From NCBI GenBank assembly GCA_028707175.1, contig JAQTUV010000003.1, forward strand, positions 62,001-126,000: DNA of 64,000 bases, given 5' to 3'. The stretch comes from Sideroxydans sp. (lineage in GTDB: Bacteria; Pseudomonadota; Gammaproteobacteria; Burkholderiales; Gallionellaceae). Each line of letters starts with the position of its first letter. Positions within the stretch are counted from its first letter, which is position 1. The notes below the pieces were generated by a model. The model ran no database searches. It saw nothing but the letters and a program-made list of their open reading frames with translations, and was not told the origin of the DNA. Both the position numbers and the translations under genes were made by a program. Positions 1-64,000 of the stretch are shown piece by piece.

Positions 1-590
1 TGGCGTATAGCTTCTGGAACACGCTAAACGGTGTGGGCGATGGCGCGGATGCGGACGATAAATTTGCGCAGATGTTGCAAAAGCAACTCGACCATCGCTA
101 CAAGCAGCCTATGCATATCTGCGAGTTCACTTGGGATGCCATCCAAGCAGGCACGCTGACCTTTGACAAAACGAAGAACGACAAACACATCATCACGTTT
201 CATGATTCATGCAACGTGGCACGTGGATCACGCATGGGTGATTATGCGGGCGGTCAGTTCGAGATTCCTCGCAACATTATCAAAGCGTGTGCCAACAATT
301 TTGTCGAAATGGATCCCCGCACAACGCGTGAACAGACTTTCTGTTGCGGTGGTGGTGGAGGATTGCTGACGGATGATTTGCTCGATCTGCGCGTCAAAGG
401 CGCACTGCCACGCATGGAAGTGTTGCAACAGGTTAAGGATGAACAAGGCGTTAATTTTATGGCTACGATCTGTGCAATCTGTAAAGCACAGTTCACTAAG
501 GTTTTGCCCATTTATGGGTTCGAAAGAAAGATGGTCGGCGGGGTACACCAGCTGGTCAGCAATGCAATTATTCTTGGCGAAGATAAATAA
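1..590 (+). CDS. dsrK: DsrK C-terminal part, iron-sulfur subunit of the DsrMKJOP complex (5' end outside window)
   Basis: The gene is already open at the left edge (reading frame starts at base 3). The visible part is the C-terminal CCG domain of the heterodisulfide-reductase HdrD/GlpC family: a histidine-aspartate-serine-cysteine stretch (FHDSCNVARG), then FCCGGGGG and a late CAICKAQ. These cysteines match the pattern expected to bind a special [4Fe-4S] centre. In sulfur oxidisers DsrK is the cytoplasmic subunit thought to exchange electrons with the DsrC disulfide or trisulfide. The gene is followed after 15 nt, with a GGAGG site, by dsrL. Identity rests on both motif and context. The N-terminal ferredoxin domain cannot be checked here. 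Confidence 0.92.
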   Translation, partial: AYSFWNTLNGVGDGADADDKFAQMLQKQLDHRYKQPMHICEFTWDAIQAGTLTFDKTKNDKHIITFHDSCNVARGSRMGDYAGGQFEIPRNIIKACANNFVEMDPRTTREQTFCCGGGGGLLTDDLLDLRVKGALPRMEVLQQVKDEQGVNFMATICAICKAQFTKVLPIYGFERKMVGGVHQLVSNAIILGEDK

Positions 591-605
591 TTCACTGGAG
601 GCAAC

Positions 606-2573
606 ATGTCTGAAACAACCGTAACCCCGCAAAACATAACGTTCCGCCGCTACAAGGATGGCGATAACAAAGTTAAACGTTGGAACGAGCAAATCTTTCA
701 GGCTAGCCACACGCATAAATGTCCTACCTATATTCAATCGACACCACCTTGCCAAGGTAGTTGCCCTGCGGGAGAAGATATTCGCGGTTATTTGTCTATC
801 GTGCGTGGAACTGAAAAACCACCCGTTGGAGCAGATGGAAAACCAACTATGCCATGGCAAGAATATGCTTGGCGTCGTTTAACTGAAGCGAACCCATTTC
901 CTTCAGTGATGGGACGTGTATGTCCTGCACCCTGCGAGACAGGCTGTAACCGTAATGCTTTGGAAGACCATGTGGGGATCAACTCGGTTGAACATTTCTT
1001 GGGTGAATATGCGATCCAGAACAAATTGGGATTCATCAACAAGGCGACCCCCACAGGCAAGAAAGTCGCTGTCATCGGTGGTGGCCCAGCGAGCTTGTCT
1101 TGCGCGTATCAATTGACGCTCAAAGGCCATGAAGTAACCGTATTCGACGATCACGAACATCTGGGCGGCATGATGCGTTACGGCATTCCAGGTTTCCGTA
1201 CACCGCGAGATGTATTGGATGCTGAGATTCAGCGCATCATCGACCTAGGTGTTAAGACGCGCATGAACTGCCGTATCGGCACTGACATCTCGTTGGAGCA
1301 GATTCGTAAAGATTACGATGCAGTGTTCCTTGGAATGGGCGCACAAGCGGGTCGTGCTTTACCACTGGCAGACAGTGCTGCCCCTAACGTGGTTACAGCG
1401 ACTGCTTTCCTGAAAGCCTTCAACGATGGTCGTTTGCAGCATGTGGGTAAACGTGTCGTCGTCGTGGGCGGTGGTGATACTTCTATCGACGTGGCGACTG
1501 TTGCTCGTCGTTTGGGTCACTTGGAGAGTTCTACACCAACTGATTTCGAACAAGCCATCGCAGGTCAGATGGCTCACGATGTGGCTGAAGTTTCTGTGAA
1601 GCAGGGCGCTGATGTGACGCTGACTTCAATCTTCAATATAGACAAGATGCAAGCAAATAAGCACGAGATCGAACAGGCATTGGCAGAAGGTATCGCGATT
1701 CGCGGTAGCTTGGCTCCTGTGTCTATCGTTCGTGGTGCGGATGGACGTGCGACAGCACTGCGTGTCATCCAATGCGAAGCTAAGTTCGTCGGTGGCCGGT
1801 TGGAGATCAAGAATATCGAAGGAACGGAACAAGATATTCCTGCGGATTTGATCGTGTCAGCGATTGGTCAAGCAGTCGATTTCACCGGATTAGAAGAATT
1901 CAATAACGGCAAGGGTGCAGTCAGCACTGACAAGAATTATCTGGTTGCAGGACAAAAAGGCGTGTTTGCGGGTGGCGACATCATCCGTCCTCATTTGCTG
2001 ACTACCGCAATCGGTCATGGTTCTATCGCAGCTGATGGGATCGACAATTTCTTGAATGGCATGGACTTGGAAAAACGTCCAAAGATCGATGCACATCAAT
2101 TCGATCTGATGCGCAAGATGATGGAAAAAGGCTTGGAAGTTAAAAACACGAGCGAGCCTTTGCGCGGGACGGACAAATCCAATGTGGCGATTCACAACTT
2201 TGATGATCGTTCTGATCGCTACGTCATTCCACATGAGAAATTATTCATGGGACATTTCGCCATCGTTGCGCGTAACAAACGCAATGTCGTCACTCTGAAT
2301 GAGCAAGAAGCACTAGGTAACTTTGAAGACCGATTGGGTGTGTTAGTACAAGAGCAAGCGGTTGCAGAGGCCAAGCGTTGTATGAGTTGCGGTATGTGTT
2401 TTGAGTGCGATAACTGTGTGATGTATTGCCCGCAAACCGCTGTGTTCCGCGTGCCGAAAGCTAAAGCGACACTCGGACGTTATGTCGATACCGATTACAA
2501 CAAATGTATTGGTTGCCACATATGCGCTGATGTTTGCCCAACTGGTTACATTCAAATGGGGCTGGGTGACTGA
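606..2573 (+). CDS. dsrL: DsrL, NAD(P)H:acceptor oxidoreductase of the Dsr system
   Basis: A 655-aa iron-sulfur flavoprotein of the glutamate synthase small-subunit (GltD) type. Visible in order: an N-terminal cysteine set for an Fe-S cluster (about residues 40-115), an FAD-binding GGGPASLSCAYQ loop near residue 158, an NADPH-type GGGDTSID loop near 288, an FAD-binding AGGDIIRPH segment near 455, and a C-terminal ferredoxin domain with two [4Fe-4S] motifs (CMSCGMCFECDNC; CIGCHICADVCP). In rDsr sulfur oxidisers DsrL works with DsrAB and moves electrons to NAD(P)+. It is preceded by a GGAGG site and its TGA overlaps the ATG of dsrJ, so translation is probably coupled. Confidence 0.95.
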   Translation: MSETTVTPQNITFRRYKDGDNKVKRWNEQIFQASHTHKCPTYIQSTPPCQGSCPAGEDIRGYLSIVRGTEKPPVGADGKPTMPWQEYAWRRLTEANPFPSVMGRVCPAPCETGCNRNALEDHVGINSVEHFLGEYAIQNKLGFINKATPTGKKVAVIGGGPASLSCAYQLTLKGHEVTVFDDHEHLGGMMRYGIPGFRTPRDVLDAEIQRIIDLGVKTRMNCRIGTDISLEQIRKDYDAVFLGMGAQAGRALPLADSAAPNVVTATAFLKAFNDGRLQHVGKRVVVVGGGDTSIDVATVARRLGHLESSTPTDFEQAIAGQMAHDVAEVSVKQGADVTLTSIFNIDKMQANKHEIEQALAEGIAIRGSLAPVSIVRGADGRATALRVIQCEAKFVGGRLEIKNIEGTEQDIPADLIVSAIGQAVDFTGLEEFNNGKGAVSTDKNYLVAGQKGVFAGGDIIRPHLLTTAIGHGSIAADGIDNFLNGMDLEKRPKIDAHQFDLMRKMMEKGLEVKNTSEPLRGTDKSNVAIHNFDDRSDRYVIPHEKLFMGHFAIVARNKRNVVTLNEQEALGNFEDRLGVLVQEQAVAEAKRCMSCGMCFECDNCVMYCPQTAVFRVPKAKATLGRYVDTDYNKCIGCHICADVCPTGYIQMGLGD

Positions 2574-2944
2574 TGAAGATCCTCGTATCCCTGCTGTTGT
2601 CTCTTTGCTTATCTGTTACTTCGTGGGCAGGGGAGTCGGCTGTGCCAAAGCTCGATATGGGTAAGGGGGGGCAGTGCGTCAAAGATACGCAGTGGATGCG
2701 CAAGAATCATATGCACATGCTCAAGCACCAGCGTGATGAGACTGTGCGCAAGGGAATTCGAGGTGAAAACAGTCTTAAGAACTGTATCGAGTGTCATGCG
2801 AGTTTAAAGGATGACAGCGTGATTGCTCGTGAGGACAGCTTCTGTGTGGGCTGCCATCGCTATGAGGCAGTGAAGATCGACTGTTTCGAATGTCATTCAG
2901 GAAAGCGGAAGAGTGCATGGTTGCAGCAGAGGAATGCGAAATGA
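2573..2944 (+). CDS. dsrJ: DsrJ, periplasmic triheme cytochrome c
   Basis: A 123-aa exported protein. The first 20 residues form a Sec signal peptide (MKILVSLLLSLC then SVTSWAG). Three CXXCH heme sites lie close together in the C-terminal half: CIECH, CVGCH and CFECH. This is the triheme pattern of DsrJ, the periplasmic subunit of DsrMKJOP. The start codon overlaps the dsrL stop (ATGA), and the gene's own TGA overlaps the ATG of dsrO, so dsrL-dsrJ-dsrO form a tightly coupled unit. Confidence 0.93.
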   Translation: MKILVSLLLSLCLSVTSWAGESAVPKLDMGKGGQCVKDTQWMRKNHMHMLKHQRDETVRKGIRGENSLKNCIECHASLKDDSVIAREDSFCVGCHRYEAVKIDCFECHSGKRKSAWLQQRNAK

Positions 2945-3654
2945 GCGATATCAATCTGCAACGTAGAAACTTTTTGAAGACCGCTGCTGGGGCGGCAATG
3001 GTGAGTGTTGCACCGGGCATGTTGTTGTTCGATGTCGCTCACGGCAATCCGAATGCGGTAGGGAAAGTGCGCTGGGGCATGCTCATCGATGCTGAGTCAT
3101 GTAAGCCGGGTTGTAATGATTGTGTGAGCGCATGTAATAAAGAAAATGGATTGTCTGGCGGGACTGCACCGACGGACTCTCAATGGATTCGCAAGATCGA
3201 GATCAAAGATGTCAGTACCGGGCGTGAAGTCTCGTTGCCGATGATGTGCCAGCATTGTGAACATCCCCCTTGTGTCGATGTTTGCCCAACTGGTGCTTCA
3301 TTTAAACGTGTCGATGGCATTGTGTTGGTGGATAAACACCGTTGCATCGGTTGCCGCTATTGCATGATGGCTTGTCCGTACAAAGCGCGTTCTTTTGTTC
3401 ACGAGCCATTGAGTGATCAAAATCCAGATGTACCACGCGGTAAAGGTACGGTTGAAAGTTGTACTTTATGCGTACATCGTATCGATCAAGGTGGGCAGCC
3501 AGCCTGTGCTGAGGCCTGCACGAATAAGGCTATTTTGTTCGGTGATTTGAATGATCCGAATAGCGAGATCAGCAAAAAGATTCATGAGGTCGCTTCTATT
3601 CAGCTTCGTGCTGACTTAGGCCTTAATACAGGCATTCGTTTTCAGGGGCTATAA
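2941..3654 (+). CDS. dsrO: DsrO, periplasmic ferredoxin-like subunit with Tat signal
   Basis: The ATG at 2941 (ATGA overlap with dsrJ) gives 237 aa beginning with a twin-arginine signal, RRNFLKTAAGAAM, which indicates Tat export in a folded state. The mature part has ferredoxin clusters of the DmsB/HybA family: CKPGCNDCVSACNK, CQHCEHPPCVDVCP, CIGCRYCMMACP and CTLCVHR with a late CAEAC. It passes electrons between the DsrJ hemes and the membrane subunit DsrP. An in-frame start further upstream would bury the Tat motif inside the protein, so it is less likely. Confidence 0.93.
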   Translation: MSDINLQRRNFLKTAAGAAMVSVAPGMLLFDVAHGNPNAVGKVRWGMLIDAESCKPGCNDCVSACNKENGLSGGTAPTDSQWIRKIEIKDVSTGREVSLPMMCQHCEHPPCVDVCPTGASFKRVDGIVLVDKHRCIGCRYCMMACPYKARSFVHEPLSDQNPDVPRGKGTVESCTLCVHRIDQGGQPACAEACTNKAILFGDLNDPNSEISKKIHEVASIQLRADLGLNTGIRFQGL

Positions 3655-4836
3655 ATGAGCGATCACCCAACGATGTATATCAAAAACCGTTTGTACTGGG
3701 TGCTGCTTGCAGCAGGTGCCCTCGTTATGCTGTTTGGTTTTTATGCAGTGCATATGATGGAGCACCAAGGCCATATCATTACAGGCATGAATAATCAGAT
3801 CGTGTGGGGCATACCTCATGTGTTTGCCATATTCATGATTGTGTCTGCTTCTGGTGTGTTGAACGTAGCATCCATTGGCTCTGTTTTTGGAAAGATTATT
3901 TATAAAGCGCGCGCACCATTGGCGAGTCTTCTCTCAATCGCAATGTTGGCTGGGGGATTGACGGTGTTGATGTTGGATCTTGGCAGGCCTGATCGCATCA
4001 TCGTCGCCGCGACGAATTTCAACCCGACCTCCCTATTCGCATGGAACGTGGTGCTGTATTCAGGCATGTTCTCCTTGGTCATCGTTTATCTGTGGACCAT
4101 GATGGAGCAACGGATGAATCCCTATTCCAAGACTGCGGGGATTGCGGTGTTTGCATGGCGCTTCATTCTGACGACGGGAACGGGTTTGATTTTCGCTTTT
4201 TTGCCCGCACGCCAAGCTTATGGTTCGGCTATGTTGCCTCCTATGTTCATCGTACTTTCGTTCGCTTGGGGATTGGCTGTGTTTCATGTGGTACAGACTT
4301 CAATCTATGCGTGGAATGAGAAGTGGCTCGATCCAGCAATCTTGCAACGTAAGAAAAATCTTCTGGGAATCTTCGTCATCGGTTCTTTGTACATGGTTGC
4401 CACGTACCATCTAACTAACTTGTATTTTTCTCATCAGATTGGTTTTGAACGGTTCATCTTGAAGGATGGCGGCGTGTATCCAAGCTTATTCTGGTGGGGA
4501 TATGTGCTCTTGGGTAATGTGATTCCGCTATTTTTGATTTACATGCCAGGCTTGGGTAAAAGTAAATGTGTGATGGCGGCTTCTATGATGATCATCATCG
4601 GCGCATTCTCGCTGTTGTATGTGTTCATCATTGGTGGTCAGGCTTATCCACTCAACATCTTCCCCGGCTACGAAGTCAGTAGCACTTTCGGAGATGGGAA
4701 AATTGCGCAATACCAGCCTTCGCTGTATGAGTTCTTGCTAGGTTTCGGCGGTCTAGCCGTTGCCTTCATGATCACGACCGTGAGCGTTCGCGTGCTGAAT
4801 TTCATGCCGCAAGATAAGCCGTACATCGCTGATTAA
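3655..4836 (+). CDS. dsrP: DsrP, integral membrane quinone-interacting subunit (NrfD family)
   Basis: A 393-aa very hydrophobic protein with about ten membrane helices of the NrfD/PsrC family. These subunits hold no cofactor of their own in most members and exchange electrons with the quinone pool. The ATG follows the dsrO stop with no gap. Together with DsrO and DsrJ it makes the periplasmic-facing half of the Dsr membrane complex. The order L-J-O-P-N matches known sulfur-oxidiser clusters. Confidence 0.93.
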   Translation: MSDHPTMYIKNRLYWVLLAAGALVMLFGFYAVHMMEHQGHIITGMNNQIVWGIPHVFAIFMIVSASGVLNVASIGSVFGKIIYKARAPLASLLSIAMLAGGLTVLMLDLGRPDRIIVAATNFNPTSLFAWNVVLYSGMFSLVIVYLWTMMEQRMNPYSKTAGIAVFAWRFILTTGTGLIFAFLPARQAYGSAMLPPMFIVLSFAWGLAVFHVVQTSIYAWNEKWLDPAILQRKKNLLGIFVIGSLYMVATYHLTNLYFSHQIGFERFILKDGGVYPSLFWWGYVLLGNVIPLFLIYMPGLGKSKCVMAASMMIIIGAFSLLYVFIIGGQAYPLNIFPGYEVSSTFGDGKIAQYQPSLYEFLLGFGGLAVAFMITTVSVRVLNFMPQDKPYIAD

Positions 4837-4854
4837 GATCGTAGGGACGCTGCC

Positions 4855-6252
4855 ATGAACCGTATGCTGATTTCGGCAGCACACAAATCCTCTGGAAAAA
4901 CCATGGTCAGCATCGGTCTGTGCGCTGCGTTGGCAGCGCGCGGCCATGCGGTTCAGCCGTTCAAAAAAGGCCCTGACTATATCGATCCGATGTGGCTGTC
5001 ACAGGCTGCGGGGCATCCTTGCCGTAACCTAGACCTTTACCTGATGGAGAATGACGATGTCGTGTCGACCTTTGCGCGCCATGAGTCAGAAATCAATCTG
5101 GTGGAAGGTAACAAAGGCTTGTATGACGGCCTTGCGCTGGATGGCAGCAACAGCAATGCCGCACTTGCCAAATTGCTGGACTTGCCCGTGGTGTTGGTCA
5201 TCGACGCGCGTGGCATGACACGTGGTATCGCGCCGCTGATCTTGGGATATCAGGCATTCGATAAAGATATTCGCATCGCCGGCGTGATCCTCAACAACCT
5301 TGGTGGCAAGCGCCACGAATCCAAGCTAAGACAAGTCATCGAACATTACACCGATGTTCCCGTGATCGGCGCCATCCAACATGATGAGCGGCTCTCCATC
5401 ATCGAGCGTCATCTGGGATTGATGCCTAGCAACGAATCCATCGTGGCCACTGCAAAGATCAAACAGATCGGCGAAGCCATCGCTGAACAGGTCGATCTGG
5501 ATAGCTTGCTTGCAATAACGCAAAAGCAACCACTCTCTGTTCCCCACCTTGCGGAAGTACGTGCCATCACTGCGGGTGACAAGGTGCGTGTCGGTGTCGC
5601 GCGTGACCGTGCTTTCGGGTTCTATTACGCAGATGATCTGGATGCTTTGCAGGCTGCAGGCGCAGAGTTGGTCCCGTTCGATACCCTCAACGATGGTCAT
5701 CTGCCAGAGGTCGACGCGCTGTATATCGGCGGCGGTTTTCCCGAGGCATGTGCGGTCGAGTTGGAAGCCAACACCACATTGCGCAACGAGATCAAACAAG
5801 CCATCGAGAGCGGCATGCCTGCCTACGCCGAATGCGGTGGGTTGATGTATCTCTCGCGTCGCATCGATTATCAAGGGCGTAGTTTTGAGATGGTCGGTGC
5901 GATCCCCGGCGATGTGAAGATGCATGCCAAACCCATCGGTCGCGGCTATGTGCATCTGCGCGAGGATGCCGAACATCCTTGGCCGCGCCCAGATGTTCCT
6001 GCACGCCAGATCAAAGCTCACGAGTTCCATTATTCGAGCCTAGAGAATCTTCCTGCCGACATGCGCTTCGCTTACCATGTGGAGCGCGGCTTCGGCATCG
6101 ACGGCGAGCGAGACGGTCTGATCATCCATAATCTACTGGCTTCCTACACGCATCTACGCACTATCGGTAGTTGCTATTGGGCATCCCGTTTCGTTGCTTT
6201 TGTGCGTCGCTGCAAACTGCAATCATTAACCCTAATCAAAGAGAAAGCATGA
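4855..6252 (+). CDS. dsrN: DsrN, siroheme amidase (cobyrinate a,c-diamide synthase family)
   Basis: A 465-aa CobB/CbiA-type glutamine amidotransferase. The N-terminal domain carries a P-loop (AAHKSSGKTMVSIGL); the C-terminal class I glutaminase domain has the nucleophile region AECGGLMYL and a late FHYSSLEN histidine. DsrN is thought to amidate siroheme to the siroamide form used by DsrAB. Placement directly after dsrP fits this rather than cobalamin synthesis, for which no other gene is present. The stop overlaps the start of the next gene. Confidence 0.92.
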   Translation: MNRMLISAAHKSSGKTMVSIGLCAALAARGHAVQPFKKGPDYIDPMWLSQAAGHPCRNLDLYLMENDDVVSTFARHESEINLVEGNKGLYDGLALDGSNSNAALAKLLDLPVVLVIDARGMTRGIAPLILGYQAFDKDIRIAGVILNNLGGKRHESKLRQVIEHYTDVPVIGAIQHDERLSIIERHLGLMPSNESIVATAKIKQIGEAIAEQVDLDSLLAITQKQPLSVPHLAEVRAITAGDKVRVGVARDRAFGFYYADDLDALQAAGAELVPFDTLNDGHLPEVDALYIGGGFPEACAVELEANTTLRNEIKQAIESGMPAYAECGGLMYLSRRIDYQGRSFEMVGAIPGDVKMHAKPIGRGYVHLREDAEHPWPRPDVPARQIKAHEFHYSSLENLPADMRFAYHVERGFGIDGERDGLIIHNLLASYTHLRTIGSCYWASRFVAFVRRCKLQSLTLIKEKA

Positions 6253-6854
6253 TGAACACAAGCCTATATCAAGCTGCTATCGCAGCATTCGACCAAGCCA
6301 ATGCACAAGATCCGAACAAGGAGATGTCCGAAGGTCGTGAATTTCCAAAGGAGCTGCTATACGCACAGCGTATGACTGAGATGCAGGAGCGTTTTGCACC
6401 AGACGCATCAGAGGCTGTGAAGCTGGCCTGCCGTGCCCAACACATCCAGCGCTGGAAAAGTCCGCGTAGCGACTACCCAATGGACAAAAAAGGTTACATG
6501 TTGTGGCGCACCAACCTTTACAAGTTCCATGCCGAGACCGCTGGCGCACTGATGAAGCAAGTCGGTTACGACGACGAGATGATCAATCGCGTGAAGACTG
6601 TCGTCGGCAAGAAGGAATTGAAGACGAATCCAGAGACACAGCTAATGGAAGACGTGGTCGATCTGACATTTATCGAACATTACATGCTGCATTTCGCTTC
6701 GCAAAAGCCAGATTACGACGAAGCAAAGTGGATTGTCATCATCAAAAAGACATGGGACAAGATGTCGGACAGCGCTCACCAATTCGCACTGGCTGGCAAG
6801 ATTAAGTTGCCAGAAGCCTTGGTGCCATTGATCTTGAAGGCGGTGCAGGGCTAA
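6249..6854 (+). CDS. DUF4202 family protein
   Basis: A 201-aa soluble protein, rich in conserved polar motifs (EMSEGREFPKELLYAQRM; RAQHIQRWKSPRSDYPMDK; FIEHYMLHF). I recognise it as DUF4202, a helical family often next to sulfite or sulfate metabolism genes; its reaction is not known. The histidine and acidic residues suggest an HD-like metal-binding helical fold, but this is inference. The start overlaps the dsrN stop (ATGATG, either ATG possible), so it belongs to the dsr transcript. Confidence 0.8.
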   Translation: MMNTSLYQAAIAAFDQANAQDPNKEMSEGREFPKELLYAQRMTEMQERFAPDASEAVKLACRAQHIQRWKSPRSDYPMDKKGYMLWRTNLYKFHAETAGALMKQVGYDDEMINRVKTVVGKKELKTNPETQLMEDVVDLTFIEHYMLHFASQKPDYDEAKWIVIIKKTWDKMSDSAHQFALAGKIKLPEALVPLILKAVQG

Positions 6855-6857
6855 TTG

Positions 6858-6990
6858 GTGTGGGTCAGGCAGCAGCCTGACAGCAAATGGTTGGGTTAAA
6901 ACCCAACCTACATGCAGCGAGAAAGTTTTATGGGTTTTGTAGGTCAGGCTTTTGCCTGACAGCAAGCAGTCGGGTTAAAACCCGACCTAC
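6858..6990. repeat. Two tandem REP-like palindromic units between DUF4202 and cysG
   Basis: Two copies of a roughly 53-bp unit (6858-6911 and 6939-6990). Each unit holds two hairpins: TCAGGC/GCCTGA and a GGGTT-AAA-ACCC stem, bounded by GTRGGT and ACCTAC. The same unit recurs at 19117, and degenerate forms occur at 15475 and 20443. This is the form of REP/BIME repeats mobilised by RAYT transposases. No transposase gene is visible here. Confidence 0.75.
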
Positions 6991-7017
6991 GATTAATACA
7001 ACCGAGATGAGCCCAAA

Positions 7018-8394
7018 ATGGATTTCTTACCGATATTTGCCAATGTAAAAAACAAACGCTGCCTCGTAGTGGGGGGCGGTTCCGTTGGTGCGCGCAAAGC
7101 GGGCGTGCTGTTGGATGCGGGCGCGAAGGTGCGTGTGGTTGCGCCACAGATTGACGATGAGTTGAAAGTTAAAACAAACGTTGAAAGTATCTTTGAACGT
7201 TTTGAAGCGAAGCATCTGGATGGTGTGAGCCTCATCATTGCTGCGACCAATGATCGTGAAGTGAACAAACAAGTCTCCGAGCTGGCGCAAGCTCGAAACA
7301 TCCCAGTGAACGTAGTGGATGATCCTGAACTGTGCAGCTTCATCATGCCGGCCATAATGGATCGATCACCCTTGATGGTGGCGTTCTCCAGTGGTGGTGC
7401 TTCGCCCGTATTGACACGCATGATGCGCGGCAAACTAGAGACAGTCATTCCGCAAAACTACAGTCGTCTCGCAGCTTTTGCGGAACGCTTCCGCGAATTG
7501 GTCAAAACCAAAGTTACCAACCCAGCCAAGCGCCGTATCTTCTGGGAGAACGCGCTGGATGGCGTGGTCGCAGAGAAAGTGCTGACCGGTGACGAGAGCA
7601 GTGCCGAAGCCATGCTGCAACAGATGTTGGCGAATGAAGACAACATTGTGCGCGGCGAGGTGTATCTGGTGGGTGCGGGTCCCGGTGATCCTGATCTACT
7701 CACCTTCCGTGCTTTGCGTTTGATGCAAAAAGCCGATGTGGTGGTGTACGACGCTTTGGTATCGCAGCCTATCGTCGATATGACACGGCGCGATGCAGAG
7801 CGTATCTATGTTGGCAAACGACGTGCCGACCATGCTTTGCCACAGGAGGAGATCAATCTCTTGCTGGTACGTCTGGCTAAAGAAGGCAAGCGAGTATTGC
7901 GCCTCAAAGGCGGTGACCCGTTCATCTTTGGACGTGGTGGTGAAGAGATCGAAACGTTGGCGGCGGAAGGTATTCCTTTCCAAGTGGTGCCGGGTATCAC
8001 TGCTGCATCGGGAGTCGCTTCTTATGCGGGTATTCCACTGACGCATCGTGACTATGCGCAATCTTGTGTGTTCGTCACTGGACATCTGAAAGACGGGACC
8101 ATGAATTTGGATTGGGAGCAGCTCGCACGCCCCAAACAAACCGTCGTTGTGTATATGGGTTTGCACGGTCTAGACATCTTATGCGGCAAGCTGGTCGAGC
8201 ATGGCTTGCCTAGCACCACCCCCATCGCCATCGTGCAGCAGGGTACGACACCCAACCAGCGTGTGTTCACCGGTACGTTGGCAACCTTACCCGGTATCGC
8301 CGAGCGTGAAAAACCGCAAGCACCGACACTCATCATTGTTGGTGGCGTGGTGAGCCTGCGAGAGAAACTGGCTTGGTTCCACCCTCAAGGATAG
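7018..8394 (+). CDS. cysG: Siroheme synthase CysG (dehydrogenase/ferrochelatase plus uroporphyrinogen-III methyltransferase)
   Basis: A 458-aa fusion enzyme that makes siroheme from uroporphyrinogen III. The N-terminal domain has an NAD-binding loop, [16 protein letters not shown], for precorrin-2 oxidation and iron insertion. The C-terminal SUMT domain starts near residue 215 with [19 protein letters not shown] and has [17 protein letters not shown] and [20 protein letters not shown]. Length and domain order are normal for CysG. Within the dsr neighbourhood its product supplies DsrAB, with DsrN adding the amide. Confidence 0.95.
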
Positions 8395-8433
8395 GGCTGT
8401 CGTTTTTTAACCGTCACGCATCAAGGGCACATC

Positions 8434-9927
8434 ATGGATGACTTATTGAGTCTGAATCGTGCCGCAAGATTGGTCGGCGTAAGCCGTTCTGACTTGCAAA
8501 AAAAGATTCAAAACGGCGAGATGAACTCCTTTGACGGCAAGGTTGCTGTCGCCGATTTGATGTTGAATTATCCCAGCGCGCAGTTAGAAGACACGAGAGA
8601 GTTTGCTCGGATTGCGCAAATCAAAGAGCGCGCGTTCGGCAAGCGAGTTTTCGAACGCGCATTACCAGATGCCGAAGTGCTTGCTGCGCGTATTACCGAG
8701 TTGAGCAAAACCTTGGCGCAAAGTCAGTCGCAGCTCAAGCAATTCAATTTATTGCTAAGTAAGTTGTGGGACAAATTGGGCGAGCTAGAAGGCCAGTGTC
8801 ATGGCGAATCAAAAACCAAGATGGAGAGCCTGAAATGTTGGATCAAGCAAGAAGTAGCTTCAGCGATGGAACCCGGTTTCAGTAATCCCTTGGCCATTAA
8901 AGACGGTATCTTGAGTGTGATGACCGCTCAAGTAACTTTGCTACCTAGCCAACAGGATTTTTTGGTCGAAGGGCAAGATACTTTGTTGGAAGCGGCTATG
9001 CGTGCAGGGATCTCGCTCAACTATGGTTGCAGTGGGGGTAACTGTGGTTTGTGTAAAGGCCGTGTGTTATCTGGGCAGGTGAAAAAGATACGCCACCACG
9101 ACTTCCCGCTGAGCGAAGCAGAAAAAGAGCAGGGCACCGTACTGATGTGCAGCAATACCGCAGTCAGTGATATCACATTGGAAGCCGCGATTACAGGCAG
9201 TGTGCAGGAAATACCCTACCAACAGATTACGGCGAGTGTGAAAACGAAGGCGCTGTTGAGCGATGAAGTGATGCTGGTACATCTGCAAACTCCACGCAGT
9301 CAGCGCCTACGTTTTCTTGCCGGCCAACGTGTGTCCTTGCGTGTGGCGCAGTCTTTCGATACCGAACTGTCTATTGCGAGCTGTCCTTGTGATGATCGAA
9401 ACTTGTTGTTCCATGTACGCCGTCAGCCTGGGAATCTATTTTCGGATCATGTTTTCGAGAAGATGAAGTCAGGTGAAGCCGTGGAAGTAACAGGGCCGCA
9501 GGGGGAGTTTATCTTGCATGAAAAGTCGGATCGCCCTTTGTATTTCTTTGCGTTCGATGGTGGCTTTGCGCCCATCAAGAGTTTGGTCGAACATGCCATG
9601 TCATTGGCGGTCAGCAACATCAATCTATGCTGGATCGCATCCGATAAAGGGCAGTTATATCTACCCAATGTAGGGCGTGCGTGGGGTGATGCACTGGATA
9701 ATTTTCATTACGCGGAGCAGACGATGGATTTTGATCTGCGTGTAATGAATACGAAGCGTGAGGCATCGCTGTTGCAATTTTTCAAAGGGAAGGTCGCACA
9801 ACATCCTGAATGGATGCAGGGCGATATCTATTTGGCAGGCCCTGAATCCGCTGTTGTTGTGGCTGAACAATTCTTTGCGAGCTTGGGGTTGCCTAAGTCT
9901 CGCGTCTTTGTCGAAGCAGTGAAATAA
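8434..9927 (+). CDS. HTH-[2Fe-2S]-flavin reductase fusion protein
   Basis: A 497-aa protein with three parts. Residues 1-60 resemble a small helix-turn-helix of the MerR/excisionase type (SLNRAARLVGVSRSDLQKKI), followed by a helical, probably coiled-coil stretch to about 130. Residues 165-250 are a plant-type [2Fe-2S] ferredoxin (CSGGNCGLCKG with a later CSN). The rest is a ferredoxin-NADP reductase-type FAD/NAD module, though the usual RxYS flavin motif is altered (ELSIASCP). It resembles CDP-6-deoxy-glucoseen reductase-like or oxygenase reductase proteins. In this context an electron-transfer or redox-sensing role with Dsr is inferred. Confidence 0.75.
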   Translation: MDDLLSLNRAARLVGVSRSDLQKKIQNGEMNSFDGKVAVADLMLNYPSAQLEDTREFARIAQIKERAFGKRVFERALPDAEVLAARITELSKTLAQSQSQLKQFNLLLSKLWDKLGELEGQCHGESKTKMESLKCWIKQEVASAMEPGFSNPLAIKDGILSVMTAQVTLLPSQQDFLVEGQDTLLEAAMRAGISLNYGCSGGNCGLCKGRVLSGQVKKIRHHDFPLSEAEKEQGTVLMCSNTAVSDITLEAAITGSVQEIPYQQITASVKTKALLSDEVMLVHLQTPRSQRLRFLAGQRVSLRVAQSFDTELSIASCPCDDRNLLFHVRRQPGNLFSDHVFEKMKSGEAVEVTGPQGEFILHEKSDRPLYFFAFDGGFAPIKSLVEHAMSLAVSNINLCWIASDKGQLYLPNVGRAWGDALDNFHYAEQTMDFDLRVMNTKREASLLQFFKGKVAQHPEWMQGDIYLAGPESAVVVAEQFFASLGLPKSRVFVEAVK

Positions 9928-9947
9928 ACCAACCCGGGAGAAGCGTG

Positions 9948-10841
9948 ATGAGATTCAATAATTTTTTGCTGTCCGCAGTATTGATGTTGTCTACCACCTT
10001 GACGATGGCGGCGGATGGGTTGTTGAAACCATTCATTCTGGGTTCGAAAAACACAGGGACGGTTGCTGAAAAAGTTGCGCAAGTCAAAGCGTCACTGGCG
10101 GGTGCTGGATTCACCATCGCTGGCGAATATGCACCTTATTCTGGTGCACACATCATGGTCATTACTAACGACGAACTGAAACGTAATGCAGCATCTTCTG
10201 AGTTCGGCGGATATGGCGCGATACAGCGCGTGTCGGTCACCGAGGCTGGAAAAGAGGTTCAGGTTAGTTATACCAACCCAGTCTATATGTCGCATGTGTA
10301 TCGCATGAAGGGCGATCTCGCCAACGTATCGGCAACGTTGGAAAAGGCACTGGGCAGAATGGAAGAGTTCGGAGCACAGGGCATGACCGCGAAGCAAGCA
10401 CGTAAATACCACTACACCATCGGTATGGAATATTTTGATGAACCTAGCCTGTTGGCCGAATACGGCAGCTACGAAGAAGCAGTACAAGCTGTGGATGCCA
10501 AGCTGGCAAACAACAAGAACGGTGTGTCGAAGGTGTATCGCGTGGATGTGACGGGTAAAAAAGAGAGTGTGTTCGGCGTCGGCATGAAGGGCAGCGATGG
10601 CGCGAAATATATGGACGACCGCTTCATCATGTCCGAGATCGACTTCCGTGATGTCAAATCCACTGCGCATCTACCTTACGAAGTGCTGGTCTCTGGCAAC
10701 AAGGTGTATGCCTTGTACGCACGTTTCCGTATCGCCATCGACTTCCCTGATCTTTCCATGATGGGTAAGAACAGCTTTATGAACATCATGAAGACGCCGG
10801 AAGCGATCCGCGAGGCATTGCAGAAGACAGTACAAAAGTAA
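9948..10841 (+). CDS. Exported protein of unknown function
   Basis: A 297-aa protein with a clear Sec signal (FLLSAVLMLSTTLTMAA, cut near residue 22), so probably periplasmic. The mature part has a segment like DUF302 proteins (KASLAGAGFTIAGEYAPYSGAHIMVI), so a divergent two-domain DUF302-type fold is possible; I am not sure. No cysteines or heme sites are visible. GGGAG lies 7 nt before the ATG at 9948, preferred over the GTG three bases upstream. It follows the reductase fusion by 20 nt and probably shares its transcript. Confidence 0.7.
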   Translation: MRFNNFLLSAVLMLSTTLTMAADGLLKPFILGSKNTGTVAEKVAQVKASLAGAGFTIAGEYAPYSGAHIMVITNDELKRNAASSEFGGYGAIQRVSVTEAGKEVQVSYTNPVYMSHVYRMKGDLANVSATLEKALGRMEEFGAQGMTAKQARKYHYTIGMEYFDEPSLLAEYGSYEEAVQAVDAKLANNKNGVSKVYRVDVTGKKESVFGVGMKGSDGAKYMDDRFIMSEIDFRDVKSTAHLPYEVLVSGNKVYALYARFRIAIDFPDLSMMGKNSFMNIMKTPEAIREALQKTVQK

Positions 10842-10860
10842 TCGATTGGAGAGGGTGACT

Positions 10861-11328
10861 ATGAGCGCAGCATTATTCGAAGCAGTGAATCGTGGTGATG
10901 CAAAGACGGTGCAACAGCTGTTGTCGGCTGGGGCGGATGTCAATGCATTGGATGAGTCCGGTTGGACGCCTTTGGCGCGAGCGGTGTATAGCCAAGAGCT
11001 GAAACACGGTTTCCTAGATGTCGTGCAAGTGCTGATCGAAGCAGGCGCGAACCTTGAGGCGACCATCGGCTATGCAGTGCGTCCATTGATGTTGGCGGCT
11101 GGCTATGGCGAGACAGACATCGTCGATCTGTTGATCCGTTCAGGTGCGGATGTGCTGGCCAAGAACGAAGGCGGCTTCACTGCGCTGATGATGGTGAAGC
11201 AGAAACATTACGTCGATGTCGTCAACCTGTTACACGAGGCCGAACAGCTCGCAGGATTGGGCGAGGGCAGTTGCGCAAGCAAGAACGCCCCTAACGCCAA
11301 CGTCATCACTTTTTTGAAACGCAGTTAA
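10861..11328 (+). CDS. Ankyrin-repeat protein
   Basis: A 155-aa protein made mainly of about four ankyrin repeats: ALFEAVNRGDAKTVQQLLSA, ADVNALDESGWTPLARAV, ANLEATIGYAVRPLMLAA and ADVLAKNEGGFTALMM. No signal peptide is seen, so it is probably cytoplasmic and mediates protein contact. The ATG at 10861 is chosen because GAGAGGG lies just upstream; an in-frame TTG at 10846 would overlap that site. It follows the exported protein after 19 nt. Confidence 0.85.
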   Translation: MSAALFEAVNRGDAKTVQQLLSAGADVNALDESGWTPLARAVYSQELKHGFLDVVQVLIEAGANLEATIGYAVRPLMLAAGYGETDIVDLLIRSGADVLAKNEGGFTALMMVKQKHYVDVVNLLHEAEQLAGLGEGSCASKNAPNANVITFLKRS

Positions 11329-11436
11329 TTTAGCCAAGAGCATCCATATGCGCTGAACCAGTTCCTTCCCCCCCTGCAAGGGGGCGGGGATGAGGTAGTC
11401 GCAAATGAAGCATCTGGCATAAAGGGTACAAGACGC

Positions 11437-11667
11437 ATGGCCTATTTCATCTATCGAATCAAAATGCAGCCTATCAAGATGTTGGAGAAGATCGAGCAGC
11501 ACGATACTTATCGTGCTGCTTCTGACAGGGTGAAGTCCTTACGCACCGAAGAAGTCGCCAAAGGTTCGACGGCGCTTATCAAGATGATCCATGCGGACAA
11601 TGAGTTACATGCGGAAGATCTGCTCAATCAGGTGCGTGAGCGCCAGCCTGAATTAGGGGATGACTGA
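11437..11667 (+). CDS. Small conserved hypothetical protein
   Basis: A 76-aa protein beginning MAYFIYRIKMQPIKMLEKIE. It has a beta-strand-like start and a charged helical rest. I recognise the general pattern from uncharacterised betaproteobacterial proteins but know no function. It is separated from the ankyrin gene by about 108 nt that include a C-run/G-run hairpin, and ends 9 nt before the next gene. Confidence 0.65.
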   Translation: MAYFIYRIKMQPIKMLEKIEQHDTYRAASDRVKSLRTEEVAKGSTALIKMIHADNELHAEDLLNQVRERQPELGDD

Positions 11668-11676
11668 CACCCTGCG

Positions 11677-12108
11677 ATGGATGAATCTGCATACAAGTCG
11701 ATGCGCGGCTCATGGTCGGATCGCAGCTGTGCATTTGAAAAAACCGTACTCACAAAATGTGTGTATTGTTCCCAAGTAGAGAAGCACAATCTGGCAGAAC
11801 GTGAAGTCGTGTTATGTCAGGATGCGATGCATAGGTCGCGATGCATCTCCTTGTATGGTCTGCTTCGTTCCAACTTCACTTTTGCATTGGGTGTGACGCA
11901 CATCGACGATCCGTTGCCGCATGCGCAAGAGATGCGATTGCAATGCGGCGGCCTGATCGGCTTGCAGTATGTGGTGGACGGGAAGGTCGAAGTGAGTGAT
12001 GTGGCCCAACTGTTGGATGCGGCGCAACAGTCGTTCGGAGAGTTGGAGCAGTTACCATTCCAAGAGGTCGTGCTGGCAGCCAAGATGCACTACCGTTACA
12101 GAAGATAG
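11677..12108 (+). CDS. Hypothetical cysteine-containing protein
   Basis: A 143-aa protein with five cysteines: a single C near the start, a CVYC pair, then C residues around CQDAMHRSRC. This may be a zinc site, and it is followed by LYGLLRSNFTFALGVTHID and a helical C-terminus. I do not recognise a named family. It lies between two small conserved genes with gaps of 9 and 7 nt, so it is part of the same run. The start ATG is the first possible one; a later start would remove the first cysteine. Confidence 0.6.
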   Translation: MDESAYKSMRGSWSDRSCAFEKTVLTKCVYCSQVEKHNLAEREVVLCQDAMHRSRCISLYGLLRSNFTFALGVTHIDDPLPHAQEMRLQCGGLIGLQYVVDGKVEVSDVAQLLDAAQQSFGELEQLPFQEVVLAAKMHYRYRR

Positions 12109-12115
12109 AAGGGAT

Positions 12116-12487
12116 ATGAAGACGATGTCGTTCCAAGCAACAGGGATCACGCTGCATCAGGAATCGCGCTTATTAGAGATTGGTTTTAATGATGGGCAGA
12201 CGTTCAGTTTCCCTTATGAGTATCTGCGGGTATATTCGCCTTCCGCCGATGTCACAGGGCACTTTCCCGGCGAAGAGGTGTTGCAAGTAGGTAAGCAGGA
12301 TGTGCGTATCAAAGACGTCGCGCCTGCCGGCAGCTATGCGCTACAGATCACCTTTGATGACGGACATGACAGCGGAATTTATTCGTGGGAATATCTGCAC
12401 GGATTAGGAAGTCGCCAGTCCGAATTGTGGCAAGACTATCTAGCAAGAATGGCAGCGGCCAACGCCAGTCGCGAGACGAAGCGCTGA
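12116..12487 (+). CDS. DUF971 family protein
   Basis: A 123-aa protein of the DUF971 / gamma-butyrobetaine hydroxylase N-terminal-like family: ITLHQESRLLEIGFNDGQ, then FPYEYLRVYSPSAD and a C-terminal IYSWEYLHGLG. In fused form this domain binds zinc in some hydroxylases; stand-alone versions are common beside Mrp or Fe-S genes. Here it lies directly upstream of mrp. A second ATG nine bases in (12125) is also possible. Confidence 0.85.
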   Translation: MKTMSFQATGITLHQESRLLEIGFNDGQTFSFPYEYLRVYSPSADVTGHFPGEEVLQVGKQDVRIKDVAPAGSYALQITFDDGHDSGIYSWEYLHGLGSRQSELWQDYLARMAAANASRETKR

Positions 12488-12526
12488 GCAATGAATAAAT
12501 ATTGATCAACCAATGTGGGGTTAGCG

Positions 12527-13618
12527 ATGAGTGTGAATGAGGCAGATGTACAGAGCGCGTTGAAGAATCTGATCGATCCGAATACGAAGAAGGATTTCGT
12601 CAGCGGCAAATCGGTGAAGAACGTCAAAGTGAGTGGCAGCGATGTGACCTTAGACATCCTGCTGGGTTATCCCGCCAAGAGCGTGTGGGCGGAGATACAG
12701 ACCTTGGTCGAGAACCATCTCAAGACTACGCTACCCGGTGTGACTAGCGTCAAGGCTAATGTGAGCAGCAAGGTTGTGCCGCATGCGGTGCAGCGCGGCG
12801 TAAAACTGGTGGACGGTGTGAAGAACATCATCGCGGTCGCCAGTGGCAAGGGTGGTGTAGGCAAGAGCACCACGGCGGTCAATCTGGCACTGGCACTGGC
12901 TGCTGAAGGCGCGCGCGTCGGCATCATGGATGCGGACATCTACGGCCCCTCACAACCCACCATGTTGGGTATCAGCGGCAATCCCGACTCTCCAGACGGA
13001 AAGATGATGAACCCGATGACTAACCATGGCTTGCAAGTCATGTCTATCGGATTCCTGATCGATGCTGACACGCCGATGATCTGGCGCGGCCCGATGGCGA
13101 CGCAAGCGTTGGACCAACTATTGCGCCAGACCAAGTGGGACAACCTCGACTATCTGGTGGTGGACTTGCCACCCGGCACCGGCGACATCCAATTGTCACT
13201 CGCGCAGACCGTGCCCGTCACTGGCTCGATCATCGTCACCACCCCACAAGACATCGCGCTGATGGATGCGCGCAAGGGCCTCAAGATGTTTGAGAAGGTG
13301 GATGTGAAGATCATCGGTATCGTCGAGAACATGAGTACCCATATCTGTTCCAACTGTGGTCATGAAGAGCATATCTTCGGTGCGGGTGGTGGCGAGAAGA
13401 TGTGTGCCGATTACAGCGTGGAGTTCTTGGGCGGATTGCCGCTGGACATCCGCATCCGCGAACAGTCCGACTCAGGCACACCGACCGTGGTGGCCGCACC
13501 GGACAGCAATCTCACCAAAGTCTATAAACAGATCGCGCGTCGCGTGGCGGTGAAGATCGCCGACATGGCGCAAGACCACAGCGCGGTCTTCCCCAAGATC
13601 GTGGTGCAGAACACCTAA
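12527..13618 (+). CDS. mrp: Mrp/ApbC iron-sulfur cluster carrier ATPase
   Basis: A 363-aa P-loop protein of the Mrp/NBP35 family, which binds and passes on [4Fe-4S] clusters. It has an N-terminal DUF59/MIP18-like domain (residues 1-85), a deviant Walker A GKGGVGKST near residue 108, the DADIYGPSQP and DLPPGTGDIQ motifs, and the cluster-binding pair CSNC near residue 275. The ATG at 12527 follows GGGGTTAG and is preferred over an in-frame GTG at 12515. Its place before moaA fits supply of Fe-S clusters to Dsr and MoaA enzymes, which is inference. Confidence 0.93.
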   Translation: MSVNEADVQSALKNLIDPNTKKDFVSGKSVKNVKVSGSDVTLDILLGYPAKSVWAEIQTLVENHLKTTLPGVTSVKANVSSKVVPHAVQRGVKLVDGVKNIIAVASGKGGVGKSTTAVNLALALAAEGARVGIMDADIYGPSQPTMLGISGNPDSPDGKMMNPMTNHGLQVMSIGFLIDADTPMIWRGPMATQALDQLLRQTKWDNLDYLVVDLPPGTGDIQLSLAQTVPVTGSIIVTTPQDIALMDARKGLKMFEKVDVKIIGIVENMSTHICSNCGHEEHIFGAGGGEKMCADYSVEFLGGLPLDIRIREQSDSGTPTVVAAPDSNLTKVYKQIARRVAVKIADMAQDHSAVFPKIVVQNT

Positions 13619-13621
13619 ACG

Positions 13622-14608
13622 ATGACGCAGTTCTCGCCCTTGCAGGATCGCTTCGGTCGCCGTATCGACTACCTCCGGTTGTCGGTCACAGACCGTTGCG
13701 ACATGCGTTGCAGCTATTGCATGCCGCAGGGGTTCAGCGATTACGAAGAGCCAGAAGATTGGTTGACCTTCGACGAGATCGAGCGTGTCGTCGCCTCTTT
13801 TGCGCGCATGGGCACTTCGCGTTTCCGCATCACAGGGGGAGAGCCTTTGTTGCGCCGAGACTTGAGCGGATTGGCGGTGCGCCTGTCATCTCTGGAGGGG
13901 GTGACGGATATGTCACTCAGCACCAACGGTACGCAGTTGGCGCGTCATGCGGCAGCACTTAAAAAGTCGGGTATCACCCGACTCAATGTGAGTCTCGATT
14001 CTCTTTGTGCGGAACGATTACACAGCATCACGCGACGTGACGCGTTGGCGCAGATATTGGATGGATTGCTGGTGGCGAAGGCGTGTGGCTTCGAGCCGAT
14101 CAAGATCAACATGGTGGTGATGGCTGGCGTGAACGAGGATGAGATCGAAACGATGGCGGAATACTGTTTCCGCCACGGTTTTGTGTTGCGTCTGATCGAG
14201 ACCATGCCGATGGGAGAGACTGGACGCAATTCTGGCTATGTCGATCTGCAACCTATCCGTCTGCGTCTGCAAGCGCGTTTCGGTCTGGTAGATGGTCTGG
14301 TTCGTGGCGGGGGGCCCGCACGTTATCTGGTGTCACCTGATGGGGCTGGTAGCATCGGTTTCATCACACCGATGTCACAACACTTCTGCGAGACCTGCAA
14401 TCGCGTACGTTTGTCGGTCGATGGCACGCTCTATCTTTGCCTAGGACAAGAGAACCAATTCGCATTGCGCCCTTTGTTGCGCGACGGTATCAGTGATGAC
14501 GAACTGGATGCGGCGATTCGTAGTGCCATCGAACTGAAGCCGGAGCGCCACGAGTTCCGCGAGCAACCCGGCAAACTCATCCGCGTGATGTCGATGACCG
14601 GAGGTTGA
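13622..14608 (+). CDS. moaA: GTP 3',8-cyclase MoaA (molybdenum cofactor step 1)
   Basis: A 328-aa radical-SAM enzyme. The N-terminal cluster motif is CDMRCSYC, the C-terminal second cluster is CETCNRVRLSVDGTLYLC, and the protein ends in the conserved GG (MTGG) needed for activity. It converts GTP to the 3',8-cyclised intermediate, the substrate of MoaC, whose gene follows after 3 nt. It starts 3 nt after mrp. Confidence 0.96.
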   Translation: MTQFSPLQDRFGRRIDYLRLSVTDRCDMRCSYCMPQGFSDYEEPEDWLTFDEIERVVASFARMGTSRFRITGGEPLLRRDLSGLAVRLSSLEGVTDMSLSTNGTQLARHAAALKKSGITRLNVSLDSLCAERLHSITRRDALAQILDGLLVAKACGFEPIKINMVVMAGVNEDEIETMAEYCFRHGFVLRLIETMPMGETGRNSGYVDLQPIRLRLQARFGLVDGLVRGGGPARYLVSPDGAGSIGFITPMSQHFCETCNRVRLSVDGTLYLCLGQENQFALRPLLRDGISDDELDAAIRSAIELKPERHEFREQPGKLIRVMSMTGG

Positions 14609-14611
14609 ACC

Positions 14612-15112
14612 TTGTCTGACCTAACCCACTTTTCCGAATCGGGGCGTGCACGCATGGTGGACGTTTCTGAGAAATCCACTACCCAACGCGTCGCTATTGC
14701 CAGCGGTATCCTGCGTATGCAACTGACTACCTTGGAGCGTATCCGCGCCGGTGGCATCGCCAAGGGTGATGTGTTGACGGTGGCCGATGTGGGCGCGGTG
14801 ATGGCCGCCAAGCACACCCCCGATATCATCCCCATGTGTCACTCCATCGCCTTGAGCGGGGTGGACGTGGTGTTCAGCGAGATCGTCGAACCTGATGCAG
14901 AAGGTTGTGTGGGCATCAAGGCGGTGGTCACTGCGACTTGCGTCGGACAAACCGGCGTGGAGATGGAAGCCTTGTGTGCAGCCAACGTGGCACTGCTCAC
15001 CATCTACGACATGTGCAAAGCGATAGACCGAGGAATGCGCATCGAGAACGTACAACTGGAAGAAAAACGCGGCGGCAAGAGCGGCGTGTGGAAGCGCGGA
15101 GAGCAGCGATGA
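14612..15112 (+). CDS. moaC: Cyclic pyranopterin monophosphate synthase MoaC
   Basis: A 166-aa MoaC with normal motifs: [18 protein letters not shown] at the start, [14 protein letters not shown], and [17 protein letters not shown] in the middle. A TTG start at 14612 is chosen because it keeps the conserved LTHF segment; the next ATG (14654) would cut it off. Acts directly after MoaA. Confidence 0.94.
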
Positions 15113-15135
15113 AGGCTTCGAGTTTAATATCCGAA

Positions 15136-15180
15136 CCGTTCGCCCTGAGTAGCACGCGCAGCGGGCGTATCGAAGGGAGC
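15136..15180. repeat. Dispersed palindromic repeat between moaC and moaD
   Basis: The gap holds the sequence CCGTTCGCCCTGAGTAG ... CGTATCGAAGGG. This is a common dispersed repeat type in beta- and gammaproteobacterial genomes, with a related half (TTCGACAAGCTCAGGACTGG) at 20457. It lies inside the moa operon and may affect the transcript between moaC and moaD. Confidence 0.55.
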
Positions 15181-15206
15181 GTTGCAAAGCAACGGCGGAA
15201 TAAGAA

Positions 15207-15446
15207 ATGATCAAAGTTTTATTCTTCGGCCCCGTCGCAGAAAAGATAGGCCAGCGCGAGATGCTGTTGGATTTCACCGATGGCATGACCTTGCACGGCG
15301 TGACGCACGACATCGATCTGCGATATCCGGGTGCTCTCAGTATCGTCAGCTTCATGGCCGTCAATCAGCAGCAGGTGCGGGATGCTCAGATCGCATTAAA
15401 TGATGACGACGAGATCGCCTTGATGGCGAAGTTCTCGGGGGGATGA
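15207..15446 (+). CDS. moaD: Molybdopterin synthase sulfur-carrier subunit MoaD
   Basis: A 79-aa ubiquitin-fold protein starting MIKVLFFGPVAEKIGQREM and ending in the double glycine FSGG, which is adenylated and thiocarboxylated before transfer of sulfur in the MoaDE complex. Normal length. Separated from moaE by about 100 nt with a REP-like unit. Confidence 0.93.
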   Translation: MIKVLFFGPVAEKIGQREMLLDFTDGMTLHGVTHDIDLRYPGALSIVSFMAVNQQQVRDAQIALNDDDEIALMAKFSGG

Positions 15447-15474
15447 GGTGAAGAAGATTGTGAAACTCATCATG

Positions 15475-15520
15475 CTAGGTCGGTCTTCAGACAGACATGT
15501 CGGGCTGAAGCCCGACCTAC
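15475..15520. repeat. Degenerate REP-like unit between moaD and moaE
   Basis: Contains TAGGTCGGTCTTCAGACAGAC followed by a hairpin GTCGGGCTGAAGCCCGAC and ACCTAC. It is a diverged copy of the two-hairpin unit at 6858 and 19117. Confidence 0.65.
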
Positions 15521-15549
15521 GTTATCGTACCGAAATGACAAGGGATTAA

Positions 15550-15975
15550 ATGAACGCCCCCGTCCGTATCCAGCAGGAAGATTTTTCGCAAGACGAAGAA
15601 ATCTCCGCACTCAAGGCTAGTTCCTCACGCATGGGCGGCATCGCCACCTTCCTTGGTTGCGCGCGCGACTTCTCCGCAGGGCATAGCGTCAGCGAGATCA
15701 GTTTCGAAGCCTACGGCAGCATGGCGCTCTCCGAGATGCGCACGCTACGCGAGGAAGCTATCACCAGATTCGGATTGTTAGATGCGCGCATCGTACATCG
15801 CGTCACCACCGTCAAAGCAGGAGACAACATCGTCTTCATCGCAGCAGGTGCCGAACACCGCGCTGCTGCTTTCGATGCCTGTCGCTGGATGATCGACGAA
15901 CTCAAACAGCGCGTGCCGATCTGGAAGAAAGAGATCACGCCGCAGGGGGATGCATGGGTAACGCCGCATCCATAG
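15550..15975 (+). CDS. moaE: Molybdopterin synthase catalytic subunit MoaE
   Basis: A 141-aa MoaE: GGIATFLGCARDFSAG, ISFEAYGSMA, and RVTTVKAGDNIVFIAAGAEHR, then the catalytic KKEITPQGDAWV near the C-terminus with the lysines that take the MoaD thiocarboxylate. Works with MoaD to make the dithiolene of molybdopterin. Confidence 0.94.
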   Translation: MNAPVRIQQEDFSQDEEISALKASSSRMGGIATFLGCARDFSAGHSVSEISFEAYGSMALSEMRTLREEAITRFGLLDARIVHRVTTVKAGDNIVFIAAGAEHRAAAFDACRWMIDELKQRVPIWKKEITPQGDAWVTPHP

Positions 15976-16052
15976 AGCAGGGGATGCGGCTTGTTATGAA
16001 CGCGCGGCATTTAGATACGTACGCTTGATTGAATATCATAGGGATTGAAGTG

Positions 16053-16739
16053 ATGAACTTTGAGTTTCCAGTTTATGCGTACGATGCGATTAGCTTTGTT
16101 GCGAGTGTCGCGCTGATCATTGCGTATCACTTGTACCTGCGTAGCAAAGTGAAGCGTGATAGAACCTATACCGTGCAGGCTGTGAATATGATTGCGAGAA
16201 CGGCATGGGTTGAAACCATCATGCGTGAGAAAAAAGACATTCTCGCTGTTCAAACATTACGAAATTCCACGATGGCGGCTACCTTTCTAGCATCCACCTC
16301 GGTTCTCATGATCATCGGGATATTGACTCTCAGCGAGGGCAGTAAGATGGAGACCACATGGCATGCGCTGAATGTCGTCAACACTCAATCTTCCGAGCTT
16401 TGGTTAGTGAAACTCATCTGCCTGTTGATGGATATGTTTGTTGCCTTCTTCAGTTTCTCAATGTCGATCCGAGTGTTTAATCACGTGGGGTACATGATCA
16501 ACGTACCCATCGAACTCAAACACAAAATGATCACGCCAGCCCATGTGGTCACCCATCTCAATCGAGCGGGAAAGTTTTATAGCATTGGTATGCGCGCTTA
16601 TTACTTCATCGTTCCTTTGGTGTTTTGGTTGTTCGGCCCACACTTCATGTTTGTATCAACCATCGCATTACTGCTCGTGCTTTACCGAATAGACCGCGCG
16701 CCAACAATCATGACGTTAGATTATTCTGATGTCGATTAA
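16053..16739 (+). CDS. DUF599 family membrane protein
   Basis: A 228-aa protein with four or five membrane helices. The AIIA-like start ASVALIIAYHLYLRSKV, the motif ARTAWVETIMREKKDILAVQ and QTLRNSTMAATFLASTSVLM mark the DUF599 family, of unknown function. The ATG at 16053 follows AGGGATTGAA; an upstream TTG would only add eight residues. It interrupts the molybdenum-cofactor run and need not be related to it. Confidence 0.85.
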   Translation: MNFEFPVYAYDAISFVASVALIIAYHLYLRSKVKRDRTYTVQAVNMIARTAWVETIMREKKDILAVQTLRNSTMAATFLASTSVLMIIGILTLSEGSKMETTWHALNVVNTQSSELWLVKLICLLMDMFVAFFSFSMSIRVFNHVGYMINVPIELKHKMITPAHVVTHLNRAGKFYSIGMRAYYFIVPLVFWLFGPHFMFVSTIALLLVLYRIDRAPTIMTLDYSDVD

Positions 16740-16748
16740 GGGGGAGTT

Positions 16749-17369
16749 ATGAATCTTAAGCAGCATTGGGAACAGGTCTACGCTAGCAAGCCTTCTGATA
16801 CGGTTAGCTGGTTTCAGGAACATGCCGATCAGTCGATGAGATTGATTCATCGAACAAGGTTAGGCAAAGATGCGGCCATTATTGATGTGGGTGGTGGTGC
16901 GTCGGTACTCGTGGATGAGTTGATGGCGGAGGGTTATACCGACGTAAGTGTGCTTGATTTGTCAGCGGCGGCATTGTTGGTAGCCCAGCAGCGTTTAGGA
17001 GAATTTGCGGGTGCGGTACATTGGATGGAGAGTGACATTACGCGAGCTGAGTTTCCTAGCCATCGTTTCGACATCTGGCATGACCGTGCGGTATTCCATT
17101 TTTTGACTGATCCCGATGATCGTAATGCTTACGTAGAGAGAGTCATGCGTGCAGTACGCCCCGGCGGTCATGTCATCATTGCTACCTTCGGTGAAGATGG
17201 CCCAGAAAAATGCAGTGGCCTACCGGTGGTGCGATATAAACCCGAATCCCTGCATGCGGAATTTGGCGAAGCCTTTCTATTGGTCGAACATGAAAGTGAA
17301 GCGCACCACACTCCTTCAGGCACTGTTCAGCAGTTTGTCTATTGTTATTGTCGTAAGGGAAACAGCTAG
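16749..17369 (+). CDS. Class I SAM-dependent methyltransferase
   Basis: A 206-aa Rossmann-fold methyltransferase. SAM-binding motif I is IIDVGGGASVLVDEL (near residue 38), an acidic post-I residue sits in VLDLSAAAL, and motif IV-like DIWHDRAVFHFL follows. It resembles the small stand-alone methyltransferases that begin HWEQVYASKPSDTVSWFQ; the substrate is unknown. GGGGGAG lies just before the start, and the gene is 9 nt after the DUF599 gene. Confidence 0.85.
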   Translation: MNLKQHWEQVYASKPSDTVSWFQEHADQSMRLIHRTRLGKDAAIIDVGGGASVLVDELMAEGYTDVSVLDLSAAALLVAQQRLGEFAGAVHWMESDITRAEFPSHRFDIWHDRAVFHFLTDPDDRNAYVERVMRAVRPGGHVIIATFGEDGPEKCSGLPVVRYKPESLHAEFGEAFLLVEHESEAHHTPSGTVQQFVYCYCRKGNS

Positions 17370-17466
17370 TGCTAGGGCGGGGAGCATTGCTGACTCGCAA
17401 GTTGGGTTGGCTACAATCGGCCAGCAGCAGCCATCTGTTCAATTCATTTCTAGGAAGAACGCAGCC

Positions 17467-17928
17467 TTGCTTTCAAAATATTTTGCAGTATTCAGTTTGC
17501 TCACATTGTGTGGATGCGCTACCACCCGAACCATGGGGCCACTTCCTTCGCATGAGAGTGACTTCGTACGACCAATTAATGAGCTGAAAGCTTCTTATCC
17601 TGAAATTTCCATTTATGAACGTGGTAGTACGTTTCTCGGCCACTGCACAGATATCAATGAAGTGGTTGCCCAGCTAGGCCAGCCAGAAGAAATACGGACA
17701 GAATGGATACAAGTCCCTTTGATAGTAGTACCTATGAGCTTGTCAACGGGGGGTGTTGGAGGTGCAGTTGGTGTAGCCATAGCCTACACCATGTATCCGA
17801 AGCAACCTAAAAACTATGTTTGGTCACGAGGGAATTACAAAATTACTGCGCGTTCCATAGTGGATATTTCATGTGGATACAACACCAGAATACATATGAT
17901 CAACTGGGAAAACATTCGTAGTCAGTAA
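17467..17928 (+). CDS. Putative lipoprotein
   Basis: From a TTG at 17467 the protein is 153 aa: LSKYFAVFSLLTLCGCATT is a lipoprotein signal with lipobox LCGC, so the mature protein should carry a lipid on its cysteine. The rest has a segment VAQLGQPEEIRTEW as in small outer-membrane lipoproteins and a glycine-rich hydrophobic stretch (STGGVGGAVGVAIAYTMYP). AGGA lies 11 nt upstream. The frame is open further upstream over the methyltransferase gene, but that part lacks any protein signature. Confidence 0.65.
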   Translation: MLSKYFAVFSLLTLCGCATTRTMGPLPSHESDFVRPINELKASYPEISIYERGSTFLGHCTDINEVVAQLGQPEEIRTEWIQVPLIVVPMSLSTGGVGGAVGVAIAYTMYPKQPKNYVWSRGNYKITARSIVDISCGYNTRIHMINWENIRSQ

Positions 17929-18051
17929 TCAATACTCATTTCTGTGCCAAAACTAAAGGGGTTAGCTTTGGCAATGACCGCTTAGGGTTAATAGCTGCCG
18001 GACACATCGAATCCAATTTCAATAACAAATCTAATTACAAATAATCAAGCA

Positions 18052-18537
18052 ATGAAACTCATTTCTATCGTCGGTCATTCTGGTTGTGGCAAGACTACCT
18101 TGATGGTGTCTCTCATTCGTGAACTGTCGCAGCAGGGCTTGCGTGTTGCTACGATCAAACATGCACATCACAAGGTGGAGCTTGATACGCCGGGTAAGGA
18201 TAGTTATCGGCATAAGGAAGCGGGGGCGGCGTTGAGTATGTTGTTGACGCGGGATGCCTTGCAACTGGTGGCGGATGTAACGGTGGAGCGCGAACCTGAA
18301 CAATTGGCACGGCGCTTTTTGGGTGAGGCGGATGTGGTTCTGGCAGAAGGTTTTTCTCATGCACCCGGTGCAAAAATTGAAGTGTTACGTCGTGAATGTA
18401 ATAAGTCTGCGCGATGCACTGTTGAAGATGGTTTGATTGCTATCGTCACCGATATGGATGAGGTGTATCCGCAGTTGGCACATTTTGCGCTAGATGATTT
18501 CGCGGGTATCGCTCGCTTCATCCTTAATCGCGCATGA
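18052..18537 (+). CDS. mobB: Molybdopterin-guanine dinucleotide biosynthesis adaptor MobB
   Basis: A 161-aa P-loop GTP-binding protein: VGHSGCGKTTLMVSLI at the start, then IKHAHHKVELDTPGKDSYRHKEAGA, the MobB signature. It assists MobA in attaching GMP to the cofactor. Its TGA overlaps the mobA ATG. Confidence 0.93.
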   Translation: MKLISIVGHSGCGKTTLMVSLIRELSQQGLRVATIKHAHHKVELDTPGKDSYRHKEAGAALSMLLTRDALQLVADVTVEREPEQLARRFLGEADVVLAEGFSHAPGAKIEVLRRECNKSARCTVEDGLIAIVTDMDEVYPQLAHFALDDFAGIARFILNRA

Positions 18538-19118
18538 TTGCTGATTGCACGGCTGTTATCCTTACAGGCGGCGATTCTCGTCGCATGGGGCAGGATAAGG
18601 CGAGCCTGAAATTGGGCGAGCAAAGTTTGCTGCAACACGTTATCAGCGTCGTGCTGCCTCTATTCAGCGCGGTCATTATCAGTGTTCGTCAATCACGTGA
18701 AGAGATTACGTTGTCACAAGTTTTCGATGATCCCAAACATCGAGGACCGTTAGCTGGATTGGCGGCAGGGTTGCAAAATGTACAGACCCCTTGGGTTTTC
18801 GCGGTGGCGTGTGATATGCCTTTCATCGAGCAAGCAGTGATCCAACGATTGGGTCAATTCAGAGAGGGCTATCAAGCTGTTGTGCCGATGGTGAAGGGCT
18901 ATCCACAACCCCTTGCGGCATTTTATTCGGCGGGTTGTTTAGGCGCTGTACTCGAGTGTTTGAACGGTGACGGTAAGCATAGTTTGCGCGAGTTGCTGGA
19001 CAAGTTGCAGGTGCGTTATGTCAGTGAGGATGAGTTGCAGATCGCGGGTTCGCAGTCGCGCAGCTTCGTCGATCTGGATACGCCGGAAGAAGTGGCATCG
19101 GCAATGCAGAAATTGTAG
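18534..19118 (+). CDS. mobA: Molybdenum cofactor guanylyltransferase MobA
   Basis: A 194-aa nucleotidyltransferase with ILTGGDSRRMGQDKASLKLG (NTP-binding loop), PLAGLAAGLQ and VACDMPFI (metal-binding Asp). It forms the bis-MGD cofactor of DMSO-reductase family enzymes, so the host probably has such enzymes elsewhere. Coupled to mobB; the last bases lie on the start of a REP-like unit. Confidence 0.94.
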   Translation: MIADCTAVILTGGDSRRMGQDKASLKLGEQSLLQHVISVVLPLFSAVIISVRQSREEITLSQVFDDPKHRGPLAGLAAGLQNVQTPWVFAVACDMPFIEQAVIQRLGQFREGYQAVVPMVKGYPQPLAAFYSAGCLGAVLECLNGDGKHSLRELLDKLQVRYVSEDELQIAGSQSRSFVDLDTPEEVASAMQKL

Positions 19119-19169
19119 GTCAGGCTTCAGCCTGACAGCCCAGCGTCGGGATAAATCCCGACCTATAAA
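19117..19169. repeat. REP-like two-hairpin unit between mobA and moeA
   Basis: A full copy of the unit seen at 6858 and 6939: GTAGGTCAGGCTTCAGCCTG with its partner hairpin GTCGGGATAAATCCCGAC and ACCTAT. It overlaps the mobA stop by two bases. Confidence 0.75.
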
Positions 19170-19202
19170 TACATTTGAAATGGATTGAGGAGCGGTAAAT
19201 CA

Positions 19203-20441
19203 ATGGAACATCTGAAGGTGAGTGAAGCGCAACAGATCATCATCGACGCGGTTGCAACGATGGGGGTGGAGAGCGTGGTGTTGGCGCAGTCACTTGGGCG
19301 CGTGTTGGGTGAGGATATATGCGCCAATCGCGACCAGCCTCCCTACGATGTGTCGGCGATGGATGGTTATGCGTTGCGCAGTGCAGATGTGGTGAACGCG
19401 CCAGTGACCTTGGAAGTGATCGAAGACATCAAGGCGGGGGATATGCCCAGCAAGACGGTGCAGGCGGGCCAGTGTGCACGCATCATGACGGGCGCACCGT
19501 TGCCGCAAGGGGCAGATGCGGTGTTGCGTGTCGAGGATACGCAAGTCGTGTCTGATGGGCGTGTGCAGATCAATTGCAGCGTTAAGCTTGGCAACGATAT
19601 TCGCTATCGCGGCGAGAGCATGCGTGACGGTGAGGTGGTGCTGACTGCCGGAACCGAGATCGTGCCTGGGGTGGTCGGCATGTTAGCGATGGTGAAAGCG
19701 GCCAACATCAAGGTGTATCGGCAGCCGCGCGTGGCCATTCTTTCTACGGGCGATGAGTTGGAAGGACTGCATGATGCCTTCGATGCGAACAAGATCCCGG
19801 ATGCGAATAGCTATGCCCTGATGGCGCAGGTGCAGGCGTTGGGGATACAACCTGTCCTATTGGGCATCGCGCGCGACGATCCGGATGAGTTGCGCCGTCA
19901 TCTGCAAACAGGTTTGCAGTACGACGTGTTGCTAGTCTCGGGCGGCACCTCGGTGGGGGTGCATGACTATGTGCGGCCAACGCTGGAAGCATTAGGTGTA
20001 CAGATGAAATTTTGGCGCGTGGAGATGAAGCCGGGGCATCCGATGGCTTTCGGTTCGACTGATAAGACTTTCGTTTTTGGTTTGCCGGGGAATCCAGTGT
20101 CGAGCATGGTGTGCTTCGAGCAATTCGTGGTGCCGGCATTACGTCGCATGATGGGTTGCTCACGCTTGCATCGACGCACGGTGGTAGCGCGACTGACGCA
20201 CGATGTGAAGCACAAAAAATCACGTACTGAATTCGTGCGCGTGACGCTGAGCAGTGAGGAGGGCGGCTATGCGGCGACTTCGACTGGTTCGCAAGGTAGC
20301 GCGATCTTGCCGTCGATGGCCAAGGCGGACGGATTGATGGTCGTGCCTTCTGCTAGTCAGGGATTGGCCGCTGGGGAGCACGTGCTGGTGCAACTGTTGG
20401 ATGGCACAGCATTCCAAGATTCAGCGGATTTCAAGGAGTAA
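19203..20441 (+). CDS. moeA: Molybdopterin molybdenumtransferase MoeA
   Basis: A 412-aa MoeA that inserts molybdate into adenylylated molybdopterin. Motifs: PPYDVSAMDGYAL, IMTGAPLPQGADAV, the MoCF-binding region with ILSTGDEL and VSGGTSVGVHDY, and FGLPGNPVSS. The ATG at 19203 has GAGGAG ten bases before it; an in-frame upstream start would overlap this site. Confidence 0.95.
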   Translation: MEHLKVSEAQQIIIDAVATMGVESVVLAQSLGRVLGEDICANRDQPPYDVSAMDGYALRSADVVNAPVTLEVIEDIKAGDMPSKTVQAGQCARIMTGAPLPQGADAVLRVEDTQVVSDGRVQINCSVKLGNDIRYRGESMRDGEVVLTAGTEIVPGVVGMLAMVKAANIKVYRQPRVAILSTGDELEGLHDAFDANKIPDANSYALMAQVQALGIQPVLLGIARDDPDELRRHLQTGLQYDVLLVSGGTSVGVHDYVRPTLEALGVQMKFWRVEMKPGHPMAFGSTDKTFVFGLPGNPVSSMVCFEQFVVPALRRMMGCSRLHRRTVVARLTHDVKHKKSRTEFVRVTLSSEEGGYAATSTGSQGSAILPSMAKADGLMVVPSASQGLAAGEHVLVQLLDGTAFQDSADFKE

Positions 20442-20442
20442 T

Positions 20443-20516
20443 GTAGGTCGGATCGCTTCGACAAGCTCAGGACTGGCTTTAGTTCGACACACGCGTCAGG
20501 CTGAAGCCTGACTTAC
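20443..20516. repeat. Composite REP-like repeat between moeA and mog
   Basis: GTAGGTCGG and the closing GCGTCAGGCTGAAGCCTGAC/TTAC are halves of the REP-like unit. Between them sits TTCGACAAGCTCAGGACTGG, a different dispersed repeat. It looks like one repeat inserted into or recombined with another. Confidence 0.6.
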
Positions 20517-20549
20517 AAAAATAAAAACCAACGGGGAAGGATATTTCAA

Positions 20550-21092
20550 TTGGAAGCACGTATCGGTTTTGTGACCATCTCAGACCGCGCCAGTCGCGGC
20601 GAATACGAAGACAAGGGCGGCCCCGCCATGCGCGACTGGTTCACGCGAGTATTGACCAGTCCGTGGGAAGCGGTGACACGCGTGATCCCAGATGAGCAGG
20701 CATTGATCGAACAGACACTCATCGAATTATGTGATGCAGAGGGATGTTCGCTCGTTGTGACTACAGGAGGTACTGGCCCAGCGTTGAGAGACGTGACACC
20801 GGAGGCGACCGAAGCTGTGTGCGAGAAGATGATGCCAGGTTTCGGCGAATTGATGCGTGCCGCCTCACTTAAGTTCGTACCAACGGCGATCTTGTCGCGC
20901 CAGACAGCGGGCGTACGCGGTAAGAGTCTGATCATCAATCTACCGGGTAAGCCCTCGGCCATTGATGACTGTCTGAACGCGGTATTCCCTGCCGTCCCTT
21001 ATTGCATTGACCTCATCGAAGGCGCTTATCTTGAAGCGGATGATACGCAGTGCAATGTGTTCCGCCCTGCGCATGCAAAGCTAAAAAGTTGA
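20550..21092 (+). CDS. mog: Molybdopterin adenylyltransferase (Mog/MoaB type)
   Basis: A 180-aa MoCF-fold protein: IGFVTISDRASRGEYEDKGG, VTTGGTGPALRDVTPEAT and LPGKPSAIDDC. It adenylylates molybdopterin before MoeA acts. The start is a TTG at 20550, with GGGGAAGGA nine bases upstream; no ATG lies early enough to keep the conserved first strand. Confidence 0.92.
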   Translation: MEARIGFVTISDRASRGEYEDKGGPAMRDWFTRVLTSPWEAVTRVIPDEQALIEQTLIELCDAEGCSLVVTTGGTGPALRDVTPEATEAVCEKMMPGFGELMRAASLKFVPTAILSRQTAGVRGKSLIINLPGKPSAIDDCLNAVFPAVPYCIDLIEGAYLEADDTQCNVFRPAHAKLKS

Positions 21093-21141
21093 GTTCCCTC
21101 ATCTTGGTATCATTGCCAGTAAATTTTGCTTGGAGTGGGAC

Positions 21142-21918
21142 ATGCGTTATTTCAAATTGAGCGATTTGGTTTTTGTTCTGTTGCTGGGGGTGATGAGCGG
21201 AGCGGCGTACGCAGCTGAATTGCGTGTGGCGGTCGCTTCTAATTTTTCAGCACCGCTCACGCGTATTGTCGCCTTGTTTGAAAAAGACAGCGGGCATACC
21301 GTGCAAATGAATGCAGGGGCGAGTGGAAAGTTGTATACGCAGATTAAGGGTGGCGCACCTTTTGATGTATTTCTTGCCGCAGATGAAGAGTTGCCCAAAC
21401 GTTTGGTGCGAGAAGGGAGTGCGCAAGCTGATTCGCGCTTTGTGTATGCCACCGGAAGATTGGTGTTGTGGAGCGCGTCTGAGGATTTTGTGGATGCTAA
21501 AGCCGCTGTGCTGAATCAAGGAAATTTCAGCAAACTGGCTATCGCTGATCCTCGCCTAGCACCCTATGGTGTGGCAGCGCAGGAGACGTTGACTAAACTA
21601 TTCATGTGGAATGCGATCCAGCGCAAGTTGGTGAAGGGCGAAAATATTACGCAGGCCTATCAGTTCGTTTCCACAGAAAATGCAGAGCTTGGTTTTGTTG
21701 CACTCTCGCAAATCATGCTTGACGGGAAAGTTCGCACAGGGTCATGGTGGCTTGTTCCGGCAGAGATGCATCAGCCCTTACGGCAGGGCGCTGTGTTGCT
21801 GACTGCTGCGAAAGATAAAGTGGCTGCACAAGCCTTTCTTGATTTTCTCAAGCGGCCAGCTGTGCTTGAAATCATGCGTGGCTATGGCTACGAAACGCCG
21901 CATAAGCAAGTCAAATGA
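21142..21918 (+). CDS. modA: Molybdate-binding periplasmic protein ModA
   Basis: A 258-aa exported solute-binding protein: signal peptide with cut after AYAA, then LRVAVASNFSAPLTRI, VQMNAGASGKLYTQI and APFDVFLAADEELPK, typical of ModA. GGAGTGGG lies before the ATG at 21142. No modB or modC permease genes follow, so either they are elsewhere or the protein works with another transporter. Confidence 0.9.
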   Translation: MRYFKLSDLVFVLLLGVMSGAAYAAELRVAVASNFSAPLTRIVALFEKDSGHTVQMNAGASGKLYTQIKGGAPFDVFLAADEELPKRLVREGSAQADSRFVYATGRLVLWSASEDFVDAKAAVLNQGNFSKLAIADPRLAPYGVAAQETLTKLFMWNAIQRKLVKGENITQAYQFVSTENAELGFVALSQIMLDGKVRTGSWWLVPAEMHQPLRQGAVLLTAAKDKVAAQAFLDFLKRPAVLEIMRGYGYETPHKQVK

Positions 21919-22144
21919 TAGATCGGTGATCCGCAAGGAATTTGGCTGATGCCCCAATTAGCCAGTGTCACCACCGGTTTTTTGTTGTTACCACACCGTT
22001 GGCTTGATGCTTGACCACTAGCCAGCGTGTGGTACGTGAATATTGTCTCGGCATAGTGGCTTTGCCGATATCTTGCCTTAGATTAATCATCAGCATGATT
22101 TGGGCTTTCGCGCTCATAACGAAAGCGAGTTAGCCCGAGTTTTA
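21919..22144. other. Convergent intergenic region between modA and the DsrC-like gene
   Basis: A 226-nt gap between genes reading toward each other. The only structure I see is GCTTTCG/CGAAAGC with a nine-base spacer at about 22103-22125. It has no run of T on either side, so I do not call it a terminator. Confidence 0.4.
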
Positions 22145-22438
22145 CTAAACACATCCTGTTGGTTTTGGCATGCCACCGTATTTGGTGATGGGTTTCATCG
22201 GTCCTGTCATCCATAGATCAAATAATTCTTTTTGATCCTCTTCAATGTGCTTAGCAAATTTTCGGATGGGAGGCACGGAGCCAAATTCCTCAAAATATTC
22301 ACGCGCCTTCGTGATGTGCTCCCACTTCTTGTCATTCAATTCAAAGCCGTCTGCTTCAGCCATGGCGCGCCCGATTTCAGGTGTCCAATCACTCATATCA
22401 ACAAGATAGCCGTCTCCGTCACGGTTTGGGATTTGCAT
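22145..22438 (-). CDS. tusE: DsrC/TusE family protein with a single C-terminal cysteine
   Basis: A 97-aa DsrC-fold protein: DGYLVDMSDWTPEIGRAMAE and the C-terminal GGMPKPTGCV with the penultimate cysteine (C96). True DsrC has a second cysteine eleven positions before; here that position is threonine (T85). This is the pattern of TusE-like sulfur relay proteins or regulatory paralogues, not of the DsrC that carries the trisulfide. The start at 22438 places GAGGAA seven bases upstream; an ATG two codons earlier would touch that site. It lies just outside the island. Confidence 0.88.
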   Translation of the reverse strand: MQIPNRDGDGYLVDMSDWTPEIGRAMAEADGFELNDKKWEHITKAREYFEEFGSVPPIRKFAKHIEEDQKELFDLWMTGPMKPITKYGGMPKPTGCV

Positions 22439-22844
22439 GGTCATTTCCTCTTAACTAAAAATATGGGGCAATCATTCAATCTTACCCGAGTGGATTAGTC
22501 AATTACTCTAAAGGGTGGGTGATTTTAGGAGGTTTATGGGCCAGCAACGGCCACCGCTTAATCACTTGTTAAGTGTCATGTCTGGGATTCTCAGCATTCT
22601 TTCCTGTTATCATGCTGGCTTAAGCAGTGGGAGCCAAATTTGAGCTTCCATTTGTTTATCTGCCAACGGCTGTGAGCCTGAATCGGCTAGAGATTTTCCC
22701 GTTGGGTACACGACGATTCATGCTTCGAATCCATTCAGTTGAAAAATTCCCCTTAAGAGCGGACAAGATGCAAATAGAGATGGATGAGATGGACGTAAAA
22801 AAGCCCCGAAATATTAAATTTCGAGGCTGTTTAACTGTATTACG
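22439..22844. other. Intergenic chromosomal remnant at the left island edge
   Basis: About 400 nt without a convincing gene. It holds the upstream region of the DsrC-like gene and, at its right end, the displaced tRNA terminator. Before the island arrived this stretch was the downstream flank of tRNA-Leu. Confidence 0.6.
22797..22828 (-). terminator. Original tRNA-Leu terminator, displaced by the island
   Basis: Read on the minus strand: AGCCTCGAAAT, a five-base loop, ATTTCGGGGCT, then TTTTTT. The stem has 10 of 11 pairs. It lies 16 nt beyond the copied tRNA 3' end at 22845, the distance expected behind a tRNA gene, but is now 22.8 kb from the tRNA. Confidence 0.85.
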
Positions 22845-22860
22845 TGGTGCCCGGAAGAGG
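22845..22860. mobile_element. attL, copy of the tRNA-Leu 3' end
   Basis: TGGTGCCCGGAAGAGG matches TGGTGCCCAGAAGAGG at 45672-45687 in 15 of 16 positions, in the same orientation. It corresponds to the CCA end and acceptor/T-arm side of tRNA-Leu and marks the distal end of the integrated element. Confidence 0.88.
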
Positions 22861-22892
22861 CACTGACGACCTTCAATAATCAAACACTTACA

Positions 22893-22938
22893 GCAAGAGT
22901 GAATCAAGAAGTGAATTATTATTTTTAGTTCACTTTCA
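22893..22938. repeat. Left integrase arm-type repeats
   Basis: GCAAGAGTGAATCAAGAAG continuing GTGAATTATT (22893-22920) matches 25 of 28 positions at 45432-45459. The inner 15 bases TCAAGAAGTGAATTA (22904-22918) are also found inverted at 45404-45418, just before the integrase gene. A further inverted TTCACTTT follows near 22929. Likely integrase or excisionase binding sites. Confidence 0.65.
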
Positions 22939-23101
22939 GCAAGACCCCTCCGCAAGACCCAAATCCCAAAATCCTGACAGACGCCTAAATTATTTTTTAG
23001 GCAAAGAGTGCTTTTTCCGCTCCGAAATCTTCATTTTTCCCTTGAAAAATATAGGTAAATCGTGGCGAACACTTTTCCCCTTATAAAACAGCATGTTGGG
23101 C

Positions 23102-23130
23102 TTGACAAACTTATTTTAGTTCTATATAGT
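23102..23130 (+). promoter_or_regulatory. Sigma-70 promoter of the left island operon
   Basis: TTGACA at 23102-23107, a 17-bp spacer, and TATAGT at 23125-23130. This is a near-consensus housekeeping promoter and is unlike the 24-nt motif used elsewhere in the island. The predicted leader to the first ATG (23333) is close to 200 nt. Confidence 0.8.
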
Positions 23131-23305
23131 GTCGGTAGTTGTACGGGCAGTCTCAATCTCAGTAAAGCAGTTAAACCCGCGAAAGCAAAAGGCCCTAGCC
23201 CAGCCCCTAACCGAATGTCCCCACAGCCCAAGTGTGGATAAGGATAAAAATTCGGAGGTCGCAGAGAGACGAAAATCTATGAAATAAATTGTGTCGCGGA
23301 GAACC

Positions 23306-23332
23306 GACCGATTTCCTAACAAGGAGTCGGTC
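23306..23332 (+). promoter_or_regulatory. Hairpin enclosing the ribosome binding site of the first island gene
   Basis: GACCGA (23306-23311) pairs with TCGGTC (23327-23332), and the inner bases extend the stem by up to four weaker pairs. The AAGGAG ribosome site lies inside the 3' side, directly before the ATG at 23333. The structure would hide the site until melted or opened by a factor. Confidence 0.6.
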
Positions 23333-23599
23333 ATGTCTCTTCAAGAGCATTTAAAGCAATCCCTCAAAGCCCAAATCAGGGCAACACTTCAACTTAAAGA
23401 CGACCGCCTAACAGTCGCTCAAACGGCTCGTTTAATCGGTTTAAACCAAGCTTCTCTCTATTCCGCAATCTCTTACGACTGGTCTCCGATTCAGTCATTC
23501 AAAGAAGACGGAAAGCGATTCTTTTTGCTCGACGATGTTGTCGATCACCTCGCCACCAAAGCCATTCCAGCTTGCCTCTCCCAAGGAGGTTCGCTATGA
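23333..23599 (+). CDS. Small helix-turn-helix protein
   Basis: An 88-aa protein with a predicted HTH: LTVAQTARLIGLNQASLYSAI, then a C-terminal segment FFLLDDVVDHLATK like that of excisionase or AlpA-type DNA-binding proteins. It is first in an operon of five genes with overlapping or touching ends and may regulate the operon or excision. Not assigned to a named family. Confidence 0.7.
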   Translation: MSLQEHLKQSLKAQIRATLQLKDDRLTVAQTARLIGLNQASLYSAISYDWSPIQSFKEDGKRFFLLDDVVDHLATKAIPACLSQGGSL

Positions 23600-24207
23600 G
23601 CTCCACAACTTTCACACCAGATGACTTTGAGGATTTCGAGAAAGGCTTATCCGATTCGGAAATTGCTGCATCGAGAGGAAAGAAGTCTTACAAACTCGAA
23701 AGAGATGGCGACCGCTTCTTGATCGAAGCCGGAGATATAAAAGAGGTCCGCAAGTTTCGTTTTGAGCAGACCCATTCCTGCGGAGCTGAATCGCTCGACA
23801 AATACACCAAAATTGACAGCGAAACAGACGGAAAGGTTGGAAGGCTGTCAATTGAAATGCTCGAAGAAGTGGCCGTCAAGCGAGGTTATTTCAGCTATGA
23901 GCTTCCCGTTCAGGCAATTGAAAACATGTTGGGAATGCTGGGCAAAGAAGCAAATGCGATTTTTGAGTTCTTAAAAGACAAGAGTTCGGCTGCTCAAATT
24001 TTCAACAGTCAGGACAACAAAATGACTGTCCAGACTAAAGACCGAAAAGGTCAAATTCTCGTTAAAGACACTCATGACGGATTGATTTCACTGCACCGGA
24101 GAGGTGCGACACTCGCCGAAAAAGAGGCTTTTTTCGTAGAGCAGTTCAAGAAGTCGCTTGTCGTTGTTCCACCTCAGAAAAAAAATGTCTTGAGGGGTGC
24201 GAAATGA
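23596..24207 (+). CDS. Hypothetical protein of the left island operon
   Basis: A 203-aa soluble acidic protein, starting MSSTTFTPDDFEDFEKGLSD. The ATG overlaps the stop of the previous gene (ATGA) and has AAGGAGG upstream, so expression is coupled. No family recognised. The middle has mixed helix and strand; the end is basic. Confidence 0.65.
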   Translation: MSSTTFTPDDFEDFEKGLSDSEIAASRGKKSYKLERDGDRFLIEAGDIKEVRKFRFEQTHSCGAESLDKYTKIDSETDGKVGRLSIEMLEEVAVKRGYFSYELPVQAIENMLGMLGKEANAIFEFLKDKSSAAQIFNSQDNKMTVQTKDRKGQILVKDTHDGLISLHRRGATLAEKEAFFVEQFKKSLVVVPPQKKNVLRGAK

Positions 24208-24512
24208 ACGGGAAACTCTCAATCATTGCCGTCTCTCAGCTCATGGACAAATTCAAGAACGAGTCGGTTAAAGACTCATGGCGGTTCATCTACCGCGAGG
24301 TGCGTCGTCGCAGGGATGACGAGCAAGCACTAATGTTTGTTCAGTTGCATGCCAAAAGTGCGACTTGCAAAACTTGTGGGGTGGACGAATTGCCAATGGT
24401 GAAAATCGTTCAAAAGGCAGGAGATTCCAGCAAGTTTTATGTTGGTAGTTTTTGCAGTCACTGCGGGATCTTGTTGAAGAATTTGGAAGTGAAGGGAGTT
24501 GATCATGGATAA
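24204..24512 (+). CDS. Small zinc-ribbon protein
   Basis: A 102-aa protein with two CXXC pairs, CKTC and CSHC, about 30 residues apart, a typical zinc ribbon. The N-terminal half is helical and charged. The start overlaps the preceding stop (ATGA) and the end overlaps the next gene by 8 nt. Function unknown; nucleic-acid binding is plausible. Confidence 0.65.
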   Translation: MNGKLSIIAVSQLMDKFKNESVKDSWRFIYREVRRRRDDEQALMFVQLHAKSATCKTCGVDELPMVKIVQKAGDSSKFYVGSFCSHCGILLKNLEVKGVDHG

Positions 24513-24747
24513 GCAAACAGAACAAAGAGCTCTTGAAGCAATGAGTAATGCCTTTACTCGAATTCGCTGGTTGAGCAGGCAAAACAAAATTCTTAGTGAG
24601 GAACAAACACATTACATTTTCGAGCTATCCGACGCCGTTCACAACTTGCCGGAAGTCATGCAATTAGAAGCTGAAAAAATAAGAGTTGAGAGATTTAAAA
24701 GTGATATTGAAGTTGTTGAAAAGCTGTTGAACAAGAGGGTTTGGTAA
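24505..24747 (+). CDS. Small helical hypothetical protein
   Basis: An 80-aa mostly helical protein (MDKQTEQRALEAMSNAFTRI). AAGGGAG lies six bases before the ATG at 24505. Its stop shares a base with the start of the following gene (TAATG). No family recognised. Confidence 0.6.
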   Translation: MDKQTEQRALEAMSNAFTRIRWLSRQNKILSEEQTHYIFELSDAVHNLPEVMQLEAEKIRVERFKSDIEVVEKLLNKRVW

Positions 24748-25688
24748 TGGAAATGAAACTTACAGAGAATGACATCGCCGATGCGGCAGTTGGTGGCTAT
24801 ATCAACGGCGTCGCTCACGGTCGCGAACTTCAAAAAGAAGAGAACAAAAAAGCTTGGCTGAAGAAACAGCAGAAGCCAAAGAAAGCTTTGCCAGTAAAGA
24901 AGGTTGAGCCGGATGCTAACTCGCTCGCATTGTATGATCAGGACAAGAATATCGGTCATTTCGAAATGGAAAATGCATTAGCGGGATTGACTACTGCACT
25001 CGAAATTAAAGAGAAGAATAAAAGAGGTTGGAGATTGGAACGGGTAGAAGGAACAACAAAACTCACTTTCATAATGCCGAGCCGAATTAATTCTCATGCC
25101 GTCAGCACATTACTAAAAGTCATTCAAATGTATAAACAATCAGGCAATTTGAATGGTGATCTTGTGACTACACTTTCGGCACTAGCCAAGACAAGCGACA
25201 GCAAACCAAGTCGCGACAATATCATGGCTATTTTTAATGATTTGGAATCATTAGCGGAAGCCACAATAAAAGGTGAAGAATACAAGAAAGACAAAAAAAT
25301 CGAATGGGGTGGTGAAAAGGCATTTTTAAGTTACATTAAAATCAATGACGGAATCAAAATTACTCTTGCTCCTCGTATAGCTCAATCAATCGACCAGAAC
25401 TGGTCTTTTGCAAGAATAGACCTCAACATGAGATCTCGGTTAAGTTCAGTCGGGCAAGATTTGCATTTATATTTATCCTCATGGATTCGTTTTGGTGCAG
25501 CGGAAACTGAATTGGACAAGCTTTTGGCTCATGTTTTTGAAGAAGGTGCAGGAGACATCTACTGGCAAAGAAATAGGCTTAAAAAGGCATTGGTGGAATT
25601 AGAACAAATGGGTTCTTTTAAACACAAGCTTTCCAAGCAAAGAGATAAAAAAGGCCATCTAGAAACGATGGTTTCCGTATGGAAATAA
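24747..25688 (+). CDS. Putative replication initiator-like protein
   Basis: A 313-aa protein, the largest in this operon. The C-terminal part has the shape of winged-helix plasmid Rep proteins: a helix pattern LHLYLSSWIRFG and a late WQRNRLKKALVELEQMGSF, followed by basic residues. A terminator and a 22-bp tandem repeat follow at once, where iterons could lie. The call is inference from architecture and place; a regulator or another DNA-binding protein is possible. Confidence 0.45.
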   Translation: MEMKLTENDIADAAVGGYINGVAHGRELQKEENKKAWLKKQQKPKKALPVKKVEPDANSLALYDQDKNIGHFEMENALAGLTTALEIKEKNKRGWRLERVEGTTKLTFIMPSRINSHAVSTLLKVIQMYKQSGNLNGDLVTTLSALAKTSDSKPSRDNIMAIFNDLESLAEATIKGEEYKKDKKIEWGGEKAFLSYIKINDGIKITLAPRIAQSIDQNWSFARIDLNMRSRLSSVGQDLHLYLSSWIRFGAAETELDKLLAHVFEEGAGDIYWQRNRLKKALVELEQMGSFKHKLSKQRDKKGHLETMVSVWK

Positions 25689-25695
25689 ACAAAAG

Positions 25696-25714
25696 ACCGC
25701 TTCGGCGGTTTTTT
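25696..25714 (+). terminator. Terminator of the left island operon
   Basis: ACCGC-TTCG-GCGGT followed by TTTTT, starting seven bases after the stop codon. Confidence 0.85.
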
Positions 25715-25715
25715 G

Positions 25716-25760
25716 TTGGTCGTCGAATCGCAAAGATTTGGTCGTCGAATAGCAAAGATT
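25716..25760. repeat. Two 22-bp tandem repeats behind the Rep-like gene
   Basis: TTGGTCGTCGAATCGCAAAG then TTGGTCGTCGAATAGCAAAG, period 22, with one mismatch. The period equals two DNA turns and could be a pair of iterons, but only two copies are present. Confidence 0.6.
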
Positions 25761-26240
25761 TTCCAAAAGCACCATTTCCAACTTCACCTTGAAATAACTA
25801 GCAAAATCGAATGAAAATTTCGCGACTTTTTCGGGTGTATTAATCTTTATAGTATTTTATCCAGTTGAATTTTCTTTCAGGGCTAATCTCGATAGATTTC
25901 AAATCTTGAAGAAATAAGAAACAAAAGCCAAACCCTCCACCCTTGCAGAAAGGGCGGACAAAACCCAAAGGCATTCGTCGCTCTTCGGCGACTCACAGAT
26001 AACCATCAAGAAGGTATTCCATCGTGTTAGCTGCGCTCGATTGGATCTAAACCTGAAAGTCCACGCCTTCAGTAAATCATCTATTCAGTCTTCATCCCTC
26101 ATATTTTTTTAAAAGATTTGGTTTCAAGCTTTCTTTCTGCCAGGGCAAGAGGGTTTGAATTGAAGCTTTGATTACATGATTTTGATATTCCCCCAAGGAT
26201 GGGGGACGAGCCACAGGCTCGCGGGGGATGCGGTTTTTCA
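25761..26240. other. Noncoding structured region before the first 24-nt motif
   Basis: No convincing gene. Seen: an inverted copy (25936-25958) of the CCTTTCTGCAAGGGTGGAGG repeat that also lies at 39550; a hairpin GTCGC/GCGAC near 25978-25993; TTTCTTTCTGCCAGGGCAAG at 26130; two adjoining hairpins TCCCCC/GGGGGA (26189-26206) and CGAGCC-ACA-GGCTCG (26207-26221). Confidence 0.55.
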
Positions 26241-26264
26241 TTCGGGGTCAGCAGTAAATAAATA
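26241..26264 (+). promoter_or_regulatory. 24-nt island motif, copy 1
   Basis: TTCGGGGTC-AG-CAGTAAATAAATA, starting 70 nt before the ATG at 26311. One of six copies; see the findings. Confidence 0.75.
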
Positions 26265-26310
26265 TAGCTGTTCAATTTCAATAGCTACAACCCTTTAGGA
26301 GAACTCCAAC

Positions 26311-26514
26311 ATGAATACCGATTTAGTTAAGAAGCTCAATGAAATTAACGAATCTCAATCTCTGCTTTCTGATTTTGAGAAGTCTTATGTCGCTGACAAT
26401 TTGGAGAGAGTCGGAAAATTTGGCGACACAACCACATTTTCAGACAAGCAAGGAGCATTGATTGAACGAATCTATCAAGAGCGAGTGATTCAAAAGCGAC
26501 AAGCTAAAAGATAA
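26311..26514 (+). CDS. Small hypothetical protein behind motif copy 1
   Basis: A 67-aa charged protein (MNTDLVKKLNEINESQSLLS) with AGGAG before its start. No family recognised, no signal peptide. It is probably co-transcribed with the large exported protein 29 nt downstream. Confidence 0.6.
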   Translation: MNTDLVKKLNEINESQSLLSDFEKSYVADNLERVGKFGDTTTFSDKQGALIERIYQERVIQKRQAKR

Positions 26515-26543
26515 ATCACACTCAAACTATAGGAGGCTTAACC

Positions 26544-27689
26544 ATGCTTAAAATTCTCGCATTACTTGCAATATTTTCAATGTCTGCAACTGCACAAGCA
26601 GACCCAACAATATCGGCTGATTCGGGCAAAGGAATCGACCAAACAAAAACCAAGAAGCAGACCCTCGACAAGAAGCAAGAAGCCTCTAAATCGCGGTCGA
26701 GGGCTCATAGAAACACAGACGAAGATTCGCGAGCTACTGAAGCCAGCACAAACAAAGCAGATAGGCAGTCGTGGTCTAGGAGTCGCGAGAGCGGTAGAAG
26801 TGCATCCATAGACATCAACATCAACGGTGCATTGATAAGCGAATTCGTTTCGCATTATGAAAAGCGGGAACCCTCTCAGGCCGACCCGTTGGCCGTGCAG
26901 TATTTCGCCACATGCAAACCGATTATGAATGCTCAGGTTGATTACCCAACTTTGAACGGCTGGTTTGGAGCTCGTTTGAGCCAACCGCAAGCCGATTACT
27001 CTCAAATTGTTGGTCGTAAAGGAGCGATTCATTATTCCAAAGCTCACATGAACCCTCGCGGGAGTGGTGCGGACGGAAGCGACCAGCTCATGACATATTT
27101 CGAAATGAAGCCCGAAGCTACCTACATCAGCCGATATGCTCGATGCAGAATCGTTGCTCACTTCTTTCTGAGTGAAGCCTCAAATCGTGCGGTCGAGGGC
27201 GAAGTTCAAAGTGAAAAAGAAATCCGCAATCGCATCCAAAATGTCTTCGACGAGATGGATCAGCAAGAAGACATGTTCACAGACATGCAACAGGAAGCTC
27301 GTACTTTGTGGGCATCCGCGACCTGTTCACCAACCCTCACGATTTGGGGGGAGTTCAAAGGCCCTGAGATGCAATGTGGTGTGTTCAATTACACATCCGC
27401 TGGTTTTGAGGTTGATTACCGCAAGACTTTATCAGCAGATGCGATTGATGGTCGCACCTACAAAATCGCCGTCAATGGTGCTTTAAACGACAGCTACACG
27501 GATGAGAACAGCCAAGGTAATGACTACCGCAAGTCAGTGGCTTCTCGCACAGCCGACACTCGCGAGCGAGCAACAGAAGCTAGAAAGCAAGTTTCTGTTG
27601 GTCTAGGTCAGTCTATGGAAAAATCTAAACAGCTTGGACGGTCAAGAAAAGACGGAGCAGGAATATCAATCACAGGCGGAAGCAAATAA
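26544..27689 (+). CDS. Large exported protein of unknown function
   Basis: A 381-aa protein with a Sec signal (MLKILALLAIFSMSATAQA). It is followed by an Arg/Ser/Lys-rich low-complexity part (about residues 25-92), a globular middle with three cysteines, and an Arg- and Glu-rich C-terminus. Preceded by AGGAGG. The signal peptide resembles those of other island proteins. Outer membrane or cell surface is possible; no function assigned. Confidence 0.65.
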   Translation: MLKILALLAIFSMSATAQADPTISADSGKGIDQTKTKKQTLDKKQEASKSRSRAHRNTDEDSRATEASTNKADRQSWSRSRESGRSASIDININGALISEFVSHYEKREPSQADPLAVQYFATCKPIMNAQVDYPTLNGWFGARLSQPQADYSQIVGRKGAIHYSKAHMNPRGSGADGSDQLMTYFEMKPEATYISRYARCRIVAHFFLSEASNRAVEGEVQSEKEIRNRIQNVFDEMDQQEDMFTDMQQEARTLWASATCSPTLTIWGEFKGPEMQCGVFNYTSAGFEVDYRKTLSADAIDGRTYKIAVNGALNDSYTDENSQGNDYRKSVASRTADTRERATEARKQVSVGLGQSMEKSKQLGRSRKDGAGISITGGSK

Positions 27690-27711
27690 AGCTTGAAACT
27701 GCTAGGAAATT

Positions 27712-27733
27712 AGCCCTCTTCGGAGGGCTTTTT
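27712..27733 (+). terminator. Rho-independent terminator
   Basis: AGCCCTC-TTCG-GAGGGCT followed by TTTT and a second T-run, 22 nt behind the large exported protein. Confidence 0.85.
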
Positions 27734-27790
27734 CTTTTTGAATTGTGCCGACAAAACTTCAACGAAATCTGCTTGGGCGGGGCAATCTTA

Positions 27791-27814
27791 TTCGGGGTCA
27801 ACAGTAAATAAATA
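27791..27814 (+). promoter_or_regulatory. 24-nt island motif, copy 2
   Basis: TTCGGGGTC-AA-CAGTAAATAAATA, 62 nt before the ATG at 27853. The 27 nt upstream also match copy 5 with one change. Confidence 0.75.
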
Positions 27815-27852
27815 GCAGGACATTATTTTTAATCGAAGAAGGGAAACACATC

Positions 27853-28398
27853 ATGAAGAAATTAGTTCTATTAGCAATCTTAGCCTCAATCTCTGCATCT
27901 GCTTCCGCCGTTGGGTGGGACACGACTGTCCCGTCAGTTGTTGAAGCGGTCAAGGATGCAAAGAAATCGCAACACGAAGAGCAGTTGGCTCGTGGTGCGG
28001 TTTGGCATGTCGGCATTCAAGCCTCTTCCGTCGCAGACCAAATATCCGGCGGTGCAAGCTGGAAGTTTGACGATTCAAGTCTCGCTAATTTCAGCTACGG
28101 CTTCAAAGCTATTGCGGAGAAGAACGACAGCAACGGAACCCGCACGGCAATCGTTGGAAAGGTCGGTTTTGGACACGAACACGGCAAATTCACTATCTCA
28201 CCTCAATTCGGATATTCCTCTCAAATTGGGGCTGTTTCTGGTGTTGAAGTGAAATTCAAACTGCCTTTGTTTTCCAGCGATCACCTTTGGGCAAATATCA
28301 ACATGCTTTCAGGTAAAGGCACTGACACAGTTGATGCTCAAGGCAACTCAACAGGCAAATACTCAATGACCTCTTTCGGTCTTAACTACAGCTTTTAA
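27853..28398 (+). CDS. Putative outer-membrane beta-barrel protein
   Basis: A 181-aa protein with a Sec signal (MKKLVLLAILASISASASA). The mature part alternates polar and nonpolar residues as in beta strands (FSYGFKAIAEK, GKFTISPQFGYSS, EVKFKLPL). It ends in LNYSF, with the terminal phenylalanine used by the BAM machinery. Likely an 8- to 10-strand barrel. Forms an operon with the next gene 15 nt away. Confidence 0.65.
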   Translation: MKKLVLLAILASISASASAVGWDTTVPSVVEAVKDAKKSQHEEQLARGAVWHVGIQASSVADQISGGASWKFDDSSLANFSYGFKAIAEKNDSNGTRTAIVGKVGFGHEHGKFTISPQFGYSSQIGAVSGVEVKFKLPLFSSDHLWANINMLSGKGTDTVDAQGNSTGKYSMTSFGLNYSF

Positions 28399-28413
28399 TT
28401 AAGGAGAATCAAC

Positions 28414-29355
28414 ATGAAATCGACAATGACTAAAATCGCTTTGGCTGTAGCCTTGGCAATGACTACCGCTTCTGCAAGTGCAAATGTAATCGGCGACACT
28501 TGGGATAAGTTCAATACCTTTATGTACACACCGAGCATCACTGATGGCATGAGTCCAGCAACTAAGAAGTTCGTTGGCGGAACTGCTGGTGTAATTGGCT
28601 TAGGTGCGGTCGCTGGCTCCCTGCCTGTTGCCTTGGTAGCTGTGCCAGTAGCTTATGTGGCTATGACTAATCCACCAGTGGGAAGCAATGACCGTGTAAC
28701 TGTGACTGAAATCTACGGATGGATGATTAAGGATGTCAGCAAAGCTACACCTAATGAAGAACGAGCTTTGCAACTTGGCTTTGAGAAAATGCAAGCCTTG
28801 TGTGAGAAAAATGGCCGTATAGCAGGTGGAATGAAACCTCACTGGAACTTCAAGGATTGGGAGTATGCCGTCAATAAATTTACGAGTGCTGCTGACGAGT
28901 ACGACCGCACAAACAAGATTAAGTCGGGTGGCTTTGGTGGTGGAAATTATGTTGGTGGTGAATGGTTAAGCACTCGTCAGGCTCTTGAGAAGAGAATCTA
29001 TGCTGATGTGACTAGCCCCCGCAATGGCAAGCGATTCGGTGTAAATCACCAAATGATGTTCGACATGATGTCCAAGACTCAAGGTTCCATTTCGACTGAA
29101 ATGGAAATGAAATTCGAGTGTGATCGAGGAACTATCGTAGGTGCAAACATTGGTGGACAAGACCAGAAGATTGAAAACAAAGACATGATTTCGGTCTACA
29201 TTCCTACAAGTGCTAACCCTGACAATCTCACTGTTTTAGTTGCTGAATGGGACTCTGTAGAACAAGCTTATCGCAAGAGCTACACCGAGTTTACCGCTGA
29301 TGAAATCGCAATCATCAAGGGGGAAGCAACAGGAAAGAAGGTCAACATGGACTAA
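28414..29355 (+). CDS. Exported protein with hydrophobic glycine-rich segment
   Basis: A 313-aa protein with a Sec signal (cut near ASASA). A hydrophobic Gly/Ala/Val segment lies at about residues 50-88 (GGTAGVIGLGAVAGSLPVAL), which may span or insert into a membrane. Two cysteines lie in the rest. No known family. AAGGAG lies before the start. Confidence 0.6.
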   Translation: MKSTMTKIALAVALAMTTASASANVIGDTWDKFNTFMYTPSITDGMSPATKKFVGGTAGVIGLGAVAGSLPVALVAVPVAYVAMTNPPVGSNDRVTVTEIYGWMIKDVSKATPNEERALQLGFEKMQALCEKNGRIAGGMKPHWNFKDWEYAVNKFTSAADEYDRTNKIKSGGFGGGNYVGGEWLSTRQALEKRIYADVTSPRNGKRFGVNHQMMFDMMSKTQGSISTEMEMKFECDRGTIVGANIGGQDQKIENKDMISVYIPTSANPDNLTVLVAEWDSVEQAYRKSYTEFTADEIAIIKGEATGKKVNMD

Positions 29356-29384
29356 TCCAACAGTCCATAGCACCAACAAGACTA

Positions 29385-29406
29385 AACCCGCTTCGGCGGG
29401 TTTTTT
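29385..29406 (+). terminator. Rho-independent terminator
   Basis: AACCCGC-TTCG-GCGGGTT with a run of T, 30 nt behind the exported protein gene. Confidence 0.85.
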
Positions 29407-29601
29407 CTTTCATGGTTTTAATCCACGCATGAATCAACTCTCGCCAGTCACTCATCCCCGCCAGACAAAAATCATATTTATTTTGCTCGGTCGTAAAAAA
29501 ATATTTGTAAGTCAGTAAGTCTCAAAAATCCACTTCTCAACGAAATCAATACTTTTTCCAGAATCGGAAAAATGTTCGCCAAATTCGTCTTCAAAAAATC
29601 G

Positions 29602-29625
29602 TTCGGGGTCAGCAGTAAATAAATA
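29602..29625 (+). promoter_or_regulatory. 24-nt island motif, copy 3
   Basis: TTCGGGGTC-AG-CAGTAAATAAATA, 71 nt before the ATG at 29673. Confidence 0.75.
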
Positions 29626-29672
29626 AGAGAGTCAATTTCGATTCTCGCACTTCATAACAAAAGGAGACTCAC

Positions 29673-30341
29673 ATGAAGAATTTAGTTCTATTGGCAGTAT
29701 TGGCAACATTGGCGACTTCGGCACAGGCAGAAGTCTACGGCGGAATGGCGATTGGTTCTAACGGCCACGGCACGGGCGAAGTGAATGTTGGATTCTCGAT
29801 CATCGAAGAAGACACTCATTCCCTTAACTTCGAAGTGACTGGTTCCAAGGTGGTTTTGAAGGCGACTCAAAACCTGTTTGGTGGCACTGTCCAGCCAGCA
29901 CAAGCAGGTACACCAGCGACTGTAACTGGTCCTGGCACACCAGCAACACCAGCTCAATTAGTACCTTTCGCGACTTCGACTGCGACTGGTGCAGTGACTG
30001 GAACTGGCAATGCAGTGGCTTTAGGTAGCAGATTTGGTGGTGCTCTTGTATTCAAAGGCCAAGTCACTGAGTCCGTCCTAATCGTCCTCAAGGGCGGTGT
30101 GCAAAGCTTCAAGACAAGTAGTTCTGCTGGCACTGCTGGTGGCTTCTTGACTGGCACTTCCGGTATCACTGGCGGACTGTTGGGTAAGGCTTTAGGCGAG
30201 AACGACATCGAGCCTACCGTATCCGTGGGTATGGACTACCGCATTCCTGGAATGAAGGGAACCGCTGTAACGACTCGTGTTTCATTCGCACCGAGTCAGC
30301 AAGAGTCTCTGAATATTGGACTGCAATATTCCTTCAAGTAA
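29673..30341 (+). CDS. Putative outer-membrane beta-barrel protein with Ala/Pro/Thr-rich insert
   Basis: A 222-aa protein; Sec signal MKNLVLLAVLATLATSAQA. Amphipathic strands follow (GGMAIGS, GEVNVGFSII, LNFEVTGSKVVL). An Ala/Gly/Pro/Thr-rich insert at about 73-110 (AGTPATVTGPGTPATPA) looks like an exposed loop. It ends LQYSFK, close to a barrel C-terminal signal. Its first residues resemble those of the 27853 protein. Confidence 0.65.
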   Translation: MKNLVLLAVLATLATSAQAEVYGGMAIGSNGHGTGEVNVGFSIIEEDTHSLNFEVTGSKVVLKATQNLFGGTVQPAQAGTPATVTGPGTPATPAQLVPFATSTATGAVTGTGNAVALGSRFGGALVFKGQVTESVLIVLKGGVQSFKTSSSAGTAGGFLTGTSGITGGLLGKALGENDIEPTVSVGMDYRIPGMKGTAVTTRVSFAPSQQESLNIGLQYSFK

Positions 30342-30352
30342 GCAACCCGATT

Positions 30353-30375
30353 ACAGCCCCTTCGGGGGCTGTTTT
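30353..30375 (+). terminator. Rho-independent terminator
   Basis: ACAGCCCC-TTCG-GGGGCTGT and TTT, 11 nt behind the barrel gene. Confidence 0.8.
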
Positions 30376-30408
30376 CCCACCAAATATCGAATCATTTAGG
30401 AGAAAGAC

Positions 30409-30663
30409 ATGAGCGACAACAAATCAGCAATTTCAGAGTTTATTGCAAAACTAGAAGCTACTTATAACAACGAGAAAATCAGTTCAATCGTGAGCGCCGT
30501 TGTTCTTATTGTATTCCTTGGCATCGCATTTTTGTGCGGTTCCTTTTGGCAAAGTCAGCAAGACAAAAGCACGGCTGAAATGAATATATCTCTCGAATTA
30601 AGTTCGATTTCGAAATCGTGTGAATTAGCGAGTAAGGCCGCACACATTCACCAAAACCCTTAA
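30409..30663 (+). CDS. Small single-span membrane protein
   Basis: An 84-aa protein with one membrane helix (IVSAVVLIVFLGIAFLCG, about residues 27-46), a charged N-terminus and a polar C-terminus. Preceded by AGGAG. No copy of the 24-nt motif lies directly before it; transcription may pass through the preceding terminator or use another promoter. Confidence 0.6.
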   Translation: MSDNKSAISEFIAKLEATYNNEKISSIVSAVVLIVFLGIAFLCGSFWQSQQDKSTAEMNISLELSSISKSCELASKAAHIHQNP

Positions 30664-30674
30664 GGAGAATTCAA

Positions 30675-31097
30675 ATGAAGAATGTATTTTTGGGGGTGTT
30701 GGCTACCTCAGCACTTGCAGGCTTGATTCTTTTATTGTCATTTTTTCAATCTGAGCGGAATACCGCTGAGATGAAAGTTCAAGAGGCTGAAGAGGCGGTC
30801 GAGTGGCAGGAAGGTAAGGACGATTGGAAGGACGCATGGAACGGCATCAGCAACGATCCAGAAGACCGCTCTCGACTCCTTAAAAAGAGAAATGAGCGAT
30901 TGGACGGCTTAAAGGCGGAAGCTGAAAAGGCAAAAGTCAAAAGAGATCATTTAGACAATTATCTCGACAAGGCTGCCAACGAGATGGAATCGGCTCTTGA
31001 AGAAGAGAGTTTGAATCTTGAAGGACTCAAGAAAAAGACCAAAAAGGAAAATGCACGAGCTCCAAATCCGATGATTGACGATTTAGACGTTCAATAA
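30675..31097 (+). CDS. Membrane-anchored coiled-coil protein
   Basis: A 140-aa protein: an N-terminal hydrophobic helix (VFLGVLATSALAGLILLLSFF) and then a long, highly charged helical region likely to form a coiled coil. It shares a pattern of membrane helix plus STAEM or NTAEM with the preceding protein, which hints at a pair. AAGGAG before the start. No family recognised. Confidence 0.6.
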   Translation: MKNVFLGVLATSALAGLILLLSFFQSERNTAEMKVQEAEEAVEWQEGKDDWKDAWNGISNDPEDRSRLLKKRNERLDGLKAEAEKAKVKRDHLDNYLDKAANEMESALEEESLNLEGLKKKTKKENARAPNPMIDDLDVQ

Positions 31098-31123
31098 AAC
31101 TGTTTTTTTCCTTTCCAGTTTTC

Positions 31124-31153
31124 CCCCGTAAATGAAAGTTTGCGGGGTTTTTT
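31124..31153 (+). terminator. Rho-independent terminator
   Basis: CCCCGTAAA/TTTGCGGGG, nine pairs, six-base loop, then a run of T. Confidence 0.85.
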
Positions 31154-31276
31154 TCTTTCAAGATTTACATCCTTTTTAGTTTACATCCGGTGATGCTCTT
31201 AAAAGTTTTAGCTGTTGTTTTTCGTTGTTCGCTTCCTTTCTGCTAGGGCAAGAGGGGGTGCTTTTCAACTAAATCA

Positions 31277-31300
31277 TTCGGGGTCGGCAGTAAATAAATA
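31277..31300 (+). promoter_or_regulatory. 24-nt island motif, copy 4
   Basis: TTCGGGGTC-GG-CAGTAAATAAATA, 65 nt before the ATG at 31342. This copy heads the run that contains the relaxase candidate. Confidence 0.75.
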
Positions 31301-31341
31301 TGAGCCACTGAAGACTCTAATTCTGAAAAGGAGAAGCAACC

Positions 31342-31638
31342 ATGCAAAATTTCATACTCGCACTTTCACTAATCGTACTCGCTGGCACTGCTCAAGCCGA
31401 GTCTTTAATGCCTACCCATAACGACCTGTATTGGAAGAAGTCAGAGGTGGCAGACAGCTTGCCAAATCCTTCTTTAAAACAAGTCAGAGTGAACAAGACT
31501 TTCTATCCACCCAAAGCGATTGAGCATTCAAACGATAAGTGGGGAGAGAACATTTATCGCTTAGAAGCTCCCAAGGGCTATCACTTTTATAAGGCTGGAA
31601 AGGGCTATTTATTGATTGCAAATGAGGTGCAGAAATGA
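31342..31638 (+). CDS. Small exported protein
   Basis: A 98-aa protein; Sec signal FILALSLIVLAGTAQA, mature part about 79 aa with several aromatic residues (HNDLYWKK, GYHFYKAGKGYLL). AAAGGAG before the start. Its stop overlaps the next start (ATGA). No family recognised. Confidence 0.6.
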   Translation: MQNFILALSLIVLAGTAQAESLMPTHNDLYWKKSEVADSLPNPSLKQVRVNKTFYPPKAIEHSNDKWGENIYRLEAPKGYHFYKAGKGYLLIANEVQK

Positions 31639-31889
31639 CCGACAACAACTGGATAAACGGTACTGAACTTTATCAAGCAATCGGAATGGTAAAGGCGATA
31701 AATCAGGCCATTCGTGAAGGCGAATACCCAAAGCATATCAGCCAAGGTGAAATCAACTTCATTACAGATTTAGCCGTCCGTGTCAGCAAATTTGGTTCTG
31801 ACACCTGCATTTCATGCTTTCAGCAATCAATCATTCAACAGCTCGCGACGAAGATTTACATGTATCGCATTGAACAGGTTTATTCGTAA
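31635..31889 (+). CDS. Small hypothetical protein, possibly a relaxase accessory
   Basis: An 84-aa soluble helical protein with a CISC pair near residue 57. It sits between an exported protein and the relaxase candidate with an ATGA overlap and a 16-nt gap. Accessory role in transfer is suggested only by position. Confidence 0.55.
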   Translation: MTDNNWINGTELYQAIGMVKAINQAIREGEYPKHISQGEINFITDLAVRVSKFGSDTCISCFQQSIIQQLATKIYMYRIEQVYS

Positions 31890-31905
31890 TTTAAGGAGAA
31901 ACAAC

Positions 31906-32619
31906 ATGGAATTTTCCAAACTATCACGAGCCGAGAAGATGGCAATGGCAGAAGCTAAACAAAGTGCCATTTTGACCTTTCTCGCCTCTGGTGAGGTCTA
32001 CACCACATTCGACATTTTGAAGTTGCTTTTGGGTCGTTCTGAATCAACGGTTCGCCGAACCATTGAGGTGATGCTCAAAGAGAAACTTATTCGCCTTGAG
32101 TCTTTAGAGGTCGGCTCAAAGAAAACGGTTCTGATCGGAATAACTGAACATGGTGTGGCTATGGCAGATCGTGCCGGCCTTTGCCCTAATTACATTTTGG
32201 GCAGAACAAATCCTGCTTATGTCACTCACCATGTAATGACTCAAAAGACTCGAATCAAGGCGGTTAAGGCTGGTGCAACCGAGTGGCTGCCTGGACGGGC
32301 TTTGAGAAATAAAAGCTATTTGAAAGTGCCGGATGCACTCTACAAGATTGGCGACAAGACGGTAGGAGTAGAGGTCGAGCGTCACCTGAAGAGTCCGAAG
32401 AGATATGCAGATGTGGTGGCTAATCATTTGCAAGAAATGTCTAAAAAATCGTGGAGCGAAGTTCATTATCTTTTGCCCCCTTTGGCAGTTCCAAAGATTC
32501 AGAAAATCTTCAACGAATTGGGAACGGTCACAGTGAAAGGCACTGTCGTTAAGTTAGAGCAGAAGCACCTCGACCGATTCAAATTCTATTCTTTTGACGA
32601 ATACCTTTCGTCGAATTAA
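31906..32619 (+). CDS. MOBC-type relaxase candidate (replication-relaxation fold)
   Basis: A 237-aa protein. Residues 20-75 are a winged helix-turn-helix (VYTTFDILKLLLGRSESTVRR). The C-terminal part has a nuclease-like arrangement PD(143) ... ExE(156,158) ... K(162) followed by RYADVV, as in MOBC relaxases such as CloDF13 MobC, which lack the histidine triad of other relaxases. It would nick the transfer origin. The ATG at 31906 has AAGGAG before it; an earlier in-frame start would overlap the previous gene. The nearby coupling protein supports the call. Confidence 0.65.
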   Translation: MEFSKLSRAEKMAMAEAKQSAILTFLASGEVYTTFDILKLLLGRSESTVRRTIEVMLKEKLIRLESLEVGSKKTVLIGITEHGVAMADRAGLCPNYILGRTNPAYVTHHVMTQKTRIKAVKAGATEWLPGRALRNKSYLKVPDALYKIGDKTVGVEVERHLKSPKRYADVVANHLQEMSKKSWSEVHYLLPPLAVPKIQKIFNELGTVTVKGTVVKLEQKHLDRFKFYSFDEYLSSN

Positions 32620-32657
32620 CCCGCCAATATTGGCAAACTTTGAGAAGGAGAAGCACT

Positions 32658-32897
32658 ATGAAACTTGAAAGACTTTTGAAACAACAGGAGCAAATTGCTT
32701 TGCAAATTGCACAAGCGAAAGCGGAGCAAGCCAAGCAAGCAGAACAGGCAAAGCTAATCGAGAAGCGGAAGGAGAAAGTCAGCAAAATGATTTTGGACTT
32801 GCTGGAAAAATCCCCAACAGTTTTCCTCGCTGACAACACAGTCATTAAGGAAAAGATTTCTTTTGCCTTGCAGGAAATCTCTCAAGTTTCAGCCTAA
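32658..32897 (+). CDS. Small coiled-coil protein
   Basis: A 79-aa protein; residues 1-45 are Gln/Ala/Lys/Glu-rich coiled coil (LLKQQEQIALQIAQAKAEQA). The rest is a small globular helix-strand unit. AGAAGGAG lies before the ATG at 32658. By place it may be a DNA-binding accessory of mobilization; no motif proves it. Confidence 0.55.
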   Translation: MKLERLLKQQEQIALQIAQAKAEQAKQAEQAKLIEKRKEKVSKMILDLLEKSPTVFLADNTVIKEKISFALQEISQVSA

Positions 32898-32923
32898 CGA
32901 GATGAAACTAACGAGATGAAAAG

Positions 32924-32946
32924 CCACTCTTCGGAGTGGTTTTTTA
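32924..32946 (+). terminator. Terminator behind the mobilization genes
   Basis: CCACTC-TTCG-GAGTGG followed by six T, 26 nt behind the coiled-coil gene. Confidence 0.85.
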
Positions 32947-32991
32947 TTGCACTCAATTCTTAAAGCATAGGATTTTGTATAGAAATGGGTC

Positions 32992-33016
32992 GCACCTATA
33001 CATTGCACCTATACAT
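32992..33016. repeat. Two tandem GCACCTATACAT repeats
   Basis: Copies at 32992-33003 and 33005-33016, period 13, with GTATAG just upstream at 32977 as a partial inverted match. Could be a binding site at the edge of the noncoding region. Confidence 0.45.
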
Positions 33017-33179
33017 AACACTCATTCTTTTTGGTCAAAACTGACAGATAAATGCTTTACGGACGAACAGCAACGGCTCTAACGAGAATAAGAAGCCAAG
33101 ACGGTGCGGCGAAGCCACACTTGCAACTAAAAACTGTTGCAAATAAAGGCAAAAGTCAGAGGCAATCAGGTGTATTAAA

Positions 33180-33940
33180 GACCGGAAAGCCTCGCTTCGC
33201 TCGCCCTGCTAGGGCAGGGAAGCTTCCCTCTCGTCCTGAACGGACTCGTTCCTTTAATAACCCTCACGGCAGTCCCTCGCTTCGCTTCGGGCAAAGCAAA
33301 AAGCAGACTTCGCCTAAAGATTTTTCGTGCCTCAAAATTTTAGTCTCGCCTCTCAACCAACACGATAAAGCTGTGTAGGTTTTCGAGGGTGGGGCAAGCC
33401 CACTCGTGCCTTTTGCTTTGCCCGAAGCGAATGGGGATGAAGCTCCCATTCCGGGACTGCCAGGTCTTCGACCTCTCAAACAGAATCGGTAGCTGGGGCT
33501 ACCTAAATTTGCTGGGGCAAATTTTTCTATTTGATTCACCATCCTCAATCCCAAGGGGATTTCGGAGCTACGATATTCGACAAAGATTTTGACAATGAAG
33601 CCGTCAAAACTTTCTCTCAATCTCCGCCCAAAACTTCCTTCCGTTGGTCGTCGTTTCGGTTCCCGTCAGAGAATAATCTTACTCATTCTTCGTAAGCTTA
33701 TTCATCTGACCAGACTTAAATCCATGACGATAAATCCGTCCTGAATTTAAGTCTGCCCCTCCAAAAGCCTGACAAGAAGCCGTCAGACCTTTGCGGGTTC
33801 CCTCACTAGAATATTCCCACGTTGGTCAATTCTTGCGTGAGAGTAAATCTATAAAACTATCCTCGCGTTGGTCAATCACTCGCGTTAGAAACACATCTCA
33901 AAAGTCCACACATCCACCAACAAAACTCGTTGGTGTTGTC
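33180..33940. other. Hairpin-rich noncoding region, candidate transfer origin or structured RNA
   Basis: No convincing gene. Hairpins seen include GCCCT-GCT-AGGGC (near 33204), AGGTC-TTC-GACCT (near 33463), GGTAGC-TGGG-GCTACC (near 33488), AAATTTGC-TGGG-GCAAATTT (near 33504), a 17-pair stem at 33665-33710 (GTCAGA/TCTGAC, GAATAA/TTATTC, CTTAC/GTAAG), a perfect ten-pair stem AGACTTAAAT/ATTTAAGTCT at 33712-33754 with a small inner stem GACG/CGTC, and CACCAAC/GTTGGTG at 33916-33936. It lies between the relaxase and coupling-protein genes, where an oriT is often found. Confidence 0.6.
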
Positions 33941-34101
33941 TTCAAAGAATCTGTCCGGTGAGGGCTATACCAGCCAGTAAATATACAAGCTAGTTTGGCT
34001 AGGAAGAGGGCTAATCTTTGTTGGGAAATTCCCGTGAGGGTGCAACTAGCAAAGCGGTGAATGTGATTCGACTTAGATTAAAACTCCAAGGTCAATAGAA
34101 A

Positions 34102-34370
34102 GCCGTTTCACGGCAACTGCCACTTAGAAGCCAACCCAGCCGTTACACGGCAATGCCAAGAAACCGACCCATTCGCTTCGCGAAAAATCCACTAGACCCC
34201 AACCCACCCCCTACGGGGAACTGCCACTAAAACCAACCCAGTCGCTCTCGCGACAACTGCCACTCAGACCCCAACCCAGCCCCTTCGGGGCAAATCCACT
34301 AGACCCAAACCCAGTCGCATTCGCGACCAGTAATCCCCTTCGGGGCAATGCCACTCACCCCACGAAGTGG
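34102..34370. repeat. Periodic array of nine short stem-loops with conserved linkers
   Basis: Stems at 34102 (GCCGT-TTC-ACGGC), 34139 (GCCGT-TAC-ACGGC), 34172 (TTCGC-TTC-GCGAA), 34208 (CCCC-TAC-GGGG), 34241 (GTCGC-TCTC-GCGAC), 34279 (GCCCC-TTC-GGGGC), 34314 (GTCGC-ATTC-GCGAC), 34335 (CCCC-TTC-GGGG) and 34360 (CCAC-GAA-GTGG). Spacing is 33-38 nt for the first seven, 21-25 after that. Linkers keep TGCCACT or TCCACT, then AGACC and CAACCCA. Stem bases change on both sides together. None has a T-run. Confidence 0.75.
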
Positions 34371-34402
34371 ATGAAGAAATCTGCTTGGACGGGGCAATCT
34401 TA

Positions 34403-34426
34403 TTCGGGGTCAACAGTAAATAAATA
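34403..34426 (+). promoter_or_regulatory. 24-nt island motif, copy 5
   Basis: TTCGGGGTC-AA-CAGTAAATAAATA, 64 nt before the coupling-protein ATG at 34467. Together with 27 nt upstream it repeats the region of copy 2 with a single change. Confidence 0.75.
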
Positions 34427-34466
34427 TGGAGCCAATTCGGCGACTATTTCTAAAAGGAGCAGAACT

Positions 34467-36236
34467 ATGTTCGATTCAATTTCACTTGCGATACTTGCTG
34501 GGCTGATTAAAACCCAGACAAGTTTTTACTTAATGGGCTTGTTCGCTGGCTTTATCTTATTGGCACTAAACCAAGACAAAGAGAGCGAGAGGCGGGAGCT
34601 TTATTGGGGCATAGGCTTGTTCTGCCTGACTCCCTTGCTGGCTTACTTCGCAACCCCCTTTATGGCTGACCTTGCAGGGTATGAACACACCCCATTAAAG
34701 GAGCAATTGCTTTACTGGCTCTTATCCGTCATTGCGGGACTCGGAATCGTCTTTGCTTGGTTGAGGTGGGGAGTCCGCAAGCTGGACAAGTTCAAAGCTA
34801 AGGTGACGGTTAAGACCGATTTAGAGCGGAATCGTAAAACGGATGTCCGCGAAATCGAACATCACCTTCCAAAGAAAGTTCACGACTTTGATCCGCTGAA
34901 ATACATGGATAAGAAGCGAGGTGTTTTCCTTGGCCTCGACGAGAAAGAGCAACCAAGTTTCATCGAATTTGGCACGGGCAATTCAGCACCTCATATTCAA
35001 GTAATCGGCACGACCGGAGCGGGTAAAGGTGTGAGTCTTGGAGTTATGGGAAGCCAGTACCTTGAACGGCAAGAATCAGTCTTCATTTTCGATCCCAAGG
35101 ATGATGAATTTTTTCCAAGTGTCATGTATGCCTCAGCTAAACGACTTGGAAAGCCATACCATTTTGTGAACCTTAAACGACCAAATGGGGCTCAATTCAA
35201 CCTCTTTGAAGGTGCTACAAGTGAAGAAGCTTTTGAGCTATTTCAAGCAGGTCTAGGGCTGACCGATAAGGGCGATATTTCAGACTTCTACGGTATCGAC
35301 GACCGCAAGGCCGCAATCTCTACAGCTCAAAGGATGGCTGAAGGCAACCTCTCAATTGCAGAGGTTTATAACGACCTTGAGGCTGAATTCACCTCGAAGG
35401 ATTTCCAAGCAAAGAAGTTCGCTGGAAGGCTTGCCGAAATGGCAGCACTGCCCAGCATCAATGCGAAATCAGGTGAAGGAATCTCTTTGGCGAAAGTCGT
35501 AGAGGAAGGCGGATGTGTCTATGTAATCGGCTCCATGAGAAACGACATCGTGAAGACTGCTCAAAGGATGTTGCTCATTCGTCTTATCCAATTGGCTGAA
35601 CGAAGAGACCGCATGGGCGACGAAGAACTTCGCAAAATGTGCATCGTTTTGGACGAGGTGAAGTACCACATCTCAAGACCAGCACTGGAAGCACTCGGAG
35701 CATGCAGGGACAAAGGTGTCCACCTGATTCTGACCCACCAAAGCTTCGGCGATCTCAAAGATTGTCCTAAAGACTTGAATGCCGATGCAGTTGTTGATGC
35801 GGTCGTTGAAAACTGCAAAGTCAAAATCTGCTATCAGGTTATGAGTCCCGAAACGGCTGAATGGCTTGCGGCCATGAGCGGAACCATATTGGTCGACGAC
35901 GAGACCCGCACGGTGAACAAGAACATCGTTCAAGCTGAAACCGTCGATTCGGAAAGAAGGATCAGCCAGACAGAACGATTCTTCGTGGATGTGAATATGT
36001 TGCGAAACCTGCCGAAATCTTGTGCCGTGGTGTACGGGGACGGACTCGCTAAATTCGTGAGTATCCGCCCATTGAAGGTCAAGAAAGCTAGAGAGAGCAT
36101 CGAGGTCAAAACTGTTCAAGGGACAGTCTCTAAAACGGGACACGAATCAATCAACCTGGACGACGACGAAGCCACACCTTCAAGCGGATTTGGCACAACG
36201 AGCAACCAAGAAGCCAACCCAGTTTTGGATCTGTAA
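34467..36236 (+). CDS. VirD4/TraD/MobB-type coupling protein (conjugation ATPase)
   Basis: A 589-aa protein with three or four membrane helices in the first 100 residues. An ATPase domain follows: Walker A GTTGAGKG (181-188), FIFDPKDDEF (about 207-216), Walker B IVLDE (393-397) and a sensor segment ILTHQSFGDL. It would link the relaxase-DNA complex to a type IV secretion channel. The pairing with a MOBC-type relaxase is known from CloDF13 (MobB and MobC). The ATG at 34467 follows AAAAGGAGC. No channel genes are present, so a helper element would be needed. Confidence 0.85.
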   Translation: MFDSISLAILAGLIKTQTSFYLMGLFAGFILLALNQDKESERRELYWGIGLFCLTPLLAYFATPFMADLAGYEHTPLKEQLLYWLLSVIAGLGIVFAWLRWGVRKLDKFKAKVTVKTDLERNRKTDVREIEHHLPKKVHDFDPLKYMDKKRGVFLGLDEKEQPSFIEFGTGNSAPHIQVIGTTGAGKGVSLGVMGSQYLERQESVFIFDPKDDEFFPSVMYASAKRLGKPYHFVNLKRPNGAQFNLFEGATSEEAFELFQAGLGLTDKGDISDFYGIDDRKAAISTAQRMAEGNLSIAEVYNDLEAEFTSKDFQAKKFAGRLAEMAALPSINAKSGEGISLAKVVEEGGCVYVIGSMRNDIVKTAQRMLLIRLIQLAERRDRMGDEELRKMCIVLDEVKYHISRPALEALGACRDKGVHLILTHQSFGDLKDCPKDLNADAVVDAVVENCKVKICYQVMSPETAEWLAAMSGTILVDDETRTVNKNIVQAETVDSERRISQTERFFVDVNMLRNLPKSCAVVYGDGLAKFVSIRPLKVKKARESIEVKTVQGTVSKTGHESINLDDDEATPSSGFGTTSNQEANPVLDL

Positions 36237-36300
36237 GGACACCTAGACCAGCCAGACCAATAATCTGGCCGGACGGGTCTTACTACCAAAGGAGAAAGAC

Positions 36301-36522
36301 ATGACAAATACCGAACGACAAAGAAAGTGCATTGACGACAAAAAGGCTAAAGGGCTTGTAAGGGTGAGCTTTTGGCTCCCCCCTGAAGACAAAGCACGGA
36401 TTGATGCTTATTCCAAAGAGCGCGGTATGACTACCGCTGACTCAATTATGGAAATGTGTTCAGAGGCCGAGAAGATGAATCTATTGAGGGTTGAGACGAT
36501 TTATCGAATGGGACACTACTAA
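36301..36522 (+). CDS. Ribbon-helix-helix type regulator
   Basis: A 73-aa protein. VRVSFWLPPEDKARIDAYSK fits the strand plus helix of Arc/CopG/MetJ-fold DNA-binding proteins. AAAGGAG before the start; a terminator comes directly after the stop. It may repress the coupling-protein or mobilization transcripts, or control copy number. Confidence 0.7.
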   Translation: MTNTERQRKCIDDKKAKGLVRVSFWLPPEDKARIDAYSKERGMTTADSIMEMCSEAEKMNLLRVETIYRMGHY

Positions 36523-36525
36523 CAG

Positions 36526-36547
36526 AACCCGCTTTGGCGGGTTTTTT
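36526..36547 (+). terminator. Rho-independent terminator
   Basis: AACCCGC-TTTG-GCGGGTT followed by TTTT, 3 nt behind the RHH gene stop. Confidence 0.85.
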
Positions 36548-36561
36548 GGTACTCTGCGACG

Positions 36562-37041
36562 ATGAAACTTTTCAGCCTTATCTTCTCAATCTTGCTGGCA
36601 ACCTCAGCTACCGCCGAAACCCTATCAGGGCGGGTCGTGGGTGTGGCTGACGGCGACACTATCACCATCCTTGATAGTAGCAACACCCAACACAAAATCA
36701 GGCTTGCACAGATTGATGCTCCAGAAATCGGTCACGGCAAGAACAAGCCAGCTATGCCCTATGGCGAGAAGTCAAAGGCAGCCTTGGGAAATCTTGTTGA
36801 AAATCAAGTCGTCGAAGCTGAATGCCAGACCAAAGACCGATATGGTCGTGAAGTCTGTAAAATCCTTGTAAATGGCATGGATGTGAACCTTGAGCAGGTC
36901 AAAAACGGCATGGCATGGGTCTACACCAAATATGCCCGTGAGCAGACTTACTTCGAGGCAGAAGCTACAGCAAAAACAAAAAGAATTGGTCTATGGGCAG
37001 ATAGCGACCCCATAGCACCGTGGGAATTTAGGCATCGTTAA
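36562..37041 (+). CDS. Exported staphylococcal-nuclease-like endonuclease
   Basis: A 159-aa thermonuclease-fold protein with Sec signal (FSLIFSILLATSATA). Active-site motifs of the SNase family are present: GVADGDTITI (metal Asp), IRLAQIDAPEI (catalytic Arg and Asp), GEKSKAAL, KDRYGREVCKI (second Arg) and NGMAWVYTKY. Nucleases of this kind are common on plasmids and conjugative elements. It starts only 15 nt after a terminator, so it probably has its own promoter there or is weakly expressed. Confidence 0.88.
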   Translation: MKLFSLIFSILLATSATAETLSGRVVGVADGDTITILDSSNTQHKIRLAQIDAPEIGHGKNKPAMPYGEKSKAALGNLVENQVVEAECQTKDRYGREVCKILVNGMDVNLEQVKNGMAWVYTKYAREQTYFEAEATAKTKRIGLWADSDPIAPWEFRHR

Positions 37042-37062
37042 AGAATAAAAATTGGGGAAGAA

Positions 37063-38205
37063 ATGTCTGCATTAAATGACTTGTTGAACAGCTATCGCTC
37101 TGAATCTAAGACCCCGAGAGAAAAAGGCACTTACTTTGAGTTGCTGATTAAAGACTTCCTAAAACACGACCCGACATATTCCCCTGAATTCTCCGATGTC
37201 TGGACTTTTGCCGAATGGGCAAAGCTCCAAGGTGAAGACAACCGCGACACCGGAATTGACCTCGTTGCCAAACTTGCAGATGAAGAAGGCTTTTGTGCCA
37301 TTCAATGCAAGTTCTACGATGAGGACTACAAGATTCAGAAATCAGACCTCGATTCTTTCTTCACGGCATCTGGCAAAAAGGACTTCACTCGAAGGATCGT
37401 AGTCGATTCGACTCGCAGAGATTGGAGCGAGCATGCAGAGATAGCCATGATGGGGCAGTCAATCACGACTCTTCGTATTGGCTTGCATGAGCTAGAGAAC
37501 AGCCCGATTGATTGGAGTGTCTACAGCAAGAACAAAGTAGTCCTTAAAGCCAAGAAAACACTTCGACCACACCAAGTATCAGCTCACGATGCAGTTGTGA
37601 AAGGCTTGGCAACCGCTGACCGAGGCAAGCTGATAATGGCTTGCGGTACAGGTAAGACTTTCACAGGTCTAAAGCATGCAGAGACACTTGCAGGCCCCAA
37701 GAAACAGGTCTTATTCCTCGTTCCTTCGCTTTCCCTAATGTCTCAGACCATTAGTGAATGGACTGTTGAAACGACTACAGACCTTCGCTCATTCGCTGTT
37801 TGCTCAGATGCTCAAGTCGGCAAACGAAAGAATTCAGACGACCTTGGGGACATAAATGTCCACGACCTAGCTTACCCAGCGACGACAGATTCTAAAAAGC
37901 TGGCTCAAAAGATTGCACACCCACATGACGGAGAAATGACCGTCATTTTCAGTACCTACCAGTCGATTCAAGTCATTTCAGATGCTCAAAAGAAATACGG
38001 CTTACCTGCCTTTGACCTGATTATCTGTGACGAGGCACACCGTACAACTGGTGCAACCCTTGAAGGGGATGAAGAAAGCAACTTCGTCAAAATCCACGAC
38101 CAGAACTTCATTGCTGGTGCAAAGCGGATTTACATGACTGCTACACCTCGAATCTTCGGGGATGCTGTCAAATCTAAGGCAAAAGAAGTTGATGCAACCT
38201 TTTAG
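37063..38205 (+). pseudogene. Truncated nuclease-helicase, N-terminal part of a type ISP-like restriction enzyme
   Basis: 380 aa remain of a family that is usually well over 1000 aa. Residues 20-90 are an Mrr-like nuclease (GTYFELL E26, TGIDLV D66, IQCKF Q81/K83). A helicase domain begins with Walker A ACGTGKT (193-199), DEAH (323-326) and TATPR (359-363), and stops there. The second helicase domain, methyltransferase and target-recognition parts are missing, and the following DNA does not continue them. A functional short protein is unlikely but cannot be excluded, since the nuclease residues are intact. Confidence 0.75.
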
Positions 38206-38601
38206 AAGAATCGGAGAAGAGGCGATTCAGACCGCCGTGCAATTCTAAAAAATCGTCCGGCAAGTAAATATTCTTGCCGGACGGGTCAATCTTTGAAGGG
38301 CTGAAAAACCTTTAAGAGCATTGCCAGAAGTAGAGTTTTCAAACCTCGTTTTCGAGTCCCACTTTTTGTTTTTAAATCTTACCAAAGCCGTGTCAATTCA
38401 CCTTCATTCGTGCGAATGAAATAGGAAGGCAACCCCACGGGCTACGACTAAAAAAACCGTGGCTTCCTCTCTCTGTTCGTGCAGACCGCACCACTTTTTT
38501 TGTCTCCGACCTTCCTATTTCTTTCTATGCACTCCTGCGGTTGAGCTTTGCTCGACACGGCATGAAGAAGCAAGATTTAACAACCTAAAAAAGGAAACAA
38601 C
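38206..38601. other. Noncoding hairpin region behind the truncated gene
   Basis: Contains GTCCGGCAAG-TAAATATT-CTTGCCGGAC, a perfect ten-pair hairpin (38255-38282); TTCATTCG-TG-CGAATGAA (38403-38420); and AGGAAG...CCACGG / CCGTGG-CTTCCT (38423-38468). I see no gene. Confidence 0.65.
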
Positions 38602-39072
38602 ATGAACTCTCAAACAGAAAACACCACTTCCGCCAACGAACCAATCACAACCGACACTCACAAAAAAGCAAGTGTTGGTAAGACAAAAATGGAAACGATA
38701 AATGCACTGCAAGCCTTGAGAGGCTTAATGACTTTCAGCCAATTAGGAGCATTGGGCGAAGCTATGAGAGGCGAAGAAAAACAGTTCTTTTTCGACAAGA
38801 TTTGCGAAATGGCAGACACCTTCAACACTATGCCTAAAACATACGAGCAAGACGGCAAAGGGAAAGAGGCTATCGCTTATCTTCACTACTTCACAAGCGA
38901 TTGTGACTGGTATATCACCGAGAAGGACATGGAGCCGGAACAACTTCAAGCCTTCGGTTTGGCAAAGATTTGGGAACGAGAAATCGGATATATCTCAATC
39001 GTTGAACTCGTGGCTTGCGGTGCAGAACTCGACCTTTATTTCACCCCAACAGCTTTGAAAGACATCAAGTAA
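38602..39072 (+). CDS. DUF2958-like protein
   Basis: A 156-aa protein. The C-terminal half has the pattern of DUF2958 proteins: YFTSDCDWYITEKDMEPEQL, FGLAKIWEREIGYISIVEL and LDLYFTPTAL. These are frequent on plasmids and integrative elements and have no agreed function. The first 30 residues are polar and Thr-rich. AAAAAGGAAAC precedes the ATG. The stop touches the start of the next small gene (TAAATG). Confidence 0.65.
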   Translation: MNSQTENTTSANEPITTDTHKKASVGKTKMETINALQALRGLMTFSQLGALGEAMRGEEKQFFFDKICEMADTFNTMPKTYEQDGKGKEAIAYLHYFTSDCDWYITEKDMEPEQLQAFGLAKIWEREIGYISIVELVACGAELDLYFTPTALKDIK

Positions 39073-39150
39073 ATGATTTTCGCAACACTAGCACTAGGCA
39101 TCGTTTCACTACTCATCGCAAATCAAGCACACAAGGAACTCGCACAATGA
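39073..39150 (+). CDS. 25-residue membrane peptide
   Basis: Reads MIFATLALGIVSLLIANQAH plus five residues. One hydrophobic helix fills most of it. The start follows the previous stop directly and its TGA overlaps the next ATG (ATGA), so it sits in a translationally coupled chain, which is the main support for it being real. Confidence 0.5.
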   Translation: MIFATLALGIVSLLIANQAHKELAQ

Positions 39151-39350
39151 CCACACAGACCCAAGACCACGAGAACGGCACAAAAGCCAGCCAAACAGCG
39201 ACTCTTCTGCTCGACGACCTGCACCAGCTCTATAAGTCTGAGAATCAGGTTCCATCGGCTTATGCCTACGAGTTGATGACCGAGATGGGCAATATGAAGC
39301 AACGGCTCGACCGACTGGCCTTCGCCTTGCAACCAAGGGAAGAGGGCTAA
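39147..39350 (+). CDS. Small helical hypothetical protein
   Basis: A 67-aa soluble protein (MTTQTQDHENGTKASQTATL), helical in its second half. The ATGA overlap with the 25-residue peptide and a 2-nt gap to the next gene place it in the same operon. No family recognised. Confidence 0.6.
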   Translation: MTTQTQDHENGTKASQTATLLLDDLHQLYKSENQVPSAYAYELMTEMGNMKQRLDRLAFALQPREEG

Positions 39351-39352
39351 TC

Positions 39353-39529
39353 ATGGAAGCCTTTTTCTTAATCCTCGCTCTGATATTCGCTGCCTACCTC
39401 AACATCAAGTTTGGCGACAGCACCAGCACCGAGAGCGAAGAGCCACAGCCTGGATCATGTTATTGCGGACACCCCGCATGCACTGGGCCAATAAGTCCAT
39501 ACCACCGAGACACCTTCGAGGACGACTAA
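39353..39529 (+). CDS. 58-aa membrane protein with CXC and C motifs
   Basis: An N-terminal membrane helix (AFFLILALIFAAYLNI) is followed by an acidic linker and GSCYCGHPACTG, a cysteine group that may bind a metal. Starts 2 nt after the previous stop. No family recognised. A terminator follows 15 nt behind. Confidence 0.55.
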   Translation: MEAFFLILALIFAAYLNIKFGDSTSTESEEPQPGSCYCGHPACTGPISPYHRDTFEDD

Positions 39530-39544
39530 AACCTAAAAGACTAT

Positions 39545-39578
39545 GAACCCCTTTCTGCAAGGGTGGAGGGTTCTTTTT
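39545..39578 (+). terminator. Terminator containing a dispersed island repeat
   Basis: GAACCC/GGGTTC followed by five T. The loop region carries CCTTTCTGCAAGGGTGGAGG, which recurs inverted at 25936 and in altered form at 26131 and 31233. Confidence 0.7.
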
Positions 39579-39870
39579 AGCTTTGAAAGCTTTAGCAAGA
39601 ATCCTTTTCATGGATTTTTCTTCCCCCCAGTTTTTCTCCAAGACCTAAATTCCTTAGCAACACCTCACGCCAGAAACCAAAAGGCGACCATAAATTCCCG
39701 CCTTTGGCGGTCTATCACCGAGCTTGTTTATCCGTCACCTTTTGACCCCTACGGGGCAAGTTTCTGTCATTCGGTCTTGCCGGAATTTTTGCTCATGAAA
39801 CCGAGCAATCGTCTTTCCGAAAAAACTTGGCGAGGGGGGAAGAAAACCCCAAAACGAAAAGGAAAACATC

Positions 39871-39972
39871 ATGCAAAAGAGAAATTCAAATCAGATAAAC
39901 AACAACTTCAACACCCCCGAGCAGAAAGAAAGCCTTCAAACCCAATCTTTGGCAGCGCTCGTTGGCGCTTGA
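39871..39972 (+). CDS. Possible 33-aa peptide
   Basis: MQKRNSNQINNNFNTPEQKE then 13 residues. Preceded by AAAAGGAAAACATC, a fair ribosome site. Asn/Gln-rich, no membrane helix. Support is only the ribosome site and the neighbouring gene 24 nt on. Confidence 0.35.
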   Translation: MQKRNSNQINNNFNTPEQKESLQTQSLAALVGA

Positions 39973-39996
39973 TCTGAAACTGAAAAGGAGAAAGTC

Positions 39997-40173
39997 ATGT
40001 TCAACATATTTGAAAAAGCACAGATGGCAGTGATAGCAGTGTTAGGACTTATTGGATCAATCGCATCGGCTGGCTTAGTGCAATTAGTTTGTGGACTTGG
40101 AATCGTGCTGGCTTTGCTGTTGGAAGTGTTTGTTAAGACAAATTTGGTTCGTGCAGGGTATTACAACCGCTGA
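39997..40173 (+). CDS. 58-aa hydrophobic membrane protein
   Basis: Two closely spaced hydrophobic segments (MAVIAVLGLIGSIASAGLV and LVCGLGIVLALLLEVFV) with a short basic end (YYNR). AAAAGGAGAAAG before the ATG. Ends five bases before motif copy 6. Could be a holin-like or small pore protein by shape; not assigned. Confidence 0.6.
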   Translation: MFNIFEKAQMAVIAVLGLIGSIASAGLVQLVCGLGIVLALLLEVFVKTNLVRAGYYNR

Positions 40174-40178
40174 AATCG

Positions 40179-40202
40179 TTCGGGGTCGACAGTAAATAAA
40201 TA
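40179..40202 (+). promoter_or_regulatory. 24-nt island motif, copy 6
   Basis: TTCGGGGTC-GA-CAGTAAATAAATA, 59 nt before the ATG at 40238. Confidence 0.75.
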
Positions 40203-40237
40203 GCAGTACATATTTTTAATCAAAAGGAGCAGTAAAA

Positions 40238-40486
40238 ATGAGCAAAGTTACAAGGCAAGAACAAAAGCAAGAAATGAGCGAGAGAAGGATTGAGGCTACG
40301 GCGATTAAGGCAGGTTACAAATCTGCTGAAGACCAAGCTTACAAACTCTGTGCTCAGCAATATCCTGGATATTGCTACGGCGAAAATCAACATGATGAAT
40401 TTGTAAAGTTGGCTAACAAAATTGTTGATAAGGCTATTAGAACAAACGACGACATTGCAAGAATTATTGCAATGCAAAACTGGTAA
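40238..40486 (+). CDS. Small hypothetical protein behind motif copy 6
   Basis: An 82-aa charged protein, helical N-terminus, with two cysteines in KLCAQQYPGYCYG. AAAGGAG before the start. First gene of a four-gene run. No family recognised. Confidence 0.6.
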   Translation: MSKVTRQEQKQEMSERRIEATAIKAGYKSAEDQAYKLCAQQYPGYCYGENQHDEFVKLANKIVDKAIRTNDDIARIIAMQNW

Positions 40487-40505
40487 TTCGATAAGGAGTA
40501 GAAAC

Positions 40506-40991
40506 ATGAGATATGACGAATATCAAGCGGCTTGTGGATGCACCGTTTCTGTTTATGGAATCAAGGGATATTCAGAAGCTTCGCACGGTGTAAAAGCAAA
40601 GTTGAAGGCTCAAGCATCTACACAAATTTGTGAAGATTGCGAGGACAAGCAGTATCAGAAATCAAAGCTTCATGAACAATTCGCTTCGGCAAATGCTTTG
40701 GCCGCTGCTCAAAATGCAGAATTTAATTTGCCAGCACTGATTGGAAGCATCAAGCAAGTCGCATGGGCTGAATCTATCAGGGCTGAGAAGGTGAAGAAAT
40801 TCATTGAAGAGAAAAAGAAATACGAAGCTTCCTTAGCCAACGAGGAAGCAAAGAAGACTTTCAATGAATTTGTTGACGAAGAAGTGAATTGCAATTTGGC
40901 AAAAACTTGGATTGATCAAAGAGCCGTCAATGTTGCAGACCTTTGCAGTAATTTCTTTTGGAAGACAGTTAAGGAGAATAAAAATGCTTAA
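40506..40991 (+). CDS. Hypothetical protein with cysteine pairs and helical tail
   Basis: A 161-aa protein. CGC near the start and CEDC near residue 43 may form a small metal site. The middle (about 90-135) is a Lys/Glu/Ala-rich helix. AAGGAG before the ATG at 40506. Ends in an 8-nt overlap with the next gene. No family recognised. Confidence 0.6.
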   Translation: MRYDEYQAACGCTVSVYGIKGYSEASHGVKAKLKAQASTQICEDCEDKQYQKSKLHEQFASANALAAAQNAEFNLPALIGSIKQVAWAESIRAEKVKKFIEEKKKYEASLANEEAKKTFNEFVDEEVNCNLAKTWIDQRAVNVADLCSNFFWKTVKENKNA

Positions 40992-41373
40992 GGGATTATT
41001 CGGAATCGCCCTAGTCGCTGCCTTTTGGAATCACTACGGACAGCCACTAGACACCTCAAATCCAGAGGCTTTTGCTACTACCTTAGTTTCCACTGCACCA
41101 GCCGTAAAAGCTTCTGCACAGGCTGATTTTGAGGCTAAAGCACTGCCAAAAATCAAGCAAGCCGTGAAGGACTTCGACAGGGGCTTTACCGCTGATATTG
41201 CTAGGGCAAATGCGAATTTTCAGAGAGCAGAACAGGCGGGAAAGCCAGCCGTGGCGGAAGTAGTTAAGCCAGCTTACTTCCTGAGCTCAAACCCGAACAC
41301 AACCTTCAAATACTGTTACCACTTCGGCAATAACATGACTGCATGTTATGGCGAGCCGTTGGTGGATATGTAA
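40984..41373 (+). CDS. Putative membrane-anchored or exported protein
   Basis: A 129-aa protein with a short hydrophobic N-terminus (LKGLFGIALVAAFW), then an Ala/Lys-rich helix and a C-terminal segment with two cysteines (YCYHFGNNMTACYG). The start overlaps the previous gene. No family recognised. Confidence 0.6.
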   Translation: MLKGLFGIALVAAFWNHYGQPLDTSNPEAFATTLVSTAPAVKASAQADFEAKALPKIKQAVKDFDRGFTADIARANANFQRAEQAGKPAVAEVVKPAYFLSSNPNTTFKYCYHFGNNMTACYGEPLVDM

Positions 41374-41399
41374 AGAATTGAAACTTTAAGGAGAGACGC

Positions 41400-41723
41400 A
41401 TGAATAAAAAACTGAATGAGTTGTTGGCAGATAGCACTTTGATGGTGAATCTAGGTCCAGAAAACCGAGAGTTTAAGAGTGGAGTGTATTTTCTTCATGG
41501 TGAAGACAGATATTTCTTATTATTTTCGGGCGACACTATGGTTTTTGAGCCAGTCACAGAAGCTGAAGCACTGCAATTCGTAGTCTCAATATTTAGTGAT
41601 CCTTCGTTGTCTCCTCAAGAGGCTTTCTGTAAGCAATTCGATACATTGTTGGATTCCAGAGGTCTTATATATAAAGATTCAGAATCAAGACTGAATGCCT
41701 TTCACGACCAAATCTTCAACTAA
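41400..41723 (+). CDS. Hypothetical soluble protein
   Basis: A 107-aa protein, mixed strand and helix (VYFLHGEDRYFLLFSGDTMV; EAEALQFVVSIFSD). AAGGAGAG before the start. No family recognised. A perfect nine-pair hairpin AAGGGGACA-CACA-TGTCCCCTT lies 9 nt after the stop (41732-41753), without a T-run. Confidence 0.6.
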   Translation: MNKKLNELLADSTLMVNLGPENREFKSGVYFLHGEDRYFLLFSGDTMVFEPVTEAEALQFVVSIFSDPSLSPQEAFCKQFDTLLDSRGLIYKDSESRLNAFHDQIFN

Positions 41724-41781
41724 CTATCACCAAGGGGACACACATGTCCCCTTGAGTTTCATTCTCATGTAGACTCTTTGG

Positions 41782-42993
41782 ATGAAACCGAAATCCAAAG
41801 ACACCCCCGCAATCACCCCTGAACTCAAAGCTCGCCGTGAGAAAGCTAGGCTGAAAAAGCAGAAACAACGAGCTCTCGACGACGACTCCGCTTTTGAAAA
41901 AGCCTTAAAGGTGCTTGAGAAAACCGCAGAGACGAACCCCGCCTTGGAGCGGGTCATGCTTGCAGGTATGGGGGAGTTGATGAGTCGCTATCTACCAATT
42001 CCACCAGTTAAACCACCTTTCGCCTATGTCGGTTCTAAATCTAGATATGCCCACCTAATCATTAAAAGGCTTGAGGACAGCATTAAAGAGGTGCGGGACA
42101 CACTTGTCTATTGCGAACCCTTTGCAGGTTCTTTAGCCTCGTTTTTGGCTGTTGCTGATACCTTGAAAGCCAAAGGGATTCGGCGAGTCATTCTTAATGA
42201 CTTCAATCCACACCTAATCAACTTCTATCGGATGGCAGAGGCACACCCGGACTTGTTGATCGAGGAGATAAATTCGATTGAAGAACGGTTTATTGAGTCG
42301 TTTCCTATTGAGTATTCTTTGAAGATGGGGGCAACCATTCCCCACGAAGACCGACCAGCACTCGAAGACAATGTTCATGCATTCTTTAAAGACCATAGAA
42401 CAGCCTTACAGCACGACGAATCACTCAACAACATACAACGAGCAGGACTAATCTATTTCGTGTTGCAACACGGCTTTAATGGTCTCTACACTGAAAGCCA
42501 GAAGGGCAACATCGGGACGGCTTTCGGCTGGAAGAAGAAACGAATATTCCTGAATGAAATCACGGAAAAAATCTACGGACTGCACTTCGTCTTTAATTCT
42601 TTTCAAACCGAGTTCACGAACAAACACTTTCGCGATCTAGATTGGCTCCAAGACACATTCTTTTATTTAGACCCGCCTTACATCGAATCCGGCAAGGACT
42701 ATCTTGCTTGCGGATTTGGCTTGGACGAGCAAAAAGAATTGCTCGAATCGGTTCAGGCTTCTGGAGCTCCATTTCTTTACTCAAACAATAACCATGTATT
42801 TTTGAGAGACCTGTTGGATGAATCCGTCACGGTCGAAACATTCGCACGCAAGAATATCGTCGCGGGATCTGGTGAAGCCAGAAGTGACGATAAAGAAGAG
42901 TTGCTTGCTGGAAGAACATCCGCTTGGCCGTTCAATCTGCAAAACGGGAAGTGGCTTGAAATTCCTTTGAAAGCTATGACTAAGGAAAGGTGA
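41782..42993 (+). CDS. Orphan Dam-like DNA adenine N6-methyltransferase (D12 class)
   Basis: A 403-aa protein. SAM-binding motif FAYVGSKSRYA (80-90), CEPFAGSLASF (111-121), ILNDFNPHL, and the catalytic DPPY (297-300). A charged 70-residue extension precedes the methyltransferase domain. No matching restriction gene is adjacent, so it is an orphan that may protect the element's DNA or control it. The recognition site cannot be read from sequence alone. The start has a weak ribosome site. Confidence 0.88.
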   Translation: MKPKSKDTPAITPELKARREKARLKKQKQRALDDDSAFEKALKVLEKTAETNPALERVMLAGMGELMSRYLPIPPVKPPFAYVGSKSRYAHLIIKRLEDSIKEVRDTLVYCEPFAGSLASFLAVADTLKAKGIRRVILNDFNPHLINFYRMAEAHPDLLIEEINSIEERFIESFPIEYSLKMGATIPHEDRPALEDNVHAFFKDHRTALQHDESLNNIQRAGLIYFVLQHGFNGLYTESQKGNIGTAFGWKKKRIFLNEITEKIYGLHFVFNSFQTEFTNKHFRDLDWLQDTFFYLDPPYIESGKDYLACGFGLDEQKELLESVQASGAPFLYSNNNHVFLRDLLDESVTVETFARKNIVAGSGEARSDDKEELLAGRTSAWPFNLQNGKWLEIPLKAMTKER

Positions 42994-43318
42994 AGTTGAA
43001 ACCTTCAAAGATGCTTGCTGAAAATCGCATGCTTGATAATAAAGATTATCGAGAATGTCATCCGCTCAAAACCGACTGCACAGAATCCATCCCTTCAAAA
43101 ATAGCCCATTAGAGCGATTCTTTTTAATCGGGTAGGGCGACAGCACCAAAGAATTGTTTTAAAGGCTTGGGAAGCTTTGGGGTGAATCCTTGAAGGACTG
43201 AATCAATTCTCAGCAGCAGGAAAAGTAGGTAGTATGAAAACAGTCCCAAGGAAGACGAAAAACTGGGGGAAGGCCTCCCTCCCTCCCGAAGGGGCATTTC
43301 ACTTACAAGGATAACAAT
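42994..43318. other. Noncoding gap between methyltransferase and exported protein genes
   Basis: About 325 nt without a gene that I can support. Contains C- and G-rich short runs (GGCCTCCCTCCCTCCCG near 43275). No copy of the 24-nt motif and no clear promoter. Confidence 0.45.
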
Positions 43319-43840
43319 ATGAAAAATATAATCGCTTTCGCAATCTTGCTTTCAATCACCGCAACTGTTCAAGCAGGAACTCCTGCACCAACACCAAAGC
43401 AAACAACACCTGCATCAGCCCCTGTTGCAGTTGAAACAGAGGCGGAGAAGGATGCACGAGTGAGAAGAGAATACGACGAAGGGGTTGCACGAGCTCGTGG
43501 TGAATTAGACGAATATTTGAAAAAAGAGGGGGAGAGGATAAGAGAAGAAAATGAAAGAAAGCGAATGGAACGAAACTACGGATTTAGAAGTGCAGAATGC
43601 GAGCCGATTAGTAGTTATCAGTTACAAAAGATGCAGAATGTTATTGATGAAAACATGAGTGTTTGTCGTCAAGACCGTGGAAGAATTAGAAATGGGGATA
43701 TGCAATTCCAGTGTGACCTACCTCAAGGAACTTCATATTTAGTGTATTTCACTCGTGAAAATTGCCGCATCGTTGCGATGATGAAAAGCAATCGAACTGG
43801 CACTGAACGAATGAGTTTGCCTTCTGGTTACTTTGACTGA
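43319..43840 (+). CDS. Exported coiled-coil protein
   Basis: A 173-aa protein with Sec signal (NIIAFAILLSITATVQA) like those of other island genes. A Pro/Thr/Ala linker follows, then a charged helical stretch rich in Glu and Arg (about 55-90), and a C-terminal domain with four cysteines. Periplasmic or surface place expected; no family recognised. Confidence 0.6.
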   Translation: MKNIIAFAILLSITATVQAGTPAPTPKQTTPASAPVAVETEAEKDARVRREYDEGVARARGELDEYLKKEGERIREENERKRMERNYGFRSAECEPISSYQLQKMQNVIDENMSVCRQDRGRIRNGDMQFQCDLPQGTSYLVYFTRENCRIVAMMKSNRTGTERMSLPSGYFD

Positions 43841-43859
43841 TAGAAACCTAAAAACAATG

Positions 43860-43883
43860 AAGCCAGCTCGATGGCTGGCTTCT
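43860..43883 (+). terminator. Hairpin terminator behind the exported protein
   Basis: GAAGCCAGC/GCTGGCTTC, nine pairs, followed by a weak TTGTG tail. Confidence 0.6.
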
Positions 43884-43935
43884 TGTGTCTGCACTGGCAG
43901 TTTAGCTTTTAGCTTAAATTGATTCGTTTATTTTT

Positions 43936-44109
43936 TTATTTGCTCGACAGCCAAGTCTGCAACTGCTCTTCCAGCCAACCAACCCTCATTGAGGATAAAT
44001 GAATTTGTTTTGGAAATTCACCCCGCTTAATCATGCGGTAAATCGTCGGTCTTGAAAGAGAAGTCATTTGGCAAACTTGCTGAATTTTTATCAGTAGTAT
44101 TTGCTTCAC
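43936..44109 (-). CDS. AlpA-like transcriptional regulator / excisionase
   Basis: 57 aa on the minus strand from a GTG at 44109. The sequence LIKIQQVCQMTSLSRPTIYR, then MIKRGEFPKQIHLSSMRVGW and LEEQLQTWLSSK, is the AlpA/excisionase winged-helix pattern almost throughout. Such genes commonly sit beside P4-type integrases and activate or steer excision. The start is uncertain: no ATG is in frame after an upstream stop, and GAAGAG touches the GTG. Confidence 0.75.
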   Translation of the reverse strand: MKQILLIKIQQVCQMTSLSRPTIYRMIKRGEFPKQIHLSSMRVGWLEEQLQTWLSSK

Positions 44110-44169
44110 CTCTTCATTTAGCTAGAAATTTACTAGCAACCGACAGTCTACAGATTTGACACCCAAAAG

Positions 44170-45387
44170 TCAATTTTGAGCCGTATTTTCAAGGTAATCC
44201 GACCACTTCTGCAATGCCTCTAGTCGCTCTTTCATGAAGTATAAATGAGGTTCTACTTCATAAGATTGAGTGACCTGATTCGCAGTTTGGTGGGCAAGTA
44301 AAAACTCAACAAAAATTGGTAGCACGCCGTTTTTCTTCAGCCATTCACCCGCGATTGTTCGACACCTATGAGGGTTGTAATCAATGCCAACTTCGTCAAA
44401 AGCTTTCGACAACGATTTTGGCACCATTGGAGCTTTATCTTTTTTCTTACCTTGGGGAGCAGGGAAGAGGAATTCAGTATGTCCAGTGAGCTCGTGAAGC
44501 TCTCTTAATAGCGATTCAACTTGAGCAGTCATTGGAATCACATGAGGACGCTGCTCTTTCATTCGCATGCTCTCGATAGCCCAAAGCTTTTTATCCCAAT
44601 CAATCTCAATCCATTTCGACGAGTAGAGAACGCCATACTTTTTAATGCAAAACAGCTCGCCAGACCTAAGAAAGATATGGTGTTGAAGTCTCATTGCAAT
44701 TGACATCACCTTTGAAGAGGTGTTGAAGCACTTCAAATACTCAGCCCGAATGTCCGTTGGCATGACAAATGGCTTTGGTTCTTTCTCAGCAATGATATTT
44801 TTGAAAGAGGGTAGAGGGGTGGAACGGATCTCTTCGTCGATTGACCACTCCAAAATCATTTTCAAATACTGTTTACACTTAATTGCTATTGCATTCGAGC
44901 GCTCATTTACAGCCAGCAAAAGTGTGGAAATGACTTTGCGGTCGATATCGTCAATGTCGTATTGGCCGAGGGCTGGAATAAGGTCTTTATTGAGAACCTT
45001 CCTATATTTATCAATCAAAGAAGTTGCTGGTGGTTTCCCGTTTTTGTGGAAATTCTTTCGCCAAGAAAGCCACCTTTCAGCGACAGCCTCAAAGCCTCTT
45101 TCACTCGACTTTGCAATCTTCACTTCCTGTACCTTCGCTTCATGTAAAATGGCCAAGAAGCTGGGAACAGCTTTACGAGCGTCCTCCAGGCTCATGTCTG
45201 GATAGTGCCCGAGTGTGTGTGGTTTGTTGTTTGAATCAGTTATTCGCCACGATTTTGCACCTGATTTTTTATAAATGATTAAGTGCAACCCGGCGACCTT
45301 GCCATCGTTAATTCGCTGATTAGCTTTGCTGGTACACCGTGCATTTTTGACGGCTAAGTCGGTAAGAACCTTGGCTACCCTTGGCAT
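44170..45387 (-). CDS. int: P4-type tyrosine site-specific recombinase (integrase)
   Basis: A 405-aa integrase. The N-terminal arm-binding DUF4102-like domain ends near residue 90 (LTDLAVKNA; GLHLIIYKKSG). Catalytic residues follow the family order: R241 in LRSGELF, H340 and R343 in NPHRCRTIAG, H366 in LLAHQTAN and the nucleophile Y376 in QSYEVEP. It reads away from tRNA-Leu, with its start 285 nt from the tRNA 3' end, the usual place for enzymes that integrate in tRNA 3' ends. Repeated GTGAATT sites overlap its upstream region, so it may control its own expression. Confidence 0.94.
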   Translation of the reverse strand: MPRVAKVLTDLAVKNARCTSKANQRINDGKVAGLHLIIYKKSGAKSWRITDSNNKPHTLGHYPDMSLEDARKAVPSFLAILHEAKVQEVKIAKSSERGFEAVAERWLSWRKNFHKNGKPPATSLIDKYRKVLNKDLIPALGQYDIDDIDRKVISTLLLAVNERSNAIAIKCKQYLKMILEWSIDEEIRSTPLPSFKNIIAEKEPKPFVMPTDIRAEYLKCFNTSSKVMSIAMRLQHHIFLRSGELFCIKKYGVLYSSKWIEIDWDKKLWAIESMRMKEQRPHVIPMTAQVESLLRELHELTGHTEFLFPAPQGKKKDKAPMVPKSLSKAFDEVGIDYNPHRCRTIAGEWLKKNGVLPIFVEFLLAHQTANQVTQSYEVEPHLYFMKERLEALQKWSDYLENTAQN

Positions 45388-45459
45388 AATTCACTTTCTC
45401 GTTTAATTCACTTCTTGAAGTTAATTATCACGCAAGAGTGAACTAAAAAGTGAATTATT
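45388..45459. repeat. Right integrase arm-type repeats over the int promoter region
   Basis: Inverted TCAAGAAGTGAATTA at 45404-45418 (15 of 15 identical to 22904-22918), AAAGTGAATT inverted at 45388-45397, and GCAAGAGTGAACTAAAAAG plus TGAATTATT at 45432-45459. Confidence 0.65.
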
Positions 45460-45474
45460 GTGTGTGAGCTTGGG

Positions 45475-45546
45475 TGATACAAGCTGAGACAAACAGGCTG
45501 AGACGAGGTGAGAAAACCTGAGACAAGCTGATACAACCTGAGACAA
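45475..45546. repeat. Seven phased TGAKACAA repeats between int and attR
   Basis: Copies begin at 45475, 45485, 45499, 45509, 45519, 45529 and 45539: TGATACAA, TGAGACAA, TGAGACGA, TGAGAAAA, TGAGACAA, TGATACAA, TGAGACAA. Spacing is 10 bp except one of 14, so most lie on one face of the helix. Likely sites of cooperative binding by integrase, AlpA-like protein or an architectural protein. Confidence 0.7.
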
Positions 45547-45612
45547 ACGAATAGAGATAACTAATTGAATTACTTTAAGAATACAACTGAGCTCGGTAGG
45601 AATAAAGGACGC

Positions 45613-45633
45613 AAAAAAACCGCCGAAGCGGTT
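45613..45633 (-). terminator. Terminator now serving tRNA-Leu, supplied by the island
   Basis: On the minus strand AACCGC-TTCG-GCGGTT followed by seven T in all, 39 nt beyond the tRNA 3' end. A short T-run on the plus side makes it partly bidirectional. Confidence 0.8.
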
Positions 45634-45671
45634 GTTTTTGAAGAACTACTGAAAACCTCAATAATTCGCTT

Positions 45672-45687
45672 TGGTGCCCAGAAGAGG
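45672..45687. mobile_element. attR within tRNA-Leu
   Basis: TGGTGCCCAGAAGAGG, the reverse of the tRNA 3' end including CCA. Matches attL at 22845 in 15 of 16 bases. The tRNA stays complete because the element carries the replacement 3' end. Confidence 0.88.
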
Positions 45688-45756
45688 ACTCGAACCTCCA
45701 CACCTTACGGCACACGGACCTGAACCGTGCGCGTCTACCAATTCCGCCATCCGGGC
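45672..45756 (-). tRNA. tRNA-Leu (anticodon CAG)
   Basis: 85 nt with encoded CCA. Acceptor stem GCCCGGA / TCTGGGC with one G-T pair, anticodon arm CACGG-TTCAGGT-CCGTG giving anticodon CAG, a long variable arm as in leucine tRNAs (GCCGTAAGGTG region), and T arm GGTTCGAGTCC. The 3' end is the integration site of the island. Confidence 0.96.
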
Positions 45757-45770
45757 ATTGCAGGGCGCGC

Positions 45771-45799
45771 ACTTTAATTGCTATAGGATTTTGTGTCAA
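45771..45799 (-). promoter_or_regulatory. Promoter of tRNA-Leu, overlapping the rnr start
   Basis: On the minus strand: TTGACA (45799-45794), 17-bp spacer, TAAAGT (45776-45771), followed by a GC-rich CGCGCCC stretch as expected for stringently controlled stable-RNA promoters. The -35 box reaches the first base of the rnr ATG. Confidence 0.75.
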
Positions 45800-48081
45800 T
45801 GACGAAAAAGAAAAAGAGCATCCGTGAACTAGATCCATTTTTGGAGCGTGAACGCGAACAATATGAACATCCTTTGCCTAGCCGCGAATATATTTTGCAA
45901 GTGCTGGCGGAGAAGGGCGTACCCGTTGAGCAAGAAGATTTATGTGCTTATTTGCACATCGAATTAGACGAAGAAGAGTTGTTTATTCGTCGTTTGCGTG
46001 CGATGGAGCGTGACGGTCAGATCATGCGCAATCGCAAGCGTGCGATCTGTGTCATGGATAAGTTAGATCTTATCAAGGGCAAGGTGCAAGGTCATCCAGA
46101 TGGGTTCGGTTTCCTGATTCCTGAAGATGGCAGTGCCGATTTGGTGTTGAGTGCAAAGGAAATGCACAAAGCCTTGCACGGTGACACGGTGATGGCGCGT
46201 GTGGCTGGGGAAGATAAACGTGGGCGTCGTGAAGCTAGCATTGTTGAAGTGTTGGCGCATGGCAACACGCGAGTGGTGGGGCGTATCTATGAAGAGCATG
46301 GCATTAAATTCGTGGTCGCAGAAAATCGTCGTATCAGCCAAGATATCTTGGTGGCGGCGGGTGAGCATGGTGATGCCAAGGTAGGGCAGGTGGTGATTTT
46401 GGAAATCATGCAGCAGCCTTCCAAACATGCGCAACCTATCGGGCGCATTGTCGAAGTGCTGGGTAACTATGCTGATCCTGGTATGGAAATCGAGATTGCT
46501 TTGCGCAAGCACGATTTGCCGAATGAGTTTCCGCATGATGCGAAACATCAGGCCGAGTCATTCGCTCCCGAGGTAAAAGCAGCGGATTACGCGGGGCGTG
46601 AAAGCGTAGTGGCTTTGCCGTTGGTGACGATCGACGGCGAAACGGCGCGTGATTTTGATGATGCTGTGTATTGCGAACCGAATGCGCACGGCTTCCGCTT
46701 GGTCGTGGCGATTGCAGATGTGAGCGCCTATGTAAAATCTGGCGATGCCTTGGATAAAGAAGCCATCAATCGTGGCAACTCGGTGTATTTTCCGCGTCGC
46801 GTGATTCCGATGTTGCCGGAAGAGTTATCGAATGGATTGTGTTCGCTCAATCCGCATGTCGAACGCTTGTGCATGGTGTGTGACATGCAAATCAGTGCGC
46901 AGGGTGAGATTCAAAAACATCGCTTCTATCCTTCGGTGATGCACTCGCAGGCACGTCTGACTTACACCAAAGTCGCCGACATGATCGCAAATCCTCAAGG
47001 TGAGAATGCGCGTGAATATGCGGCGGTATTGCCTCACATCAACAATCTGTACAAGTTGTTCCAAGTCTTGCTGCAAGCGCGTGCTAAACGCGGTGCGATT
47101 GATTTTGAAACTGTCGAAACGCAGATGATTTTCAATGAGAACGGCAAGATTGAAAAAATCGTTCCTGTGGTGCGTAACGATGCGCACAAGCTGATTGAAG
47201 AATGTATGTTGGCGGCTAACGTGTGTGCGGCAGACTTTTTGAAGTCGCACGAACATGCTGTGTTGTACCGCATTCATGAAGGGCCAACACCTGAAAAGTT
47301 AGAAACTGTGCGTGAGTTCTTTAAAGAGTTCGGGATGCAGTTGGGCGGTGGTGATGATCCACAAGCTTCAGACTATTCCAAATTGCTCAAAGAAATTAAA
47401 GGCCGTCCCGATGCAGGGTTGCTGCAAACCGTGATGTTGCGTTCACTGCGTCAGGCAGTGTATTCGCCAGACAATGCAGGTCACTTCGGTTTGGGTTACG
47501 AAGCCTACGCGCATTTCACTTCTCCGATTCGTCGCTATCCCGATTTGCTGGTGCATCGCGCCATCAAAGCTGTTTTGGAAGGCAAACAGTACAAGCCGCA
47601 ACTGAAATGGGCGGAGATGGGCGTACATTGTTCGATGACCGAGCGTCGTGCGGATGATGCGACGCGTGATGTTGAGGCATGGCTGAAATGCTTCTACATG
47701 CGCGATCATTTGGGTAGCGAATTTGAAGGTACGATTTCATCGGTCACGGGTTTTGGCTTGTTTATCTCGCTAGATGATTTGTATGTTGAAGGCTTGGTGC
47801 ATGTGTCGGAACTGGGTTCTGATTATTTCCATTTTGATGCAACCAAACATCAAATGCTGGGCGAGCGCACAGGCAAGCGTTATCGCCTAGGCGACCGCGT
47901 CAAAGTTAAAGTGGTGCGCGTGGATATGGAAAGCACCAAGATAGATTTCACGCTGGTTAGCGTAGAAAACGAAGGCACACCTGCGTTTAACGTAGGGGCT
48001 TGGGGTGCCACTGCACCTAAAAAAATCAAAACTGAAAAACCAGAATCAAAGAACAAAAAGGCAGGAAAACGTCATGGCTGA
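45799..48081 (+). CDS. rnr: Ribonuclease R
   Basis: A 760-aa exoribonuclease of the RNB family. N-terminal helix-turn-helix and cold-shock domains, a catalytic RNB domain with [17 protein letters not shown] (metal-binding aspartates), PLVTIDGE and [11 protein letters not shown], a C-terminal S1 domain ([20 protein letters not shown]), and a Lys-rich tail. Degrades structured RNA 3' to 5'. The ATG at 45799 has AGGA ten bases upstream; a GTG two codons earlier is also possible. Its last 8 nt overlap rlmB. Confidence 0.95.
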
Positions 48082-48808
48082 GTCTCGTATTATTCACGGC
48101 TTTCATGCCGTTACCGCTCGTATTCGTCAAAATGCGGACAGTGTGATGGAGGTGTTTGTCGATCCTTCACGTAAAGATCCGCGTGCACGAGACCTATTGA
48201 AATTAGCCGAAAGCAATGGCGTGCGCGTCATCAGTGTGGATAGCAAGCGATTGGATGGTATGGCGGGTAGCCCGCGTCACCAAGGTGTTGCGGCACGTGT
48301 GGATGCCTCTCAAAAAGTGCAACATCTGGATGATGTGCTGGATACCCTGACTGAACCTGCGCTGATTTTAGTATTGGACGGCGTACAAGACCCACACAAC
48401 TTGGGTGCATGTTTGCGGAGTGCGGATGCATTTGGTGTACATGCGGTGATTGCGCCTAAAGATCGCGCCGTTGGTATCAATGCTACGGTAGAGAAAGTGG
48501 CTTGTGGCGCAGCGCAGACTGTACCTTATATTACTGTCACTAATCTGGCGCGCACTCTGCGTGAGTTGAAAGAGCGAGATATTTGGGTGATCGGTATGGA
48601 TGGCGAAGCGGAAACCGAATTGCATCAAGTACAGCACAAAGGCGCGGTTGCGCTGGTGTTGGGGGCGGAGGGCGAGGGCCTTCGTCGTTTGACTAAGGAT
48701 ACGTGTGATCAGTTGGTGCGGATACCCATGTTAGGTAGTGTTGAAAGTTTGAATGTCTCGGTCAGTACGGGTATTTGTCTGTACGAGGCAAGGCGTCAGC
48801 GTCAATGA
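48074..48808 (+). CDS. rlmB: 23S rRNA 2'-O-ribose methyltransferase RlmB (SpoU family)
   Basis: A 244-aa protein with an N-terminal substrate-binding domain and a knotted SPOUT domain: [33 protein letters not shown] and [16 protein letters not shown]. Modifies G2251 (E. coli numbering) in its close relatives. The 8-nt overlap with rnr makes an operon. Confidence 0.93.
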
Positions 48809-48844
48809 TTTAAGGTAATTGCGTTAGAGATAGTCTCTATCTGC

Positions 48845-48873
48845 TTGAATCAAAACAGTGCTTCGGTTACAAT
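48845..48873 (+). promoter_or_regulatory. rpsB promoter
   Basis: TTGAAT (48845-48850), 17-bp spacer, TACAAT (48868-48873), followed by a GC-rich GCGCGCCCC start region as in ribosomal promoters. Confidence 0.75.
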
Positions 48874-48879
48874 GCGCGC

Positions 48880-49000
48880 CCCGTTTATCTGGCAGTCTCT
48901 GGATGAACGGGAATTCACACACTCGTTCATGTTGGGGTGTCCCTATTAGGGGATCAGGCTGGCGAGTGGAAGACTTAACCCTTAACGATTGGAGAATTAC
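48880..49000 (+). promoter_or_regulatory. rpsB leader
   Basis: About 120 nt between the predicted start of transcription and rpsB with pairing potential (CCCCTAATAGGG-type segments, GAACGGGAATTC and GAACGAGT). In Gammaproteobacteria the rpsB leader is bound by S2 for feedback; a similar role here is inference. Confidence 0.5.
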
Positions 49001-49726
49001 ATGGCAGTAACAATGCGTCAAATGCTGGAAGCCGGTGTCCATTTTGGTCACCAAACTCGTTTCTGGAACCCAAAGATGGCTCCGTACATCTTCGGTCATC
49101 GCAACAAAATTCATATTGTGAACTTGGAAAAGACCGTCGTGATGTTCAACGACGCAATGAAAGAAGTTCGCAAGATTTCCTCCAAAAAAGGTTCTGTATT
49201 GTTTGTCGCAACAAAGCGTCAAGCACGTGAAATCATTCGCGAAGAAGCGATTCGTGCTGGATCTCCTTTCGTTGATCATCGTTGGTTGGGCGGTATGCTC
49301 ACTAACTTTAAGACTGTTCAAATCTCAATCAAGCGTCTAAAAGAATTGGAAGCGATGATTGCTGACGGCAGCATCGAAAAAGTATCTAAGAAAGAAGGTT
49401 TGGTTCTGCGCCGTGAGTTGGAAAAACTTGAGCGTAGCTTGGGCGGCATCAAGGATATGCAAGGCTTGCCATCGGCGATTTTTGTTATCGACGTGGGCTA
49501 TCAAAAAGGTACGGTTACCGAAGCTCAAAAACTGGGTATTCCAGTGATTGGTGTGGTTGATACTAACCATAGCCCATTGGGCGTTGATTATGTGATTCCA
49601 GGTAATGATGACTCCAGTCAAGCGATTCGTTTGTACGCACGTGGCGTGGCTGATGCTATTTTGGAAGGTCGTGAGCAAGCAACCAACGAGTTGGTTGCTC
49701 AAGTTGCGGAAAGCGTAGCTGCATAA
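49001..49726 (+). CDS. rpsB: 30S ribosomal protein S2
   Basis: A 241-aa S2 protein: [48 protein letters not shown] and [20 protein letters not shown]. The ATG at 49001 has GGAG upstream. Confidence 0.97.
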
Positions 49727-49745
49727 GTTGTTCTGCCTGCATCGA

Positions 49746-49767
49746 GGGGGCGTAAGCCCCCTTTTTT
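49746..49767 (+). terminator. Terminator or attenuator between rpsB and tsf
   Basis: GGGGGC-GTAA-GCCCCC-TTTTTT. Strong hairpin with T-run; in this gene order it usually lowers tsf expression relative to rpsB without stopping it. Confidence 0.9.
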
Positions 49768-49804
49768 GTAACTAGATTTTGTAATTGAATGATAGGAGTT
49801 TGAT

Positions 49805-50704
49805 ATGGCTGAAATCACCGCAGGTATGGTGAAGGAACTGCGCGAGGCGACTGGCCTTGGCATGATGGAATGCAAAAAAGCATTGGTAGAAACCAATGGC
49901 GACGCGAAGGCGGCAGAAGAATTGCTGCGCATCAAGAGCGGCGCTAAGGCTAGCAAGGCTGCAACACGCGTGACAGCAGAAGGCGTCATCGGCGCATTCT
50001 TGTCCGTAGATGGCAAGACTGGTGCGGTCGCTGAGATCAACTGCGAGACCGACTTCGTTGCAAAGAACGATGACTTCGTTGCGTTCGCTAAGAATGTAGC
50101 GCAAACCGTAGCGCAAACTGCGCCTGCTGATAGCGACGCATTGTTGGCAACGGCTTTGGTTAATGGCGCAGGTTCCGTAGAAGAAGTGCGCAAAGCTTTG
50201 GTGATGAAGCTGGGTGAGAACATCACCGTGCGTCGTTTCGAGCGTTACGCTACTACTGGCAAGTTGGCTACCTACTTGCACGGTAGCAAGATCGGCGTGA
50301 TGGTTGATTACACCGGCGGCGATGAGACATTGGGTAAAGACTTGGCGATGCACATCGCTGCAAGCAAGCCAAAGTCTGTTGACTCTTCCGGCGTGAATCC
50401 AGAGGACATCGAGACAGAACGTCGTATCGCTATCGAAAAAGCTAAAGAGTCTGGCAAGCCAGAAGCGATGCTGGAAAAGATCGCTGAAGGTACTGTGCAG
50501 AAGTTCCTGAAAGAAGTCACTCTGTTGGGCCAAGTTTTCGTTAAGGCAGAAGACGGCAAACAGACCATCGAGCAATTGCTGAAGAGCAAAGGTGCTGTTG
50601 TGACCGCGTTCAAGATGTTCGTTGTTGGCGAAGGTATCGAGAAGGTTGTCGAAGACTACGCCGCAGAAGTTGCTGCTGTCGCAGCTGCAAGCAAGAAAGG
50701 CTAA
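49805..50704 (+). CDS. tsf: Elongation factor Ts
   Basis: A 299-aa EF-Ts, the nucleotide exchange factor of EF-Tu. N-terminal UBA-like [20 protein letters not shown], the contact motif ETDFVAKND and the two core subdomains are present. Follows the terminator by about 40 nt. Confidence 0.97.
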
Positions 50705-50707
50705 ACC

Positions 50708-51427
50708 ATGACCGCTCCTGCCTACAAACGTATCCTTCTTAAACTTTCTGGCGAAGCGCTTATGGGCGATGATAGCTACGGTATCAACCGTGGCGTTATC
50801 GAACGTATCGTGGCTGAAATTAAAGAAGTGTCTGAGTTGGGCGTGGAAGTGGCGATGGTGGTCGGTGGCGGCAACATCTTCCGAGGTGTTGCGCCAGCGG
50901 CAGAAGGTATGGATAGGGCAACTGCCGATTACATGGGTATGTTGGCGACGGTTATGAACTCGATGGCATTGCAAGATGCAATGAAGCGCTCAGGATTGGA
51001 CTGTCGTGTCCAGTCTGCTTTGAGTTTAGAGCAGGTCGCCGAGCCTTTCATTCGTGGTAAAGCATTGCGCTATTTAGAAGATGGCAAAGTCGTTATTTTT
51101 GCGGCTGGAATTGGCAGCCCGTTCTTTACAACGGACACTGCTGCTGCATTACGCGGCGTAGAGATGGATGCAGAGGTTGTTATTAAGGCAACCAAAGTGG
51201 ACGGCGTTTATACGGCCGATCCAAAGAAAGACCCAACAGCCACGCGTTATCAAAAAGTAAGTTTTGATGAAGCTATTGGCAAAGATTTGAAAGTGATGGA
51301 CTCGACCGCGTTGACGCTGTGCCGAGATCAAAAGCTGCCTATCATCGTATTCAGTATCTTTACACCGGGCGCATTGAAGCGTGTGGTGATGGGGCAGGAT
51401 GAAGGTACGCTCGTTTATTGTGATTGA
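50708..51427 (+). CDS. pyrH: UMP kinase
   Basis: A 239-aa amino-acid-kinase-fold enzyme: [30 protein letters not shown] and [17 protein letters not shown]. Phosphorylates UMP with ATP. 3 nt behind tsf. Confidence 0.97.
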
Positions 51428-51441
51428 TGACGGAGACAACC

Positions 51442-51999
51442 ATGATTGCTGACATCAAAAAGAACGTAGAACAAAAAATGACTAAGTCGCTAGAAGCATT
51501 AAAAGCAGACTTGGGAAAAATTCGCACTGGCCGCGCCCACACGGGAATTTTGGATCACGTGATGGTGGATTATTACGGCAGCCCGACGGCTATCAATCAA
51601 GTGGCGAACATCACGTTGACTGATGCACGCACTATTGGTGTACAGCCCTACGAGAAAAATATGATTGGTCCGATTGAGAAAGCGATTCGCGATTCTGATC
51701 TGGGTTTGAATCCTGCCACGAATGGCGAATTGATTCGCGTGCCAATGCCCATGCTTACTGAAGAGCGTCGTCGCGATTTGATCAAGGTTGTCAAAAGCGA
51801 AGGTGAAGATGCCAAAGTCGCTGTACGTAACATCCGTCGCGATGCCAACGAGCAGTTGAAAAAATTGCTCAAGGACAAAGAAGTTGGTGAGGACGATGAG
51901 CGTCGTGCGCAAGATGAAGTGCAAAAGTTGACGGATCGATTTGTTGCTGAAATCGACAAAGCACTACAGGTAAAAGAAGTTGATCTGATGGCTGTCTAG
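51442..51999 (+). CDS. frr: Ribosome recycling factor
   Basis: A 185-aa protein: [20 protein letters not shown] and [15 protein letters not shown] are the RRF signatures. The ATG at 51442 has GGAG six bases before it, preferred over an in-frame TTG at 51424. Confidence 0.97.
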
Positions 52000-52006
52000 T
52001 TTTTAT

Positions 52007-52028
52007 GTCACCAATTAAATTTGGTGAC
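52007..52028. other. Hairpin between frr and uppS
   Basis: GTCACCAA-TTAAAT-TTGGTGAC, eight pairs, no clear T-run. Possible pause or processing site. Confidence 0.5.
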
Positions 52029-52089
52029 GGCTTAGTTTGCTTCGGATGAATGATTTTAAACACAATCCTCTTCCTAATTGGGGACACTC

Positions 52090-52851
52090 ATGGCCTTATT
52101 CCAGAGTTCTACCAGCACCCTTCCTGAAGTAACTCCTGTCCCACGCCACATTGCTGTCATTATGGATGGCAATGGACGTTGGGCCAAACAACGATTTATG
52201 CCCAGAGTGATGGGGCATCAGCGTGGTGTCGAGTCTGTTCGTTCAATTGTCAAAGCATGTAACAACAAAGGCGTTGGATTTCTAACGCTATTTGCGTTTA
52301 GTAGTGAAAACTGGAGGCGTCCTGCTGACGAAGTCACTTTCTTGATGAAGTTATTCTTGAAAGTGTTGGAAAAAGAAGTTTCCAAGATGCATGCCAGTAA
52401 TATTCGACTGCGCATCATTGGCGATAGGACTCGCTTTGATGAGGCGTTAGTTCGTCACATTGAAAATGCTGAAAAGCTAACCGCCGCTAATACCGGTCTT
52501 GTACTGACGATTGCAGCAAACTATGGTGGACGTTGGGATGTTATGCAGGCGATGCATGGCCTCATTCAGGCTAATCCTAATCGAACCACTGCTTTCGAAG
52601 AGGACGAGCTGACCCCGTATCTTTCGATGAATTATGCACCTGATCCGGATTTGTTTATTCGTACAGGCGGTGAGCAGCGCATCAGTAATTTTCTTTTATG
52701 GCAGTTAGCTTATACAGAGCTTTATGTCACTGACACGTTATGGCCTGCTTTTGACTTGAAGGCTTTTGAATTGGCCCTTGAGTCTTACCAGAAACGAGAA
52801 CGTCGTTTTGGTCGAATCAGCGAGCAGTTAAAAGGCGAAAAAAATGCTTAA
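52090..52851 (+). CDS. uppS: Undecaprenyl diphosphate synthase
   Basis: A 253-aa cis-prenyltransferase with IMDGNGRWAKQR (catalytic Asp), FAFSSENWRRP and PDLFIRTGGEQRISNFLLWQ. Makes the C55 carrier lipid for peptidoglycan. The ATG at 52090 is preceded by GGGGACAC. The end overlaps cdsA by 8 nt. Confidence 0.96.
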   Translation: MALFQSSTSTLPEVTPVPRHIAVIMDGNGRWAKQRFMPRVMGHQRGVESVRSIVKACNNKGVGFLTLFAFSSENWRRPADEVTFLMKLFLKVLEKEVSKMHASNIRLRIIGDRTRFDEALVRHIENAEKLTAANTGLVLTIAANYGGRWDVMQAMHGLIQANPNRTTAFEEDELTPYLSMNYAPDPDLFIRTGGEQRISNFLLWQLAYTELYVTDTLWPAFDLKAFELALESYQKRERRFGRISEQLKGEKNA

Positions 52852-53674
52852 GTCTCGTGTCATCACGGCTATCGTGATGTTGGTACTATTTTTGGCTGCG
52901 CTGTTCTATTTGCCTCCGCTGGCATGGTCTGTCTTGGTGTTGGCGATGGTGCTGCAAGGTGCGTCCGAATGGTCTCGCATGTCTGAATTGAAGCCCAGCG
53001 GCGCGAAGCTTTACTGGGGGGCGACCTTCTTATTGATGGCGGGCCTCTTGGTTTTGGACGCAAATTCCACACCACAGCAACAAGGCACTACCCATCTTAT
53101 CGCCTATCTTCTTGCTGCCGTGTTGTGGCTTATCGTGGTCCCACCTTGGTTGATGATGGGCTGGAAAGTTAAGCAACCATTGTTGATGGCGCTGGTTGGT
53201 TGGATGTTGCTGATTCCGACCGGGCTCGCCATGATCGATTTGCGTGAGGCGGCTCCTGCACCGTGGATTTTGTTGGGTGTGATGGGGCTTGTATGGGTGG
53301 CCGATAGCGCGGCTTATTTCGCGGGGCGCAGATTCGGCAAGACGAAATTAGCACCGAGCATTAGCCCTGGTAAGACGTGGGAAGGTGTTGCGGGTGCGAT
53401 TGCGGGGGTGACGGTCTATATTGGATTGATATGGATATTCAGACCTGAGTTCGATGATCTTCAGTTGCTGCCTGCTTTGATGTTGACCGCTTGGTGGTGG
53501 GTGGTATTGGCCGTCATCGGCGATTTGTTTGAGTCCGCCATCAAACGTCAGGCGGGTATCAAAGATAGTGGTGCATTGTTGCCCGGGCATGGCGGATTGT
53601 TGGATCGCATCGATGCGCTGACTTCCACTTTGCCGTTGGCGGCATTGGCGCTGATTTTCCAAGGACTGAGCTAG
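52844..53674 (+). CDS. cdsA: Phosphatidate cytidylyltransferase
   Basis: A 276-aa membrane enzyme with several helices and the C-terminal family signature ([18 protein letters not shown] then LLDRIDAL). Forms CDP-diacylglycerol for phospholipids. Confidence 0.95.
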
Positions 53675-54846
53675 TGCAACGCTTAACCGTTTTAGGTTCC
53701 ACTGGCAGCATCGGCAAGAGTACGCTTGATGTTGTCGCGCGTCATCCAGACAAATATTCAATCACCGCACTCACCGCGAACCAGCAAGATGACTTGCTGT
53801 TCGAGCAGTGCCAACAATTTCAACCACGCTACGCCGTCCTCTTGGATGAGGCAGCTAGTGAGCGTCTAAAAAAGAACCTTCAAAACGCAGGCAGCAGCAC
53901 TGAGGTATTGTGCGGTACGGCTGCACTTGAGCAGGTATCAGTCTTGCCTGAGGTGGATGCCGTGATGGCGGCAATCGTTGGCGCGGCAGGGATGCCGCCT
54001 ACACTTGCAGCGGCCAAGGCGGGCAAGAAGATTTTGTTGGCGAACAAAGAGACGCTGGTATTGGCAGGCCATCTGTTCATGGACGCGATACACAAGAGTG
54101 GTTCGGCGCTGCTGCCTATCGACAGCGAACACAACGCCATTTTCCAAGCCTTACCGCGCGACTATACGGGTGACATGCGCGCCAGCGGTGTGAGCAAGAT
54201 ATTGCTGACCGCATCAGGTGGCCCGTTCCGCAATACGCCTCTTGAACAGTTACACAACGTCACCCCCGAACAAGCGTGTGCGCATCCGAACTGGAGTATG
54301 GGGCGCAAGATCTCGGTGGATTCCGCCAGCATGATGAACAAAGGTTTGGAGGTCATTGAAGCGTGTTGGTTGTTCAACGCCTCTGCCGACGATATTCAAG
54401 TCGTCGTACATCCGCAGAGTGTCATTCACTCGATGGTGCAGTATGTGGATGGATCGGTCCTAGCGCAGTTGGGCAACCCAGACATGCGTACACCCATCGC
54501 CTACGCCTTGGCCTACCCCGAACGCATTGATTCAGGTGTTGCACCGCTCGATCTATTCCAGATCGCTAAGCTTGATTTCGTTGCGCCTGATTTCGTGCGC
54601 TTCCCCTGTCTAGGATTGGCCTATCAAGCCTTACGCGCGGGGGGCACTGTGCCCGCTTTGTTGAATGCTGCGAATGAAGTGGCTGTTGCGGCATTCTTGG
54701 ATAGAAAAATTGCCTTCTTGGATATCCCGCGCTTGATCGAATCCGTGTTGACCAGCGTTGCACGTCAAGAAGTGAATGCTCTGCAAGATGTGTTGGATGC
54801 TGATGCGGCGGCGCGCAGGGCAGGGCAGGAATGGGTATCGCAATGA
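53674..54846 (+). CDS. dxr: 1-deoxy-D-xylulose 5-phosphate reductoisomerase
   Basis: A 390-aa enzyme of the MEP isoprenoid pathway. NADPH loop [26 protein letters not shown], metal-binding [13 protein letters not shown] and [15 protein letters not shown] start sharing its first base with the cdsA stop. Confidence 0.96.
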
Positions 54847-56198
54847 TGACGCTATTGGCGTTCATCGTTGCCATTGCCGTATTGGTGGTTTTCCATGAGT
54901 TGGGACACTACTGGGTCGCACGCTGGTGCGACGTTAAGGTGCTGCGTTTTTCCGTTGGTTTCGGCAAGGTGATTTATGCCAAACGTTTTGCCGGTGGAGA
55001 GACAGAGTGGGTCGTCTCTGCTATTCCCTTGGGCGGCTACGTCAAGATGCTGGATGAACGCGAGGGAGAAGTTGCGGAGAACGAACTGTCGCGCACGTTC
55101 AATCGCAAGTCGGTTTTGCAACGTATGGCTATCGTTGTGGCGGGACCGATAGCGAACCTACTTTTGGCCATTGCCCTCTACTTTGTGCTGTTCATGCATG
55201 GCGTTCCAGGTTTGAAACCTGTCCTTGGTGAGGTAACTCCGGGTACGCCAGCGGCGGTAGCGGGTCTGCAAAGCAAGAAGACCATCGTGGCTATCGATGG
55301 GCAAGCGACACCGAGTTGGCAAGAGATACGCTGGGTGATGCTAGATAAGATATTGCAGCAGCAGTCGACGAAGATCGAATTGCGTACGCAAGAGGGAGAG
55401 TCCGAGTTTCGTGTGCTTGAGGTGAATGCGCTAACAGCTGCTGATCTGGATGGCGACTTCATGCGCAAATTGGGATTAAAGCCTTTCCAGCCCCCAGTCT
55501 ATCCCATCATCGGCAAACTGGTGGATGGCGGGGCAGCCCAGCGCGCAGGGTTCTTGGTGGATGACAGGATAGTGAGTGTGAATGGTCAAGCCGTTGAACT
55601 ATGGGAAGATTGGGTAGAGGTGGTACGTGCCAATCCGAACAAACCTCTGGATATCGAGATCGAGCGTGCTGGGATGCGCCTCAAGATGGTCGTTAAACCA
55701 GAGCCTTTCGTCGAAGCTGGCCAGACCATCGGGCGTATCGGCGCTGCCGCATTCATTGATAGGGCAGCATTTGAAGCGATGATCACGACAGTGAGTTACC
55801 CACCTGTTGCTGCCTTGCAAGAAGCTTTTCGCAAGACTTGGGACACCTCTATTTTTAGCCTGAAGATGATGGGCAAAATGGTGACGGGCGAGGTCTCCAT
55901 GAAGAACCTTTCGGGGCCAATCACTATCGCAGACTACGCAGGGCAATCGGCACAGCTAGGATTGGGTGCATATATTGGATTCCTTGCACTCATCAGTATC
56001 AGCCTTGGTGTGTTGAATCTATTACCCATCCCGTTATTGGATGGGGGGCATTTGCTGTATTATGCGGTCGAATTTTTCAAAGGAAGTCCTGTCTCCAATG
56101 GCGCTTGGGAGGCTGGGCAGAAGGTGGGCATCGCGCTCTTGGTTACCATGATGGCTTTTGCATTGTTTAATGACATCAGTCGCCTGATTTCGGGTTGA
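54843..56198 (+). CDS. rseP: Site-2 intramembrane protease RseP
   Basis: About 451 aa. Zinc motif HELGH in the first membrane helix ([14 protein letters not shown]), two PDZ domains in the periplasmic middle, and the third zinc ligand in [13 protein letters not shown]. Cleaves anti-sigma-E factor and remnant signal peptides in relatives. The start may be 54831, 54843 or 54846; I chose 54843, which overlaps the dxr stop. Confidence 0.94.
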
Positions 56199-56206
56199 AT
56201 ATCACA

Positions 56207-58489
56207 ATGAATCTCAAAAAATTAGCGCGCGTATTGCCGCTTCTGTACGTTACATCTGTGTGGGCTGCCGAACCTTTCGTCATCAAAGACATCCGTGTGG
56301 AAGGGATACAACGCACTGAGGCTGGAACCGTATTTAGCTACCTGCCGATCAAGGTCGGCGATACGCTTGATGATGCAAAAACAACTGCTGCCTTGCATAG
56401 CCTGTTTTCAACTGGGTTCTTCAAAGATGTGAAGCTGTCTGCAGAGCAGGGGGTACTCGTTGTTCAAGTTCAAGAACGGCCAACCATTGCCAGTGTGGAG
56501 ATCAATGGCGTCAAAGATTTCCCTAAAGACCAGTTACGAGATAATTTGAAGTACGTAGGATTAGCTGAAGGCCGCATATTCGACAAAGCAGCACTAGATA
56601 AATCCGAGCAAGAATTAAAACGGCAATACGTTGCACGTGGGAAGTACGCCGTTTCGGTGAAGACGACGGTTAAAGACTTAGAGCGTAATCGAGTTGCGGT
56701 AAGTTTTGACGTGACTGAGGGCAAGGGTTCAAAGATTCAGCAAATCAACTTTGTTGGTAATCATGCGCTATCGGATGATGAGCTTTTAGACATCATGAAA
56801 TTGACAACGCCTGGTTTTGTTACTTGGTTCACCAATAACGATCAATATTCAAAACCTAAATTAGCTGCAGATATTGAAGCTATTCGTACTCACTATCTCA
56901 ATGCAGGCTATATGGATTTTTCAGTTGAATCCACTCAAGTCTCTATCTCCACAGACAAGAAAAATATTTTTATTACACTTAATCTAAATGAGGGTGAGAA
57001 ATACACGGTTTCAGATATTAAAGTCTCAAGCTTAAAAGGTGTGCTCACAGATGCTGAGATCCTCAGCATGATTCAGGTTAAAACGGGGGATGTATTTTCT
57101 CGTGAAGCAATAACCGCATCACAAGGAAAGATCAATGATCGATTGGGTGAAGAGGGTTACGCATTTGCTAACGTTAATGCCTTGCCAGAAGTTAATAAGG
57201 AAAAGCACCAAGTGGGATTCACATTCTTGGTTGACCCGCTGCAACGTGCTTACGTCCGCGCAATTAAGATCTCTGGAAATGATAAAACTCGCGATGAAGT
57301 AATACGCCGCGAATTTCGTCAAATGGAAGGCGGCTGGTTCGCGACATCGAAGATCCAAAAATCGAAACAGCGTATCGATAGGCTTGGATTTTTTTCTTCA
57401 GCTAATATTGAAACGCAGCCCGTTGTAGGCACCAATGATCAGCTTGACTTGAGTTTGACAGTCGCAGAAAAATCAACAGGTAACTTCCAGTTGGGGGCAG
57501 GGTTCAGTGATGTCGAAAAATTCACCCTGATGGGCGGTGTGAATCAATCGAATCTGTTTGGTACAGGGAATAGTTTATCGACACAAATCAATACCAGTAA
57601 ATTGAACCAAGTTTACTCGGTGTCCTATACGAACCCTTATTACACCGATGACGGTATTAGCCGCGGTTTTGATATCTACAAACGAAGGACAAATGCGACG
57701 ACGATCTCGGTCAGTCAATATACCTCTGAGACTTATGGTGGTGGGATACATTACGGCGTCCCCATCAGTGATGAAGAGATGTTTCATTACGGCCTAGCAC
57801 TTGAAAATACAACCATCGGTCTGACTTCGATTAGCCCGCAACGCTACATTGATTACATCAACACTTTTGGTGCAACTAACAGAAACGTGTTGGGAACAAT
57901 CGCTTGGTCTCGAGATACGCGCAATAGCGCTCTTAATACCACTGAAGGTGCAACACAACGCGCTTCGATTGAGGCTTCTCTTCCTGTCTCGGGACAAAAA
58001 TACTACAAGCTGAATTACACCCAGCAGCAATTCTATCCACTGAGTCAAAACTTTACTTTGCGCTTGAATGGCGATGTTGGTTTTGCTGCTGGATATGAAG
58101 GAGATACTCTGCCCTTCTTCAAGAATTTTTATGCGGGTGGTACGGGATCGGTACGTGGCTACGACTACAGTTCTTTAGGCCCAAGAGATGTGAATGGCTA
58201 TTCGATGGGCGGGGATAAGCGTGTGGTTGGCAATGCGGAGATACTGTTTCCGTTCCCCGGCATGGAAAAAGAGAAATCTGTGCGTCTGAGTGCTTTCCTT
58301 GATGGTGGCGCGGTGTATGGCGCTGCTACACCATATGAGGCGTCGATTGGAATGCGTTACTCTTATGGCGTGGGCGTGACATGGTTCTCTCCTGCAGGTC
58401 CTATCCAGTTGAGTTGGGCGACACCATTGAATAGTCAGCCCCAAGATAAGTTGCAGAATTTCCAGTTCTCTATGGGCGGTATGTTTTAG
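56207..58489 (+). CDS. bamA: Outer-membrane protein assembly factor BamA
   Basis: A 760-aa protein: signal peptide ending near VTSVWA, five POTRA domains (to about residue 420), and a 16-strand barrel with the lid motif VRGYDYSSLGPRD (VRGF/Y type). It ends FSMGGMF with the terminal phenylalanine. ATG at 56207, 8 nt behind rseP. Needed to insert barrel proteins, including the putative ones from the island. Confidence 0.96.
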   Translation: MNLKKLARVLPLLYVTSVWAAEPFVIKDIRVEGIQRTEAGTVFSYLPIKVGDTLDDAKTTAALHSLFSTGFFKDVKLSAEQGVLVVQVQERPTIASVEINGVKDFPKDQLRDNLKYVGLAEGRIFDKAALDKSEQELKRQYVARGKYAVSVKTTVKDLERNRVAVSFDVTEGKGSKIQQINFVGNHALSDDELLDIMKLTTPGFVTWFTNNDQYSKPKLAADIEAIRTHYLNAGYMDFSVESTQVSISTDKKNIFITLNLNEGEKYTVSDIKVSSLKGVLTDAEILSMIQVKTGDVFSREAITASQGKINDRLGEEGYAFANVNALPEVNKEKHQVGFTFLVDPLQRAYVRAIKISGNDKTRDEVIRREFRQMEGGWFATSKIQKSKQRIDRLGFFSSANIETQPVVGTNDQLDLSLTVAEKSTGNFQLGAGFSDVEKFTLMGGVNQSNLFGTGNSLSTQINTSKLNQVYSVSYTNPYYTDDGISRGFDIYKRRTNATTISVSQYTSETYGGGIHYGVPISDEEMFHYGLALENTTIGLTSISPQRYIDYINTFGATNRNVLGTIAWSRDTRNSALNTTEGATQRASIEASLPVSGQKYYKLNYTQQQFYPLSQNFTLRLNGDVGFAAGYEGDTLPFFKNFYAGGTGSVRGYDYSSLGPRDVNGYSMGGDKRVVGNAEILFPFPGMEKEKSVRLSAFLDGGAVYGAATPYEASIGMRYSYGVGVTWFSPAGPIQLSWATPLNSQPQDKLQNFQFSMGGMF

Positions 58490-58535
58490 TAGCAGGCTTC
58501 TCGGTAACAGATAACTGTTTCAGTTAGGAGTAATC

Positions 58536-59051
58536 ATGAACAAGCTAATTTTTTACATCTTTGTTTTTTTAGGTGTTGCCTCAATAGCTAATGCTGCAGA
58601 TTTTCGAATTGGCTTTGTTGATACAGAGCGTGTCTTGCGTGAATCTGAGCAAGCGGTTCGTGCGGAAAAGAAGATCGAAAAGGAATTTTCGATACGAGAC
58701 CAAGAAATCAAAAAATTAGCCAAGCAAGCCAAGGAAGTGCAGGACGAATTAGAAAAAGATGCGGTAAAAATGTCGGACTCTAATCGCCGTATCAAAGAGC
58801 GTGAACTGGCGAGTTTGAATCTGCAACTGCAAACTCAGCAACGTGAGTTTCGTGAGGATCTTAATATTCGTAAGAACGAAGAGTTAGCACAAGTTCTTGC
58901 GAAGGCTGATAAAGCCATTAAGACGATTGCTGAACGAGATGAATATGACGTCATCCTGCAAGAAGCTGTATATCGAAATCCCAAGGTCGACATCACTGAC
59001 AAAGTACTCAAACTACTTGCCGATGAGCCGTCGGAAGGTACCTCAAAGTAA
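58536..59051 (+). CDS. skp: Periplasmic chaperone Skp/OmpH
   Basis: A 171-aa protein with signal peptide (FLGVASIANA), then FRIGFVDTERVLRESEQA and a long charged helical hairpin, as in Skp. Carries barrel proteins to BamA. Confidence 0.93.
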   Translation: MNKLIFYIFVFLGVASIANAADFRIGFVDTERVLRESEQAVRAEKKIEKEFSIRDQEIKKLAKQAKEVQDELEKDAVKMSDSNRRIKERELASLNLQLQTQQREFREDLNIRKNEELAQVLAKADKAIKTIAERDEYDVILQEAVYRNPKVDITDKVLKLLADEPSEGTSK

Positions 59052-59063
59052 TCCCATATCGTT

Positions 59064-60107
59064 ATGACACGTCCAGACTTTCGATTAGCTGACATCGTTG
59101 AGAAATTCGGTGGTCGCATTCTAGGGGATGCTGAAACACGTATTTCGCAAATCGCCACCCTTGAAAAAGCGACAGTGGGCGAAATCGCCTTTTTGGCTAA
59201 TGCCAAATATCGCAAGCAATTAGAAGGTAGCCAAGCATCAGCGGCGATCGTGTCTGAGGCCGATGCGGAGGCGACACAAATACCGCGTATTGTCACAGCC
59301 AATCCCTATTCGTATTTCGCCAAGCTCTCAGCTTTTCTCAATCCATTGCCTGAATTCGCATCTGGGATTCATCCATCAGCAGTGATTTCTGAAAATGCCG
59401 TTGTGTCTCCAGATGCACACATCGGCCCTCACGTGACCATCGCTGAAGGCGCGCGTGTAGGAGCAGGCACGGTGATCATGGCGGGGTGCAGCATTGGTGC
59501 AGATACGGTGATTGGCGAGAACACGCGCCTGTATCCACGCGTGGTGGTGTATCAAAATTGCGTGGTAGGAGACCACGTCATCTTGCATTCCGGTGTGGTG
59601 ATCGGTGGCGATGGATTCGGTATTGCTATGGACGCAGGACGTTGGCTTAAGATCCCCCAAATCGGACGGGCTGTCATCGGTAATCATGTAGAGATCGGTG
59701 CGAATACTACGGTTGACCGTGGCGCATTAGACGATACAGTTATCGAAGAAGGTGCAAAGCTGGATAACCAGATTCAGGTCGCTCACAACGTACGTATCGG
59801 TGCGCATACAGCCATCGCAGGATGTGTCGGTATCGCCGGCAGTGCCAACATCGGACGTTATTGTCGTATCGGCGGGGGTGCGATTATCTTGGGGCATCTG
59901 CAAGTCGCTGACCAAGTCGAAGTCTCTGCGGGGACGGTGGTCACAAAAACCATTCGTGAAGCGGGTACCTATAGCGGCACATTCCCTTTTGGTGAAAATC
60001 AAAAGTGGCGCAAGAATGCCGCGCAGTTACGTCATTTGGATGAAATGGCAGACCGCATTAAAAAATTAGAACAACAGATCGAAATCTTGAAGGAGAAAAA
60101 CGCATGA
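59064..60107 (+). CDS. lpxD: UDP-3-O-(3-hydroxyacyl)glucosamine N-acyltransferase LpxD
   Basis: A 347-aa left-handed beta-helix acyltransferase with many hexapeptide repeats after about residue 105, a UDP-binding N-terminal domain, and the catalytic His region [12 protein letters not shown]. Lipid A step 3. ATGA overlap with fabZ. Confidence 0.96.
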
Positions 60108-60556
60108 CCACCCCGATAACGATGGACATTCATGAAGTACTGGAGCATCTGCCACACCGTTATCCATTTTTGCTGATTGATCGCGTGTTAGAGGTCATTC
60201 CTAACGAGCGTATCGTGGCACTGAAAAATGTGACGATCAACGAGCCTTTCTTCCCCGGCCATTATCCGCATCACCCAGTTATGCCAGGTGTGCTCATCAT
60301 CGAAGCAATGGCACAAGCTTCTGCGCTGCTTTCCTTCAAAAGCATGGGAACAAAGCCGGATACTAATTCGGTCTACTACTTCGTGGGCATCGACAACGCA
60401 CGTTTCAAGCGTCCAGTTTCCCCTGGCGACCAATTGATCTTCCGTATGGAAATGACGCTGAATCGTCGTGGGATGTTCAAATTCAAAGGTACGGCCGAAG
60501 TCGAAGGACAAGTTGCTGCCGAAGCTGAATTGATCTGTACTATCAAGGACAAATAA
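60104..60556 (+). CDS. fabZ: 3-hydroxyacyl-ACP dehydratase FabZ
   Basis: A 150-aa hot-dog-fold enzyme with [15 protein letters not shown] and the catalytic [20 protein letters not shown]. Competes with LpxA for hydroxyacyl-ACP. Its stop shares a base with the lpxA start. Confidence 0.96.
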
Positions 60557-61335
60557 TGGACAGCCTGCGCCATCCAACCGCCATCATCCACCCTAACGCC
60601 AAGCTAGCAGATGACGTTCAAGTAGGAGCGTATTCCATCATTGGAGAGCATGTTGAGATTGGTGCGGGCACGACTATTGGCCCGCATGTGGTCATCAATG
60701 GGCACACCACCATTGGCAAGAATAATCGCATCTTCCAGTTCAGTTCCTTGGGCGAGATTCCTCAGGACAAGAAATATGCTGGTGAGCCGACACGCTTGGA
60801 GATCGGCGACGACAACATGATCCGCGAGTTCTGTACCTTCAACTTGGGGACGGCGCAGGATGGTGGCGTGACACGCGTGGGCAACAAAAATTGGATCATG
60901 GCTTACGTTCACTTGGCGCATGACTGCCAAGTAGGCAACAACACCATCTTCGCCAACAACGCACAGCTGGCGGGGCACGTCATCGTCGACGACTTCGCCA
61001 TCTTGGGCGGATTCACCGTTGTGCATCAGTTCTGCCAAATCGGTTCGCACGTCATCACCGGCATGGGCAGCATTCTGTTCCAAGACATCCCGCCGTATGT
61101 GACGGTATCTGGCAATCCGGCTGCGCCGCATGGCACGAACTCGGAAGGCTTGAAGCGTCGCGGTTTCTCCAGCGCAGCAGTGATGGCCATCAAGCGTGCT
61201 TATAAAACCTTGTACAAATCCGGCCTGACATTGGAAGAAGCGAAAACGGCTATCAACTCACAACTTACCGAGCATCCAGAATTGAAGATCATGTCTGAAT
61301 TCTTAAATCGTTCGCAACGCGGCATCGTTCGATAA
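60556..61335 (+). CDS. lpxA: UDP-N-acetylglucosamine acyltransferase LpxA
   Basis: A 259-aa hexapeptide-repeat enzyme: HPNAKLADDVQVGAYSIIGE, and NWIMAYVHLAHDCQVG with the catalytic His. First step of lipid A. Confidence 0.96.
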   Translation: MDSLRHPTAIIHPNAKLADDVQVGAYSIIGEHVEIGAGTTIGPHVVINGHTTIGKNNRIFQFSSLGEIPQDKKYAGEPTRLEIGDDNMIREFCTFNLGTAQDGGVTRVGNKNWIMAYVHLAHDCQVGNNTIFANNAQLAGHVIVDDFAILGGFTVVHQFCQIGSHVITGMGSILFQDIPPYVTVSGNPAAPHGTNSEGLKRRGFSSAAVMAIKRAYKTLYKSGLTLEEAKTAINSQLTEHPELKIMSEFLNRSQRGIVR

Positions 61336-61338
61336 TCC

Positions 61339-62490
61339 ATGTCTGAAAAAGTAAAAACAATCGCCATCGTAGCGGGCGAAGCTTCGGGCGATATGCTGGG
61401 GAGCCTGTTGATGCAAGCCATCAAAGAGGCCTCCCCAAACGTGCGCTTTGTCGGCATTGGCGGCCCCAAGATGCAAAGTGTTGGCATGGACGTGCTTTTT
61501 CCCATGGAAAAATTAGCCGTGCGTGGTTATGTCGAAGTGTTACGTCATTACCGTGAGATCGTCGGTATTCGCAGCCAATTGCGTGAACGCTTCATTGCAC
61601 AGCCGCCAGATCTGTTCATCGGTGTCGATGCACCGGACTTCAACCTTAATCTTGAGCTAGCCTTGAAGCAGCGCGGCATTCCCACCGTGCATTACGTCAG
61701 CCCCTCCATTTGGGCGTGGCGCGGTGAGCGTATCCATAAGATCAAGCAAGCAGTTTCACACATGCTTGCTTTATTCCCATTTGAAGCACCTCTGTATGAA
61801 AAGGCAGGGGTACCCGTTACGTATGTGGGGCATCCGATGGCTGATTTTTTGCCAGATGAACCTAAACGTGCCGAGATGCGTGAGCAAATGCGCATACTGC
61901 CGCGTAACGCTAAATTATTCGCATTTCTGCCGGGCAGTCGCCAAAGTGAAGTACGTCACCTTGCCAAGACCTACATCGAGACAGCCAAGTTGATTTTGCA
62001 AAAGCTACCTGATGCACAGTTCCTCGTGCCCTTGGCCAGTCGCGAGACACGCAATATCTTCGAAGAAGTGTTGTGGAAATTAGAAGCACAGCAATTGCCT
62101 ATCACCATGCTGTTTGGTCATGCGCATGACGCCATGATCGCGGCAGATGGCGTGCTGGTCGCATCAGGTACGGCCACGCTAGAAGCCGCACTGCTTAAGC
62201 GCCCTATGGTCATCACCTACAAGATGCCTGCGCTGTCTTGGTGGCTCACCAAGCGCAAGCAATATCAACCTTATGTTGGATTGCCAAATATTTTGGCTGG
62301 ACGCTTTGTCGTGCCTGAGATCTTGCAAGATGACGCAACACCAGAGAATCTCGCCCAAGCCTTGCTCAATCTGGTGAACGACAAGAATGCTGTTGCCGAA
62401 CTTGAACAAACCTTCAGCACTATCCATCACACCTTGCGACAAGGCACAGCACAAAAAGCCGCTGCCGCCATCCTGCGTTATCTTCGATGA
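61339..62490 (+). CDS. lpxB: Lipid-A-disaccharide synthase LpxB
   Basis: A 383-aa GT19 glycosyltransferase: [43 protein letters not shown] and [20 protein letters not shown]. Its stop overlaps the rnhB start. Confidence 0.96.
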
Positions 62491-63080
62491 GCGGCCTGTT
62501 ACTCATCTGCGGCGTGGATGAGGCAGGGCGTGGCCCTTTGGCGGGGCCAGTCAGCGCGGCGGCTGTCATCCTTGATCCGTCACGCCCCATCGAAGGTTTG
62601 GCGGACTCAAAAAAATTATCCGAAAAGAAGCGCGACCAACTGGCCCCCATCATTAAAGAGCGCGCCTTGGCATGGGCCGTGGCCTATGCCGAAGTGGAAG
62701 AGATCGACCAACTCAACATCCTTCAAGCAACCCTGCTGGCCATGCGTCGTGCGGTGTTAGCTTTGCCCATCCAACCGCAACAAGTGTTGGTCGATGGTTT
62801 ATATTGCCCGCAAACTGGAATCCCCAGCCAAGCCATTGTTCAAGGCGATAGCAAAGTCGCGGCTATTTCCGCGGCTTCAATTTTGGCTAAGACAGCGCGA
62901 GATGAACTTATGCTCGGCTTGCACCAGCGATACCCGCACTATGGATTCGATGCGCATAAGGGCTATCCAACCGCCAGCCATATCGCGGCATTAACCAAGC
63001 ATGGCGTATCCGATGTGCATCGCCGCAGTTTCAGGCCTGTGCGCGAAGCGCTACTTTTGACAACCACCACGACTCGTTGA
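62487..63080 (+). CDS. rnhB: Ribonuclease HII
   Basis: A 197-aa RNase H-fold enzyme with [19 protein letters not shown] (two catalytic acidic residues), [11 protein letters not shown] and [10 protein letters not shown]. Removes ribonucleotides from DNA. Coupled to lpxB. Confidence 0.95.
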
Positions 63081-63087
63081 GGCCCGC

Positions 63088-63543
63088 ATGACATTCTTCA
63101 AATTACTCCATCTTTTGTCCGTCATCCTGTGGGTTGGCGGGATGTTTTTTGCCTACACCATCTTGCGCCCAGCGGCAGTGGATGTATTACAACCACCAGA
63201 GCGCCTGCGTTTGTGGGACAACGTATTTAAGCGTTTCTTCAATTGGGTGTGGGGTGCGGTAGGGCTGATACTCGTCACCGGCTTTTACATGATCTATCAA
63301 TACGGCGGCATGGCTCATGTGCCGCACTACGTACATGTCATGTTGCTACTCGGCATGATCATGGCGGGCATTTACGGCTATGTATTCTTTGCCTGCTACG
63401 TTCCGTTTAACCTATTGGTTGCCAAAGAACGTTGGAAAGAAGCGGGGGAGATATTAGGCAAGATCCGCAAATTGGTCGGGCTTAATCTCACCCTCGGCAT
63501 TCTCACCACACTCATCGCCGTACTCGGCGTGTCATGGGGCTAA
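63088..63543 (+). CDS. CopD family membrane protein
   Basis: A 151-aa protein with four membrane helices; LLHLLSVILWVGGMFFAY and a later PHYVHVMLLLGM carry histidines at helix ends as in CopD/YkoI-related proteins. May bind copper or heme; substrate unknown. 7 nt behind rnhB. Confidence 0.75.
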   Translation: MTFFKLLHLLSVILWVGGMFFAYTILRPAAVDVLQPPERLRLWDNVFKRFFNWVWGAVGLILVTGFYMIYQYGGMAHVPHYVHVMLLLGMIMAGIYGYVFFACYVPFNLLVAKERWKEAGEILGKIRKLVGLNLTLGILTTLIAVLGVSWG

Positions 63544-63553
63544 GGTAAGGCGC

Positions 63554-64000
63554 TTACTCGCCCAATTTAAAGCGGCGAATCGAGTGGCAGGTATAGCCAT
63601 TGGGATGTTTCACTAGATAATCTTGATGGTAATCCTCAGCGCGGGAGAATGTCTTGAATGGCACGACTTGTGTGACCACGGGCGCTTTCCATTCTCCTGA
63701 AGCATCCACCGTTTGAATCACAGCATCGGCAGTCCTTTTCTGATCCTCATCCACATAGAAAATCGCTGAACGATATTGCGTTCCGCGATCATTCCCCTGT
63801 TGGTCGCGCGTGGTGGGATTGTGCATGCGGAAAAACTCAAACAACAAATGGCGGTAGGTGAGTTGCTTGGAATCAAACACAATCTTCAACGACTCCGCAT
63901 GCCCGCTGCGCCCCGTCTTCACCATGTCATAAGTCGCATTCGGTACATCGCCTCCCGTATACCCCACCTCGGTATCAATCACTCCGGGAATCTGCCGCAC
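63554..64000 (-). CDS. msrA: Peptide methionine sulfoxide reductase MsrA (5' end outside window)
   Basis: The minus-strand frame is open to the window end; 148 codons are visible. GVIDTEVGYTGGDVPNATYD, HAESLKIVFD, FFRMHNPTTRDQQGNDRGTQ and YRSAIFY are MsrA motifs. The catalytic cysteine region (GCFW) lies beyond the edge. Reads toward the CopD-like gene. Confidence 0.94.
   Translation of the reverse strand: MRQIPGVIDTEVGYTGGDVPNATYDMVKTGRSGHAESLKIVFDSKQLTYRHLLFEFFRMHNPTTRDQQGNDRGTQYRSAIFYVDEDQKRTADAVIQTVDASGEWKAPVVTQVVPFKTFSRAEDYHQDYLVKHPNGYTCHSIRRFKLGE

Follow-up and report, generated by a model that had tools for sequence, protein, structure and literature searches.

The timing of mobilizable-island genes to a helper has already been worked out for some cases, for example AcaCD and SetCD. 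CloDF13 is a MOBC system with MobB and MobC; pMET1-type plasmids are also MOBC systems, and both have a MobC relaxase and a MobB-like coupling protein, as does the island described below. The AcaCD regulon involves IncA/C plasmids with the SGI1 and MGIVmi1 islands, and PMC4207636 proposes a class 2 activator profile for it. For the SetCD regulon of the SXT/R391 ICEs and MGIs, class II activation has been proposed in PMC4344509.

In the window, by which we mean the whole 64,000-nt stretch of DNA that was analysed, a 24-nt motif, TTCGGGGTC-RR-CAGTAAATAAATA, is present in six copies, all on the + strand and all inside a tRNA-Leu island (about 22846-45687). Like the AcaCD box described in PMC4207636, it lies ahead of a number of genes, mobility genes included, on a mobilizable island. 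The differences are that, by eye, the island box is unlike the three AcaCD sites taken from that report, that no FlhC/FlhD family match was obtained among 28 of the 32 listed island proteins (Pfam; a helper may carry the factor), and that here orphan exported genes are prominent and the box was found in one island only. The SetCD box, as described in PMC4344509, overlaps or abuts the -35 region and is accompanied by poor -35/-10 elements. The island motif is similar in this respect; it differs in being invariant over 22 positions. In contrast to CloDF13 and the pMET1-type plasmids, the present system is a chromosomal island whose mobC and mobB genes belong to different operons, each headed by the motif, and no VirB4 was found in the genome. 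By analogy, the best reading is that the island box would work like the AcaCD and SetCD boxes, with a sequence unlike the three AcaCD sites.

Sequence and distribution of the motif

The six copies of the motif are:

26241-26264, +, motif copy 1, RR = AG, heads unit 1
27791-27814, +, motif copy 2, RR = AA, heads unit 2
29602-29625, +, motif copy 3, RR = AG, heads unit 3
31277-31300, +, motif copy 4, RR = GG, heads unit 4
34403-34426, +, motif copy 5, RR = AA, heads unit 5
40179-40202, +, motif copy 6, RR = GA, heads unit 6

An earlier note on this DNA had reported these six positions, their common strand and the restriction of variability to positions 10-11, all of which proved correct on recount. 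The other 22 positions are identical in all copies, and positions 10-11 include all four purine pairs. The site is not palindromic, and its 3' half contains a short direct repeat. When the window was dinucleotide-shuffled 100 times, no match was obtained. Its best non-copy site differs from the motif at 6 positions, and hence there are no intermediates between motif and background.

The earlier note also raised the possibility of an island-specific regulon. Confinement of the motif to the island holds within its own 2.89-Mb assembly: no further copy was detected at ≤3 mismatches, and neither TTCGGGGTC nor GTAAATAAATA occurs in the window beyond the island or in a further 380 kb of the contig. 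We then screened sets of relatives, family, order and class genomes, which overlap. At ≤3 mismatches the motif was found in 0 of 60 relatives and in 0 of 157 other family genomes (a reversed control pattern matched in 2). At the order level, 2 of 398 other genomes contained one 3-mismatch site each (reversed control, 1), which we ascribe to chance. At the class level the limit was ≤2 mismatches, and none of 368 other genomes matched (reversed control, 1). IMG/VR gave no exact match. Two shortened patterns retrieved 41 and 4 stretches from it, and in the fetched stretches 20 places, each in a different stretch, came within ≤4 mismatches of the full motif. Several of these places are almost the same as one another, and all were likewise taken as chance. 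Other islands carrying the motif were thus found neither in any genome set nor in IMG/VR. A same-genus genome holds the only near relative found in which MobC and MobB have this order, and that relative contains no such motif; therefore the mob genes can do without it. Among the literature matches listed, no paper was recognised as a description of the motif; of 108 papers matching the sequence string, the 15 listed were unrelated, judging by their titles.

The island and its mobility genes

The following features of the island are relevant for its mobility and regulation:

22846-22860, +, tentative left-hand copy of an attachment repeat, matching 45673-45687 at 14 of 15 positions (by eye)
31906-32619, +, MobC-type (MOBC) relaxase gene (NF041423 MobC_subf, E 1.2e-49, residues 7-232 of 237 aa)
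34467-36236, +, MobB-like type IV coupling protein gene (PF02534, E 7e-17)
36301-36522, +, ribbon-helix-helix-like small protein of unit 5, candidate autoregulator
43936-44121, -, AlpA-like regulator (PF05930, E 3.3e-16; open frame of 61 residues)
44170-45387, -, tyrosine integrase (PF00589, PF13356), adjoining tRNA-Leu 45672-45756

The relaxase match scores 168.8 bits, under the curated cut-off of 200 for NF041423, and the protein is 42% identical to a MobC-like protein of a same-genus island. The coupling protein is 41% identical to one adjoining mobC on a Citrobacter plasmid. The matches of the 36301-36522 protein are weak and below cut-off (MatP_C, E 0.002; PRK13702 replication regulator, E 0.004). 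The right attachment repeat lies at the 3' end of the tRNA; an exact-match scan (≥11 nt) missed the pair because the mismatch splits the repeat.

The mating-pair apparatus was judged by VirB4 only. No match to the VirB4 family (PF03135) was found in the island's own genome (19 contigs), and 1 of 14 control genomes matched; the island would thus depend on outside help. Judging from its gene content, which comprises an integrase with tentative repeats, an AlpA-like regulator, a relaxase and a coupling protein of the MobB kind, with no VirB4 found, the island looks like a MOBC mobilizable island and not a self-transmissible one.

Position of the motif relative to genes

The motif is at the head of a group of genes in all six cases:

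Unit 1, +: 26311-26514 (67 aa) and 26544-27689 (381 aa, signal peptide by eye); AGGAG before the ATG
Unit 2, +: 27853-28398 (181 aa) and 28414-29355 (313 aa), both with a signal peptide by eye
Unit 3, +: 29673-30341 (222 aa, signal peptide by eye), perhaps also 30409-30663 and 30675-31097
Unit 4, +: 31342-31638 (signal peptide by eye), 31635-31889, the MobC relaxase gene 31906-32619, and 32658-32897
Unit 5, +: the MobB-like coupling protein gene 34467-36236 and the RHH-like protein gene 36301-36522
Unit 6, +: 40238-40486, 40506-40991, 40984-41373 and 41400-41723

The distance of 59-71 nt to the first ATG given in the earlier note was borne out by measurement: from the motif start it is 70, 62, 71, 65, 64 and 59 nt for copies 1-6, leaving gaps of 46, 38, 47, 41, 40 and 35 nt from the motif end. 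With 30 island gene starts, set by hand, a 24-mer placed at random on either island strand would end 30-50 nt ahead of a gene start in 1.4% of cases, and the same placement of all six copies has a rough chance probability of 7e-12 if the copies are treated as independent. Copy 5 falls within ORF 34371-36236; the ATG at 34467 was taken as the start of the coupling-protein gene because AGGAG precedes it. By eye, copy 2 has a stop codon in the frame matching the copy 5 ORF, and the motif is therefore not read as coding sequence.

The region contains 41 terminator-like sites, versus 21.0 in shuffles. Those located upstream of motif copies are:

26219-26233, +, terminator-like hairpin before copy 1 (weak)
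27712-27729, +, terminator-like hairpin before copy 2
29384-29403, +, terminator-like hairpin before copy 3
31124-31147, +, terminator-like hairpin before copy 4

They end 8, 62, 199 and 130 nt before copies 1, 2, 3 and 4, respectively. The statement that the motif often lies just behind the preceding terminator is to be corrected by these distances and by copies 5 and 6, which have no such hairpin within 200 nt upstream. Another terminator-like repeat, at 30357, separates 29673-30341 from the possible further genes of unit 3.

As proposed earlier, the downstream genes include those for the relaxase (MobC family), the T4SS coupling protein and signal-peptide proteins (by eye). The exported units and unit 6 are without known function, so that only units 4 and 5 speak for a "mobility programme". 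Signal-peptide proteins without a motif are also present (36562 and 43319, by eye), and the identifiable genes outside the motif units differ in kind from those within them, encoding Mrr/helicase, methyltransferase, integrase, nuclease and the AlpA-like regulator. The unit 2 proteins have no Pfam match at cut-off. A search of IMG/VR, which finds close relatives only, gave none for the 29673, 28414, 26544 and 24747 proteins. The 28414 protein has no relative in 149 other family genomes or in plasmids, the 29673 protein none in phages, and the DNA of 23200-31100 has no match in plasmids. Structure models were poor (24747-25685, pLDDT 39.6; 28414-29352, pLDDT 38.6).

Promoter signals

The best -35/-10 scores near copies 1-6 are at the 31st, 65th, 14th, 7th, 4th and 94th percentile of random 100-nt island pieces, i.e., below the random-island median for four copies and above it for copies 2 and 6. 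Only copy 6 passes a sigma-70 consensus scan (-35/-10, 16-18 nt spacing). The earlier view that the spacing does not fit a sigma-70 pair thus agrees with the poor support for sigma-70 at most copies. The best -35-like position common to the copies lies within the motif (TCRRCA, positions 8-13), followed at 17 nt by a fair -10 in copies 2 and 6, where weak sigma-70 use is therefore possible. The sigma-54 promoter consensus is GG-N10-GC; by eye, no GC occurs 10 nt after any GG in the motif sequences, and this candidate was rejected.

Sequences flanking the motif

All six copies have T at position -3, a pyrimidine at -2 and a purine at -1. They also share a purine at position 27, which we disregard because, with so many columns, it is probably accidental. 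Bases 3' of the motif vary between copies. Three pairs of copies resemble each other beyond the motif. Copies 2 and 5 have a block of 51 nt in common (27764-27814 and 34376-34426, +; 50/51 identical) that stops exactly at the motif 3' end. Copies 2 and 6 have in common a block that begins at the motif 5' end and runs on for about 20 nt past the motif, and they differ ahead of it; copies 1 and 4 share a gapped stretch on the upstream side only. The claim that bases outside the motif are unconserved except between copies 2 and 5 is therefore incomplete, with positions -3 to -1 and the pairs 2/6 and 1/4 as further exceptions. The differing flanks, together with 22 fixed positions and all four RR pairs, make constraint likelier than recent copying.

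Discussion

We consider it probable, at about 60%, that the motif is the shared promoter/operator box of the mobilizable island's own regulon, read by one dedicated factor. The motif ends 35-47 nt ahead of the first ATG of each operon, where RNA polymerase would start. The TTCGGGGTC block would be recognised by one dedicated protein, either an activator or an alternative sigma factor, whose gene lies on the island or on a helper, and the AT-rich TAAATAAATA block would be the likely melting region. Binding would simultaneously activate the genes for the MobC relaxase with its partners, for the coupling protein and for exported/membrane proteins of unassigned role. We infer that transcription starts at the motif, that one reader serves all six copies, and that it activates rather than represses. 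The sigma-70-poor surroundings of four copies would fit a special factor that takes the place of the -35 contact.

As a sub-case, the factor might reside on a conjugative helper, such that the island would wake upon helper entry, in the way that SGI1 responds to AcaCD and the MGIs to SetCD. The island has a relaxase and coupling protein only, with no VirB4-family gene in its own genome, and AcaCD and SetCD boxes ahead of island genes provide a precedent (PMC4207636, PMC4344509). This possibility is nevertheless doubtful: besides the dissimilarity to the three AcaCD sites and the lack of an exact match in IMG/VR, three plasmid stretches chosen by a related coupling protein (mobC is annotated on two of them) gave best matches with 7, 7 and 5 mismatches, so that these searches yielded no candidate helper carrying the motif.

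It is unlikely that the motif is instead an operator at which the RHH-like 36301 protein or the AlpA-like protein holds six operons down until a new cell is entered. The presence of a regulator gene inside the operon it controls is a typical arrangement for autoregulation, and the RHH-like gene indeed sits in unit 5; the short direct repeat and the AlpA-like regulator on the island would also fit. However, four of the six copies have no clear sigma-70 promoter nearby to block, the RHH assignment is weak and the motif is not palindromic.

Recruitment of the ops/RfaH kind is a model for a motif acting in the elongating complex. A transcribed leader element acting in this way or as RNA, with the promoter further upstream, would explain a directional, strictly conserved motif ≤71 nt from the ATG, and one related plasmid carries a NusG-family gene. 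We regard it as quite improbable: nothing upstream of position -3 is conserved in all six copies (12 columns examined), no NusG-family match exists among 28 island proteins (Pfam), and the leaders fold better than shuffles only behind copies 1 and 3 (z -1.9 and -2.0; 0.1 to 1.2 for the other four), so that a common RNA leader structure is unsupported. Little credence can be given to a recombination seam without a regulatory role, at which exchange between copies shuffles operons and homogenises the motif. The likenesses within pairs 2/5, 2/6 and 1/4 favour it, but a seam requires neither a narrow ATG distance nor a single orientation, variable positions 10-11 between fixed neighbours are unlike gene conversion, and none of the genes lying between the copies was recognisable as encoding a recombinase. 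The promoter of a single-subunit phage-type RNA polymerase, an option of the earlier note, is scarcely credible despite a strictness like that of T7 class III promoters, which have a conserved core and an AT-rich 3' part, because the bases after the motif vary and PF00940 had no match in the own genome (nor in the control genomes).

Returning to the promoter/operator box, one nearly invariant short sequence marks both transfer genes and orphan exported proteins. As the box is common to both, our guess is that the exported set has its role in transfer or in establishment, and one short probe could suffice to isolate the factor that reads the box. Since flank likeness is one-sided in pairs 2/5 and 2/6, the motif also forms a seam where shared flanks meet unshared ones, and so joins modules, a feature absent from the earlier note. 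Tentatively, the promoter box may double as a recombination seam, the island enlarging and reshuffling its regulon by plugging operons in downstream of a constant 24-nt promoter. Such one-sided flanks point to a way, open to testing, in which an island could add operons to its regulon; if it is real, incoming genes would at once come under the island's or the helper's own dedicated transcription factor, of an undescribed kind.

The motif is confined to the island as far as searched

The earlier note had claimed a 24-nt motif at the head of six transcription units of the island, a tRNA-Leu-associated, apparently mobilizable element. All six copies are present where claimed, on the + strand (copies 1 to 6, heading units 1 to 6, start at 26241, 27791, 29602, 31277, 34403 and 40179), and are identical at 22 of 24 positions, the other two always being purines. 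The extended consensus is T-Y-R-TTCGGGGTC-RR-CAGTAAATAAATA. Intermediate sites were not found in the window, where the seventh-best site has six mismatches. Every copy ends 35-47 nt before the first ATG of its unit; upstream of this ATG stands AAGGG in unit 2 and AGGAG in the other five.

The proposed island specificity held when checked against the host genome: a search of its assembly, 2.89 Mb in 19 contigs at 99.94% completeness, returned the same six places only, with zero further copies. CAGTAAATAAATA occurs six times in the island, all on one strand; in each of 19 comparison stretches of 20 kb from the same contig (380 kb), the most frequent 13-mer per strand occurs at most four times, and both TTCGGGGTC and GTAAATAAATA are absent from this other sequence. 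Repeated copies were found in no other genome searched, comprising relatives, 33 other genomes of the genus, and others of the family, order and class. We conclude that the motif is real, non-random and, as far as searched, island-confined; most likely, it is a shared transcription-control box.

The island and its transfer genes

The island spans ~22846 to 45687 and has a G+C content of 44.8%, versus 50.8% for the remaining window. Its mobility genes include:

31906-32619, mobC-like relaxase gene, unit 4
34467-36236, mobB-like coupling-protein gene, unit 5
44170-45387, integrase gene, adjoining tRNA-Leu

A short repeat (14/15, by eye) connects the left end with the 3' end of tRNA-Leu (45672-45756). 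This repeat did not turn up when longer exact matches were scanned for, which makes the left boundary tentative. Just inside both ends lies a 78% direct repeat (22899-22925 and 45438-45464), possibly integrase arm sites.

The transfer genes belong to the MOBC type. The 31906 product is MobC-like (E 1.2e-49, with a score below the curated cut-off), and related coupling proteins (40.9-44.2% identity) are encoded on three inspected plasmids. On two of these mobC adjoins the coupling-protein gene; it was not seen on the stretch of the third carrying the related gene. A VirB4-family gene was not found in the genome.

The 1.4-kb non-coding stretch before mobB contains about eight short hairpins (34099-34349) with different stems and similar linkers (by eye). 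Repeated hairpins (by eye) also lie within 120 nt before the coupling-protein genes of two plasmids (gene starts 19959 and 16234), and such an array is a possible oriT of MOBC elements.

Genes with and without the box

The relaxase and coupling-protein genes are both in box-headed units. Proteins of units 1, 2, 3 and 6 gave zero Pfam matches at the curated cut-off; several have signal peptides (by eye), and the unit 6 protein 40422-40988 matches PHROG 16123, of unknown function (E 1.2e-17). The box is lacking before the gene group from 23333, genes 36562, 37063, 38602, 41782 and 43319, and the integrase gene. Among these, 37063-38205 encodes an Mrr-type nuclease with a ResIII/DEAD domain in a 380-aa ORF that stops shortly past the first helicase domain and may be a truncated restriction gene, and 41782-42993 an N-terminally extended D12-class adenine methyltransferase.

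Type of signal and candidate readers

Using weight tables, we scored sigma-70 pairs near copies 1 to 6 at percentiles 31, 65, 14, 7, 4 and 94 of random 100-nt island pieces. A consensus sigma-70 scan was passed by copy 6 only. The best common -35-like hexamer is TCRRCA (motif positions 8-13), followed after 17 nt by a fair -10 in copies 2 and 6. Only copies 1 and 3 have leaders, behind the motif, that fold better than shuffled sequence.

The reading that fits best is a box recognised by a dedicated activator or sigma factor. Because a mating apparatus was not found, a helper-encoded activator is a strong sub-case. Such boxes are described for AcaCD (PMC4207636) and SetCD (PMC4344509), activators of conjugative helper elements; poor -35 and -10 elements are reported in the latter paper for SetCD boxes. 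Candidate readers on the island, none tied to the box by evidence, are:

23333, protein called DNA-binding in the earlier note; zero Pfam and weak PHROG matches
36301, RHH-like protein, unit 5
43936-44121, minus strand, AlpA-like frame

Evolution of the box

The flanks had been described as unconserved except between copies 2 and 5. That likeness is confirmed; its exclusivity is not, given T-Y-R before the motif and likeness in other pairs. Leaders are alike in two of 15 pairs, 2/6 (0/2000 shuffles) and 4/5 (p 0.01, marginal for 15 tests), and upstream sides in two, 1/4 and 2/5 (p < 0.02), so the core was fixed while the flanks changed or were exchanged. Copy 2 is a mosaic, because its likeness to copy 5 (a 51-nt block, 50/51) stops at the motif 3' end and that to copy 6 begins with the motif, continuing ~20 nt downstream. 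Pair 1/4 has only the upstream side in common, and in copy 1 the likeness ends ~75 nt before the motif. Judged from these three pairs, which are few, the motif may be read as a seam of exchange or copying. Nearly identical DNA (~24 nt) opens the leading genes of unit 2 (27853) and unit 3 (29673), and the starts of signal peptides may therefore likewise have been copied from unit to unit.

A check of related islands, suggested in the earlier note, came out negative. The closest relative is a same-genus island, located on a 9.2-kb contig from a genome that is 82% complete. There MobC is followed by a small gene, a non-coding stretch and the coupling protein (identities: coupling protein 56%, MobC 42%, small protein 35%). 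The motif is absent from this contig, whose best site (six mismatches) lies inside the integrase gene, and its whole genome has zero sites at ≤3 mismatches. The presence of mob genes without the motif suggests that the box either was laid over these genes in the Sideroxydans sp. lineage or was lost in the nearest relative.
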